Positions 1 through 64,000 of a stretch of 64,000 nt of DNA are shown piece by piece. How positions within the stretch are numbered: position 1 is the stretch's first letter; each line of letters opens with the position of its first letter. The notes beneath the pieces were generated by a model. The model was not told the origin of the DNA and did no database searches. It worked only from the letters and a program-made list of their open reading frames with translations. The position numbers were made by a program, and so were the translations under genes. The DNA comes from Xestospongia muta (taxonomy: Eukaryota > Porifera > Demospongiae > Haplosclerida > Petrosiidae): assembly GCA_963693285.1 (NCBI GenBank), contig OY848917.1, positions 12,834,192 through 12,898,191 of the forward strand, given 5' to 3'.

Positions 1-18
1 TCCTTTACTATACAATAG

Positions 19-21
19 TTG
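19..21 (+). other. Candidate one-codon microexon (TTG), last unit of an upstream array
   Basis: The window opens inside the terminal unit of an array: acceptor ending TAG at 16-18, triplet TTG, donor GTAAGTG from 22. This is the same terminal unit that closes arrays 1, 2, 4 and 5 in gene 2. It implies gene 1 also has at least one such array just left of the window, followed by ankyrin exon B at 537-635. Confidence 0.5.
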
Positions 22-536
22 GTAAGTGTGATATAACATTTGTACATGTGTTTTGTCATTATGGTAAAGAAGGTATTTGTTGTATTTGTTATGTTTGAAT
101 TATAAATAAGTATTAAATTTTGTTGGAAGCCTTCTCTTATAAGTATGTGAGTTTAATGTCTTTGTAAGTGATACTAGCTCATTCTCCACACTCTAAGAAT
201 TTGTAACTTTTGTTATTGCTCATACTACTGTTAATTGTCAAATTTATATTTATAATAGTTTGTCTAGAAACATATTTATGCAAAAAGTGTCTACTGTGAT
301 GTAATGAATATGTTTTTCTTGCTGAGTGTTATTTATATTAGTAACATTATTGTAAGAATTATTGAGAGATTTTTTAGTTTAAAAATGATTATTGTGATAA
401 ACATAATGTTGTCTTAGTTTGTTAAGTTACTAGTATAGTGATATAATACATATATAACAGTGATAACATAGATAATATACAACTGTTTTAATATGTTGTC
501 TTTGTTGATATTAATGGTTTATTATAATGTATTTAG

Positions 537-3500
537 GAGGGATCTACTCCTCTCATGTTAGCAGCAAAGAAGGGACACAAAGATGTTGTTTTGATTTTAA
601 CACAGAAAGGAGCCAATCTAGAAGTTGTTAACAAAGTAAGTATTTATGTACATACAACAAGTAGCTAAAAATAAAATGCAAGTCCTTTGTCCTTAAGACA
701 GTTGTTAATTGTGATAGTATTGTAATTGTTGTGATACTGTTAATGTTGAATAATTGTCTTTAATGATATGTTATTTAAAATGAGTATTGGAAGGAGAACA
801 GGCTACAATGCTGACATCAATATTGTTACTAAGGTAATTTGGATCATAAGAATGAGTATGTTTCATTGTAGTGTTTTAATCTGTGTGAATAATTAGATAT
901 TAACTATTAAAAGAAACAAAGCATATAGACATTATGATACAAAAGATAAAACAGACAAGTAAAATAGCTGAAAGTAGTAATGCTAGTAAAAAAATTCATA
1001 CTGAATGTGCCCTTAATAATATAATAGGGGGTAAATGCAATTTTATATAGTATAAATTCTAAGTGTATTTTAGTGATCAATTTTCCTATTTATTAGACAC
1101 AAATGAATAGATAAAGATGACGTGTGTTTATTAATTTTTTTTAAAAATAGTCATTTTAGGTGCATACTAATATAGCAGTGAAGATCATGATGCAAGGCAT
1201 GACTTGTTTAGCTTTGAAATGTCTTTAAACGTATTTGGAAATATCAATGTAGCATACTTTTATATACCTACTATTGGCTATAAACTATAATTTTGATAAC
1301 ATTTTGAGATTGTGACAATGATCAGAAATTTATTGCAGCTTCCTTCTAAACTGAAATGGGCTTCTCTGTTATGTTGCAGATAGTGATTAATTATTCTTCT
1401 AAATAATTTTCAATGGACTGCTTTGTGTCTAGACTTGATTAACTTCATTTTTATTCGTTTGTTGTCTTAACTTTTGTTATTAGATTTTATGACAATATTG
1501 ATATCTCATCATAGTAGCCAAACAGTGGAATCTTAACCATATTTATATTTCAATCTTCAATTGCTATATTGAGATACCTCTTTTTATTTATATCATAACT
1601 ATTATATTTTATGCCCCTCAATTGTTTGACTAATATATGTGGAGATATTCATTTTGCTATTCCTGCTGTGGTCATGTTTGAGATCCTTCCTACCACTATT
1701 CTAACATTTCATGAATATCAGTCTCTGTGTGTTTTTGGTAGGAATTTTATTCTGTGATTTATATTGTGGTATTGTTTTTGATTGTGTTACTGCCATTTCT
1801 ATATTTCAAACTTATGTTTAATTTGTTCATGTTCTTGTACAATTGTAATCATTAACAAATAACGAGTACACAAGATGAAGTATTATTATAGACAAACCTA
1901 AATGAGGTCATTATCTATCAATAATGATCTCATTAATGTGCATTTATTATGAGTTATCTTTATTATCACATCATATCAAATTTTGTATGTTAATGAGGAC
2001 TTATATTATGTTTGTAGAATTTTTTTAAATTTTATCATTAAAATTAATATCAGTAAATTCAATTTCATCCTTATACTGCTGACATATACTCATTTATGTC
2101 ATTGCTTCTGACATAATTCATGTATTATTCATTGTCACTAAAATTAATAATTGACTTTATATTTCATATTACACATAGATGTGTATTATGATTTTTTTGT
2201 GATATAGGATGGCAAAACTGTTCTCTATATATCATGTTATGAAGGTCATAATGAGATTGTTCAAGTCCTTCTAGATGCTGGTATGAAAGTGAATGTTCCA
2301 GACAAGGTCAGTGTCATAATAGTATATAATGTAATTGTAGTTGTCTATAATACTTAATACCAACTCACTATATACACAAGACACATCAAGCAGACTTATT
2401 TGGTAAAACGTCTAACTAAATCCTACCAGTCAGTATAATCTGACATCAATGGACATCTATCATAGAATCGATAAGATGATAAATAATTATACTGGGTAAT
2501 ATGAAACTCGAACTGTGCTGTAGCTGTCTACAAAGGTAAAATTGAACTATTTTGACTACTACTGTGTAGAGATAGATACATATCTAGACACTTTACTCTA
2601 TCATATATAACAATGGTGGTTATTCCTTTATAATACCATTCACTTAAATTCAATTATATCTTGGGACATGGAGATTATTTAGAACAAACATTGTAATGAC
2701 AGCAATAGGCAATGATTAGCTTTTGTGCTGTGCCTGGTTATAGCAATCAGTCATTTGAGATTTTCACCTTAGTTATCATCATTTTCCATTAAATAAAGAC
2801 AAACGCTAAAGTAATGGATCCACAAAATTGGCAGAAAAATTATCAACCTTATCTACCAGTCCCAAAGCTGCAACAATTAACATTTTCTAAGTTTAGTCTG
2901 CACCACGCCCACACTATTATACAATATACAGTTATACAAGATGCTGATTTGGTCTTTGCTAATTGTGAAATCAATTGTAATAATCACCTATCGACTCAAA
3001 ATCAGGAAATCAAGATAAGACTGAGCCTTGATAATACTACCTGTATCTAATACTCCATATACTGAAAAGCCTGCAACTGCTACTCAATTGACCTACAGTC
3101 ATGTGCAGTCACATGAACATTCATTATGTGACTATTGCAACAATCATGGTGTTTCATTTCTAACTTGAATTAAAATAATTGCATTGTGCCTTCTGTTCCA
3201 TTTTTCATTCTGTCTGCCTTTTAGTCTTGTCCTATTTTAGTTGATTTTTTTATAATCTAAGCTGGTTACAGCAACAATAACCTACTGTTATTAAATATAT
3301 AGTGGTATTAATTAAATATATCATTTCGTATGTTATGGGCATAAAATACCCTTAAAAATGTTGTCTTGGTCTACATTCTAAACCATCTTTCTCACTACAC
3401 AAAACACCCTCTAGACATTGAGGCATCTATCACTAACTAAGCATTATTTTGATTTTTATGATCTATGTTTTACTTACTTTGACTTATTTCTTGGTTTTTC

Positions 3501-3742
3501 ATATCATTTAGTATGGACGTACAGCACTTCATGCAGCTTATTGGACCAAAAAGGATGTCATTATGAAGATGTTGTTAGTTTATGCTAATGCCACCAATGA
3601 AGAAGCTGTACAGGCTGTAAGTCATGATGTTATAAGTTTGTAGGGACTTATATATATGCTCTACATCTGTCTTACTCTATGTTTGTAGTGGTTGTTATAT
3701 ATACATAATTTTGGTAATTTTAGCATTCACAAGTACATAAAC

Positions 3743-3774
<32 letters not shown>

Positions 3775-3804
3775 ATATTGATGTAATCAAACAAGTACAT
3801 AAAC

Positions 3805-3840
<36 letters not shown>

Positions 3841-6800
3841 ATGTAAATCAAACAAGTACAGTCAGATGTTGACAAGATTATAAGTAGTAGGAACATTTTG
3901 GCAGATGATAGTTTTAGTATAACAAAGTGATTGCAAATTCACTCCATATGTATGGGTGCTCTATTAGTATGTATATCTTACTATTTAGAAGAGTATATAT
4001 ATATTCTGTGTTAATATAAAATTAAGACATTTTTCTTTACTATTTTTAGGACAAGTTGCTTTTGCAATCTTTAAGAAAAGGAAATGTGGAAGGTATTAGA
4101 GATGCTCTGTCAAGAGGAGCTAATGTTAACATTGGAAACAATGTATGCTAACTTGTAATATGTACACAATTATGAGGGGAAAATACAAATAATATGATGT
4201 GAAACAAGCTCAAAAGTCTGCAGATATAAGGATTTTTTGTCAATCCATCTGTATATGTAAATGCAGTACATTACTGGTTGGGTTATAATGTGTTTGTGGC
4301 TTAACACCATAGAATTATCACAGCCTTATATCTGATAAAGTGTGATTTGCTTATACTTTCAACTGCTTAATATCAACAATTATTATTTGTCCTTTTACAT
4401 ATGTACAGAATGGACAGACTGCTTTGTACATTGCATCTACGAATGGCAATAATGAATGTGTTCAGCTTCTTCTCACATCCAGTGCTGACCCTAATATTGC
4501 TGATCCAGTAAGTTGTGAATATCATTTCATTGTTTATTCACCAAACAAGATTAATAAATAACATATGCTATGTCCTAAAATGTTTTAACCAGCTTACTCA
4601 AAAATGATCACATAAAGTAACTGCACAATCATCTAACTATCAAGCAAGATTTTGTTACATTTATAAAATATTTAAGAGTCTGCAAATTATATCAATGAAT
4701 GTAAACTATTACATGGAGTCAGTCAAATTTACTGCATTTGTTAAGTTAGTATTTTTACATTGTTAAGAATGAAATGATGTTTTAAATGGTTTTTAATCTG
4801 TGTTGGTTCTAATATCTGATAAAGACTGGTTTGTTGAGACTTTTAACTTCTTAGTATCATGTCCTATTCTTAGAAAAAACTAATTTTGTTATTTATTTTA
4901 GTTTAACACTATGTTAAAAATGTTTTCTCATGATTGTTTGTAGTTACAAGGAAGCCTCCTATATTTTATTCAAATAATTTTAGGTCATTATAACCTTCAT
5001 TTATTGTACATTAATTTGTATGTTTTAACATTAGATGATTGTGCAGTTAACATTGCTATGTCCTAAAATGTTTTAGCCAGGTTACTGAAAACAATATCAT
5101 ATAAAGTAACTACACAATTATCTAACCACCAAGCAGCATTTTGTTACATTTATGAAATGTTTCTGGAGTCTAAAAATTGTATCAGTGAATGCAAACTATT
5201 AGAGGATTGAGTCACTCAAATTCACTGGATTTGCTGAGTTTAATATTTTTACATTACCAAGATTGAAATTATCATTTATTGTTAATGGATTGTAGCTTGT
5301 GTTAGTTCTAATAACATTTCCTTTCATTTTAAGAGTCAAACTATTTGATATATAAAGCAATTTCTTATCTGAGTCATTTTAACATTACAGTAGAGAACTA
5401 ATAAAAAACAAGTAATAAAAACATTTGAGAAATTTAAAGATGATTTAGATATGACAATGCCAAAAAGGAAAGAAACAATGTAGGGATGAACACACAAATT
5501 AAAAATCTCTACATAAGTAGCCAGTCAGTAATTGCATGATAGCTTTGTATCTTTGTATTTAGTATATGCAGTGAAAGAGTATAGTGTTTATATTGAAATT
5601 GTACTGTATTGCTTTCCTGGCTACATATATAGGAATTTTAATATGGATTTGTGTGTTCAACCCTATCTTGTTTCTTTCTTTTTGACATTATTTTTTTCAA
5701 GAAGTTTTTAATTCCTTTTTTTTTATTGTGCATTCAAATGGTCTTAGCTACTTTGTCATTGAAACAATTTGTCTACCTTAGAAGATTAATGGATTTTAAA
5801 GAACCATACATACTGGACCTGTAGTGCCATGAAACAGTTTCACTTTTGTTGCAATCACAAACAAACTTTGACCTTCTATAAACAAGATATCATTGAGCCT
5901 ACACTCATAGTGCTACTTTCTGTTACCCACGCTATCCATAATCTGGGTAGTGAAATCTGATTGGTCAATTGAAATGTAATCTATTGTGATGTTTGTTAGA
6001 CCCTTGTTGCATATCAGCAAAGTGAAGGGTTCAGATCAATAGAATAGTGTTGTATTTGAAAGCTAAGTTATTATATCCTGTCATTAAGTGCTTATATTAC
6101 ATGTAAAGTGATTAATATAAAATATGATTTTGTGGAGAATTAGTAGTTTTGTAACTTGGCAACAGTTGGTAACCACATACCATTTTATAAAAGTTCAGTC
6201 TTACATATGAATGGTGTGAATTGTATAGAAGACAGCCCCTGCAAATGAACATGGTAGAGGAACTTGTAAAATGTTTCTGAAAAATAACTTTACTTATTGT
6301 CAATGCACGACTATTAGAATAAGTTGTGAAAGTGTGTCTACATTGAGTAAGGGATCATTAAAAGCAGCATAAAACATAAGAATGAGTTCATATGGTTTTC
6401 AAATCCTCATTCATTCTGAGTACTATGTTATAGTTAATTATAACTAAAACTAAACCCTCTTAGTTTAGCCTATTTGACTGTTAGTTAACTAACTATAACT
6501 AACTAAATCTTTTTCATCTAACAATTAACTAACTACAACTAACTGTATTTCTTTAAACCAAGAAAACTAACTAAAACAGTAAAACTAACTAAAATTAATA
6601 CAATAATGGCAAACACTAACTATAACTAACTATTATAGTTAGTACTGAACTAAAACAACAGATACCTGCACTCAATAAATAACTGTCATAACTGCACAAA
6701 GATAAACCAAGGTGTAAGATGATAATTTGCAATACATCCAATAATGATAGTGCTATTACTGCTATACAAGAGTATTTTTTCTCTAGATGACAGCTACCTG

Positions 6801-9800
6801 ATTGGAACAAGCTAGACCCATTAGATTTTTGGGTAGAAAATCAGATACAAACTTAGAGAATGAAATACTTCCTAAGACAAACAAACAATACCTTCAGTCT
6901 AATACTACATACATTAAATTTAACTAACTTTTTCAACTATACTAACTAAAATTATTCCACTGGCAGAAAAACTAACTATAACTAACTAAAATTATAAAAA
7001 GCTAAACTAAAACAACACTACTTCTGAGGTATTGCATCAATATCTTATTAAATTTTCTTATTGTTTGTTTTCCACACAAATATCTAACTTACTAAAACAT
7101 AAACCAAATACTATTGTTATAGATAAGTAAATTTTAGTAAAAAAAGGAGTATTTCTAGCAACATAGTCTATTCTGAGCTATAAGGAGTATAACTTACTTA
7201 TACATTTTATTTCTTTAGTTTGGTAACACACCCCTTCATGTTGCCTGTAGGCGTTGTCATGGTGATGTTGTGAAATCTCTTTTGTTGTCAGGAAAAATCA
7301 ACCCAATGGCTAGGAACAGTAATAATCAAACAGCCATGGAGCTTGTTTACCGTTATGACAATAATCGCTTCATTATTTTAAAGATGTTTGAGCCATTTGT
7401 GCAATGTCGAAAAGAATTCCCAGTGGAATCCTACAGCAAAGTCTGTTTCTGTGGTAATACCGGTGCAGGTAAAAGTTCACTTGCGGCAGTCATTATGGAA
7501 CGAGCTAACAAACCACCTAACTACGTGTTTGATACATCTGATCCTATTCCAGTAGAACTACTAACTACTGGGATTAATGCACATACCATTACAAGTCATG
7601 AAGTGGGAAATATTGTCCTTTATGATCTTGCAGGTCATAAGGAGTATTATAGCAGTCATGCAGCAATTCTAGAAAAGCTAATGCTAAGCACACCTGCTGT
7701 TTTTGCCATACTTTTAAAGATGACCGGCAATCTACACATTATTAAACGTGATTTGTACTACTGGTTCAATTTTATAAAGAATGCCAATCTTCAATTATCA
7801 AGTTCAAAACCATCTCAAATACTCGTCATTGGAAGTCGACTTGATGAAATGACTGGTGGTTATGAGAAAATTTCTAAAGTAGTTGCTGAAGTTGCTGAAA
7901 AAGCTGATCATTCGCAAGAATATCGGGGGTTTCTACCTATGGAATGTCATCGTCCTGGAGGAAAAGGTGTTAATAAGTTTGTTGCTACACTTTCTTATAG
8001 CTGCAATGCTGTACTTGATCGATTTGATAAAATTAGTTTTTACTGCCACGTTCAATTCTCCTTCTTGCAATTGCTTCGAAGTAAGGAAAATATTATAGCC
8101 ATTAACCTAATGGAGCTATGTGCTATATTACAAAAGCGTGATGACCCTTCACTTCCTTCTGAAAGGTCAGTGTTATTGGAGTTCCTTACCACTTTAAGTG
8201 ACAAGGGTCTCATCTTATTCCTTAAAAGTGAGGATGATGCTCAAAGTTGGATAGTTATTGACAGAGCTACTCTTATCCATGAAGTCAATGGTGTTCTATT
8301 TGCTCCTATGGAAATCAAACGTGCTCATCAAAATATTGCTAGTAATACTGGTATTGTGCCTAAGTCTATTCTGCAAAAATTATTTCCAAAGCACAATACT
8401 GATATGTTAATTGGGTTCCTTAGAAGTCTTCAGTTCTGTCATGTTCTAGAAGCAAATACACTGCAAATGTTCAAAACCAATATATCATCTTCAATATCTT
8501 CTTCGCCATCAGATGAACTTTTATTTTTTCCATCTCTAATTAGTAATGAGCCACCAACAGATATTGTAATAGAAAATGGGTTAGGATGGTGCATATGGTG
8601 TCCTGATCCTAACCAATTTCTCTCCACACGATTTCTTCACCTTCTTCTTTTTACCCTTTCTTATGTTTTTTGTTTACCACGCAACAATAAACCTGGCGAA
8701 ATTAATGATGATGATCCGCAAATCCAAATGTTGGCACGTCATTGTGATATATGGAGAAATGGTATTTATTGGGAAAATGATGAAGTTGAAGTTATCGTTG
8801 AAGTAACTGAACACTATCGTTGTGTTACAGTAATTACATCAATGATTGACATCAAGAAAAGCCGCAATATTTTTAATAATGTTATTAAGGTTGTATTAAA
8901 GTTGAGTGAGATGCATTCATTTAAATGTGAGGAATACCTCATTGCTCCTAGTGATGTAGCAAAAGCTCGTAATCTTGTTAAAGAACGCACACTTTATCGT
9001 ATAAGCAATGTTGCTCGATCAGTGCTTACAAAATGTAAAGTTAGTGATGCCATTGACACAAAGAAGGTGGATGTCAAACAAATTGTGGGAGCTAATGATC
9101 CTTTTTTCTGCATTGCTCCTTCAGTTACAAAAGCACTTTTCAGTGCTGAGCTGCCACTTCAAGAGAACCACTATCAACACATAGTGAATAGGTGTTCTCA
9201 TTTCACATCCTCACTTTTATTAACAGGTCACATGTCAGTAAAGAAACGTTGCAGTCAACTCAGTGTGTTTGCTGGACGTAATCCTTTGGTAAGTATAACC
9301 TAGTTAAAACATACATGTACAAGAAATCTATTGTCAATTTCTCATGCATCATACTTATACCACATTAATTTTGTACTATATCATACTTACACTACTCTGT
9401 ACTGTATCATAATTAATTCTATTATAGGACCTTGCTTATCCTCCATTAAATGAAGATGAAATGCAAACTATATCTGAACAACCCCTCTCACAAGGTTAGT
9501 GTATAGTGTTAGTGTCTCATAAGTATTGGTTATAACCAATTGTGAAAGCTGTATTGTAGATACAGTATCCTATGCAATAAAATAAGCCTGAGGTTCAAGT
9601 ATGTACAGTCATGATCCAGTCATGATTCAAGTAGATGTAAGTATGCATATAGTAGCTATGTGCCTGTTTATAATGAGCTTGTAGTGATGGCATTACAACC
9701 AATAAAAGCTTTGATTTAGACAATCATTATTGATATTTGTCAATAATTTTATATATCCTCACAGGATAGAAAATTTTAATTCTGGATAATAATTTTGAAA

Positions 9801-10797
9801 CTTTCTAGGCCATGTCATTTTAAAATCAACTAACTCACATCTTTAATGTTAATCTTAACATAGTGCTTTATCTTGTAATCATTCTGTAACTCTTTTAATG
9901 GCAGTTATCATGTCATGAACCACACATACCACATTTTCTTAAAAAGTGGCCTCCCCAGCTTTCTTATGTCATTAAAGTAAAAGCAACCCTCACCAAAAAA
10001 CTTCAAATGATTTTCTTCATTTAAAGTTTGCATTATTTACTGATAAACACAATGTTCATGATATCTTACATAAACTGGATCATGAAAACATGGTAACCAC
10101 AGCTACTATTCAAGGAAATATTGCACTATGCAGGTGTCACCATAATGTAGTTTTATATATTGTGTATGCCTTTTATTGTCTCATAATGAGTGTACATGAT
10201 CATGCCTATAATTTGAAAGTGTTTATAATTGTATGTAATAATTATTATTGTTTTTGTTCCAGTTTTCCATCTTATAACCTTGTTACTTAATAACTATTAA
10301 TAACATAGTTCAAATTACTATATACTATTCATATATACCTTTAGTACCATATCCATAATTATGTTACTATATCTTTTATCAGTGGACCCAGATAGTAAGG
10401 ACATTTTATAAGGACTTTATTGAAGTGGTTAATTTCTGAAAACAATAGCATACAAGACTCAGTTTAATCTGTCATTAGCAATGGACTATTGTTTTTTCTA
10501 GATATTTTTAAAGAGATTCCCAGTCAAAAGGAAGCAGTTACACTTTTGACAAATATTAGTGCTGATTGGGAACTGATTGGTATAGCCCTCAACATTTCAC
10601 AAAATGATTTGAAAGGCTTGCAACCAGAAAGCATCAATATAACAGTAAAGCTTTCTCGAGTAATAGCTAAATGGATGGAAACTGAGTCATCATCACCTGT
10701 TACCTGGGAGACACTGATCTCTGCCATTGAGGGGCCTATTGTTAATAACAAACAGAAGGCTAAGGAGATACGTGATTACCTCTATACTCAACATTAA
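537..10797 (+). CDS. Gene 1: ankyrin-repeat / Roco-type GTPase / death-domain protein (5' end outside window)
   Basis: Spliced gene, exons 537-635, 2208-2306, 3512-3616, 4050-4142, 4409-4507, 7219-9288, 9428-9494 and 10502-10797, all with GT donors and AG acceptors. Introns are phase 0 until the last two exons, which join in phase 1. The short exons each encode about one ankyrin repeat of 31-35 residues. The 2070-nt exon ends the ankyrin stack and carries a Roc-like GTPase and a COR-like region. The last exon is a death domain ending in TAA at 10795-10797. The organisation recalls DAPK1 without its kinase. Role is inferred: an intracellular signalling adaptor in apoptosis or innate immunity, with ankyrins binding a ligand, the GTPase as a switch and the death domain recruiting partners. 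The left edge cuts the gene inside a microexon array, so its start is not visible. Confidence 0.8.
807..833 (+). pseudogene. Fossil 3' end of an ankyrin exon A inside a gene 1 intron
   Basis: These 27 bases match the last nine codons of the exon A family (NADINIVTK), and the downstream intron (gtaatttggatc...) matches the intron after exon A in gene 2. The first 72 bases of the exon and its acceptor are missing. The sequence before 807 matches intron sequence found after exon B (about 35760 and 45140). A deletion probably joined that intron to the middle of exon A, removing a repeat. Confidence 0.75.
1000..1075 (+). repeat. Solitary microexon-array unit (triplet GGG at 1028-1030)
   Basis: One unit of the 143-bp family stands alone downstream of the fossil exon A: CTGAATGTGCCCTTA, then ATAATAG, triplet GGG at 1028-1030, donor GTAAATG and the family's downstream part (tatagtataaattctaag). 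In gene 2 this position holds 11-14 units. It seems to be what remains after contraction. The triplet is again not a stop codon and both splice-like dinucleotides are intact. Confidence 0.6.
2395..3430 (+). mobile_element. Intron insertion with remnant of a THAP-like transposon ORF
   Basis: The gene 1 intron 2307-3511 is 1205 bases, while its partner in gene 2 (49411-49665) is 255; both ends match, so about 1 kb was inserted here or deleted there. Inside, near 2713, a frame reads like the start of a THAP zinc finger (M-I-S-F-C-A-V-P-G-Y), with the second cysteine replaced by tyrosine, and later frames (to 3050) are interrupted by stops. THAP domains are typical of P-element-type transposons. 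The family call is weak; the insertion itself is clear. Confidence 0.4.
3741..3838. repeat. (TA)n microsatellites in an intron
   Basis: Two pure TA runs of about 25 and 30 bases are separated by a 40-base stretch that is itself duplicated (tattgatgtaatcaaacaag, then aagtacataaacatgtat). Gene 2 has one shorter TA run at the equivalent place (49892-49908). Confidence 0.9.
4508..7218 (+). other. Long intron of gene 1 with no gene seen
   Basis: This 2.7-kb intron separates the last short ankyrin exon from the GTPase exon and is conserved at 50578-53487 in gene 2. The segment at 4560-4760 recurs in diverged form at 5050-5250 (tgctatgtcctaaaatgttt followed by a similar 180 bases), an internal duplication. 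The 3' quarter contains the CTAACTAA-rich tract listed separately. Short open frames here lack support. Confidence 0.7.
6424..7015. repeat. CTAAC/TAACTAA-rich low-complexity tracts
   Basis: Two clusters (about 6430-6660 and 6920-7015) are built from degenerate TAACTAACTA and AACTAAAACTAA words with a mirrored GTTAGTTA part. They flank 260 bases of ordinary sequence. The whole arrangement is kept in gene 2 at about 52710-53275. The CTAAC core resembles a branch-point motif, and the tract ends about 200 bases before the acceptor at 7218. Confidence 0.7.
7219..9288 (+). CDS. Gene 1 main exon: last ankyrin repeats plus Roc-COR-like GTPase
   Basis: Single exon of 690 codons between TTTCTTTAG and GTAAGT. 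The first 60 or so residues finish the ankyrin stack (FGNTPLHVACRRCHGDVVKS). A P-loop GNTGAGKSS lies at 7453-7479, followed by a switch-II motif DLAGHKEYYSSH and an SRLDEM motif in the place of the NKxD guanine-specificity motif. These fit the Roc domain of Roco proteins. The rest contains a winged-helix-like COR segment (LLEFLTTLSDKGLILFL). The partner exon 53488-55557 has exactly the same length. No kinase or leucine-rich repeats are present. GTP binding is predicted from the motifs, not shown. Confidence 0.85.
10502..10797 (+). CDS. Gene 1 last exon: death domain
   Basis: Acceptor TTTTTTCTAG, then 98 codons joined in phase 1 to the exon ending at 9494. The product has a death-domain pattern: W-E-L-I-G-I-A-L (helix 2), a D-L-K-G-L stretch, then W-M-E-T, W-E-T-L-I-S-A-I and a final helix. 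It ends with TAA 15 bases after a REIRDYL-like helix. It is not an obvious paralogue of the gene 2 death domain (58231-58526), and neither TPR nor membrane segment follows. Expected role: homotypic binding to other death-domain proteins. Confidence 0.75.
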
Positions 10798-10877
10798 CAT
10801 TACAAGTGGTATATGTGTTACCATATGATTACATTCTGTGCTTACACAAAAACTGAAAACATTTTTTGTCATGTCAT

Positions 10878-10959
10878 GCTACTTATATTTTATTATGACA
10901 CAATGCTAATACCTTGCTGCTACTTATATTTTATTATGACACAATGCTAATACCTTGCT
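10878..10959. repeat. 41-bp direct tandem duplication 3' of gene 1
   Basis: Two essentially identical copies of a 41-base unit (10878-10918 and 10919-10959, starting gctacttatattttattatg) lie about 80 bases after the stop codon of gene 1, probably in its 3' UTR. Confidence 0.85.
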
Positions 10960-11400
10960 GCTATTTGTTTGTGTAAAATGATTTGCTCTAAATATTCATG
11001 TCAAAACGTTTGCGTGTGAATATAATATTACTCTATTTTCTCAAATAGAGGCACGGTCTAGAGGTTCAAATTGCGGTTGGGCTATAGCCATGGGAGTCAA
11101 TTTTTTCACCCAATTCGATGTGGTGATGTCACTAGTACACGTGGTTTGTGGTGTGGGTGTTGTCAACTCGCAGGCGTGGGTGTCGTGGATAAAATTCCCG
11201 GGAAATTTAAATGGAGTGCGAGTCCAACTCCAAGCCTAAGTGGGCAGGTTGATGATGGCTAACAACTTTGTGGACAATATTATGAAGGCTTTGTAGATGA
11301 TTATAAAGCAGTCCTCAACAATCACATGATAAAAACTGTCACCTCATACGGAGTAAGAAGATCCAGGCAAGCTGCAAGTACCTTGGACAAGTTTATATTT

Positions 11401-13852
11401 GTGTAGTGGAGTGGGAAAAGGGGTCATTTGGGAAAATACGTATAATTGAGATAATTACGGTCAAAGTTTAATGTTCAGGATGTGCGTTATTTAGAATGTA
11501 AACATTGACAATGGCAGCTGAAGCTCTTGCGTTAGAAGCTGAATTTTCTCTACTAGAGAAGAAGAATTCTTTGGGAACAGGTCGGAAAAGAGTGATGCTG
11601 ATTTGAGTGATACTTCAGCAAGCGATAGCGAGAGTAAAAAGGAGGATGATGCAGCAGGTATACAAGTAGAAGCTCGTAAAGAAGATGACGAAGAAGTAGA
11701 AGCTGTAAAAAACTTCATTGGTAATACTCGTGGCTGCTCCAAGAAAAATCCAAGCAAGAATGACCATGGCTGAGCTCAACAATGACCAGCTCGACTTGGT
11801 AATATTAAGCCAGATCAATCCCCATAATTTTTCTAGTCAACTAGACAGTCATAGAACAGAACTGAGAAAAGTGTTAGAGTGAAGGAATATACTAATTTTG
11901 TTTACAAAACACGTCATATCTGTCTTAAGACATTCATGTTTCTCCATGGAATTGGAAAAAAGCGTTTTTGTACTCTGATGAAGCATTACCAATTAAATGG
12001 AGTTACCGTTCAAACACACGGTAATGTTCGTAGACTTCCTTGGAATGCTTCTACTGTTCATGATAAACAAAGAGCTGTTACTTTTATCAAAAATTTTGCT
12101 GAGGCCAACTCGCTCCCTCTTCCAGGTAGAATGCCGAAGTTTCATGACTATAACATAATGCTTCTTCCAACAAATGTGTCTAAAGCCTCAGTGCATAGAG
12201 CATATGTGAAATCTTCAGAAGAACTTGAGCTTACCAGCGATACACCAGTATGAACATTTGGCTATCGAGAATTTTGCAGGTTGTGGTCTGAGGTGGTACC
12301 CTTCATTAGATCAATGCCACCTGCTGATGATCTTTGTTTCACATGCCAGAATAATTCAACATTGATTATGAAGTCTGCCAACCTAAGTGAAGATGAAAAA
12401 ACAAAGAGGCTGCTACTGGCTTAGGAACACCTTCAAGTTGCAAAGCGACAAAGGCTCTACTACAACCAGAAAATAATTGCTAGTAAGTCTGCTATAGACC
12501 AGGTACCAAGTAATAAATCGGTCACTCTTAGCTATAGCTTTGATCATGCTCAACAGATCCATTATCCCAGTCGTCCTCAAATTCCAAGTCCCCTTTATTT
12601 TAAAACTCCACGCAAATGTGGTATATTTGGTATATGTGACGAAGGTAGTGGCACACAACTAAATTTTTTAATTGATGAAGCTCAGTTGTGTGGTAAAGGT
12701 GCCAACAGTATCGTAAGCATGGTTCACTACTATTTGGAGTACTATTCTCATGGAGAGGAAAACATCTGTCTTCAGGCAGACAATTGCATAGGGCAAAATA
12801 AAAATAATACCATGACCTCTTGCTTGGCGTGTTGAAACAGGTCGTAGTAAATCATGTGAATTAAGCTTCATGATACCTGGACATACAAAATTTAGTCCTG
12901 ACAGGTTTTTTGGTCTGATCAAATGAAAGTATATGCGTGCTGATGTGTCTTCCCTTGCTCAAATAGCCAAATTAGTAGAAGAGTCAACACAAGGTGGACA
13001 AAATAGGCCATTTGTAATTGGATCTGAACCACCATCTCAACGTTTTTATTATTATGACTGGAATGAATTTCTTTACACCTACTACAAGCATATACCACAA
13101 AAAACTTCATACCATCACTTTTATTTTTCTAAGGAGCATCCTGGAAAGGTAGTACTTCAAGAGTTTGCTGACTCAGAAGAGATTATGATGGATGTTTTGA
13201 AACAAGGTGTTAACGTTGACCCAACTGCACTTCCATGTACACTTTCTCCTTCTGGACTCTCTGAACAAAGAAAACAGTACCTTTACAATGAAATACGAGT
13301 CTTATGTGATGAAGAGTATAAAAATATCACTAGCCCAGAACCATCTCGAAAGCATCCAATTACTGACACATCTGATAGTGCTGGCCCATCTGCAAAGAAG
13401 TATAAGCGTCTTTGTTCTCATTGTAGAAATCCAGGTCACTCAAAGACACGTAAAGGTCAGATAACCTGTCCTGAGTTACTTAAAGAAACTGGAGATTAAA
13501 GATGAAGTTGTTCACAATTACTGTAATACTTGTGTTATTTTAAATTTTGGCAAATTAACTTTCATAGATTGTATTGTGCTTTAAAAGTTAAAGATTTTGG
13601 TTTATAATGAGTTATATTATAGTGCTTAAAGCCACATGAAACGTTTTTACTGAAACCACAATAACCACAGTGACCACATACCTTGTAGCTACTTCATAGG
13701 GTGTAATAAAAGTTTATATAACTCAGTGATATCTTGCAATATAAACACGAAATTTAAAATTTTGCAAGTTTAGATATCAATAGTTATTATGAAATCATAA
13801 TCTGAAAATCGACCATTTATCCCAAGTGACCCCTTTTCCCAGTCCACTACAC
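11401..13852 (+). mobile_element. DUF7869-type transposon nested in the MULE
   Basis: Terminal inverted repeats run from 11401 (GTGTAGTGGAGTGGGAAAAG) to 13852 (...CAGTCCACTACAC), about 33 bases per arm. ATTT directly flanks both ends, a likely 4-bp target duplication. Removing the element and one ATTT restores an open frame of the MULE gene across the junction, which strongly supports these exact ends. The single gene inside is broken. No transposase superfamily is assigned; DUF7869 proteins are commonly found in animal repeats. Confidence 0.75.
11879..13499 (+). pseudogene. DUF7869-domain transposon protein, inactivated
   Basis: The reading frame recalls the DUF7869 family: an N-terminal part (FLHGIGKKRF, then GNVRRLPWN), a CxxC pair with a Q-N-N-S context near 12345, and a core YSFDHAQQIHYPS, FLIDEA, LQADNCIGQNKNN with conserved aspartates. 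A C-terminal part (KTSYHHFYFSKEHPGKV) ends in a small zinc-knuckle-like CSHCRNPGH stretch. It is interrupted by in-frame stops at about 12251 and 12421 and by a stop and frame change near 12832-12930. Residues before 11879 are uncertain; an acidic, serine-rich frame upstream (11510-11880) may be part of it, also frameshifted. Confidence 0.7.
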
Positions 13853-14317
13853 ATTTGATGACAAAGAAAACATTGAAGATAATCTGAATCTGGACACTAG
13901 CAGCTCAACTAAAGAGGTCATGTAGGATTAATCAGAGTACAAAAAAGTATAGTTTGTATATGAAAAATTTTGTAAATGAGAAAAAAAAAAGTGTGTAATA
14001 GCCAAAGTACATGTACGTCAAGGAAATTTTCTAACATCTTTCATTGTCAATAAACAGAGCAGAAATAAATATTATTACCAAAAAAATTCAGTCTTGTGCT
14101 ATTACAAATAATTAATGATTATTGTTTTTCAGGTGGTTAGTAGTGATGTCTGGCTATACTGGCACATGATCATTTTGATATTGTATCAGAAATTAAGAAC
14201 TAATAGGAAGTGATTTATTTGAAATCAATTGATCTATATCACATGATCATTTTGATATTGCATCATTGTCTGAGAGGAAAAAAGTAATTAATTTTAATAA
14301 CATTCCATTCTCAGTAA

Positions 14318-17158
14318 ATGAAATGTATTAGTAAGGCAAACTGTTTATGCCACACCTATTTCAATTTAACTAATCTCAATTGTCATTGTTTGTGGTCTAG
14401 CTTCCAGGATAACTTGCATATTTCAGAAACAGTATACTACTGGATTGCCAGTTTGGGGGAAAATATTATAAAGAAAAGTCTAAATAAGGAAAGAAAGTGT
14501 GGCTACAAGGCACATCAAAAATGAGATGTATGGCACACATTGAAGTAAAAGGGTTTACTTTATATCCAGAATATGGCATCAACCAATGTGAGAAAGTAGG
14601 CCTTTCCAAATGGAAAGTCCAATGCTTGAAAGAAGACAAACTTAAGGAGTTGAACAAAATGCTACGTGCTAAAAATCCAGTAAAAACAGAAGCTAAGTAC
14701 TATGTGTCTTTTCCATCTAATGACTCCACTCAGAACATCCAATTAGCTTAGAAGCTATTCATACCCAAAAAGTACACCCAAAAGTTGCTCAAAAAATAAT
14801 TGAGATGGTAACATCAGGTATAACCGACACATCAGAGGTTAGGTGTTCACTTAAATACTTTGTAGACAATTATCTTTGCAAAGAAATTGGGCACAAACCA
14901 AATCCTCATGACAGAGCATTCTACCCTCTCAAGCAAGACATCATTAACCATATTGGTATGGCTAAAAGGGCAATTGATTTATCAAAATTTGATCAAGAAA
15001 ACTTACGAATAAAAGTGGAACAGTGGAAGAAAGAAAATGAAAATTCATCATTCTATTATAGACCACTTGGAAAGAAGACAACCTCAACTGAAAGCACAGA
15101 CGAGGATGAGGAAGGTAAAGAAACATTTCTTTATGTTCATCAAGAGAAATAGCAAAGGGAATTATTAACAACATATGGAAACACCATTACCCTAATGGAC
15201 GCAACATACAAAACAACAAAGTACAGTCTTCCGCTTTTTTTTCTGTGTGTGAAAACTAATGTTAACTACACAGTAGTTGCTGATTTTGTTATTGAATCAG
15301 AAAATACAGATAAAATTTTTGAGGCTCTGTCAGTAATCAAGTTATGGACACCTGGTTGGAACCCTAAATACTTCATTACAGACTACTCAGAAGCAGAAAT
15401 GAGTGCTATTAATATGCTTTTCTCTGAAACTCAGCTGTATCTTTGTGAATTTCACAGGGAACAGGCTTGAAAGAGATGGGTTAAAGATAAAAAACATGGC
15501 CTAAGTGAACTTCAAGCAGCTACACTGTTGGACCTTCTCAGAGACTGTGCAAATGCACCAGTTAACTCAAATGTTGAAGATCAACCAGCTGATTTTCTAT
15601 TTAAACAAGCTCTTCAACATCTTACATATTCCAACATCAGGAAGAACAACAAACAGGTTCAACAATGGCTGTCTACAACATGGCTATCATGCCCTACACT
15701 TTGGGCACGCTCATATAGGGATCAGACTTACCATGCAGCAGTAAACACAACAAATGGGGTGGAATCACAAACCAAGCTTCTTAAATATACTATCTTCCAC
15801 GACAGAAGAATATTACCATATCAAGATTAGCCACTGTGCTTTATGAGGACTTTAATCCAGATATTCATCACAAGTACCTCTTCCTTAGCTACAAGACATC
15901 TTCATTTTACAGAACCTACAATGATTTCATTCCTAGATATCTACATGGACGGCCACGTCAAGTGATTCTTCATTGCCTAGAAAGGAAAAGTAGTTGTAGA
16001 AAATATGATGAATCAAATATTATTAGCCATGATACAGTGAATGGAGTGTTCACAATCAAAGGGTCATCAAGCAAACTGCACACAATAAATTTTGGAACTA
16101 CAAATGGGGAGCCTTCTTGTACATGCCTTGACTGGATACAGTGAAAACTACCATGCAAACATTTTTTTGCTGTGTTTAAGTTTTTTGATAAGTGGAGATG
16201 GGACAGCCTACCTGAACAATACAAGTGTCAACCTCACATTTTTTCTGACTTAGGGAGCCTGTCAACAGACAACCAGCCAACATGCAGTAGTGATCTTATT
16301 CAAACAGACACTGATGAATGTTCAAATGTGGAATTACCAAGCAAGCAGGTATGATTTTAATTCACATAAATTTCACATGTACAATCATATTTATGCTATT
16401 TGTTCTCCTTATTTTACAACTGTCATCAACTATACGCTTGAGAAATCGACATTAAGCTGTGAGAATAATCCTGAAAGTGTTAAAGTCTCTTTCTTTTGAT
16501 ATAGCAAGTGATGATGTAATCAAAGAACTTCAAGATGAATTACACACAATAAAGGTCAAGTATCAAAAAAATGTTAGCAAAGGAAATGGGCTACACTTGC
16601 ATACTCAAGTACAGCCGACAAGCTCATTTGAGAGAGTTTCACAAAACAAGCTTCTTAGCGGACAACCCCACATTTTTTGGCTGGTACAAATAAGACAAAT
16701 TCAACCTCCTCCACAGCCTTGCAATCACCAACTCAAAGTATGTAGTATGTACACATGTATAGTTGGCCATTATCTATACAAAATCATCACATTTATTACA
16801 GAAAAACAAAAACACTTACATGGTCGCTGTGGTGAATGGTGATAATCGTTTAAGGCCTGACGTCAGTGTGTAAAATGCCTTGACAAAAAGAAATTTGGTG
16901 GTCCTGGACAGAAAAAGAAAGCTTGTAAGTACAGAAAATGCATTGGAATTAAGAATGTCAACCATGAGCTGCAATCAACAGTACAGGTAAATGCTCTGTA
17001 CATGTATATCACAATTTGTTCATATGTTATATGTATAGGCCACAGACAGAAATACTTCCATTCATGCCTTACCTGAAGCAGGTTATGTCCATCCCCAGTG
17101 TTATCCTCAGTCATCTGTCCAATCTAGTACTGTGAAATTAATCTATAATCACCCTTAA
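14318..17158 (+). pseudogene. MULE transposase with SWIM finger, broken and split by introns
   Basis: In order: an N-terminal region with KxxRCMAHIEV; a linker; the transposase core with MDATYKTTKYSLPLFFLCVKT (first catalytic Asp), ITDYSEAEM (second Asp) and CEFHREQA; NTTNGVESQ; the sponge and cnidarian MULE hallmark RYLHGRPRQVILHC; and a SWIM zinc finger (SCTCLDWIQ, then LPCKHFFAVF, near 16115-16180). Stops occur at about 15150, 15468, 15828 and 16142, with frame changes at several. A likely intron separates 16348 from 16504, leading to a coiled-coil-like exon, a CXXC remnant and a final exon about 17039-17158. The N-terminal start lies left of the nested element near 11270. Confidence 0.75.
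16825..16941 (+). pseudogene. Decayed CXXC zinc finger at the C-terminus of the MULE transposase
   Basis: One frame reads R-C-G-E-W, two stops, then Q-C-V-K-C-L-D-K-K-K-F-G-G-P-G and A-C-K-Y-R-K-C. The KFGGPG core and the cysteine spacing match the CXXC finger that binds unmethylated CpG in KDM2, MBD1 and CFP1. Cysteines in the first half have become Trp or stop codons, so this copy cannot fold. The family match is from motif recall. Confidence 0.65.
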
Positions 17159-17277
17159 GCTTAAATCAGCATTCAGTTAATTTATTAATTCGTAAACTAA
17201 TTATTATTATAATTATTTAAATCCAATATACGTTTTGTGACGTCACCACATCAAGTTGGGTGAAAAAATTGACTCCC

Positions 17278-17853
17278 TTGACTCATCATGTGGCGTCATT
17301 TTGATTCAGTTTAGATATAATGTATGATAAAGTCATGTAATAATATTCATTGTTCAAAATTTTGACTAGCGTTTCAAATTTGGACTTTTTTTAGAGTTAA
17401 TTATTACCAATACAATAAATGTTATAACAAAACAAATTATTAGAAATATCGTGTACAAAAATAAGAGAGTCTGAATAATTAAATTGACAAGAGTCAGAAC
17501 ATACATGTACAACTGAGACTGGTGCATGTATAGTGTGTGATGGAACAATATATAAGTTACTGGTTAAAAGCAGGATTGGACAGTCAAACTCTGTGAGCAA
17601 ATGTGGGTGGTTCTTGGTATAACTTGAGTATGATGACATCATAATGAAATGATACATAATGATGTCATAATATTGATGACATCACCTAAACCCTAAACCA
17701 AACTTAACATTATTAACTCTATGACACATATGATGTCATCATAGGACATGTTGTTACATCATCAGTCAAGTTACACCAAGAAGCACCCGCAAAGGTAGAC
17801 CACCTTCTGTAGTTGTCTGTGGTTGAAGTTCTCTTATCACACATACATCTTCG
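17278..17853. other. Non-coding spacer with clustered TGATGTCATCA-type palindromes
   Basis: No gene is seen. Between 17630 and 17770 the words gatgacatcat, atgatgtcat and tgatgacatcac recur at least six times, on both strands because they are near-palindromic. They resemble CRE/ATF-type sites but could be a short degenerate repeat. Confidence 0.45.
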
Positions 17854-20354
17854 TTAGTGCTGATAAGTCTCCCACATGTCAGTAGTACTCCTATGAATAC
17901 CTGCACAACAACAACAGAATAACTTATAATGACAATGTTGTAAACATCTCACATGAACGGATGTTAATTTCACAAAGTCACCATTATTTGCTAGTTGTTT
18001 AGTCTCAGTTACAATTGCTTTGTGTGGTAAGATTTCAGATTCCATTGAAATAGACTCAGGTAAGTGGCAAATACTGCAATTGAAATCTCTCATCAAGTGT
18101 CTGAGACTTAGTGATGTTATACCATAGGAGATTGAAGTCATCACTTGAAGTAATTTGCATGGAACTGTCTCATGGTTAAGCTATAGTAAATTGAATTGGT
18201 TTTGATTAGGTTTTTTTTTAATAATCAATTACCTTTCGTAGGCATCCAAGTTGATACATGTGTTTATCCTTAAAAACTTGATGAGTTCAAAGGCAATTGA
18301 GATAAATCTGAACCTGTGAAGAATTATACAGATCTTGGAGACCTTGTCCACACCTGGGAAGAGTTAAATACTCATATGTAAAAGAATATAAAAGTCATTA
18401 CTGTCTGTTATTATAGTACCCTCCTGAGCTAATAAATTGAAGATACTGAAGTATTGCAAAGTTATTAGCAATGTCCTTGCTAGGGGAATGACGATTTCCA
18501 TATATGTTTTGCGCTCTAACAAGTGAATTAAATGCTTCATACCTTTTAGAAAGAGTACATCATATGATAATATTATCTATACGTAGTGATACATTGGACA
18601 AACCTTTCTGTGTTATAACAGTCAGTGGGTCCAAAATCAATCATATTATCAACCAGATGCAGGACTAGATGTGTCTTAAGTCTCTTTGAATAAACAGGCA
18701 TATATTGAGCAGTTGAAGCCATGAATTCTTGACAGATGTGTCTATATTGCTCCACTTGGTCAAGACAGAGTGGTACACAGTAGGCTAACTGGAAAACCTT
18801 CATTAAATTTGTGATATTATAGTGATTACTTTGCCATGTCAATTTACTTTTGCAAGTTGAAACCAGCATTTTGTCTCAATATCTGATGTATAGTATGGTA
18901 TGATGAAGAGAGACATTTGCATGAAAGCTTTGAAGTCTTGCCCTATAAATGACTTGTAATAGTAGCTAATATTACCGGTGATTCTGGTTGAAAAACCACA
19001 GTATGAGAAGGCTTTAACTCTAGCAAGAATCTCCTTCTTTTCATGGGGTGACCTACGGTCCATAAATTCTCGTAACATGTACTTACAACAGCCTAATAGT
19101 ATCAAATGGAGTACTTCTACTGGTGTAGACCTATTACATGTTGAATGCAAGCAATACAGTAAACTATATTGTTATTACCTGAACAAATCTGCTGATAGTC
19201 TAAAGAAAGGGTTATAGCATTCTTTTATACCATACTCTTTCCTCAATAGTTTTTTAGATATTTCTGTTCTTTAAGCAGTAATATCTTTCATTTGCTGCAA
19301 AGCGAGTTCCTTTGATCGAAGTTCTCCAAGTAAGGTTGTGTCTGATGTCTAAAACATGAAATTTAATTGTGATCAGCACATAAATGGACTAACCATACAC
19401 ATCCAAACAAAGTTTCACTGCAGTGTTTCAGATGCCCTGACATTATCACACAACCAACATATAACAGGAGCAATCACAAGTATTTCAGTCTTCAAAAAAA
19501 CAATCATACACACGAATTCCTTCTTCTAACATGTAGAGATCTTCAACAATAAGACCACTTATTTCCAATGCTGACAAACGATTCGAGCAGCCAACAAAGT
19601 GAATATTAGTAAACATTCTAGATTCATGTTTTGGGAGGCAGGCAAGAGACACAGACCACACATCAAATTTGTTCCATTTCTTTGATTTATTGCCACTTAA
19701 AAAATCTGTGTACATAAAGAGTGGAGCAATGACAACCGGACTTCCACCAGCAATGGATTTTAGTTGGTGAGGAGTCATGTACTCTATGTAGTCCTGTAAA
19801 CCAGATCAGAATGTGTTGTCTTATTTATCAAAAACAGCTAAGCATTCCACTTTCACTAACCTGGCCATCTATCGGAGTAAGTGTTCTTGTAGAAAGATTT
19901 AATCTAAGTAAGTGAAATGGACAAGTAGAGACTCTAATGATAGTGGAGACTGATATCTCACAACTACCACAGATGATGTACATTGAAAAGTCAGGATATA
20001 GTACAGAAATATCAGGATATTTAGACCACATTTGCACGAAAGAAAGAATCAAATCAATCTTTATAAATGTTGTAGATTCCTTTTCCTACAATTATTGTGT
20101 ATTTTGTTATCATTCCTTATAATGTTTTAGCTAACCTTGTTGTAAAACAGTAATGGCTTACCATAAATTGTTCCCAGTTTATCATGATGTAATAAAATGA
20201 AATCATTTTGAAAGATGTGTCCAATATCAGTAACTATCATTGGTGTCTGATGGTGGGAGTGCCATCTTTGAGCACGATAAAGTTGAAGCCATGAATTCTT
20301 GACAGATGTGTCTATATTGGTGGGAGTGCCATCTTTGAGCATGATAAATTTCAC
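17854..20354 (-). pseudogene. KDZ/Plavaka-like transposase remnant, minus strand
   Basis: Read on the minus strand from 20354 downward, several separated pieces follow the order of a large transposase: LLHHDKLGTIYGK (about 20180); a piece ending about 19830; APLFMYTDFLSGNKSKKWNKF and LPKHESRMFTNIHFVGCSNR (19485-19778); STPVEVLHLILLGCCKYMLREFM (18839-19150); HLVLHLVDNMIDFGPTDCYNTERF (18573-18869); and a CSICHLPES piece (17854-18144). The TPVEVLH-LLG-KY and SGNKSKKWNKF motifs are typical of KDZ/Plavaka-type transposases known from fungi and animals. Some gaps look like introns, others like decay. No ends were identified. The assignment rests on remembered motifs. Confidence 0.55.
20252..20347. 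repeat. Tandem duplication with templated 39-bp filler
   Basis: ggtgggagtgccatctttga occurs at 20252 and again at 20319. The filler between them (20281-20319) is identical to 18711-18749, which lies 1.5 kb away inside the same transposon remnant. This is the signature of a copied insertion during break repair or template switching. Confidence 0.85.
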
Positions 20355-21013
20355 TATAAATATAAATATTACAAACGTCTAAGTACATTAAATATTATAT
20401 AAGTTACGAGACTTGATTTTTAACAAGTATGGGAAGTCGTATAATACTTTTGGCAATCACAGGACTCATAAATGAGTTTCACACAAATGTTGACGAAAGA
20501 TTAAGATAAAATGGAACATTTGTAAGTGAGCAGCACTTTTTTAAAATATTTCGTCGGTATTTACATAATTCTGTTGTTGAGGTAAGCATTAATTAGATTA
20601 TTACCTTATTTTGAATATTTTAGATTATGATACAACAGGGCCTCCAACCTCAAAATTTGATTTTCCCTAGGGGAACTAAAAGATTTCCCTTTATTTCCCT
20701 AAATACAAAATTACTAACCCCCTAGATCCCCCTTAAATTTTACGAGATTTCCTTGAATTTTCCCTAGAAAAAGCAATACTTAGTCATTGTCAGAGTCAAA
20801 ATTTTCATTGTTTCTAAGTTGCACATTTGCACATGAAACTGTCAGGTTTAAATTCCACACAAGTGCAAGGCAAGCTTCCTTTAGTCAAAATTCAACTCAG
20901 CCATCGTTCCAAATAGACTCTACCAGTTGCCAATTCAATAGCTGAATTGAGTATGGAATGTACATGTGGTTATTGTACTAGCTGCTAATCAGTAAATTTT
21001 ACATGTATGCCAT

Positions 21014-21093
21014 AGGAGGCTGAAGGGGGGGGGCTGGAGGGGCTAGAGCCCCCCCCCCCCCAATATTTAGAAAGAGGGGGCTCAGCCCCCCAA
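21014..21093. repeat. G-run / C-run inverted repeat inside the CAGGG element
   Basis: ggaggctgaaggggggggg is followed by a 14-base C run and then a ...gggggctcagccccccaaa segment. In an AT-rich window this is an isolated GC-rich foldback, possibly the end of another small element and a candidate G-quadruplex. Confidence 0.6.
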
Positions 21094-22889
21094 ATTTTTA
21101 TTGCTTGCTACTTACCTCACAAAAAAAATCTAAGTTAATCTTATCGGTGTTAATGAAACTGTCAAAAGTTTTGACGTATTTGGCTATTTGCAGGCCACAA
21201 TGACGGAAAAATGGTTTAACAATTGTCTGGTCCTTCATGTACACAAATGCATAACTAATAAGTGTGATCTTGTTGAAAAAGCTAAGGAATTCGTTATGGT
21301 AAATAATGAATGAAGGGATGGGTGAGTTTTGGATTACTACTAAGGAATGCAATCAATTTTTATAATTACAAATAAAAAATATTCCCTCAATAATTTACAA
21401 TACAACAGGGGTGAAAGTTAAATTAGAACTATGATGCAACAGTACTGTTTTCATCATAACACAGTCCTAATTAAGAGGACTATCAATGGCTTTTTTTGAG
21501 TACTAGTGTTTGTAAAAATATTAACATATTGTTACGTCAGTGGAAATACAAATGATCTAATCACAGAGTGTCAATGAAATCAAGAAACACTGAAAAACAC
21601 TTCTATAATGAGAACTATTTTGTATTTTAACAATTGTGTGGGCTGGGACATTCACACTCATCCTTTTCTTAATTAATTTGTATCAATACATAGGATGTGT
21701 GTAAACACAAGACTGGACAGTTTGACTTAATGGATCTTTAATTATTAATTTGAATAAAGGTTGCTATCAGAATCAAGCTATGCTACAATTTGCATTTCAT
21801 AATCTCGTATAACTTCTCAATTTTATGTCCTTGATTTTCTATGTTGATCTAATTAATATAAACTTTACCATATTTGGTAATATATTTTGTCATCATCAAA
21901 TACATTAACATAGTATTGTTATATTGTTACATAGGTTTGTAGCCTTATATAATAAAGAGGACATCCTGATTGTTAAACACATCCATAAATGATACATGAA
22001 TTGATTATAATTATTACTTTTACATTTTGCTATTTTCATTTAATATGCTACTGTATTTGATGTAGGCCACCATCAATTTTTTAAACATGCCTAATTTCCT
22101 GTCCTATGTATTTTTCTTTATTTTAAACTAAATTAAAGTGAAGAAAGTATCTTGTACTGGTTTCTTTGAATTCACAATAACCGTAGATTTGAGATCCTTG
22201 ATCACACTAGTGTTATTATAATTCTTCAAATTGCATGATACAATACCTTTGTATATTTATTGGAAAATCAGTATAAAATCAATTAATCATTAGAAATCTG
22301 ACACTACATGCATCAGTCATTGATTGTTTTGCTATAGTTTTGATAAATGACCTGTCATAGCTGCTATGAGTGTAGTTATGATAATAGACAAAGTAATGTT
22401 GTGACATGTGTACAATCCCTCTCACATATACACTAGTATATAATAATGTATTAATGTATTATTTTAGCCTTACATTAACTTCAGTTGATTTCTATATTGT
22501 ATATATAAAAACAGACTCAATTTATTTAGATGTAAACATCACATACTCTAATCTATGAAGGAGGATACACTATCCATACTGTTCATAGTGTTGATTTGTT
22601 TATTATCATAATTTAACTCACTAAGATCAGCTGTTGTGATGATTATAATATGTATGCATACCTAGCATACATTATTGGTTAATTTTAGTAAAATCATTTT
22701 AGCAATTACAACATAATATGTTAATAATAGAGGAAAGTTTATTTTTATAGTTTGTCAATATTCAATTGATGTAGTAAATATAATATAATTATATAGATAT
22801 AGTGATTATTAATTATGAGAGTGTCTTACTAATACATCCATGTAAACACTGCCATATTTGGTAATCCCCAGTTTTGTTATATATTATGT

Positions 22890-22950
22890 CATGTCTCTCT
22901 CTTTTTTCTCTCTCTGTATCTCTATCTTTCTATGTCTCTCTCTCACACCA
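22890..22950. repeat. CT-rich simple repeat
   Basis: A (CT)n-type tract (tctctctctttttt, then tctctctctg and tgtctctctctcac) within the non-coding body of the CAGGG element. Confidence 0.85.
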
Positions 22951-23264
22951 GATTGGTGTCTTTTATACAGTTGTTACTAGTATTATATAGGTATAATATG
23001 ACTCAAAAGATTCCAATTCACATAGTTATGGTGTGAGCCCCCCTAAATATAAGTACCTCATCCACCTATGTATGCAATCATGCATGTTTATCAAAAATAG
23101 AGTTTAAACAGACTATGAATTTATTATTAGTTATGAATATTATTAAAAGTGTATGAAAGTATAAAATCCCTAAATCCCTTGTTTTAAAAAAATTCTTCCC
23201 CTGGACCCTAAGTTAATCAATTATTCCCTAGTTTTAGGGAAATTTTCCTAAATTGGAGGCCCTG

Positions 23265-23325
23265 ATTTAAATACAATATACGCTTTGTGACGTCACCACA
23301 TTAAGTTGGGTGAAAAAATTGACTC
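23265..23325 (+). mobile_element. Second copy of the MULE right end
   Basis: From ATTTAAATACAATATACG through the TIR (gtgacgtcaccacattaag, then gggtgaaaaaattgactc) this repeats 17214-17274 in the same orientation with few changes. Similarity begins exactly where the CAGGG element ends, so that element was probably inserted into a related MULE at ATTTAAAT. Confidence 0.7.
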
Positions 23326-23892
23326 TATTCTCTATGGGGCGTGTCCTATTAGTAGACTAAAAAGGTCGATGCAGTGATACGCACTTGGCAAATAAGTTTT
23401 GAGCTAGTAAAGAAACAGACGATAAACGTTGGAATACGTATTACGTAAGTTCAGTAATTTAGGCTGTTATAATATTGTACTTCTGGTAGAAAATATTTAA
23501 TTGTGTTTGATATCTGGCGTTGTTGCCCCTGCGCTTGATCGGGCAAGCAGGAGGCTGTGTGCGTGTCACAAGACGTAAACAATTGATTGAAGTCTAACCT
23601 GCAAGCAGAATTCATCATGCAAATATCGTATACATTTACAATCTCGATGAAATTTTAAAACAGCTTAATGATACGAGAAGTTACGCTGGTGACGCTACAG
23701 TCTCGTCCCCAGACCTACTCGCAAGCTTAAAGTAGGTCTGTTCACACGGCTTGACTTTTGTGTCCTCAGTAAGGAATGTGGCGAGGGTGTTGGCATGCAA
23801 TTAGAGGTAGTGTGAAATATGAATATTGTCAAATTGAAGTGTTAAAGCAGATTTAATAAAGAGTAGCCATGCATTCACTTTCATACATTTTG

Positions 23893-24090
23893 TTCATGTG
23901 ATCAATGGCGTATGGCATACGGTATGCAGCACTTTTATACTCAAGTGTACCAACTCAATCGTTCATAGGGCAAATATCTTATTTAAGTTAACAATCTAAA
24001 TTGACATCACATAACATACCTGTGCATGTCAAATAGGACACTTGAGTATAAACGTGCTGCATACGTCATTGACATTGGTCACGTGACCAA
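23893..24090. repeat. Inverted repeat (hairpin) upstream of a MULE fragment
   Basis: gtatgcagcacttttatact (from 23922) pairs with agtataaacgtgctgcatac (ending 24064) with one mismatch. Weaker pairing extends outward (catgtgatcaatgg against ttggtcacgtgacc). The loop is about 90 bases. It may be the end of a small fold-back element. Confidence 0.65.
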
Positions 24091-24134
24091 TATATGCCTC
24101 AATGGAGTCATGCACAGTAAAATTATCATTATGA

Positions 24135-24797
24135 AGCATTGAGAAAACAAAATTATTGGCTGAGTCATTACGGGGGTGCCGACAATTGTTGACAAAATCC
24201 GACTTTGAGCTTGCAATCATCCAAGCAGTACAGCTCACTTTCCCTCTAACTACTCCAAAGGGCTGTTACTTTCATTTTTGCCCGTGCCTAACAAGAAAAG
24301 TACAGACACTTGGACTGCGGGTACTGTACATCAACGATCCAGATGTAAGAATCTTCATTAGGAAGACTGCAGCACTGGCATTTGTCCCAGTGAGGTATGT
24401 GCATCTTGCTTGGCAAGCAGTGAAAGCAGAAGCCCCAGAAGAGCCTGGAATAGCCGACTTTGCCACGTACTTTGAACAGACATGGCTTGTGGAACACTAT
24501 CCACCTTCACTTTCGAATGTTTTTGATGCAGAAACAGTGAGGACCAACAATCACCTGGAGGGATGGCATAGCAAGCTGAAGAAAGTCGTGGGAAAAGCTC
24601 ACCCAAACATTTTTGAAATACTGGAGGTATTCAAGAAAGAGCAGGTGATGTCTGAAGTTAGCATGCAGCAATTGGTTACTGGTGCCACTCCACCAAGAAG
24701 AGCAAAGAAAACAGTGGCCAAGAACAAAAGGATAGAAGAACTTAGGTCAAGATTCACAACAAATGCAATTAGTCTAGAGGAATATGTTAGGCACTAA
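24135..24797 (+). pseudogene. MULE transposase C-terminal fragment (second family)
   Basis: About 220 residues are open to the TAA at 24795-24797. There is no ATG at the 5' end; the frame runs back to a stop at 24132. Visible motifs are KSDFELAIIQAV (second catalytic Asp with Glu), GCYFHFCPCLTRKVQTLGL, RKTAALAFVPV, RTNNHLEGWHSKLKK and HPNIFEILEVFKKEQ. These belong to the FLYWCH-MULE transposases widespread in invertebrates. The N-terminal FLYWCH finger and first catalytic Asp are missing. It differs from the SWIM-type MULE at 14-17 kb. Some 340 bases later comes the BEL/Pao body. Confidence 0.75.
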
Positions 24798-25139
24798 TTT
24801 CAGTATTTTAGACGATTTGGGATTAGACGAAATCAATAAACTCTACCTCTCTGGATATTAGTAATAAAGAATCTGGTATTTGTAAGAAGTGTTTTCCTGT
24901 TCTTATCATTACAAAGAAACTTTCACAGGCATTCACTAGAAGTAATGTATTTTCTACAACTGAACTAGCAGAGATAGCCAGTCGATACTCTACAGTAGTA
25001 ATTGACAAGGGTGATGTACGACAGTGGAGAACCAACCTTCCAAAATATTCCAAATTTCTGGGAATCAGAGAAAAGCATGACTTCTTATTTGTGAAGTGTT
25101 CAGTGTCTTGAAAGGTGTTGGCTAAAACCTGTGGAATGT

Positions 25140-27836
25140 GTTTAAAGGTACCCTGGAAAATGCTAAGATTCATATTGTTAAAGGTCACACACCTGAAGAA
25201 AATGTCATTCCCTCCCATGAGGAAACATATGAGAACACTAATCGGCTAAGACTAATCAGTAGCACAAAGCTTGGCTATTTACAACAAATGTACACAAACT
25301 TCACCTCCTGGAACACCCGTTGCTGTGGAAACGGAGTTTGGCTGGGTTCTTAGTGGCAACACTGAACCAATCACTGAAGCAGAACAGGTTAATCTGTGTG
25401 TAACTTCCTTTCATTCATTCACGCCATCTGGTGATGATATACTGAGGAAGTTCTGGGAGATTGAGGAGTCACCTTCATCTACACCAGCTCGCACACTGGA
25501 AGAGCACACTGTGCTGAAGGACTTTAATGCTCATCATCGTCGTATGGAAGATGGTACTTTTGTGGTTCCTCTACCCAAGACATCTCGCCCTCAGACACTT
25601 CGAGAGTCTAGAGCTCAAGCCGTCAGACGCTTCCTCTCATTGGAGTGTTCCCTAAATCAGAAGAACAAATTTCAAGAGTTTGAGAATGTCATGCAGGAAT
25701 ACTTGGATCTGGGACATGCTGAACCGGTGCCCAGTAAGGACATGGACAAACCTCCTTCAGAGGTGTTCTATCTCCCAATGCATGCCATCTACAAGGACTC
25801 CAGTTTCACCACTAAAGTGAGAGCTGTGTTCGACGCCTCTGCTAAGTCCTCTACAGGGGTGTCTTTAAATGATACTCTTCTGGTTGGACCCACAGTCCAT
25901 CCTCCATTAATTGATGTCCTTCTTAAATTCAGATCCCATCGTATCGCTCTTACAGCTGACGTCAGTAAGATGTACTGAGTGGTCAAGCTTGTTGAAGAGG
26001 ATAAGGATCTGCATCATTTTGTCTGGAGATCATCACCTCAAGACACAATCAGAGACTATCGTATGGCGAGAGTCACTTTTGGAGTTGCTGCCAACATAGC
26101 AGTCAAGCAGAATGCTCAGGATTTCACCCTCGAATATTCAATGGATCCTCAGACAGTAGAGACTTTGTTCTATGTCGACAATTGTCTAACTGGAGCAGAT
26201 GATGTGGAGACAGCTATCATCCTCCAAAAGCAGCTATGTGACCTGTTCACATGTGGGGGACTTCTACTGAGGAAGTGGAACTCGAATAATAATCAGGTAC
26301 TAGAACACATCCCACACAAATTGCTAGAGAGTAGTAATGTTCATGCTGTTGTACTTAACTGTCTCTCAGGAAACCCCAGGAGATTCAAGACATATGTTGG
26401 CAATCGAGTCTCATCTATCGTCGATCAGATTCCTCCAGATAGGTGGAGTCATGTTATAAGAGCCGAGAATCCAGCTGACTGTGCCTCGCGTGGGATTTTT
26501 CCTTAGTACTATTGGACCACAAGCTCTGGTGGGATGCCCCCCCGTGGTTAAACCTGGACACTAGAAACTGGCCTCATCAGCACATTCCAGTCGAGACCAT
26601 AGAAGATGAAAGAGAGGTGTGTTTTTTAACTCCAGTACAAATACAAGAGCCAGTCATTCCTCTAAATCGTTTTTCCTCATTCACTTGCCTTCAACATGTC
26701 ACTGCATGGATCATGTGATTTGTCAACAATTGTCGTCACCCCCGTATTGACTCAGCCAATCTCACCGTTACAGAATTGAGTAACGCTAAGGAGTACTGGA
26801 TACGTGTGATTCAAGAGGATCATTTTGCAGCTGACATAGTTGCATTGAAGGCTAATCGCATTCTGAGTAACAGTAGTTCTGTTCTAGCCCTTCGTCCTTT
26901 CCTTGACTCTAATGGTCTTCTATGTGTGGGAGGACGAGAGACTGAATCCGATCTATCATATCAGAGGATGCATCCACTCATAATACATGGTAAACACCTC
27001 ATCACTAAATTCATTATTCGTTCAGAACACATCCGAATGCTGCATGCTGGACCCACACTCTTATGCTCTACTCTATCCAATCGTTTTCACATTCTCTACA
27101 TGAGAAAAACTGTATGTTCTGTTGTTCGTCAGTGTATCACCTGCCATCGTCACTCATATAAGCCTCAGCATCAACTATTGGGTCAACTACCATTGGAGCG
27201 TGTAACTCCAGGTTCCATCTTTCAGAAGGTGGGAGTAGATTATGCAGGTTCAATGAAAATAAAGTATTCCGGAACATGTTCCTAAATTTGGTGTACTGTG
27301 GGAGGCTGCTGTCAAGAGTGCCAAAACACATCTCAGATGCATTGTAGGAGATGTGAAACTGTCTTTTGAAGAGCTTACCACCTTGTTGACTCAAATCGAG
27401 GAGCAATATCTACACTAACTCACCTGATGAGAATGGTATTGAGATACTCACTCCTGGCCATTTTCTCATTGGACAGTCAATGTGTTCCCTCCCTCACCCT
27501 GCTTTATCATACAGTTCACTCTCTCTACTCAAGTGCTGGGATCTATGTCAGAATCTCGTGCATCACTTCTGGAAGCAATGGTCGGAGGAGTATTTAACAT
27601 CTTTAAACAAGTACAGTCAGTGGTGTCGCAAATCTAAGAATCTGGAGGTTGGTAATATAGTTTTGCTCAAAGAAGATGGCATAGTTCCCACTCAATGGCC
27701 ACTGGGTAGAATTGTCAAGGTACACCCCGGAAAAGATACATTAGTTTGTGTCGCTACTGTCAGGACATGCAAGGGAGTATACAAACGACCTGTGAGTAAG
27801 ATTGCTCTATTGCTCTCAAATGACTCTAATCTCTAA
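25140..27836 (+). pseudogene. BEL/Pao retrotransposon pol, multiply broken
   Basis: In order: end of the protease region with ETEFGWVLSG (about 25325); reverse transcriptase with FRSHRIALTADVSKMY (25920-25975), then a stop; YVDN in the place of the catalytic YVDD (26171-26182); a shortened RNase H region with ENPADCASRG (26466); the integrase zinc finger HAGPTLLCSTL ... CITCHRH; and the C-terminal integrase segment TPGHFLIGQ ... IVKVHPG to the stop at 27836. The integrase catalytic core is missing between about 27270 and 27285. Gag, 5' LTR and most of the protease are absent or unrecognisable. Stops and frame changes make this copy dead. It sits upstream of the gene 2 start in the same orientation. 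Confidence 0.8.
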
Positions 27837-27959
27837 GTCATTGTTATCATCATGTAATATAGTTGATTTCTCTTGTCATAATATTTTGTTTATTTGTTTT
27901 GATTATTGTTTCACATCTCTCTTATCTTTATTTAAGACCGTTGGTCTTAGGCCGGCAGT

Positions 27960-28111
27960 ATGTTGGAACTTGTCAGGATTCAATTTTGTTTTAATTTTAC
28001 TGGTCGCATCATTAGAAAATTTTACTCCCCTTTTCTCTGTCAAAAAAAACGTGTTGACTTGGAGAGTGACTCTCTCTCTTATATTACTACTATCTGCCCC
28101 TAACTCTAAAC
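27960..28111 (+). mobile_element. Possible 3' LTR of the BEL/Pao element
   Basis: After the pol stop and a GGCCGGCAG stretch, the sequence starts TGTTGGAACTTGTCAGG and could end ...TAACTCTAAACA, giving TG...CA ends of about 150 bases. There is no second LTR in the window to compare, so this is tentative. Confidence 0.35.
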
Positions 28112-29204
28112 AGTGACATCACATAAATTTGCATATTGTAAACGAACTCTTGCGCATGTATCTAAAAGTTTTTTTAAATAAAAAAATGTCATTACAGTAT
28201 TAGTGAAAATGAAAACAAAATAGAAAAACTCGGATAAAGACTTAGAAAGCAATTTTATAATATAGACTCACAAACTACTAGGAACATTCAAGGCCACAAT
28301 AAAGTAGGCTGATGATGCTCTCATTTGTTTAAATTCCACAGAACTGTTGTTCAACTCAATTTGAAGAGAGTATATCACCTCACACTAGTGCATATTGTTT
28401 ATTATAGTAAAATCAAAGGCTTGCATGTTTTAGATATAAGTCAGTGGTCAAACTTTGAATTGAATTGATGAACAGAATATAGTCTATGAGGAAGGCCCTT
28501 CCTTACTGCTTCATGAGAAGGGTCTAGAAAAAAGATCACGTAAAAGTTTAATTCATTATGATAAGTAAAACAAGAAAGCTATACAACACTAATGATCTTA
28601 CCTTTCTGTGCTTGTTGGCTACATTTGAAGATAACACTTTTTTCATAAGTTTGTAAATAGTCTCGGCTTCTTTTTCTTCAAACAAGATAGTAGCATGCAA
28701 ACAATGGATATAATACCTTGGTTCTTCCATCTGCCTATGCTAACCAAAATTTGTCTAGTGGAATTCTATTGATCAACTGAAATGTAATCAATTGTAACAT
28801 TTGTGACTCTTTATTCACACTACCAAAGTGGAGGGTCTACCTTGATGATTAAAATGCATTTTATAACTGGTAAACTGTCTGCTGTTGCATTTAAATGCAA
28901 GTGTGTTTGTTATGTTAGCTTGAACAATTCTCATAATATCATGTGTTTTGTGTTCTTAAATAAAATGCATGCTGTCAACTCACCTTATGCATAATTAAAC
29001 AAATTTTCTTCAATAGTGCTATGATAATGAATTAGTACTAAAGTTACCAATTTTAGTAGACTGTTTCCTGCATACATTTTGCTAACCATGTTAATAATGT
29101 ATTATTAATAGTATTCTAGTGATATTTCTGAATATTGTTAACTACAGCAAGATAAACTATTTTAATCAACTTTATGTACATTAAATTTTCTTTAGAAATT
29201 AAAC
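28112..29204. other. Spacer upstream of gene 2, no gene supported
   Basis: This AT-rich stretch should contain the gene 2 promoter, but no TATA box or initiator can be singled out. A block at 28480-28550 (gagaagggtctagaaaaaag) resembles 51935-51990 (caagaagggtctagagcaaa), a diverged dispersed repeat. A short minus-strand open frame at 28548-28730 has no recognisable domain. Confidence 0.4.
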
Positions 29205-32200
29205 ATGGCTACAGGACTGACAAAGGAAAAAAAGTTGACTGTAAGTTTACTGATTGGAAATTTAATTTTGTATAACAATTGTGAGCATGGACACTCTATG
29301 CAGCTGGCTATAAAGCCCACACAAGATTTTGGATGGAAAACTGCAACATATATATATACCCCTGACCTACATATATATACTACTATATATGTAAGTTATT
29401 TGTACCTTTTTGATAGTTAGTATAAATTACATTGAATTGCATTGCTATGCTTAATCCTCTTCATCAAATGTACAAATGTGTTACTATTACACTCACGACA
29501 AGTTGTAAGTTATTAACACCTACAAGTAGTTCCTGTTATAACTACAGGACACAAAAAGGAAGCCATATATCATCATCTACTGAGAAAACAGTTGTAGCAT
29601 GGTAACAAACTTACTGTGTGGTCAGTATCTGTCTTTGTTTCATCATATCAACAGTGCATTACACACTCTGATGGTAGCACAGCTTAGAAGTATCTTTGCT
29701 TGTAATTATGAATTTGAAAGGACAAATTATTAAATTATCAAAAGTGGAAAAAGTTGACTAACTGTTTGAACAAGCAAGTAGCTTTGAGCAATCCTTTAGC
29801 AATGTAATGAGCTAATTAATAAAACTGCAGACAACTCTGCCTACCTTTAAATGGTATAAAGTTAACAGCATACAGACAGTTCCATTGACCAATTTTATAA
29901 TATATAATACACATTGCACTAGTAATTGTAAAGTATCAACATGTATATTAATTAATTTTATGTAACCTCATGTACTATGTCCATTAAGGACATGACTGTA
30001 AATCAGTTTACCACTCATAAGCATGAATAATGACTACATAGAGCTATGTAATATGACTATTATCATAGTCTATATTGCCTTTGACATTACTACCTGACAT
30101 GTGGATGCATTATAAAATAGACACCACGTGTGATTTATTGTAGTATAATAACTAACTGTTAGCTAATGAAATATGGTTATTGGCATAGTTTGTTTAACCC
30201 TTTGGTTTCTTACTCTGGGTGGTAATAATTTTAAAAAAAATTGAGTTTAGGAATATTTTATTATACGCATTTAGTGTTTTGTTTTCACCACAGAATGACA
30301 GTCTAATTGAATGTGCTGAGAATGGTGACTTGTTAGGAATAGAAGATGCTCTCTCCAGAGGAGCTGATGTAAATGCTACTGATTTGGTAAGTTAGTTTTA
30401 TTATTAAAACATTAAAGTTTGCACTTTACAATGAAGGAATCCATCTAAACATATTTTTTAATGCAATTAATACTAGGCTTTGTTTTTAAGGTTATGGATC
30501 CCGTCATTATGAATATTAATCCAGAATTGTTAATGTAAACTTCCTATTAAATAACAAACATATCAACAAATTGACTGCTGTGACTTCTGTTAAACTCAAG
30601 ATATTTGATTAAGCTTTTGAAGATCTCCTAATTTCAAAAATGTTCACTTTTATTCAATTTTTGTTCCGAAACTTTTGAAAGGTATTAAGAATTCACTTCT
30701 AGATTGATTGGTGGAAGGTTTTCTCTGAGAAACACTTTAAATAGTAGTCATGATATTTGCTTGCGATTTCATAAGACAGTAAGCTAATTTCAAGAGAATA
30801 TGACTCCTTATATAGAAAATTTATATAAAGGTTCCATCAATCTCTTTTGATGTTTTTTTATTTGCAACTATTTTCATGATGGAAATCCTTGTATGGATTG
30901 AAAAAAGTGACTTTAAACTTTTGGTGAAAGTGAGTCTTGCTACCTGCACAAAATACATTCTTGTGGTTTCAATAGCTAATAAATCTTAATAAACATTATA
31001 CTTTGATATACATCATTGACTTCTTGAGGTTAGAAAATTTGTCTTAGCATGTACTTTGATATTACATTTAAATTCAGTATCCTGTAACCTTAAAGTAATA
31101 TTGTCACTTTGTTTTCAATATGTATACGTAATGTATAAAACCAAGTAACTGAAGCAATTTGGCTAGCAAGACATTACCAAACAAGGAAGATATATAACTA
31201 GACATTTTCAAAGCTTACCCATCCATTTTTGTACTCTTTCAACTAACTGTATGAACTTATAGTAGAAATAATTGTCAAGCATTTCATTTGATAAATCACC
31301 AAAAAATTGAAGCACATTAATGATTTTTTCATTTTACATAGAGCATAGTATCTTCATACTTGATTGACATGGGCAAATAATATACATTACAGAATTGCAA
31401 TGTCCATTGGACTTACTTACTTACTTACTTAATGTCTATTATATTTACTGGAAACTTAAAGTACATTTAAATTAATATAATCCACATATTTTTATTGTTT
31501 CATATTAACTCACATGATCTACAAATGTACATTACAAACATTATGTATTAAAACCACCTACAAAGTGTTTTTGCTGAATGTAATTTGATGTACAAATATG
31601 TAAAATATATCAAGAGTGAACAGAACTGATTTGAATTGGAATAGATTATATAAAGATGAAACAACTGTTATGTGACAAGATTATAATATAAGTACAGGTT
31701 AAGTCTCAGAGATTTGACTCATGGACTACCAAAATCCATGTTTCACTCTTCATTGTCTTTCCATGCAATAACTAATGAAATGTAAGTAATGTACCTTTGT
31801 AAAATAAAATGAAAGAAAATGAGGTATTCATTGTCACTGTCAAATAACGTCATAATGTTTATATACTGTTGGTACAATAATGAATGAACAATGGCACAAA
31901 CTGACTTGAACTGATTTTAGAACCTCTTAAGTGAAAAGATCTATGCCTCATAGGAACAGGTTCCTTCTAAGATTCTTTATAACTTTGTAGATAGTGGCAG
32001 GTTGTCAGTTGTTAATAATAATTATTAATTGATTCTTTTGTCCCTTTCATTGACGTGGTACATTTCTGTTGTGTTTGTTTTCTTAAGTGTTATTATAGTG
32101 ATGGGTGGAGATATTGATCAAAGGTTTTTGTTTAGGTTATCCTGTCATTGATAGAGACCATTTGTATTAAAACAGAAATGATGCAGTATTTAAATTTTTC

Positions 32201-35200
32201 AATAAGTTGTACAATATTGAGGAATTTAAATGTTGGTATGATTACAGTACTGGTATATTGACCAGGTCTACTTGGCATACTTCTTGCTATTTCCATAATT
32301 TAAAAGATGGTCTATTGAAAAGTAGAGGCTGTTAATTACTTGCGAGTAACCAATTGAGTGAGTGATATGGAAGTACAGACATGACAATAACTTAAACACT
32401 TACTCTTAAAAGCCACATGTATATTATTGTTAGGTGCTCCAATGTTCACTTTGCATCTTGTTTACTTCTCTTTTACATTATACTGTATTAACATCAAATT
32501 ATTTTGTGTAGCTCGTCTCCATTGAATTAGTACTAATGCATGTAAAAAACCTATTCAAAAAAATCCTTAGTAGTAAATACATACTCATGTCATACATGTA
32601 CAACATGGAGTAGATATAGATAATGTACAGGTATAGTATTTTTTCATGACAATTAAAGTGGACAGCTAAAGATTAGGTACTTTTATGAAGTCTGTGTTAT
32701 TGTATTATTAGTGTAGCATGTTAGTGGTCTAATTTGACAGTTAATATTTTGTTTGTTATTACAATAGATTGGATGGGCAGCCCTTCATTATGCAAGTTTT
32801 GAAGGACATACAAAGATTGTTGAAGTATTAGTCAACCATAATGCCAACATAAACATTGTTACTAAGGTAATTCAGATAACAAGAATGAGTATGTTTCACT
32901 GTAGTGTTTTAATCTGTGTGAATAATTAGATATTAACTATTAAAGAAAACATAGCATAGGGATTATGATATAAAAATAAGACAGATAAGTAAAAAAGCTG
33001 AAAGTAGTAATGAAAGTTTTAATATTCCTACATAGTAGCCACAGAGACTGAGTAGTTGGGTTTATGTTGACTAGCTTAACAAAAAGCTGTGGCTATTGTA
33101 AATAAAAATCTCCCCTATTTTTTCATTATTTTTATCATGACTAAATTGTTGCTTAACAAAGACAAGTACTATAAATATTAAAGTAACGTTACTTAAAAAT
33201 ATGTTTTCTTCTTTTCATAATTATAATGCTGTTATTACTTATGATCTGAATGTGTCCTTTACAATGTAATAGCCGGTAAGTGTACTTTAATGTAGTATAA
33301 ATTTGAGGGTTTTTCTAATCCAATGCTTTCAATTTATTTACTCTATTTGTTTTCTCTATATATTGATGATGCTGTGATTACTTGTGATCTGAATGTGTCC
33401 TTTACAATATAATAGTCTGTAAGTGTGATGAACTAAAATAAAAAATTATAAGTGCATTTCAATCCATTGTTTTTATTTTATTTACTCTATTGGTTTTCTC
33501 TATATATATTTATGATACTATGATTATTTGTGATCTGAATGTGTCTTTTACAATATAATAGTCTGTAAGTGTGATGAACTAGAATAAAAATTATAAGTGT
33601 ATTTCAATCCATTGTTTTTATTTTATTTACTCTATTGGTTTTCTCTATATATATTTATGATGCTATGATTTCTTGTGATCTGAATGTGTCTTTTACAATA
33701 TAATAGGAAGTAAGTACAATTTAATATAGTATAAATTCTAAGTGTATTTCAATCCAATGTTTCCCTTTTATTTATATTACTTTTCTCTATTTATTTATGA
33801 TGCTGTGATTACTTGTGTTCTGAATGGATCCTTTACAATATTATAGTTGGTATGTGCCATTTAATATAGTATAAATTCTATGTGTATTTCAATCAAATGT
33901 TTCCTTTTTATTTACTCTATTGCTTTTCTCTATATATTTATGATGCTGTGATTACTTGTGATCTGAATGTGCCCTTTACAATATAATAGGAGGTAAGTGC
34001 AATTTAATATAGTATAAATTTTAAGTGTATTTTAAACCAATGTTTTTCTTTTTATTTACTCTATTGCTTTTTCTTTTTATTTTTATGATGCTGTGACTAC
34101 TTGTGAAATAAATGTGTCCTTTACAATATAATAGGCAGTAAGTGCAGTTTAATATAGTATAAATTCTATGTGCATTTCAATCCAAAGTTTTTCTTTTAAT
34201 TTACTTTATTGCTTTTTTTTCATTTTCATGATGCTCTGATTATTTGTGAAATAAATGTGTGCTTTACAATATAATAGGATGTAAGTGCAGTTTAATATAA
34301 TATAAATTCTAGGGTCATTTAAATCCAATGTTTTCCTTTTTATTTACTCTATTGCTTTTCTTTTTATATTTATGATGCTGTGATTTCTTGTGATTTGAAT
34401 GTGTTCTTTACAATATAATAGTTGGTAAGTGCAATTTAATATAGTATAAATTCTAAGTGTATTTCAATCCAATATTATCATTTTATTTACTCTATTGCTT
34501 TTCTTTTCGTATTTATGATGCTGTGATTTCTTCTGATTTTATATGTTCTTTACAATATAATAGTTTGTAAGTACAATATAATATAGTATAAATTCTAAGT
34601 ATATTTCAATCCAATGTTTTTCTTTTTATTTACTCTATTACTTTTCATGTTTATGATGTTCTGATTACTTATGATCTAATGTGTCCTTTACAATATAATA
34701 GTTGGTAAGTGTGATATAATGTAGCATAGTTTTAAGTGTATTTCAATCCAATGTTTTCCTTTTCATTTACTCTATTGCTTTTCTTGTCATATTTATTATG
34801 CTGTGATTACATGTGATCTGAATGTGTCCTGTACAATATAATAGACAGTAAGTGTGACATAATGTTGTATAATTCTAAGTATATTTCAATCCAATGTTTC
34901 CTTTTCATTTACTCTATTGCTTTTCTTTCATATTTATGATGCTGTGATTTCTTGTGATTTGAATGTGTCCTTTACAATATAATAGGAGGTAAGTGTGATA
35001 TAATGTAGTATAATTCTAAGTATATTTCAATCCAATGGTTTTTTTTATTTACTCTATTGTTTTTTTTCTTTTTGTTGTTACAATACTGTGATTACTTGTG
35101 ATCTAAATATGTCCTTTACTATACAATAGTTGGTAAGTGTGATATAACATTTGTACATGTGTTTTGTCATTATGGAAAAGAAGGTATTTATTATATTTGT

Positions 35201-38200
35201 TCTGTTTGAATTATGAGTATGTATTAAATTTTTTTGGAAGCCTGGTCTAATAAGTATGTGAGTTCAATGTCTTTGTAAGGGATGCTAGCTCATCCTCTAC
35301 CCTACTAAGAATTAGTAACTTTTGTTATTGCTACATATTACTGTTAATTGTCAAATTTATATTTATAATAGTTAAAATGATTGTTGTAATAAATATAATG
35401 TTGTCATATTTTGTAAAGTTACAAGTATAGTTATGTAGTGCATATATAACAGAGATAACAGAGATTATATACCAGAGTTTTGATATTTTACATTAGTGTT
35501 TTATTTTAACGTGTTTAGGTGGGATCTACTCCTGTCATCTTTGCAGCAAAGAAGGGACACAAAGATGTTGTTTTGATTTTAACACAAAAAGGAGCCAATT
35601 TAAAAGTTGTTAGCGAAGTAAATATTTATGTACATACTACAAGTAGCTAAAAATAAAATGCAAGTTCTTTTTCTTTAAAGACAGTAGTTAATCATGACAG
35701 TATTGTAATTGTTGTGATAGTGTTAGGGTTGAATTACTGGTTTTAATGATATGTTAAATAAAATGAGTATTGGAAGGAGAACAAGCTACAAAGCCATGAT
35801 CATAACATTAGAAAAAGTGCAGTTGTTGTATAATGTGTGCAGTACAATTTTCCTAATCAATAGATTAAGATGATATGTTACAAATAATATATTTATCATG
35901 ACAATTAAAATAGACAGCTAAGATAAGGTACTTTTATGAAGCCTGTGTTATTGTACTATTAGTGTAGCATGTTAGTGGTCTAATTTGACAGTTAATATTT
36001 TGTTTGTTACTACAATAGATTGGATGGACAGCTCTTCATTATGCAAGTTTTGAAGGACATACAAAGATTGTTGAAGTATTAGTCAACCATAATGCTGACA
36101 TAAATATTGTTACTAGGGTAATTCTGATAACTAGAATGAGTATGTTTTTACAGTAGTGTTTTAATCTGTGTGAATGAATAGATATTAACTATTAAAGAAA
36201 ACATAGCATAGGCATTATGATATAAAAATAAGACAGACAAGTAACAAAAGCTGAAAGTAGTAATACTAGTATGAATATTCCTACATAGTAGCCACAGACA
36301 CTCAGTAGTTGGGTTTATGTTGATTAGCTTAAGAAAAAGTTGTAGCTATTGTAAATAAAATCTCCCCTATTTTTTCATTATTTTTATCATGACTAAATTG
36401 TTGCATCTCTGTACACATTGACAGCAATTATATGTAACTTAACAAAGACAAATACTATAAATATTAAAGTAACAATACTTGAAAACATGTTTTTTCTTTA
36501 CATAATTATAATGCTGTTATTACTTGTGATCTGAATATGTTCATTACGATGTAATAGCCGGTAAGTGTACTTTAATGTAGTATAAATTTGAAGTTTTTCA
36601 ATTCAATGCTTTTAATTTATTTACTCTATTTGTTTTTTCTATATATTTATGATGCTATAATTACTTGTGATCTGAATGCGTCTTTTACAATATAATAGTC
36701 TGTAAGTGTGATGGACTAGAGTAAAAATTATTAAGTATATTTCCATCCAATGTTTTTATTTTATTTGCTCTATTGCTTTTCTCTATATATTTATGATGCT
36801 GTGATTACATGTAATCTGAATGTGTCCTTTACAATATAATAGGAGGTAAGTCTGATGAACTAGAGTAAAAATTATTAAGTGTATTTCAATCCAATGGGTT
36901 TTTTTATTTGCTCTATTGCTTTTCCTATATATTTATGATGCTGTGATTTCTTGTGATTTGAATGTGTCCTTTACAATATAATAGGAGGTAAGTGTAATTT
37001 AATATAGTATAAATTTTAGGTGTATTTCAAACCAATGTTTTTCTTTTTATTTATGTATTGGTTTTCTTTTCCTATTTATGATGCTGTGATTGCTTGTGAT
37101 CTGAATGTGTTCTTTACAATATGATAGAAGGTAAATGCAATTTAATATAGTGCAAATTGTTAGTCTATTTCAATCCAATGTTTTTCTTTTTATTTACTTT
37201 ATTGCTTTTCTTTTCTTATTTATGATGGTGTGATTACTTATGATCTGAATGTGTCCTTAACAATGTAATAGCCGGTAAGTGTACTTAATGTAGTATAAAT
37301 TTGAAGTTTTTTCAATCTAATGCTTTCAATATATTTACTCTATTAATTTTCTTTTGTTTTTATGATCCTGATATTACTTGTGATCTAAATTTTTTCTTTT
37401 ACAATGTAATAGATGGTAAGTGTACTTTAATGTAGTGTAAATTTTAAGTGTATTTCAATCTAATACTTTCATTTTATTTACTCTATTGCTTTTCTCTATA
37501 TATTTATGACGCTGTGATAACTTGTGATCTGAATGTGTCATTTGCAATATAATAGGCGGTAAGTGTGATGAAATTTGGTAAAATTCAAAGTGTATTTCAT
37601 CAAATGTATTTCTCTTTATTTATTCTATTGGTTTTCTTTTCATATTTATGATGCTGCGATTACTTGTGATCTAAATGTGTCCTTTTCAATATAATAGATT
37701 GTAAGTGTGATGAAATACATTAAAATTCAAAGTGTATTTCATCAAATGTTTTTTCTTTTTATTTACTCTGTTGGTTTTCTTTTCCTATTTATGATGTTGT
37801 GATTACTTGTGATTTGAATGCGTTCTTTACAATATAATAGAAGGTAAGTACAATTTAATATAGTAAAAATTCTAAGTGTATTTCAATCCAATGTTTTTTT
37901 TACTCTATTGCTTTTCTTTTCATATTTTTAATGCTGTGATTTCTTGTGATCTGAATGTGCCTTTACAATATAATAGGAGGTAAGTGTGATGAAATACTAT
38001 ATTTAAATTCCAAGTGTACTTCAATCCAATGTTTTTCTTTTATTTAATATATTTCTTTTCATATTTATGATACTGGGATTTTTTGTAATTTGAATGTGTG
38101 CTTTGCAATATAATAGGAGGTAAGGGTGATATAATGTAGTATAATTCTAAGTTTATTTCAATCCAATGTTTTCCTTTTTATTTACTCTATTTTTTTTTCT

Positions 38201-41200
38201 TTTGAGTTTTACAATGCTGTGATTACTTTCAATCTAAATATGCCTTTACTATACAATAGTTGGTAAGTGTGATATAACATTTGTACATGTGTTTTGTCAT
38301 TATGGTAAAGAAGATATTTGTTGTATTTGTTATGTTTGAATTATGAATAAGTATTAAATTTTGTTGGAAGCCTTGTCTTATAAATACATGAGTCAAATGT
38401 CTTTGTAAGGGATGCAAGCTCATCCTCCACACTACTAAGTATTAACAATTATTGTTCTTGCTACATATTACTGTTAATTGTCAAATTTATATTTATAATG
38501 GTTTGTCTAGAAAAGTATTTATGCAAAAAGTGTCTATTATGATGTAATGATTATGTTTGTATTGCTGAGTGTTATTTGTATTAGTAACATTATTGTAAGA
38601 ATTATTGAGAGTTTTTTTAGTTTAAAAGTGATTATTGTGATAAACATAACATTGTCTTAGTTTGTAAAGTTACTAGTATAGTGATGTAATACATATATAA
38701 CAGTGATAACATAGATAATATACAACTGTTTTGATAATGTTCACATTAATGTTTATTATAATGTGTTTAGGAGGAATCTCCTCCTGTCTTGTTAGCAGCA
38801 AAGAAGGGATATAAAGATATTGTTTTGATTTTAACACAAAAAGGAGCCAAGCTAGGAGTTGTTAACAAAGTAAGTATTTATGTACATACAACAAGTAGCT
38901 AAAAATAAAATGCAAGTTCTTTTTCCTTAAAGACAGTTGTTATTTATGATGGTATTGTAATTGTTATGATAGTGTTAAGGTTGAATTATTGTTTTTAATG
39001 ATATGTTAAATAAAATGAATATTGCAAAGAGAACAGGATACAAAACAGTGATCAATTTTTCTACTTATTAGACACAAATCAATAGATTAACATGTTATAT
39101 ATAGTATATTTATCATAAAGTGGACAGCTAAAGATTTGGTTCCTTTTTGAAGTCTGTGTTATTGTACTATTAGTGTAGCATGTTAGTGGTCTAATTTTAC
39201 TAGTAATATTTTGTTTGTTATTACAATAGATTGGATGGGCGGCCCTTCATTATGCAAGTTTTGAAGGACATACAAAGATTGTTGAAGTATTACTCAACCA
39301 TAATGCTGACATAAATATTGTTACTAAGGTAATTCAGATTACAAAAATTAGTATGTTTCACTGTAGTGTTTTAATCTGTGTGAATGAATAGGTATTAACT
39401 ATTAAAGAAAACATAGCATAGACATTATGTTATAAGAAATAAGACATACAAGTAAAAAAGCTCAAAGTAGTAATGCCAGTTTTAATATTCCTACATAGTA
39501 GCCACAGAGACCCAGTAGTTGGGTTTATGTTGATTAGCTTTTAAAAAAGCTGTGGCTCTTGTATATAAAATCTCCCCTATTTTTTTCAATATTTTTATCA
39601 TGACTAAATCGTTGCATCTCTGTACACATTAACAGCAATTATATGTGACTTAACAAAGACAAGTACTATAAATATTAAAGTAACGATACTTGAAAACATG
39701 TTTTCTTCTTTTCATAATTACGATGCTGTTATTACTTATGATCTGAATGTGTCCTTTACAATGTAATAGCCGGTAAGTGTACTTTAATGTTGTTTAAATT
39801 CTAAGTGTATTTCAATCTAATGTTTTTCTTTTTATTTACTTTATTGCTTTTTTTTTTCATATTTATGATTATGTGATTACTTGTGACCTGAATGGCCTTT
39901 ACAATATAATAGTTGGTATGTGCAATATAATATAGTATAAATTCTAAATTTATTTCAATCCAATGATTTCCTTTTTATTTACTCTATTGCTTTTCTTTTC
40001 ATATTTATGGTGCTGTGATTACTTGTGATCTGAATGTGCCGTTACAATATAATAGAGAGTAAGTGCAATTTAACATAGCATAAATATTAGGTGTATTTCA
40101 ATCCAATGTTTTCCGTTTATTTACTCTATTTCCTTTCTATTCATATTTATAATGTGGTGATTTCTTGTGATTTGAATATGTCCTGTACCATATAATAGAA
40201 GGTAAGTGCAATTTAACATAGCATATATGTTAGGTGTATTTCAATGCAATGTTTTCCTTTTTATTAACTCTATTGCTTTCTTTTCATATTTATGATGCTG
40301 ATATTACTTATGATTTGAATGTGTCGTTTACAATGTAATAGCGGGTATGTGTACTTTAATGTTGTTTAAATTCCAAGCATATTTCAATCTAATGTTTTCC
40401 TTTTTATTTACTCTATTACTTTTCTTTTCATATTTATGATGCTGTGATTGCTTGTGACCTGAATGTGCTTTATAATATAATAGTTGGTAAGTGCAATTAA
40501 ATATATAAATTCACAGTGTATTTCAAATCCAGTGTTTTTCTTTTTATTTACTCTATTGCTTTTATCTATACATTTATGGTGCTGTGATTACTTGTGATCT
40601 GAATGTGTCCTTTACAATATCACAGTTTGTAAGTGCAATTTAATATAGTATAAATTCTAAGTACATTTCAATTTAATGTTTTCATTTTATTTACTCTATT
40701 GCTTTTCTCTATATATTTATGATGCTGTGATTACGTGTGATCTGAATGTGTCCTTTACAATATAATAACCGGTAAGTGTGATGAAATATAGTAAAAATTC
40801 TAAGTTATTTAAATCCAATGTTTTTATTTTATTTGCTCTATTGCTTTCTCTATATATTTATAATGCTGTGATTACTGGTGACCTGAATGTGCCTTTACAA
40901 TATAATAGTCTGTAAGTGCAATTTAATATAGTATAAATTATAGGTGTATTTCAATGAATTTCTTTTTATTTACTTAATTGCTTTTCTCTATATATTTATG
41001 ATGCTGGGATTACTTGTGATTTGAATGTGTCCTTTACAATATAACAGTATGTAAGTGCAATTTAATGTAGTATAAATTCTAAGTGTATTTCAAACCAATG
41101 TTCTCATTTTATTTACTCAATTACTATTCTATTCATATTTATGATGCTGTGATTACCTGTGATCTGAATGTATCCTTTACAATATAATAGGAGGCAAGTG

Positions 41201-44200
41201 TGATGAAATATTTAAAATCTTCTAAGTGTATTTCAATCCAATCTTTTCTTTTTTATTTACTCTATTGCTTTTCTCTATATATTTATGATGCTGGGATTAC
41301 TTGTGTTCTGAATATGTCGTTTACAATATAACAGTATGTAAGTGCAATTTAATGAAGTATAAATACTAAGTGTATTTTAATCCAATGTTTTTGTTTTGTT
41401 TACTGTATTGCTTTTCTTTTCGTATTTATGTTGCTGTGATTACTTGTGATCTGAATGTGTCCTTTACAATATAATAGTATGTAAGTGTGATCTGACATTT
41501 ATACATGTATTATATGTCATAATGGTAAAGAAGGTATTTGTTGTATTTGTTCTGTTTGAATTATAAATAAGTATTAAATTTGGTTGGAAGCCTTGTCTTA
41601 TAAGTATGTGAGTTCAATGTTTTTGTAAGGGATGCTAGCTCATCCTCCACACTACTAAGAATTAGTAACTTTTGTTATTGCTACATATTACTGTTAATTG
41701 TCAAATTTATATTTATAACAGTTTGTATATAAAATTGTCAGTGCAAAAAGTGTCTATTATGATGTAATGATTATGTTTGTATTGCTGAGTGTTATTTATA
41801 TTAGTAACATTATTGTAAAAATTATTAATAGTTTTTTTCAGTTTAAAAATGATGGTTGTAATAAATATAATGTTGTCTTAGTTTGTAAAGTTACTGATAT
41901 AGTGATATAATACATATGTAACAGTGATAACATAGATAATATACAACTGTTTTGATATGTTGTCTTGGTTGACATTAATGATTTATTATAATGTGTTTAG
42001 GAGGGATCTACTCCTGTCATGTTAGCAGCAAAGAAGGGACTCAAAGATGTTGTTTTGATTTTAACACAGAAAGGAGCCAATTTAGAAGTTGTTAACAAAG
42101 TAAGTGCTTATTTGCATACAAAAATCTCCTTATAAGTAAAGATATAATGTAAGTTATTTTTCCTTAAAGACATTTGTTAAATTTGTTAAATAATATTGTA
42201 ATTGTTGTAATACTGTTAAGGTTGAATTATTGTCTTTAATTGTATGTTAACGAAGATGAATATTGGAAACAGAACACGATGCAAAATCCTCATCATAATA
42301 ATTATTATGGAAAATATGTAATTGTGTTAACATGTGTATATATTGTTCAAATTTCATTCTTTAAAAGAGATGATCTTAATTGAAAACAGCTAAAACAATA
42401 TTCAAGTTTTATTTCCTTAAAGACAGATGTTAATTATGATAGTATTGTAATTGTTGTGATACTGTTAAAGTTGTATTACTGTCTTTAATAATATGTTAAA
42501 TAAGATTGGAAGGAGAACAAACTACAAAGCTCTGATCATAATATTAGAAAAAATGTAATTTTTTGAAAATATGCAGTGATCAATTTACCTACTTATTAGA
42601 CACAAATCAATAAATAGACATGACATGTTATATATAGTATATTTATCATGACAATTAAAGTGGACAGCTAAAGATTAGGTATTTTTATGAAGTCTGTGTT
42701 ATTGTACTATTAGTGTAGAATGTTAGTGGTCTAATTTGACTGTTAATATTTTGTTTGTTATTACAATAGTTTGGATGGGCAGCCCTTCCTTATGCAAGTT
42801 TTGAAGGATATACAAACATTGTTGAAGTATTAGTCAATCATAATGCTGACATAAATATTGTTATTAAGGTAATTCTGATCACAAGAATGAATAAGTTTCA
42901 CTGTAGTGTTTTAATCTGTGTGAATGAATAGATATTAACTAATAAAGAAAATATAGCATAGACATTATGATATGAGAAGTAAGACAGACAAGTAAAAAAG
43001 CTCAAAGTAGTAATGCCAGTATGAATATTCATACATAGTAGCCACAAAGCTCAGTAGTTGGGTTTGTAACTTAACAAAGACAAGTGCTATAAATTCTTGA
43101 AAACATGTTTTCTTCTTTCCATAATTATGATGCTGTCATAACTTGTGATCTGAATGTGTCCTTTACAATGTAATAGCCGGTAAGTATACTTTAATGTAGT
43201 ATAAATACTAATGCATTTCAATCCAATGCCTTCATTTTATTTTCACTTGCTTTTCTCTATATATTTATGATGCTGTGATTACTTGTGATCCTAATGTTCC
43301 TTTACAATATAATAGAAGGTAAATGTAATTTAATATTATATAAATTCAAGTATATTTTAATCCAATGTTTTTCTTTTATTTACTCTATTGCCTTTCTTTT
43401 CATATTTATGATGCTGTGATTACTTATGACCTGAATGTGCCTTTACAATATAATAGTTTGTAAGTGCAATTTAATATAGTATAATTTCTAAGTATATTTC
43501 AATCCAATGTTTTCATTTTATTTACTCTATTGTTTTTTTCTATATATATATTTATGATGATGTGATTACTTGTGATCTGAATGTGTCCTTTGCAATAAAA
43601 TAGGAGGTAAGTGTGATAAAATATAGTAAAACTTCTAAGTGTATTTCAATCCAATGTTTTTATTTTTATTTACTCTATTTGTTTTCTGTTCCTATTTATG
43701 ATGCTGTGATTTCTTGTAATTTGAATGTGTCCTTTACAATATAATAGAAGGTAAGTGCAATTTAATATAGTATAAATTCTAAGTGTATTTAAATGCAATG
43801 CTTTCATTTCATTTAATCTATTGCTATTCTCTATATAATTATAATGCTGTGATTACTTGTGATCTGAATGTGCCTTTACAATAATAGTCTGTAAGTGGAA
43901 TTTAATATAGTATTAATTCTAAGTGTATTTTAATCCAATGATTTTCTTTTTATTTACTCTATTACTTCTCTTTTTATATTTATGATGCTATGATTATTTG
44001 TGATCTGATTGTGCCTTTACAATATAATAGAGGGTAAGTGCAATTTAATTTAGTATAAATTCTAAGTATATTTCAATCCAATGTTTTCACTGTATTTACT
44101 CTATTGCTTTTCTCTATATATTTATGATGCTATGATTACTTGTGACCTGAATGTGTCCTTTAAAATCTAATAGGAGGTAAGTGTAAGGAAATTTATTAAA

Positions 44201-47200
44201 ATTCAAGCTGTATTTCAATCCAATGTTATCCTTTTTATTTACTCTATTGCTTTTCTTATTTATGATGCTGTGATTTCTTATGATATGAATGTGTCCTTTA
44301 CAATATAATAGAAGGTAAGTGCAATTCAATATAGTATAAATTCTAAGTATAATTTAATCCAATGTTTTCTTTTTTATTTACTCTATTGCTTTTCTCTTCT
44401 TATTTATGATGCTGTCATTTCTTGTGATCTGAATGTGTCCTTTACAATATAATAGGAGGTAAGTATGATATAATGTAGTATAATTCTAAGTATATTTCAA
44501 TCCAATGTTTTTTTTTTATTTACTCTATTGTTTTTTTCTTTTTGGTGTTACAATACTGTGATTACTAAATATGTCCTTTACTATAAAATAGTTGGTAAGT
44601 GTGATATAACATTTGGACATGTGTTTTGTTATTATGGTAAAGAAGAAATTTGTTCTGTTTTAAATATAAATAAGTATTAAATTTTTTTGGAAGCCTTCTC
44701 TTATAAGTATTTGAGTCCAATATCATTCTAAGCGTTTTTCAGTTTAAAAATGATGGTTGTAATAAATATAATGTTGTCTTAGTTTGTAAAGTTACTGATA
44801 TAGTGATGTAATACATATATAACATTGATAAGATAGATAATATACAACTGTTTTGATATGTTGTCTTGGTTGACATTAATGATTTATTATAATGTGTTTA
44901 GGAGGGATCTACTCCTGTCATGTTAGCAGCAAAGAAGGGACACAAAGATGTTGTTTTGATTTTAACACAGAAAGGAGCCAATCTAGAAGTTGTTAACAAA
45001 GTAAGTATTTATGTACATACAAGAAGTAGCTAAAAATAAAATGCAATTTTTTTCCTTTAAAACAGTTGTTAATTATGATAGTATTGTAATTGTTATGATA
45101 CTGTTAAGGTTGAATTATTGTCTTTAATGATATGTTAAATAAGATGAATATTGGAAGGAGAACAAGATACAAAGCGCTGATCATAATATTAGAAAAAGTG
45201 TAATTTTTTGAGAATATATGCAGTCATCAATTTTACTACTTATTAGACACAAATCAATAGATAGACATGTTATATATAGTATATTTATCATGACAATTAA
45301 AGTGGACAGCTAAAGATTAGGTACTTTTATGAAGTTTGTGTTATTGTACTATTAGTGTAGCATGTTAGTGGTCTAATTTGACAGTTAATATTTTGTTTGT
45401 TATTACAATAGATTGGATGGGCAGCCCTTCATTATGCAAGTTTTGAAGGACATACAAAGATTGTTGAAGTATTAGTCAACCATAATGCTGACATAAATAT
45501 TGATACTAAGGTAATTCAGATCACAAGAAACAATATGTTTCACTGTAGTGTTTTAAAATATGTGAATGAATAGATATTAACTATTTAAGAAAACATAGCA
45601 TAGGCATTATGATATAAAAATAAGGCAGACAAGTAAAAAAGCTGAAAGTAGTAATGCCAGTTTTAATATTCCTACATAATAGCCACAGAGACTCAGTAGT
45701 TGGGTTTATGTTGATTAGCTTAAGAAAACGTTGTGGCTATTGTAAACTAAATCTCCCCTATTTTTTCATCATGTTTATCATGACTAAATTGTTGCATATC
45801 TGTACACATTAACACCAATTATATGTGACTTAACAAAGACAAGTACTATAAATATTAAAGTAACGATACTTGAAATATGTTTTTTTCTTCCCATAATTAT
45901 GATGCTGTTATTACTTGTGATCTGAATGTGTCCTTTACAATGTAATAGCCAGTAAGTGTACTTTAATGTAGTGTAAATTTTAAGTGTATTTCAATTCAAA
46001 GCTTTCACTTTATTTACCCTATTGCTTTCTCTATATATTTATTACACTGTGATTACTTGTGATCTAAATGTGCCCTTTACAATATAATAGTTTGTAAGTG
46101 CGATGAACTAAAGTAAAAATTCTTAGTGTATTTCAATCCAATGTTTTCCTTTTTATTTACTTTATTGTTTTCTTTTCATATTTATGATGCTGTGATTGTG
46201 ACTTGAATGAGCCTTTACAATATAATAGGAGGTAAGTGCAATTTAATATAGTATAAATTCACAGTGTATTTCAATCCAATGTTATTCTTTTTATTTACTC
46301 TATTGTTTTCTTTTCATATTTATAATGTTGTGATTACTTGTGACCTGAATGTGTCCTTTACAATATAATAGAAGGTAAGTGCAATTTAATATAGTACAAA
46401 TTTTAAATGTATTTCAATCAAATGTTTTCCTTTTTATTTACTCTATTGCTTTTCTTTTCATATTAATGATGCTGTGGTTACTGGTGACCTGAATGTGCCT
46501 TTACAATATAATAGGATGTAAGTGCAATTTAATATAGTATAAATTCACAGTGTATTTCAATTCAATGTTTTTCTTTTTATTTACTCTTTTGCTTTTCTCT
46601 ATATATTTATGATACTGTGATTACTTGTGATCTGAATGTGTCCTTTACAATATAATAGTTTGTAAGTACAATTTAATATAGTATAAATTCTAAGTTCATT
46701 TCAATCCAATGTTTTCATTTTTATTTACTCTATTACTTTTTTCTATATATTTATAATGCTCTGATTACTTGTGATCTGAATGTGTCATTTATAATATAAT
46801 AGTTGGTAAGTTTGATTTCTATAGTAAAAATTCTAAGTGTATTTCAATGCAATGTTTTTCTTTTTACTTACTCTATTACTTTTTCTTTTCATATTTATGA
46901 TGCTGTGATTACTTGTGATCTGAATGTGCCTTTACAATATAATAGTCTGTAAGTGGAATTTAATATAGTATAAATTCTAAGTTCATTTCAATCCAATGTT
47001 TTCATTTTTATTTACTCTATTACTTTTCTCTATATATTTATGATGCTGTAATTACTTTTGATCTGAATGTGCTTTTATAATATAATAGAAAGTAAGTGCA
47101 ATTTAATATAGTATAAATTCTAAGTATATTTCAATCCAATGTTTTCATTTTATTTACTCTATTTCTTTTCTCTATATATTTATGATTCTATGATTACTTG

Positions 47201-50200
47201 TGATCTTATTGTGTGTGTCCTTTACAATATAATAGGAGGTAAATGTGATGAAATATAGTAAAATTCTAAGTGTATTTCAATCCAATATTTTACTTTTTAT
47301 GTACTCTATTGCTTTTCTCTATATATTTATGATGTTGTGATTACTTGTGATCTGAATGTGCCCTTTACAATATAATAGAAGGTAAGTGAAATTTAATATA
47401 GTATAAATTCTAAGTGTATTTCAATCCAATGTTTTCATTTTATTTACTGTATTGCTTTTCTTTTTTATATTTATGATGCTGTGATTACTTGTAATCTGAA
47501 TATGTCCTTTACTACACAATAGTTGGTAAGTGTGTTATAACATTTGTACAGTATTGAATTAGTAACTTTTGTTATTGCTACATATTACTGTTACTTGTCA
47601 ATTTATATTTATAATAGTTTATCTATAAAAGTGTCTATAGAAAAAGTGTCTAGTATGATGTATTGATTATGTTTGTATTGCAGACTGTTATTTATATTTG
47701 TAACATTATTGTAAAAATTATTAAGATTTTTTTAGTTTAATAGTTTAGAAATGATTATTGTAATAAATATAATGTTGTCTTAATTTGTTAAGTTACTAGT
47801 ATAGTGATATAATACATATATAACAGTGATAATATAATATATACAGCTGTTTTGATATATTGTCTTGGTTCACATCAATGATTTATTATAATGTGTTTAG
47901 GAGGGATCTACTCCTGTCATGTTAGCAGCAGAGAAGGGATACGAGGATGTTGTTTTGATTTTAACACAGAAAGGAGGCAATCTAGAAGTTGTTAACAAAG
48001 TAAATATTTATGTACATACAACAAGTAGCTAAAAATAAAATGCAAGTTCTTTCTCTTTAAAGACAGTTGTTAATCATGATAGTATTGTAATGGTTGTGAT
48101 AGTGTTAAGGTTGAATTATTATTTTTAATGATATGTTAAATAAAATGAATATTGGAAGAACAGGCTACAAAGCGCTGATCATAATATTAGGAAAAAGTAT
48201 AATTTTGAGAACGTGTGCAGTGATCAATTCACCAACTTATTAGACACAAATCAATTGATAAATACAAAAGATCGTGATGCAAGGCATGACTTGTTTAGCT
48301 TTGAAATGTCTTTAAAAGTATCTGGAAATATCAGTATAGCATACTTTTATATATCTACTGTTGGCTCTAAAGTATACTTTTGATAACATTTTAAAATTGT
48401 GACAATGATCAGAAAATGATTGCGGCTTCTCTGTTACATTCCAGATAGTGATAAATTATTTTTTCATATAAATAATTTTCAATGGACTGGTTTGTGTCTA
48501 GATTTGATTAAATTCATTTTTATTCTTTTGTTGTCTTAACTTTTGTTATTACATTTTATGACATCTCAACATAGTAGCCAACAATGGAATCTCAATTATC
48601 TTTATGTTTCGATTTTAACTTGCTGCTATATTGAGATACCTCTTTTTATTTATATTATAACTATTAAATTTCATGACCCTCAATTGTCTAATTAATGTGT
48701 ATGGAGATATTAATGTTGCTATTCCTACTGTGGTAATGTTTGAGATACTTCCTGCCACTATTCTAACATTTCATGAATATCAGTAGTGTCTGTGTGTTTT
48801 TGGTAGGAATTTCTATTCTGTCATTCACACTGTGGTATTGTTTTAGATCATGTTACCACCATCTGTACTTTTCAAACTTACGTTTAATTTTTCATGTACT
48901 TGTACAATTGTAATCATTAATAAATAACAAGTACACAAGATAAAGTGTCATTATAGACAAACCTAAATGAGGTCAATATCTATCAAAAATGATCTCTTTT
49001 ATGTGCATTTATTATGAGTTATCTTTATCATCACATTATTTCAAGTTATATTAATTTTTTATGTTATTGAGGAATTATATTATAGTGAATTATTGTTGTA
49101 ATGTTTGTAGAATTTATTTTAAATTTTCATCATTAAATATCAGTAAATTCAATTTCATCCTTATATTGCATACATATACTCGTGTATGTCCTTGCCTCTG
49201 ACATAAGTTTCATGTACAATTTATTGAATTACTAAAATTAGTAATTGATTTTTTTTTATAAGTAAGTTTCATATTACACATACATGTGTATTTTGATTTG
49301 TTGTTATATAGGCTGGTAAAACTGTTCTCTATACATCATGTTATGAAGGTCATAATGAGATTGTTCGAGTTCTTTTAAAAGCTGGTATAAAAATGAATGT
49401 TCCAGACAAGGTCAGTGTCATATTAGTATACAATGTAATTGTAGTTGTCTATAATACTTAATACCAACCATTATATACATGAGATACATCAAGCAGGTAT
49501 ATAGCAGTATTCAAAACAAGTTTACATACTATCTTTGTAGAACAGCTAGTGTAAAAGTTGTGCTATTACATTATGTCAAAACATTACTTACTAAGCATTA
49601 TTTTGATTTTTATGATCTATGTTTACTTACTTTGACTTATTTCTTGCTTTTCTCATATCATTTAGTATGGACGTACAGCACTTCATGCAGCTTATTGGAC
49701 TAAAAATGATGTCATTATGAAGATGTTAGTTCATGCTAATGCCACCAATGAAGAAGCTGTACAGGCTGTAAGTCATGATGTTATAAATTTGTAGATATTT
49801 GTATATATGCTCTACATCAGTCTTACTCTATGTTTGTAGTGGTTGTTATATGTACATAGTTTTGGTGATTTTAGCATTTACAAGTACATAAACATATATA
49901 TATATATATTGATGTAATCAAACAAGTACAGTCAGATGTTGACAAGATTATAAGTAGTAGGAACATTTTGGCAGATGATAGTTTTAGTGTAACAAAGTGA
50001 TTGCAAATTCACTCCGGATGTATGAGTGCTCTATTAATACGTATATCTTATTATTTAGAAGAGTATATATATGTTCTGTGTTAGTATAAAAATTAAGACA
50101 TTTTCCTATACTATTTAGGACACTTTGTTTTTGGAATCTTCAAGAAAAGGAGATGTAGAAGGCATTAAAGATGCATTGTCTAGGGGAGCTAATGTTAACA

Positions 50201-53200
50201 TTGGAAACAATGTATGCTAACTTGTAATATGTACACAATTATGAGGGAAAATACAGATAATATGATGTAATGCAAGCTCAAAAGTCTGCAGACCTGAAGG
50301 TTGTCTTTATCAAGGCATCTGTATATGTAAATGCAGTACATTCCTGGTTGGGTTATAATGTGTTTGTGGCTAACACCATAGAATTGTCATAACCTTGTAT
50401 CTGATAAAGTGTGGTTTGCTTATACTTTCAACTGCTTAATATCAACAATTTTTTATTTGTCCTTTTACATATATACAGGATGGACAAACTGCTTTGTACA
50501 TAGCATCTAAGAATGGCAATAATAAATGTGTTCAGCTTCTTCTCACATCCTGTGCTGACCCTAATATTGCTGATCCAGTAAGTTGTGAATATCATTACAT
50601 TTGTTTGTTCACCAAACAAGATTAATATATAACATATGCTATGTCCTAAAATGTTTTAACCAGCTTACTCAAAAAAAATCACATAAAGTAACTACACAAT
50701 CATCTAACTATCAAGCAAGATTCTGTTACATTTATAAAATATTTAAGAGTCTGCAAATTATATCAATGAATGTAAACTATTACATGGAGTCAGTCAAATT
50801 TACTGCATTTGCTAAGTTAGTATTTTTACATTGTTAAGAATGAAATGATGTTTTTAAATGGTTTGTAGCCTGTGTTGGTTCTAGTATCTGATAAAGACTG
50901 GTTTGTTGAGACTTTTAACTTCTTGATATCATGTCACAGTTATTAGAAAAAACAAATTTTATTATTTATTTTGGTTTAACACTATGTTAAAAATATTTTA
51001 CTCATGATTGTTTGAAGTTACAAGGAAGCATGCTATATTTTATTCAAATAGTTTTAGGTCATTATAACCTTCATTTATTGTATATTAATTTGTATATTTT
51101 AACATTAGATGATTGTGCAGTTAACATTGCTATGTCCTAAAATGTTTTAGCCAGATTACTGAAAAAAGTATCATATAAAGTAACTACACAATTATCTAAC
51201 CACCAAGCAGCATTCTGTTACATTTATGAAATGTTTCTGGAGTCTAAAAATTGTATCAGTGAATGCAAACTATTAGAGGATAGAGTCAGTCAAATTCACT
51301 GGATTAGCTGATTTTAATATTATCATTTATTGTTAATGGTTTGTAGCTTGTGTTAGTTCTAATAACATTTCCTTTCATTTCAAGAGTCAAACTATTTGAT
51401 GTATAAAGCAATTTCTTGTCTGAGTCATTTTAACATTACAGTAGAGAACTAATAAAAACAAGTAATAAAAACATTTGAGAAATTTAAAGATGATTTAGAT
51501 ATGACAATGCCAAAAAGGAAAGAAACAATATAGAGATGAACACACAAATTAAAAATCTCTCCATAAGTAGCCAGTCAGTAATTGCATGATAGCTTTGTAT
51601 CTTTGTATTTAGTATATGCAGTGAAAGAGTATATAGTGTTTATATTGAAATTGTACTGTATTGCTTCCTGGCTACATATATAGGAATTTTAATATGGATT
51701 TGTGTGTTCAACCCTATCTTGTTTTTTGGCAATATTTTTTTCAAAAAGTTTTTAAATACTTCTTTTTTTATTGTGCATTCAAATGGTCTTAGCTACTTTG
51801 TCATTACTATGTTCAAATATTTAAACTTATTAATGTCTATCTCAACTTCTTACTGCTTATAAATTGAGTTATTTCATTAAAAAAATTAATAATTTATGAT
51901 CATTTTTATAGTCTATTGAGCTAGACCTTCTTTCCTAATCCACAAGAAGGGTCTAGAGCAAAGGTCACTTAAAAACTTTAGCCAATTACAAAAGTGAAAA
52001 CATACATACTCTGCAACCTTACCATTTGAAACAATTTGTTTACCTTAAAAGATTAATGGATTTTAAAGAACCATACATACTGACCTGTAGTACCATGAAA
52101 CAGTTTCACTTTTGTTGCGACCACAAACAAACTTTGACCTTCTATAAACAAGATATCATTGAGCCTATACTTATAGTGCTACTTTCTGTTACCCACGCTA
52201 TCCATAATCTGGGTAGTGAAATCTGATTGGTCAATTCAAATGTAATCTATTGTGATGTTTGTTAGACCCTTGTTGCATATAAGCAAAGTAAAGGGTTCAG
52301 ATCAATAGAATAGTGTCATCTTTGAAAGCTAAGTTATTATATCCTGTCATTAAGTGATTATTAATTACATATAAAGTGATGATATAAAATATGATTTTGT
52401 GGGGAATTAGTAGTTTTGTAACTTGGCAAGAGTTGGTAACCATTTACCATTTTGCAATTATATAGAAGTTCAGTCTCACATATGAATGGTGTTAATTGTA
52501 TAGAAGATAACCCCTGCAAATTAACATGATAGTGGGGCTTGTAAAACGTTTCTCAAAAATTGTTTTACTTATTGTAGATGCATTACTATTAGAATAAGTT
52601 ATGAAAGTGTGTCTACATTGAGTAAGGGATCCTTAAAAACAGGTTAAAATATAAGAATGAGTTCATATAGTTCTAAAATCCTCATTTCTTCTGAGTACTA
52701 TGTTTTAGTTAATTATAACTAAAACTAAACCATCTTAGTTTAGCCTATTTGACTGTTAGTTAACTAACTATAACTAACTAAATCTTTTTCATCTAACAAT
52801 TAACTAACTACAACTAACTATATTTCTTTAAACCAAGAAAACTAACTAAAACTAACTAAAATTAATGCAATATTGGCAAAAACTAACTATAACTAACTAT
52901 TATAGTTAGTAGTGAACTAAAACAACAGATACCTGCACTCAATAAATAACTGTCATAACTGCACAAAGATAAACCAAGGTGTAAGACGATAATTTGCAAT
53001 ACATCCAATAATGATAGTGCTATTACTGTTATACTTGAGTATTTTTACTCTAGATGACAGCTACCTGATCAGAACAAGCTAGACCCATTAGATTTTTGGG
53101 TAGAAAATCAGATACAAACTTAAAGAATGAAATACTTCTTAAGACAAACAAATAATACCTTCAGTCTAATACTACATACATTAAATTTAACTAACTTTTT

Positions 53201-56200
53201 CAACTATAACTAACTAAAATTATTCCACTGGCAGAAAAACTAACTATAACTAACTAAAGTTATAAAAAGCTATACTAAAACAACACTACTTCTGAGGTAT
53301 TGCATCGATATCTTATTAAATTTTCTTATTGTTTGTTTACCACACAAATATCTAACTTACTAAAACATAAACCAAATACTATTGTTATAGATAAGTAAAT
53401 GTTAGTTAAAAAATGGAGTATTTCTAACAACATAGTCTATTCTGAGCTATAAGGAATGTTACTTACTAATACATTTTATTTCTTTAGTTTGGTAACACAC
53501 CCCTTCATGTTGCCTGTATGGGTTGTCATGGTGATGTCGTGAAGTCTCTTTTGTCGTCAGGAAAAATCAACCCAATGGCTAGGAACAGAGATAATCAAAC
53601 AGCTATGGAGCTTGTTTATCGTAACACCAAAAAGCGCTTCATTATTTTAAAGATGTTTGAGCCATTTGAACAATGTCGAAAAGAATTCCCCGTGGAATCC
53701 TACAGCAAAGTCTTTTTCTGTGGTAATACCGGTGCAGGTAAAAGTTCACTTGCAGCAGTCATTATGGAACGAGCTAACAAACCACCTAACTACATGTTTG
53801 ATACATCTGATCCTATTCCAGTAGAACTACTAACTACTGGGATTAATGCACATACCATTACAAGTCATGAAGTGGGAAATATTGTCCTTTATGATCTTGC
53901 AGGTCATAAGGAGTATTATAGCAGTCATGCAGCAATTCTAGAAAAGCTTATGCTAAGCACACCTGCTGTTTTTGCCATACTTTTAAAGATGACCGACAAT
54001 CTACACATTATTAAACGTGATTTGTACTACTGGTTCAATTTTATAAAGAATGCCAATCTTCAATTATCAAGTTCAAAACCATCTCAAATACTCGTCATTG
54101 GAAGTCGACTTGATGAGATGACTGGTGGTTATGTGGAAATTTCTAAAGTAGTTGCTGAAGTTGCTGAAAAAGCTGATCATTCGGAAGAATATCGGGGGTT
54201 CCTACCTATGGAATGTCATCGTCCTGGAGGAAAAGGTGTTAATAAGTTTGTTACTACACTTTCTTATAGCTGCAATGCTGTACTTGATCGATCTGATAAA
54301 ATTAGTTTTTACTGCCACGTTCAATTCTCCTTCTTGCAATTGCTTCGAAATAAAGAGAATATTATAGCCATTAACCTAAAGGAGCTATGTGCTGTATTAC
54401 AAAAGCGTGATGACCCTTCACTTCCTTCTGAAAGGTCTGTGTTATTGGAGTTCCTTACCACTTTAAGTGACAAGGGTCTCATCTTATTCCTTAAAAGTGA
54501 GGATGATGCTCAAAGTTGGATAGTTATTGACAGAGCTACTCTTATCCATGAAGTCAATGGTGTCCTATTTGCTCCTAAGGAAATGGAACATGTCCATCAA
54601 AGTATTGCTAGTAATACTGGTATTGTGCCTAAGTCTATTCTGCAAAAATTATTTCCAAAGCACAATACTGATATGTTAATTGGATTCCTTAGAAGTCTTC
54701 AGTTCTGTCATGTTCTAGAAGCAAACACACTACAAATGTTCAAAACCAATATATCATCTTCAATATCTTCTTTGCCATCGGATGAGCTTTTATTTTTTCC
54801 ATCTCTAATTTGTAATGAGCCACCAACAGATATTGTAATAGAAAACGGGTTAGGATGGTGCCTCTGGTGTCCTGATCCTAACCAATTTCTCTCCACACGA
54901 TTTCTTCACCTTCTTCTTTTTACCCTTTCTTACGTTTTTTGTTTACCACGCCACAATATACCTGGTGAAATTAATTATGATGATCCGCAAATCCAAATGT
55001 TGGCACGTCATTGTGATATATGGAGAAATGGTATTTATTGGGAAAATGATGAAGTTGAAGTTATCATTGAAGTAACTGAACACTATCGTTGTGTTACAGT
55101 AATCACATCAATGATTGACATCAAGAAAAGCCGCAATATTTTTAATAATGTTATTAAGGTTGTATTAAAGTTGAGTGAGATGCATTCATTTAAATGTGAG
55201 GAATACCTCATTGCTCCTAGTGATGTAGCAAAAGCTCGTAATCTTGTTAAAGAACGCACACTTTATCGTATAAGCAATGTAGCTCGATCAGTGCTCACAA
55301 AATGTAAAGTTAGTGATGCCATTGACACAAAGAAGGTGGATGTCAAACAAATTGTAGGAGCTAATGATCCTTTTTTCTGCATTGCTCCTTCAGTTACAAA
55401 AGCACTTTTCAGTGCTGAGCTGCCAATTCGAGAGGATCACCTTCAACACTTAGTGAATAGTTGTTCTTATTTGTCATCCTCACTGTTATCATCAAGTCAC
55501 ATGTCAGTAGAGGAACGTTGCAGTCAGCTCAGTGTGTTTGCTGGACGTAATCCTTTGGTAAGTATAAATAAGTTTGAATATACATGTACAAGAAATCTAT
55601 TGGAAAGTTGTCATACATCATACTTGCACCACATTAATTTTGTAATGTATCATACTTACACTACTCTGTACTGTATCATTATTCATTCTGCTATAGGATC
55701 TTGCTTATCCTCCATTAAAAAAAGATGATATAGAAACTATATCTCATCGATTCAACATCTTAAGAGGTCAGTTAGTGTATAGTATTAGTGATTCATAAGT
55801 ATTGGTTACAGCCAACTTTTAGGGTGTATTGCAGATACAGTGTGCTGTGTAGTAAAACAAATAGAAGGATTATTATGTCACAGCATATGCTATATGTGTA
55901 ATGCAATTCAATACAGGTTGGACTATAATGTGCTAATGGTTTGACGGCATAGAAATTCAAAGTGATATTATATTCTATTATTTGTTTATGTCAGTACTAT
56001 ATCTGTATACAAATGTTATTTTATCAAGTCTAAGCACCTCATCAATACTTTGAGCTTCTATGTCGTCACTTGTTTTATTAAATCATATCTATATAATATG
56101 TGGATTTGTCTATAATGAGAGATGACACACCTAACCAAACTGAATATAAAAATCATTAAAACTAGTTTTACACAACAATTACATTATTAAATTATGACAT

Positions 56201-59200
56201 ACAAGTACTCATTCGAGCTATAGAAAGAGTAGCCAGATTTGATGGTGATAAGAATTAGCAAATAGTTTCACGGAAGAATTAATGCAAATGCTTACAAAAG
56301 ATATCCATGCACATGCTATTCTCACTGAGCCAGAATCTCGTCTACAAAGACAGAGTTATCACATTCAGCACGTGGTATAGAGAAGTCAACTAAAATATAA
56401 CTTCCAGTTGTCAGGAAGCCACCTTGCATGAAACAAAAATAGTAGACAACAGCCAGACTACAGACATTGAGCCCATGCTTGCAAGTCCACAAATAAGATA
56501 ACAGCAAAGAATTCCAGAGAAAATGAACATAAACGATATAAATGTCTAATTTTTGGACAAGAAGTTGATCTTTAAAATTAGAAGAATTTAGGGATCAACA
56601 TCCTAAAATCAAACAATAAGCAGATGTCAATCAATTAGATGTCATTGACAGTGAAGCCCCTAAACCTGAAAGTGTCCTACAACTTTCTCAGAGTATTCTT
56701 TCTAAAATGGGAAGAGGACCTCAACAGCAGATGTCTAAGTCAACCTGGATAGATGTACTAGACAGTGACAGTTAGCCACAGTTTGCTTATGTATCTAGAG
56801 CTTTGTTTGGCAATACTGCAAATGTGATAGTACACAAATTGTCTGATCGTCTGTCATGTAAACCCTGTCTTCCAATACTCAATAAAAGGAGAAGCACTTA
56901 GCCAGCCTCAGGAGCTCAGGATGACTAATCTAGAGCTTATTACAACACTTCTGCTCAATTTAATCAGCAAATATAATGGCTGTAGATGGAAATGAATCTA
57001 CTCCTATTTTCCTAATAATTGGTACCTACTATGACAAAATGGGAGGCCTACGATGGCCATTTCAAGAGTCTATCAAAACAAACATTTATAAAATCAAACA
57101 TTCATAGTGCATTGAGAATAAAGTAAGGGCCTTTCTGCAACTGGTTTATAAAATAAATGTCTTTATGTCATTACCAGTTAATCCTTTGGGTTACACATTT
57201 TTTTGATATTGTAACAAATGACGATATCAATAGACCTCACTAAGATTGAAAAATTGTTTTTTTAAATTATTTATTATTTTGTCTTATCCTATTGAAGATA
57301 TTATATTATTAGATCCATTTTACATTTTCATTTTGTAGCTACGCTACCAACAACTACTTGTCCTGCTAGTCATGATCCTAATCCAGTTGGTATGTTAATG
57401 CTAATTAGTGACATTTTTCCTAGCATTTTAACATATGATACATTAACAAAAGTTAATGTAACTTGTGTCATATAAAATGTAGAATTCTGTAGTATATATG
57501 TAAATGCTTGATATCAATACCATCCCACATTAGGCATGACATGGTAGTGATGTCATGTCTGACATAAGCTATGCTTGAAAAGTTTGTTGCTTCGCTTTAT
57601 ATTGATTCCTTTGAAATAAAATATTTAATGACTTATTCAGCTATTAGCAGATATGATGTGACTGCCAGTTCTATATACACATCTATATGGATGTTAGTGT
57701 GTTTTAACTAATATTTAATCAGCTCTAAAAGTTAAGACCACCTGGCATTCATATGTTATTAGTATATCACTAATTCTATATTCATATCAAGGCTGCATAT
57801 ATTCAAGTATGATAAATGTGACCTAATATATTAGTATTTTCCTAAACATAACAACTGAAACATACTAACGATTCTTTAATTTACTGAAGAACAAACGTCA
57901 AGGACAAAAACTACAACCGCAGCCAACAAACATAATTATAGACTTTGAACTAATATTTCAACAGGCTGGTTCGATTGACATTTCCATTTTTCTGGTGTTA
58001 TGGTAAATATTTTAAAATGATTTTCCATTTTTTGATCTGTTGACATTGTAAAATATATAGATATTAATTAAGGTTTTATGTAAAATTTGTAATAAGATAG
58101 CACATCCACAAACATTGACTGTGTCTTTTGACTGTCTTGTCATCTATGTTAATACCAATAACATTATTATGTTTGTTTTAGTGTTTAGCAAAAAAGCTCT
58201 TTTTATTATATATTTTCCCATTCACATCAGGTAATATAATTGAAGGAGATGTACATGTATCAACATTACCAGATCAGCTCTTGGATCAACAACCTTCAAT
58301 TCAAGAATTAACTACACACGCTAGAACTGCAGAGTGGAATCAGTTAGGTGTGAAACTACAACTAGACAGTGTGGATCTAGCTGGATGTCATGACTGTACT
58401 AGTATGTATCAATTATGGATTATGCAGAAAGCAAGAGAAGCAACAAGAAGGAGTTTATTGGTTGCTTTAAGAGCTATTAGGCAGAATGATATAAAAAGTG
58501 TTTATGAAGATTATCTCAAAACAATGGTTTGTTTACACTATATATACATCAATATATACACATATATGTAGATAATTAATTGATTGAAACACTCAGCTTA
58601 GAAATAGTTCATATATTTAATTAGTAAGTTTTTGTATTATTGGATTCCTCTCATTCTTGTGGTTGTTTTGACAGTGTCATGAAGTTATTAGTAATTTCTT
58701 AGTATTATTTTTGTCAATTCTTCATGATTATAATCTAGTAAGGAATCACTTTTAATACATGGTCAAAACAAAATGTGTATATTTCTATTTCCATTTTGAT
58801 ATTATAGCCACCAAATAATATGGTTTGAAATATTCCAAAGCAGTCTTTATAGAGAGTCCATTGTTTTACTACTACTACTTATTATATTCAAATTAAATGT
58901 CCTAATTAATAGAATTATCCTCTCTTCACATATTAGGCCATAAATTTACATGAAATAAATCAGAGAGTTACTGATGCTACAACTTTCAAGGAGAGAGGCA
59001 ATGATTCTTTTAAGGCAGGGAAGTACAAATTAGCACTAGAGGATTATAAACGAGGATATGGTCTAGTACATAAAGTCTCCATTTATAAAGATGAAGAAAA
59101 TGAACAAACTAAAAATGTTTGTCTTTTACTTCTTCTTAACATGGCTGCCTGTTATCTCAAGTTAGATAAGGCTATGGAAGCTAAAGAACAGTGTGATGAA

Positions 59201-59940
59201 GTAAGCATTGATAGGACCCAGTAGACAAACATTTAGGACCCCAGTATGCATGTTAATATTTGATATGACCCAGTGTGACAGAAAGACATGAAACATCTTT
59301 TTGTCTGATTTAGTCATTAGAGATATTGTAAATAGTAATATCAAATTATTTCTCCTACAATTAAGGTTTTAAAGGAAGATTCCGCTAATGTTAAGGCTTA
59401 CTACAGAAAGGGACAAGTGAGTATTTCATCTTTATGTAATCACCTGCCTATCTTTTCTCTCTCTTGGACAATGTAGGCATATCAAAAAATGCAGGACTAT
59501 GATAAAGCCATTCAATGTTTTCAAGAAGTTGTCAAACTAGAGTCTGATAATCATTTAGCCCTTAAACAGATTCAAGTTTGTCATCAAAAGATACAACAAA
59601 ATTTAGAAAGAGGTAAAGAGTTGCATGCAAATATGTTTAAATGCCCCACCAAAAGGTCAGCAATTCATTGATGGAAATGGAAAGATAGTTGATAGATGAA
59701 CAGGTTGTTGCACAAATAAATAGATGGATATTGTGGACAGATGTGAATAAAATGGATGGATAATTAATGGATATATAGGTACATTGCCTTATAGCTTAAT
59801 CTTTTATTACAGAGAACCATCAGAATGATATGATACCCAAGTCATGGAGAAAGAAAAAACCAAACAAGATGAAACTGCTTCTCATAATTATGATATCAGT
59901 GTTTTGTCTATTTTTATCTTTTGTTTTGAAAAGTCTTTGA
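29205..59940 (+). CDS. Gene 2: ankyrin repeats / Roco-type GTPase / death domain / TPR / tail anchor
   Basis: Main exons: 29205-29240 (ATG), 30294-30386, 32768-32866, 35519-35617, 36019-36117, 38771-38869, 39230-39328, 42001-42099, 42770-42868, 44902-45000, 45412-45510, 47901-47999, 49312-49410, 49666-49767, 50119-50211, 50479-50577, 53488-55557, 55697-55766, 57339-57389, 58231-58526, 58937-59200, 59366-59416, 59477-59612 and 59813-59940 (TGA). They total 4578 nt, open throughout: 1525 residues. Ankyrins occupy about 1-560, Roc-COR about 575-1194 (P-loop 583, DLAG 640, SRLD 710), the death domain 1235-1333, TPR 1334-1484 and a hydrophobic tail 1503-1525. The five introns between exon A and exon B contain the microexon arrays, which would add up to 63 residues in phase. 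Likely a membrane-tethered signalling receptor of innate immunity or cell death (inference). Continuity from the GTPase exon into the TPR part rests on matching phases. Confidence 0.75.
30387..32767 (+). other. Gene 2 intron, no gene seen
   Basis: A 2.4-kb AT-rich intron between the first ankyrin exon and module 1. It holds a short (ACTT)n run near 31408 and no coding potential. The last 250 bases before the acceptor (from about 32640) are the start of the repeated module intron, also seen before each exon A. Confidence 0.6.
33230..35150 (+). repeat. Microexon array 1 (14 units)
   Basis: Tandem units with 138-146-base spacing. Each has a T/C-rich part, then TTTACAATATAATAG, a triplet, and GTAAGT. 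Triplet starts: 33273 CCG, 33416 TCT, 33562 TCT, 33707 GAA, 33847 TTG, 33990 GAG, 34135 GCA, 34278 GAT, 34422 TTG, 34564 TTT, 34702 TTG, 34845 ACA, 34986 GAG, 35130 TTG. Read in phase 0 they give PSSELEADLFLTEL. All 14 have AG before and GT after; one donor is GTATGT (33850). It lies between exon A (ends 32866) and exon B (starts 35519). Microexon use is inference; the repeat itself is plain. Confidence 0.85.
36510..38275 (+). repeat. Microexon array 2 (13 units)
   Basis: Triplet starts: 36558 CCG, 36699 TCT, 36843 GAG, 36985 GAG, 37128 AAG, 37272 CCG, 37413 ATG, 37556 GCG, 37698 ATT, 37841 AAG, 37977 GAG, 38117 GAG, 38260 TTG, spaced 136-144 bases. Reading in phase 0: PSEEKPMAIKEEL. AG and GT are kept in all; variant donors are GTAAAT at 37131 and GTAAGG at 38120. 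The CCG-type unit, with acceptor context AATGTAATAG, recurs in the middle at 37272, suggesting an internal block duplication. It lies between exon A (ends 36117) and exon B (starts 38771). Confidence 0.85.
39720..41500 (+). repeat. Microexon array 3 (13 units)
   Basis: Triplet starts: 39770 CCG, 39913 TTG, 40056 AGA, 40199 AAG, 40342 CGG, 40484 TTG, 40626 TTT, 40769 CCG, 40909 TCT, 41048 TAT, 41191 GAG, 41335 TAT, 41478 TAT, spaced 139-144 bases. Reading: PLRKRLFPSYEYY. This array is the most diverged. The acceptor at 40767-40768 is AA instead of AG (unit probably lost), one donor is GC (GCAAGT at 41194), three acceptors are CAG rather than TAG, and the last triplet is TAT instead of TTG. It lies between exon A (ends 39328) and exon B (starts 42001). 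Confidence 0.85.
43130..44605 (+). repeat. Microexon array 4 (11 units)
   Basis: Triplet starts: 43177 CCG, 43316 AAG, 43457 TTT, 43604 GAG, 43748 AAG, 43888 TCT, 44031 AGG, 44174 GAG, 44312 AAG, 44456 GAG, 44592 TTG, spaced 136-147 bases. Reading: PKFEKSREKEL, a strongly charged string. All acceptors are TAG and all donors GT; one donor is GTAAAT (43319). It lies between exon A (ends 42868) and exon B (starts 44902). Confidence 0.85.
45900..47535 (+). repeat. Microexon array 5 (12 units)
   Basis: Triplet starts: 45949 CCA, 46091 TTT, 46229 GAG, 46372 AAG, 46515 GAT, 46659 TTT, 46803 TTG, 46946 TCT, 47089 AAA, 47236 GAG, 47379 AAG, 47523 TTG, spaced 138-147 bases. Reading: PFEKDFLSKEKL. All acceptors are TAG; one donor is GTAAAT (47239). 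It lies between exon A (ends 45510) and exon B (starts 47901). Confidence 0.85.
52705..53280. repeat. CTAAC/TAACTAA-rich tracts in the gene 2 intron
   Basis: Counterpart of the tracts at 6424-7015, with the same two clusters and spacer, ending about 200 bases before the acceptor at 53487. Confidence 0.7.
53488..55557 (+). CDS. Gene 2 main exon: last ankyrin repeats plus Roc-COR-like GTPase
   Basis: 690 codons, same length as 7219-9288 and nearly identical in the centre. P-loop GNTGAGKSS at 53722-53748; DLAGHKEYYSSH from 53893; SRLDEM from 54103; COR-like winged-helix segment about 54440-54500. Amino-acid differences from gene 1 cluster at the two ends (RNTKKRF against RYDNNRF; LPIREDHLQHLVNSCS against LPLQENHYQHIVNRCS). 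The following intron stays open in frame to 55728, whereas in gene 1 a stop comes after three codons; the GTAAGT donor and phase support splicing in both. Confidence 0.85.
56635..56901 (+). pseudogene. Decayed open frame in a gene 2 intron, origin unknown
   Basis: A frame of 88 codons with one internal TAG (at 56773) reads LDVIDSEAPKPESVLQLSQS ... SKSTWIDVLDSDS, then PQFAYVSRALFGN and ends at TAG 56899-56901. Composition is protein-like but no family is recognised. It is absent from gene 1. Most likely a transposon remnant. Confidence 0.35.
57339..58526 (+). CDS. Gene 2 exons: linker and death domain
   Basis: Exon 57339-57389 (51 nt, phase 1 in and out) is a Thr/Pro linker. Exon 58231-58526 encodes a death domain: LTTHARTAEWNQLGVKLQLD (helices 1-2), MYQLWIMQKAREATRRSLLVAL (helices 4-5) and IKSVYEDYLKTM (helix 6). 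Phases fit the GTPase part upstream and the TPR part downstream. Its sequence differs from the gene 1 death domain, so the C-termini of the two paralogues were acquired or replaced separately. Confidence 0.65.
58937..59940 (+). CDS. Gene 2 exons: TPR domain and C-terminal membrane anchor
   Basis: Exons 58937-59200, 59366-59416, 59477-59612 and 59813-59940. Three TPR motifs are visible: FKERGNDSFKAGKYKLALEDY, LLLNMAACYLKLDKAMEAKEQCDE and AYYRKGQAYQKMQDYDKAIQCF. These resemble the TPR domain of FKBP8- and FKBP4-type immunophilins, but no peptidyl-prolyl isomerase domain is present. After a basic stretch (SWRKKKPNK), about 20 hydrophobic residues end the protein two residues before TGA, a tail-anchor arrangement like that of FKBP8 in the mitochondrial or ER membrane. 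TPRs of this class often bind the Hsp90 C-terminus. It could be a separate downstream gene, but no start codon or promoter forces that. Confidence 0.7.
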
Positions 59941-60697
59941 CTCTAGCATTAATAAGCTCCTGCTTTTGTCAGGTGATCTTTTTAATTTTTTAAAAAATAA
60001 TTAATTTAATTATCCATTCATAACTATTTTTGGTTTATTTTTACTTTATATTACACATCGATGTTGATAGACCTCACTGAAATTGAAAAACTTAAGGTGA
60101 TATTAAAATGAAATCAGTATATTAGGTGTGCCCAATATGCTATGAATTATTGTTATAGTAAAGTATTGTGAATGGTATTAAATTTATAGTTCAACTATGA
60201 TGTTTAACATACAGCAGTTAAATTATTAGCCTCATATCCAGGCATTTAATGTAAGGAAGCACTGTGCAAAAAGGCTGTTATAAGTTTGAAAAAATACATA
60301 AAAACAACACTATTACTTTAGTAAAAACATATTTTAGTTCTGCTTATTAAAAGTATAAACAATAACATATAACAGCTTATAAAATACATTAAGCATGTCA
60401 TTATAAATATTATTTCACTGTTATATATATATACCTATACTGGTAGTTTATCAGGTCTATACTATCTAAAAAACTATCCTATAACTTGGATGTTGTTATA
60501 GGACAATATTATACCATTCATTATATCAACATCTATTAATTTTATTTGAATAATGATTTGTTATATGAAGATAGCTAATTTATAAGAATATTTTATTATT
60601 AATCAACTCAACAGTTGAGAATAATAATAAAACAACATTATGACTTACAATGTCATGAATAATGAAAATTACTTAGTACTCATTACTATTGGAAAAA
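59941..60697. other. AT-rich spacer after gene 2, no gene seen
   Basis: Contains short TA runs (near 60422) and no credible coding frame. The words atagacctcact(a/g)a appear at 57232 and 60068, a small dispersed repeat. Confidence 0.5.
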
Positions 60698-60919
60698 TTA
60701 ATTTTCTAAGTTATTATCAAAGTCGCTATTTCCATCAATTGTACAGGTATTGTTAGGACTACTTGTAGAGGCATCATTAGGGGTAATCTCTTTCATCCAT
60801 CTCAGAATGTTCTCAGGAATTGGCTTATTGACTACATTGCCATAAAGTTTCTTCTTAGACAAGCTGTTGCTGTTTTTCTTAGCCATTTGTTGGTCTAGCT
60901 TTTCTATGAATTTGTTCAA
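60698..60919 (-). CDS. Possible terminal exon of an unknown minus-strand gene
   Basis: 74 codons on the minus strand with a lysine-rich start, a K-P-I-P-E-N-I-L-R-W-M-K motif and an acidic, Asn-rich end. The composition looks protein-like. Upstream on the same strand, around 61030-61090 and 61145-61195, frames such as LFERQAKAIKDFRRKKV and SLKDAIKRRSNEAQAK look like exon remnants. No family is recognised; the pieces may belong to the CLASP-like gene further right. Confidence 0.35.
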   Translation of the reverse strand: MNKFIEKLDQQMAKKNSNSLSKKKLYGNVVNKPIPENILRWMKEITPNDASTSSPNNTCTIDGNSDFDNNLEN

Positions 60920-61250
60920 GGTTTGAGAGTGTCATGATCTTATGTGACAAACAAAATGATCATTATCAACATCTCTTTCCTCTTTGGATGTCATGTCAGG
61001 TGTTACATTTTGCTATAACTTTCTTTCTCCTGAAGTCCTTTATTGCTTTTGCTTGCCTTTCAAATAGCTAGAAATAGCCAAAATATGGTTTATGACACAT
61101 GCTTATATTTATTTACTTGTTGACATGATCTTATATGAACTTTTGCTTGTGCTTCATTAGATCTCCTTTTTATTGCATCTTTAAGTGATTTCTGATATAT
61201 CCTAGTATCTTACCATCTTAAAAAAGGTAATCTATCAATGTTATCAACAC

Positions 61251-61847
61251 ATTTTCCTATTAAGAGAGTTAGTTGAGTGTTATGAATTTGATATAGGTAA
61301 TCTGAAATAGTTACAGAACGTTTCTGCCAAAGGCCTTCATCAGCTGTTTGAAATTAGCAAGAACAGTGACATTTATATAGCAATGCATGATTGTTTAATT
61401 ATTTAAGATATATGTTCATGGTGCACAATGCATGATAGTATATTTGATAGATGTTCATAATATACAAGACACTGTGAGACGTGACATTATCCCATGGAGA
61501 AGTAATTACATGCTCTGTTGGTTGAGTAGGCTGTGGGAGTGGCTGGAAGAGGATCTGATCTGATATGATGAAAGTCCAGACAATAAGGATGTCCAAGCTT
61601 CCACAGCCTACTCAACCAACAGAGCATGTAATTACTTCTCCAAGGGGTAACATCATGTCTCACAGTGTCTTGTGTACCATGAACATCTATCAAATAAACA
61701 ATCATGCATTGCTATATAAATGTCACTGTTCTTGCTAATTTCATACAGCTGATGAAGGCCTTTGGCCGAAATGTTCTGTAACTATTTCAGATTACCTATA
61801 TCACATTCATAATGCTCAACTAACTCTCTCAATAAGAAATATAAATA
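61251..61847. repeat. Long fold-back (inverted repeat) of about 600 bp
   Basis: The left arm (taagagagttagttgag, then ggccttcatcagctg and gcatgattgtttaatta, to about 61545) is the inverted copy of the right arm (from about 61590: caagcttccacagcctactc ... aactaactctctcaataag). The centre is near 61565. Arms of about 270-290 bases are similar throughout, with small indels. There is no coding content. Probably a fold-back MITE or an inverted duplication; no clear target duplication was found. Confidence 0.85.
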
Positions 61848-62110
61848 ATGTGGTAAAGAAACTTCCCAATTCATTATCAACACTTCATGTACCTTTAACT
61901 TGTATTTTTATGTATTTCCTTCCTGAATGACACAGTCCATGACTTGTCTGTTATGCTCACTGTCAATGCTGTTTTTGAGAAAAACTTCATTTACAATTTT
62001 TAACTTTTATGCCTTTTATCTGGTTGCAATTGACTTTCATCTTCCAAAGCTTCTGATTTCATGCTATATATTAAAAAGTATTAATATAAAATATTATCTT
62101 GACAAAATAC

Positions 62111-62206
62111 CTGTAACTCAGGAGGGCTTCTATGTTTACACCCTGTCTCAAATCTTTCAGATGATGATGCACTACTTGTTGGTTTGGAATTCTGTACATG
62201 TTTTTG
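62111..62206 (-). CDS. Weak candidate exon, Ser-rich, minus strand
   Basis: Between an AG acceptor (after 62206) and a GTATTT donor (62110-62105), one frame reads NSKPTSSASSSERFETG and ends PPELQ. Ser/Pro-rich linkers of this sort occur in CLASP proteins, and a CLASP-like exon lies upstream on this strand. Another frame is also open, so this is weak. Confidence 0.25.
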
Positions 62207-63176
62207 CTACCCTCTAACAAAGTAAGGTGACTTTTCACATCTTGTAAAGTTACATTCAATAATTTTGCACATCCTAAATCATAGTTTTTAGGTTAAAACC
62301 AAACTCATGTAGTTGACTTGAAAAAGTATTAGATGTTGGAATTGTTTGGCCAGGGACCCAATATCTCTCATCAGATGGTTCCAAACCTTGTGTACTTAAA
62401 TAGAAACTAGAGTTTTAAATAGAAGTTTTGATCTAAAGGAAATAAAATATTGCTAACTATCAACTCTGTATTTGGCCTCATCACCAGTCTTATGCAAGAA
62501 GATATTAGGCAGGTTGCTTTATCATTACTCTAAAATGACCACATTAGTAATTAAATACAAAGAGGTAGTGGGTGTGGTTAATTGAGAGTATACTACATGC
62601 TTTACTGGGATTATCTGGGTTTGACAACTCGAATTTAATGAAATAATACAGGTTTGCCTAAAGATACCATGATTCTAATTAATAGAAAATTTTGAATGTT
62701 TCATTGATAATTATTATTCGAAAACAAGCTACATATCAAGAATGATTTCTGCTAGGCAATTATGAGAAAAATTGACCACATTGGTATGCAAATTTAATAC
62801 AAAGATAATATAAGTAAGCACTGGCTCAGGAAACATAAGCACAGGCTAGGGATATAACAATTGAATTAAGTTATAGATGATAGGATGAAAAGTAAAATAA
62901 ATGGAAAGATTACATAACTTTATTTTTATTGTTACCCTTGAACTAACATCCAGCAGTAGCTAATTATAATAATGTAGGTACTTTATAATTTATAACTTTA
63001 CACTAGTAGTATGACGCAACTTAATAAAGATGAGCAGATACAACAAAAACAGACTCAATCTTGACCAAAACCTTACATCATATCTACTGACATGACAATT
63101 ATTACCAATCATTCATGAATCTGCAAAAACGTTTCATAATTCAGTAATTTTCCCTAGTACAAGACAATAACTTTAC

Positions 63177-63355
63177 CTCATCTCCACTATGTGTATTCTC
63201 TCCTTTATCAACTTCATTAAACTTTTGAAAGATTTGTTGTAATTTTAGCAGAGATCCAATCTAACTTCTACTCCAATGTGACAATATATCTCCACAAGAG
63301 ACTCTATAACAGAATCTCTCACTTGAAAAGTAGCATCAACCAATAAGTCATACAT
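63177..63355 (-). pseudogene. CLASP-like TOG-domain fragment with frameshift, minus strand
   Basis: Reading from 63355 downward gives a frame containing LLVDATFQVRDSVIESLVEI followed by YCHIGVEVRLDL. It matches the second TOG domain of CLASP microtubule-binding proteins (pattern QVRDxAIxxLVEIYRHVGExVRxDL). That frame then hits TAA, but one base shift continues as LLKLQQIFQKFNEVDKGE, matching the next CLASP stretch (IFxKFDEV), to a GTAAAG donor at 63176. Either this is a decayed copy or an assembly error or microintron causes the break. Confidence 0.5.
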
Positions 63356-63659
63356 TTACCAACATATTTAGAGACAGAGATTTGTCAAAAACTAAAACTG
63401 TGTGTGTGTATGTACATAAGAGAGTGTGAGTGCATGTGTGTGTGAGAGAGGAATCAATGAACTACAACAAGTGTGGTTCATTCTTTTATATGCTAAGAGT
63501 CTTAGTGATACAAAACAATCCCTGATCGTTGACTCACCAAATTTGGTCACAAGGCCAAGATTTCCCTCCTCCATTGAGTCCTGCTTCTCACTACCAAAAG
63601 ATATATTTATTATTAGTTATTATTAAACTACAGTTCATTAAACATTTACTAAACAAAAT

Positions 63660-63905
63660 CTGTGTCATGAGAACTATCAGTTAATACTCCTACTATTAGT
63701 TATTATTGTATTACTATTAGTGCTTGTATTATTTATTATTGTTCCTCCTATCTTAATACTCCTGGTATTAATTGTAATTGTTTATTAATACTCCTGTTAG
63801 TAATTATTCTTGTTTGGTTATTAACAGTCCTGTTATTAATTATTATTGTCCTGTTATTAATGCTTCTCCTATTAATTATTATTATTCTGTTATTAACTAT
63901 ATATT
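63660..63905. repeat. Degenerate TTATTA / CTCCTATTAATA low-complexity repeat
   Basis: About a dozen imperfect copies of a motif such as tattaattattattg with ctcctgttattaat interruptions. Simple-sequence DNA at the right edge. Confidence 0.75.
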
Positions 63906-64000
63906 ATTTCTACATTCTTAGTATAAGTAAAAGTAGTGTGAGCATAGAAGTGTAATAGAAGGGTGTGGAAGTAGACGTTCAGTAGAAGCATAATAGAAGA

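Follow-up and report, generated by a model that had tools for sequence, protein, structure and literature searches.

Thousands of candidate one-codon exons arrayed between ankyrin-repeat exons in the sponge Xestospongia muta

INTRODUCTION

Can a single codon be an exon, and can such exons be arrayed in one intron? The question is raised by a 64,000-nt stretch of DNA from the sponge Xestospongia muta (the window), in which arrays of a short unit lie between exons encoding ankyrin repeats, each unit having an acceptor signal, exactly three nucleotides and a donor signal. Several further questions follow. Is the triplet an exon or an accident of a repeat? Where else in the genome do such units occur? 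How many of them would be used in one protein? How is the variety of their codons maintained?

ARRAYS OF UNITS IN THE WINDOW

Five 143-bp tandem arrays are delimited in the window by Tandem Repeats Finder, with the limits of Table 1 for the first three and at 43113-44535 and 45893-47532 for the others; the program thus ends the fourth array at 44535, yet its last triplet lies at 44592. A regular-expression scan gave 66 matches, and exclusion of three lone ones outside the arrays (35657, 38909 and 41722) left 63 units, distributed over the arrays as 14, 13, 13, 11 and 12. Successive units are spaced by 136-147 bp (58 intervals). The acceptor has AG in 62 of 63 units and the donor has GT in 62 of 63 (GC in the remaining one), the complete GTAAGT being present in 55 of 63. 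The triplets comprise 19 different codons for 13 residues, without a stop among the 63. All ten exons beside the arrays (A exons upstream and B exons downstream) are 99 nt long, bounded by AG and GT, and in phase 0, so that any number of triplets could be joined between the ankyrin exons without a frameshift. The original prediction had claimed the 63 units in five arrays, their spacing, the order of acceptor, three nucleotides and GTAAGT donor, and the phase of the flanking exons, and each of these was reproduced; its range of 0-14 inserted residues is an arithmetic figure from the unit numbers.

Table 1. Features of the window and their positions
Feature	Positions	Strand	Remarks
Exon A1	32768..32866	+	one ankyrin repeat (33 aa), phase 0, donor GTAATT
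Array 1, 14 units	33209..35139	+	CCG TCT TCT GAA TTG GAG GCA GAT TTG TTT TTG ACA GAG TTG
Exon B1	35519..35617	+	ankyrin repeat, phase 0
Exon A2	36019..36117	+	ankyrin repeat
Array 2, 13 units	36492..38277	+	CCG TCT GAG GAG AAG CCG ATG GCG ATT AAG GAG GAG TTG
Exon B2	38771..38869	+	ankyrin repeat
Exon A3	39230..39328	+	ankyrin repeat
Array 3, 13 units	39706..41487	+	CCG TTG AGA AAG CGG TTG TTT CCG TCT TAT GAG TAT TAT; exceptions: acceptor TAA in the unit at 40769, GC donor in the unit at 41191
Exon B3	42001..42099	+	ankyrin repeat
Exon A4	42770..42868	+	ankyrin repeat
Array 4, 11 units	43113..44615	+	CCG AAG TTT GAG AAG TCT AGG GAG AAG GAG TTG
Exon B4	44902..45000	+	ankyrin repeat
Exon A5	45412..45510	+	ankyrin repeat
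Array 5, 12 units	45892..47540	+	CCA TTT GAG AAG GAT TTT TTG TCT AAA GAG AAG TTG
Exon B5	47901..47999	+	ankyrin repeat
Extra ankyrin-like exon	49315..49410	+	3' of the arrays
Further ankyrin-like open stretches	near 49666-49770, 50120-50210, 50480-50578	+	
Long open frame	53488..55728	+	one ankyrin repeat, then GTPase-like domain
Open frame with Death domain	58182..58571	+	Pfam Death, 26.4 bits (cut-off 22.6)

GENOME-WIDE OCCURRENCE AND FIXED LENGTH

The phenomenon is larger than the window alone indicated, as thousands of one-codon units are present genome-wide. Acceptor, exactly 3 nt and donor occur together in 4164 exact matches in the 158-Mb genome, against 0 for the reversed pattern, and thus chance is no explanation for the unit; with up to three mismatches, the numbers are 10,584 and 31. 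The length of the spacer is fixed: the same exact flanks enclose 2, 4 or 6 nt at only 9, 1 and 0 places, against the 4164 for 3 nt, and 835 of 839 units in 29 loci and the window have a spacer of 3 nt. Damaged splice signals are present in some units. A scan of viral contigs gave one unit match in each of five contigs, which is regarded as chance.

STOP AVOIDANCE AND VARIABILITY OF THE TRIPLET

Stop codons are scarce at the triplet. Within identical exact flanks, TAG occurs five times in the genome and TAA and TGA not at all, against 4164 matches in total. In a test deduplicated by locus, 0 stops were observed against 21.8 expected, and none of 20,000 column permutations was as low, whereas at 72 other offsets with enough expectation the ratio of observed to expected stops ranged from 0.29 to 1.35. 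Five loci (L013, L014, L015, L018 and L019) are excluded from this main test because they are at or adjoin places retrieved by a TAG pattern; when they are included, 4 stops stand against 26.5 expected, again with 0 of 20,000 permutations as low. TAG is present in 6 of 825 units, or 7 under looser matching, and all six are in loci retrieved for TAG.

Variation within the unit is also high at the triplet. Its three positions have a variability of 1.90, 1.75 and 1.25 bits, against a median of 0.56 for the other columns, and the first two rank first and third among the 143 columns. These results bear on whether the units are a neutral satellite within introns, whose splice-like motifs are cryptic and never lead to splicing or translation. 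Tandem repeats of this size are frequent in introns, and 13 of 29 loci have no recognized ankyrin exon in the retrieved stretch, both of which would suit a satellite; however, a satellite offers no neutral reason for the fixed 3-nt length, for stop avoidance stronger here than at the 72 other offsets or for a variable triplet within conserved splice signals, and it fits the data so poorly that we consider it very improbable.

Comparison of related copies extends this picture. Among paralogous stretches 600 bp or longer, those in the bins from 1 to 10% divergence have triplets 2.4-7.6 times as divergent as their flanks, and in the same bins the residue is altered in 213 of 218 changed triplets. 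Among changes at one site, 1 of 74 is synonymous, against 22.6% expected, a shortage that is confounded because codon position 3 doubles as donor position -1. Changed triplets differ at two sites in 84 and at three sites in 53 of the 218 cases. Between two segmental copies (L016/L017), triplet sites differ at 4/57 against 2.0% in the flanks in local alignment (ratio 3.5), and at 4/51 against 9.5% in a global alignment with 672 gap columns. In another pair (L001/L002), no excess is seen: 1/36 against 3.0% (ratio 0.9) locally and 1/36 against 2.3% globally, one unit with GGT in one copy and AAA in the other, whose donor is damaged in L001, being outside these counts. At locus L027, which has 18 copies of a 480-bp repeat, one junction is live, its splice signals being kept while its triplet has six forms; at the second, dead junction of the same copies, AG is lost in 16 of 18 and the triplet is GAT in 12 of 18.

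It might be supposed that the codons are diversified by a hotspot of mutation at the triplet and not by selection. The frequent differences at two or three sites resemble replacement of the whole triplet, and the dead junction of L027 varies above background (0.42, 0.42 and 0.11, against 0.083). On the other hand, it varies less than the live one (0.69 and 0.76) and is mostly GAT, the L001/L002 pair lacks an excess, and a hotspot alone would yield stops, of which the strict set without the TAG loci has none; we regard a hotspot as improbable. Hypermutation was considered because triplets change as wholes, and it is not favored.

PLACEMENT OF THE UNITS AND THE HOST GENE

Units are present in 22 of 24 ankyrin A-to-B introns and absent from all 26 B-to-A introns, in line with the claim that the insertion point lies between ankyrin repeats; the other 2 of the 24 have no unit. 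Among the first 29 loci, 13 have no ankyrin exon recognized by tblastn within the retrieved stretch, and a motif search for ankyrin exons in these 13 found none. For one typed A and B pair, Pfam Ank scores 63.8 bits (cut-off 21.1) in two stretches, with a 33-residue repeat. Direct joining of A to B gives unbroken 33-residue ankyrin spacing, and because this spacing is kept and two A-to-B introns are unit-free, the inserts are not required.

Each unit also resembles a complete short intron, as does an introner, and the arrays might consist of mobile introns in tandem, the unit being a transposed intron and the triplet a 3-bp target-site duplication. Introners insert into many genes, and in some of their families the insertion site carries repeats of 3-9 bp (available part of PMC9860276). 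Serial insertion should leave equal neighbors, but 107 of 664 neighboring triplets are equal against 100.5 expected from shuffling, although later diversification may have erased such a signal. Moreover, the units are confined to one intron type wherever both exons were recognized, and no scatter into unrelated genes is seen in the loci examined, of which 13 of 29 have no recognizable host exon. Mobile introns, too, fit poorly, and we give them scarcely any weight.

What gene carries the arrays? On one strand of the window, ankyrin repeats are followed by a GTPase-like domain and then by a Death domain, as expected for the ankyrin-GTPase-death gene of the original prediction, and we infer that the Death domain is in the same transcript as the other two parts. 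The GTPase-like frame matches Pfam MMR_HSR1 with 23.2 bits (cut-off 21.9) and Roc with 20.3, below its cut-off of 27. A ROCO protein (Roc-COR GTPase) would have COR as well as Roc; six families are listed at E <= 0.01, and COR is not one of them. An AlphaFold model of the GTPase frame had a pLDDT of 45.9, too poor for structure search. The GTPase part has at least 67 copies in the genome, and as a query it found 675 proteins at E <= 1e-10, of which the 120 listed are all ENA entries. Joined A and B exons, used as queries of 330 and 132 aa against the protein collection, matched ankyrin proteins, and the best identities among the matches listed are those of three predicted proteins labeled Gigantopelta aegis, whose contigs measure 37-85 kb. 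In P0031 and P0036 the A-to-B joint is free of inserts, and the third, P0024, has B-type repeats only; being gene predictions, they are no stand-in for RNA.

A WORKING MODEL

With a probability of about three in four, we read the units as real one-codon exons that are spliced in frame at the joints of ankyrin repeats and whose diversity is kept by selection. That they are one-codon exons had been claimed at the outset, and the 3-nt length, the stop avoidance, the variable triplet within conserved signals and the A-to-B placement make them look real. One unit would then combine an exon of one codon with a short intron, some 140 nt long, and each triplet, spliced into mRNA and translated, would add one residue at the joint of two repeats.

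How many triplets would be used? If all are spliced in constitutively, the array would simply encode a variable peptide loop with an intron between each codon and the next, which fits the 3-nt length, the stop avoidance and the variability equally well and agrees with consecutive units being about 140 nt apart. However, one A-to-B intron of more than 12 kb holds 17 + 65 = 82 units with exon B still not reached. If all of these at least 82 units were used in one protein, the insert between two ankyrin repeats would exceed 80 residues, which makes full use less likely. Constitutive inclusion also needs splice factors bound 3 nt apart, and simultaneous binding at that distance is unlikely in general. 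We therefore consider it unlikely, and under the preferred reading of selected one-codon exons a subset of triplets, probably one or a few, would be used per array.

In our working model, a 3-nt exon would have its two splice sites too close together for simultaneous binding, and so exon A would first join the acceptor of some triplet. This would place a strong GTAAGT donor at the end of exon A, which would then join exon B or a further triplet. The arrays may expand through block duplication, for which a weak 3-unit signal is found, with codon differences maintained by selection. Single residues would thereby be varied at several positions of a protein with GTPase and Death domains, which may be an intracellular receptor. 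For the gene in the window, the computed number of distinct proteins is 25,088 at one residue per array and 46,656 if skipping is allowed. A more tentative proposal, to which we give somewhat less than even odds, is that the arrays are an RNA-level repertoire generator, in which the choice of one or a few codons per array in many members of the family of at least 67 copies would give intracellular ankyrin-GTPase-Death proteins very numerous surface variants, made one residue at a time where ankyrin repeats meet.

COMPARISON WITH KNOWN SYSTEMS

Micro-exon genes of schistosomes have very small exons, many different ones, making one secreted protein. The present candidates differ in being of one codon only and gathered in one intron type, and most of the coding sequence found for the host lies in exons of 99 nt and in a frame longer than 700 codons. 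Some mutually exclusive exon clusters have conserved intronic pairing elements; among 83 unit introns no consensus fold was found, and the mean z of their folding energy was +0.35 (n=60, single-base shuffles). The available portion of PMC5825161 names the schistosome genes.

Dscam1 of insects and crustaceans is similar in its tandem duplicated alternative exons, their fixed places in the gene and the potential for combinatorial diversity. A role in immunity has been proposed. In Drosophila melanogaster, each mRNA contains one variant from every cluster, the clusters having 12, 48 and 33 variants (PMC5465998, available part). The units, likewise, stand in tandem as homologous candidate exons that share their length and phase, with homology judged on the intron parts because a codon is too short. 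Unlike them, the exons of Dscam1 code for portions of Ig domains and belong to a single cell-surface gene, whereas the one-codon candidates occur at many places in the genome.

Single 3-nt microexons are present in mature transcripts of mouse Ncam and Drosophila troponin T, the latter being left out of the transcript in one system of larval muscles (PMC8042270, in the part available). Like these, the units are one codon long, and by sequence they have what characterizes microexons (3-30 nt, in frame): a placed acceptor and donor, a kept frame and an open triplet. Those, as far as that part goes, are single exons, whereas here there are thousands of candidates in arrays. No array of 3-nt exons was found in the available portions of the literature.

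CONCLUDING REMARKS

The thousands of one-codon candidates, arrayed in a large receptor-like gene family, look like a hitherto undescribed means by which RNA splicing could vary single amino acids. If the triplets are spliced, this would be alternative splicing at single-amino-acid resolution, with thousands of exons and signs of selection for diversity, and a new route to protein repertoires. It would also test how the spliceosome handles serial 3-nt exons. One-codon exons are a coding class that is probably missed by ordinary gene prediction and read mapping, and in this sponge, if spliced, they would be a candidate for an animal recognition system that is diversified.

Arrays of one-codon units

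The original prediction described five arrays in the window, with 63 units of about 143 bp in all, each unit consisting of an acceptor-like AG, a triplet (the candidate one-codon exon) and a donor-like GTAAGT. The units are real, as tandem-repeat detection and a pattern scan agree (66 matches, three isolated ones outside the arrays being removed), and the predicted spacing of 136–147 bp holds for all 63. The acceptor AG is present in 62/63, GT in 62/63 and full GTAAGT in 55/63. Every array has a 99-nt exon A before it and an exon B of equal length after it, both in phase 0 and each encoding one ankyrin repeat. The triplets represent 19 codons and 13 residues, and no stop codon is found among the 63. 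In the first units of all five arrays TGTAATAG precedes the triplet, where TATAATAG is usual; the TGTAATAG form also occurs in three inner units.

Features of the window and of one additional locus
Feature	Position	Remarks
First units of the five arrays	33273, 36558, 39770, 43177, 45949	Proline codon (CCG in four, CCA in one)
GTPase frame	53488-55728	Ankyrin repeat and GTPase-like domain; MMR_HSR1 passes the cut-off, Roc falls short of it
Death domain	58182-58571
Another copy of this gene type, upstream	537-9303
Exon B of upstream copy	537-635
Ankyrin-like exons of upstream copy	2211-2306, 4412-4498
GTPase frame of upstream copy	7219-9303	94% identity with the frame at 53488
Open frames between the two genes	11855-16842, 24135-27836	Look like mobile-element pieces
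Open frames breaking into an array of units	L036:892-2752	Resemble a transposase

Host gene and its relatives

All three domains of the proposed ankyrin-GTPase-death gene were detected in the window; their order and strand lead us to infer that the exons belong to a single transcript. At least 67 copies of the GTPase frame occur in the genome (67 scored of 497 candidates, frames alone being counted), 66 of them without an internal stop. At E <= 1e-10 the protein collection yielded 675 relatives of this frame, the best 120 of the 675 all being from ENA. The structure model of the frame was of too poor quality for use. A joined A/B ankyrin query found three predicted proteins labelled Gigantopelta aegis (P0024, P0031 and P0036; contigs of 37–85 kb), with 60–82% identity over part of the query; P0031 has an additional stretch similar, as judged by eye, to the GTPase frame. 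They may stem from foreign DNA within that assembly or represent a genuine relative.

Units across the genome

The genome comprises 158 Mb in 28 contigs. When three mismatches at most were allowed, the pattern TTTACAATATAATAG-NNN-GTAAGTG gave 4373 + 6211 matches (reversed pattern, 9 + 22), and the shorter AATATAATAG-NNN-GTAAGTG, matched exactly, gave 1351 + 2813 = 4164 (reversed control, 0). Spacers of 2, 3, 4 and 6 nt between the exact halves gave 9, 4164, 1 and 0 matches genome-wide, the reversed control for 6 nt giving 7. We sampled 29 stretches and later two more, about 298 kb picked by pattern matches. In the 29 loci and the window, the spacer is 3 nt in 835 of the 839 left halves that have a good right half within 15 nt (2 nt in three, 4 nt in one). 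A good right half is lacking after 90 additional left halves, where the expected donor place has GT in 23, GC in 4 and neither in 63; the acceptor AG is lost ahead of ten right halves. The codon vocabulary differs between arrays (GAG/GGG/CAG/GTG/TGG in L010-L011; GAA/CAT/TCA in L016).

Units occupy 22 of 24 A-to-B introns (the two unit-free ones are 218 and 383 nt) and none of the 26 introns that lead from an exon B to the following exon A; one extra B-to-A interval, the 32-kb gap separating the two window genes, contains one unit-like match. The donor is mainly GTAATT at exon A and mainly GTAAGT at exon B. Of the first 29 loci, 13 showed no recognizable ankyrin exon in the stretch sampled. 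For one of these, L025, exon A was found in the flanking locus L035, and 17 + 65 = 82 units follow this exon with exon B not reached yet.

Variability of the triplets

Across the 63 units of the window, variability at the three triplet positions amounts to 1.90, 1.75 and 1.25 bits, which places the first two at ranks 1 and 3 of 143 columns, and the AG and GT columns have 0 to 0.12; the median of the remaining columns is 0.56, and one column 73 bases upstream has 1.76. Among 2673 within-locus unit pairs with flank divergence of at most 10%, which are not mutually independent, triplet mismatch is 0.47, 0.59 and 0.30 versus 0.069 for flanking columns, of which the most variable reaches 0.34.

Ratio of triplet to flank divergence in paralogous matches of at least 600 bp
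Flank divergence	Same locus	Different loci
1-3%	4.7	2.4
3-6%	7.6	7.0
6-10%	5.3	3.5
10-15%	3.9	4.0
above 15%	0.7 (3 units)	2.9

The residue is altered in 213 of 218 changed triplets in matches with flank divergence below 10%. Only 1 of 74 changes is synonymous, a shortage that the donor -1 position confounds. In one L026 match 3/18 triplet sites and 43/6451 flank sites differ. The L016/L017 pair differs at 4/57 triplet sites versus 2.0% in the flanks, a global alignment with 672 gap columns having shown no excess. The L001/L002 pair is a counter-example, with no excess at the triplets (1/36 sites versus 3.0%).

An internal control is provided by a 480-bp repeat in L027 with one live junction (intact splice signals) per copy, of which the 18 regularly spaced copies out of 21 were compared. 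In the live triplet the fraction of differing pairs is 0.69 at column 1 and 0.76 at column 2, and column 3 is invariably G; the mean over the other 473 columns is 0.083, three of them reaching 0.686. At a second, dead junction, where AG is lost in 16/18 copies, the triplet differs in 0.42, 0.42 and 0.11 of pairs, above background and below the live junction; by eye it takes the forms GAT (12), AGT (5) and GAC (1), and the live triplet six. L026 contains a repeated module of about 2793 bp, made up of exon A, two units and exon B, whose copies are almost identical, with 15 differences between two of them; its first unit is constantly GAT and its second ATA, CCG, ATG, ACG and ACG.

Avoidance of stop codons

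Stops are avoided at the triplets. The 4164 exact matches include TAG 5, TAA 0, TGA 0 and TAT 11 times. In 825 locus units independent positions predict 25.9 TAA, 57.0 TAG and 11.4 TGA, and 0, 6 and 0 were observed, all six TAG in loci picked because of TAG; under looser matching the first 20 loci yield seven TAG. A count that took each triplet a single time per locus and excluded L013-L015, L018 and L019 gave 0 stops versus 21.8 expected, and 0 of 20,000 permutations reached so low a value, the smallest being 10. Other offsets with an expected count of 5 or more number 72, and their observed/expected ratios span 0.29–1.35.

TAG triplets were found in L014, L015, L018 and L019, where no ankyrin exon was recognized, and L014 contains 2-nt spacers. 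These loci look like decayed arrays. Near 30.75 Mb of contig C1, a locus with TAG triplets also contains two of the nine 2-nt spacers, as expected for a decayed copy.

Proposed splicing, growth and meaning

Judged from sequence, the triplets behave as one-codon exons selected to be open, in frame and different, and we put the probability that they are translated at about 0.88. Ankyrin spacing is already regular when A joins B directly; each triplet would thus be an extra residue at the joint between repeats, which we take to be a hairpin tip. Since acceptor and donor are only 3 nt apart, splicing would be stepwise: once joined to a triplet, exon A would end in a strong donor. Full inclusion of every triplet is less likely than that of one or a few, as one array has 82 or more units; use of a subset per mRNA seems somewhat more probable than not.

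How did the arrays grow? Serial insertion with target-site duplication is indirectly spoken against by neighboring triplets, which are no likelier to be identical than after shuffling (107/664 versus 100.5 expected). Units three apart (90/508 versus 75.8) and six apart (59/317 versus 45.3) are somewhat more often alike, which hints at growth in three-unit blocks.

The nearest known systems are the Dscam1 exon clusters (PMC5465998), introners (PMC9860276) and the 3-nt exons that occur singly in mouse Ncam and Drosophila troponin T (PMC8042270). A literature search that covered a minority of subscription journals and preprints showed no comparable array of such exons. With one residue per array, the window gene would by computation encode 25,088 proteins, and there is perhaps an even chance that the host protein is an immune receptor.
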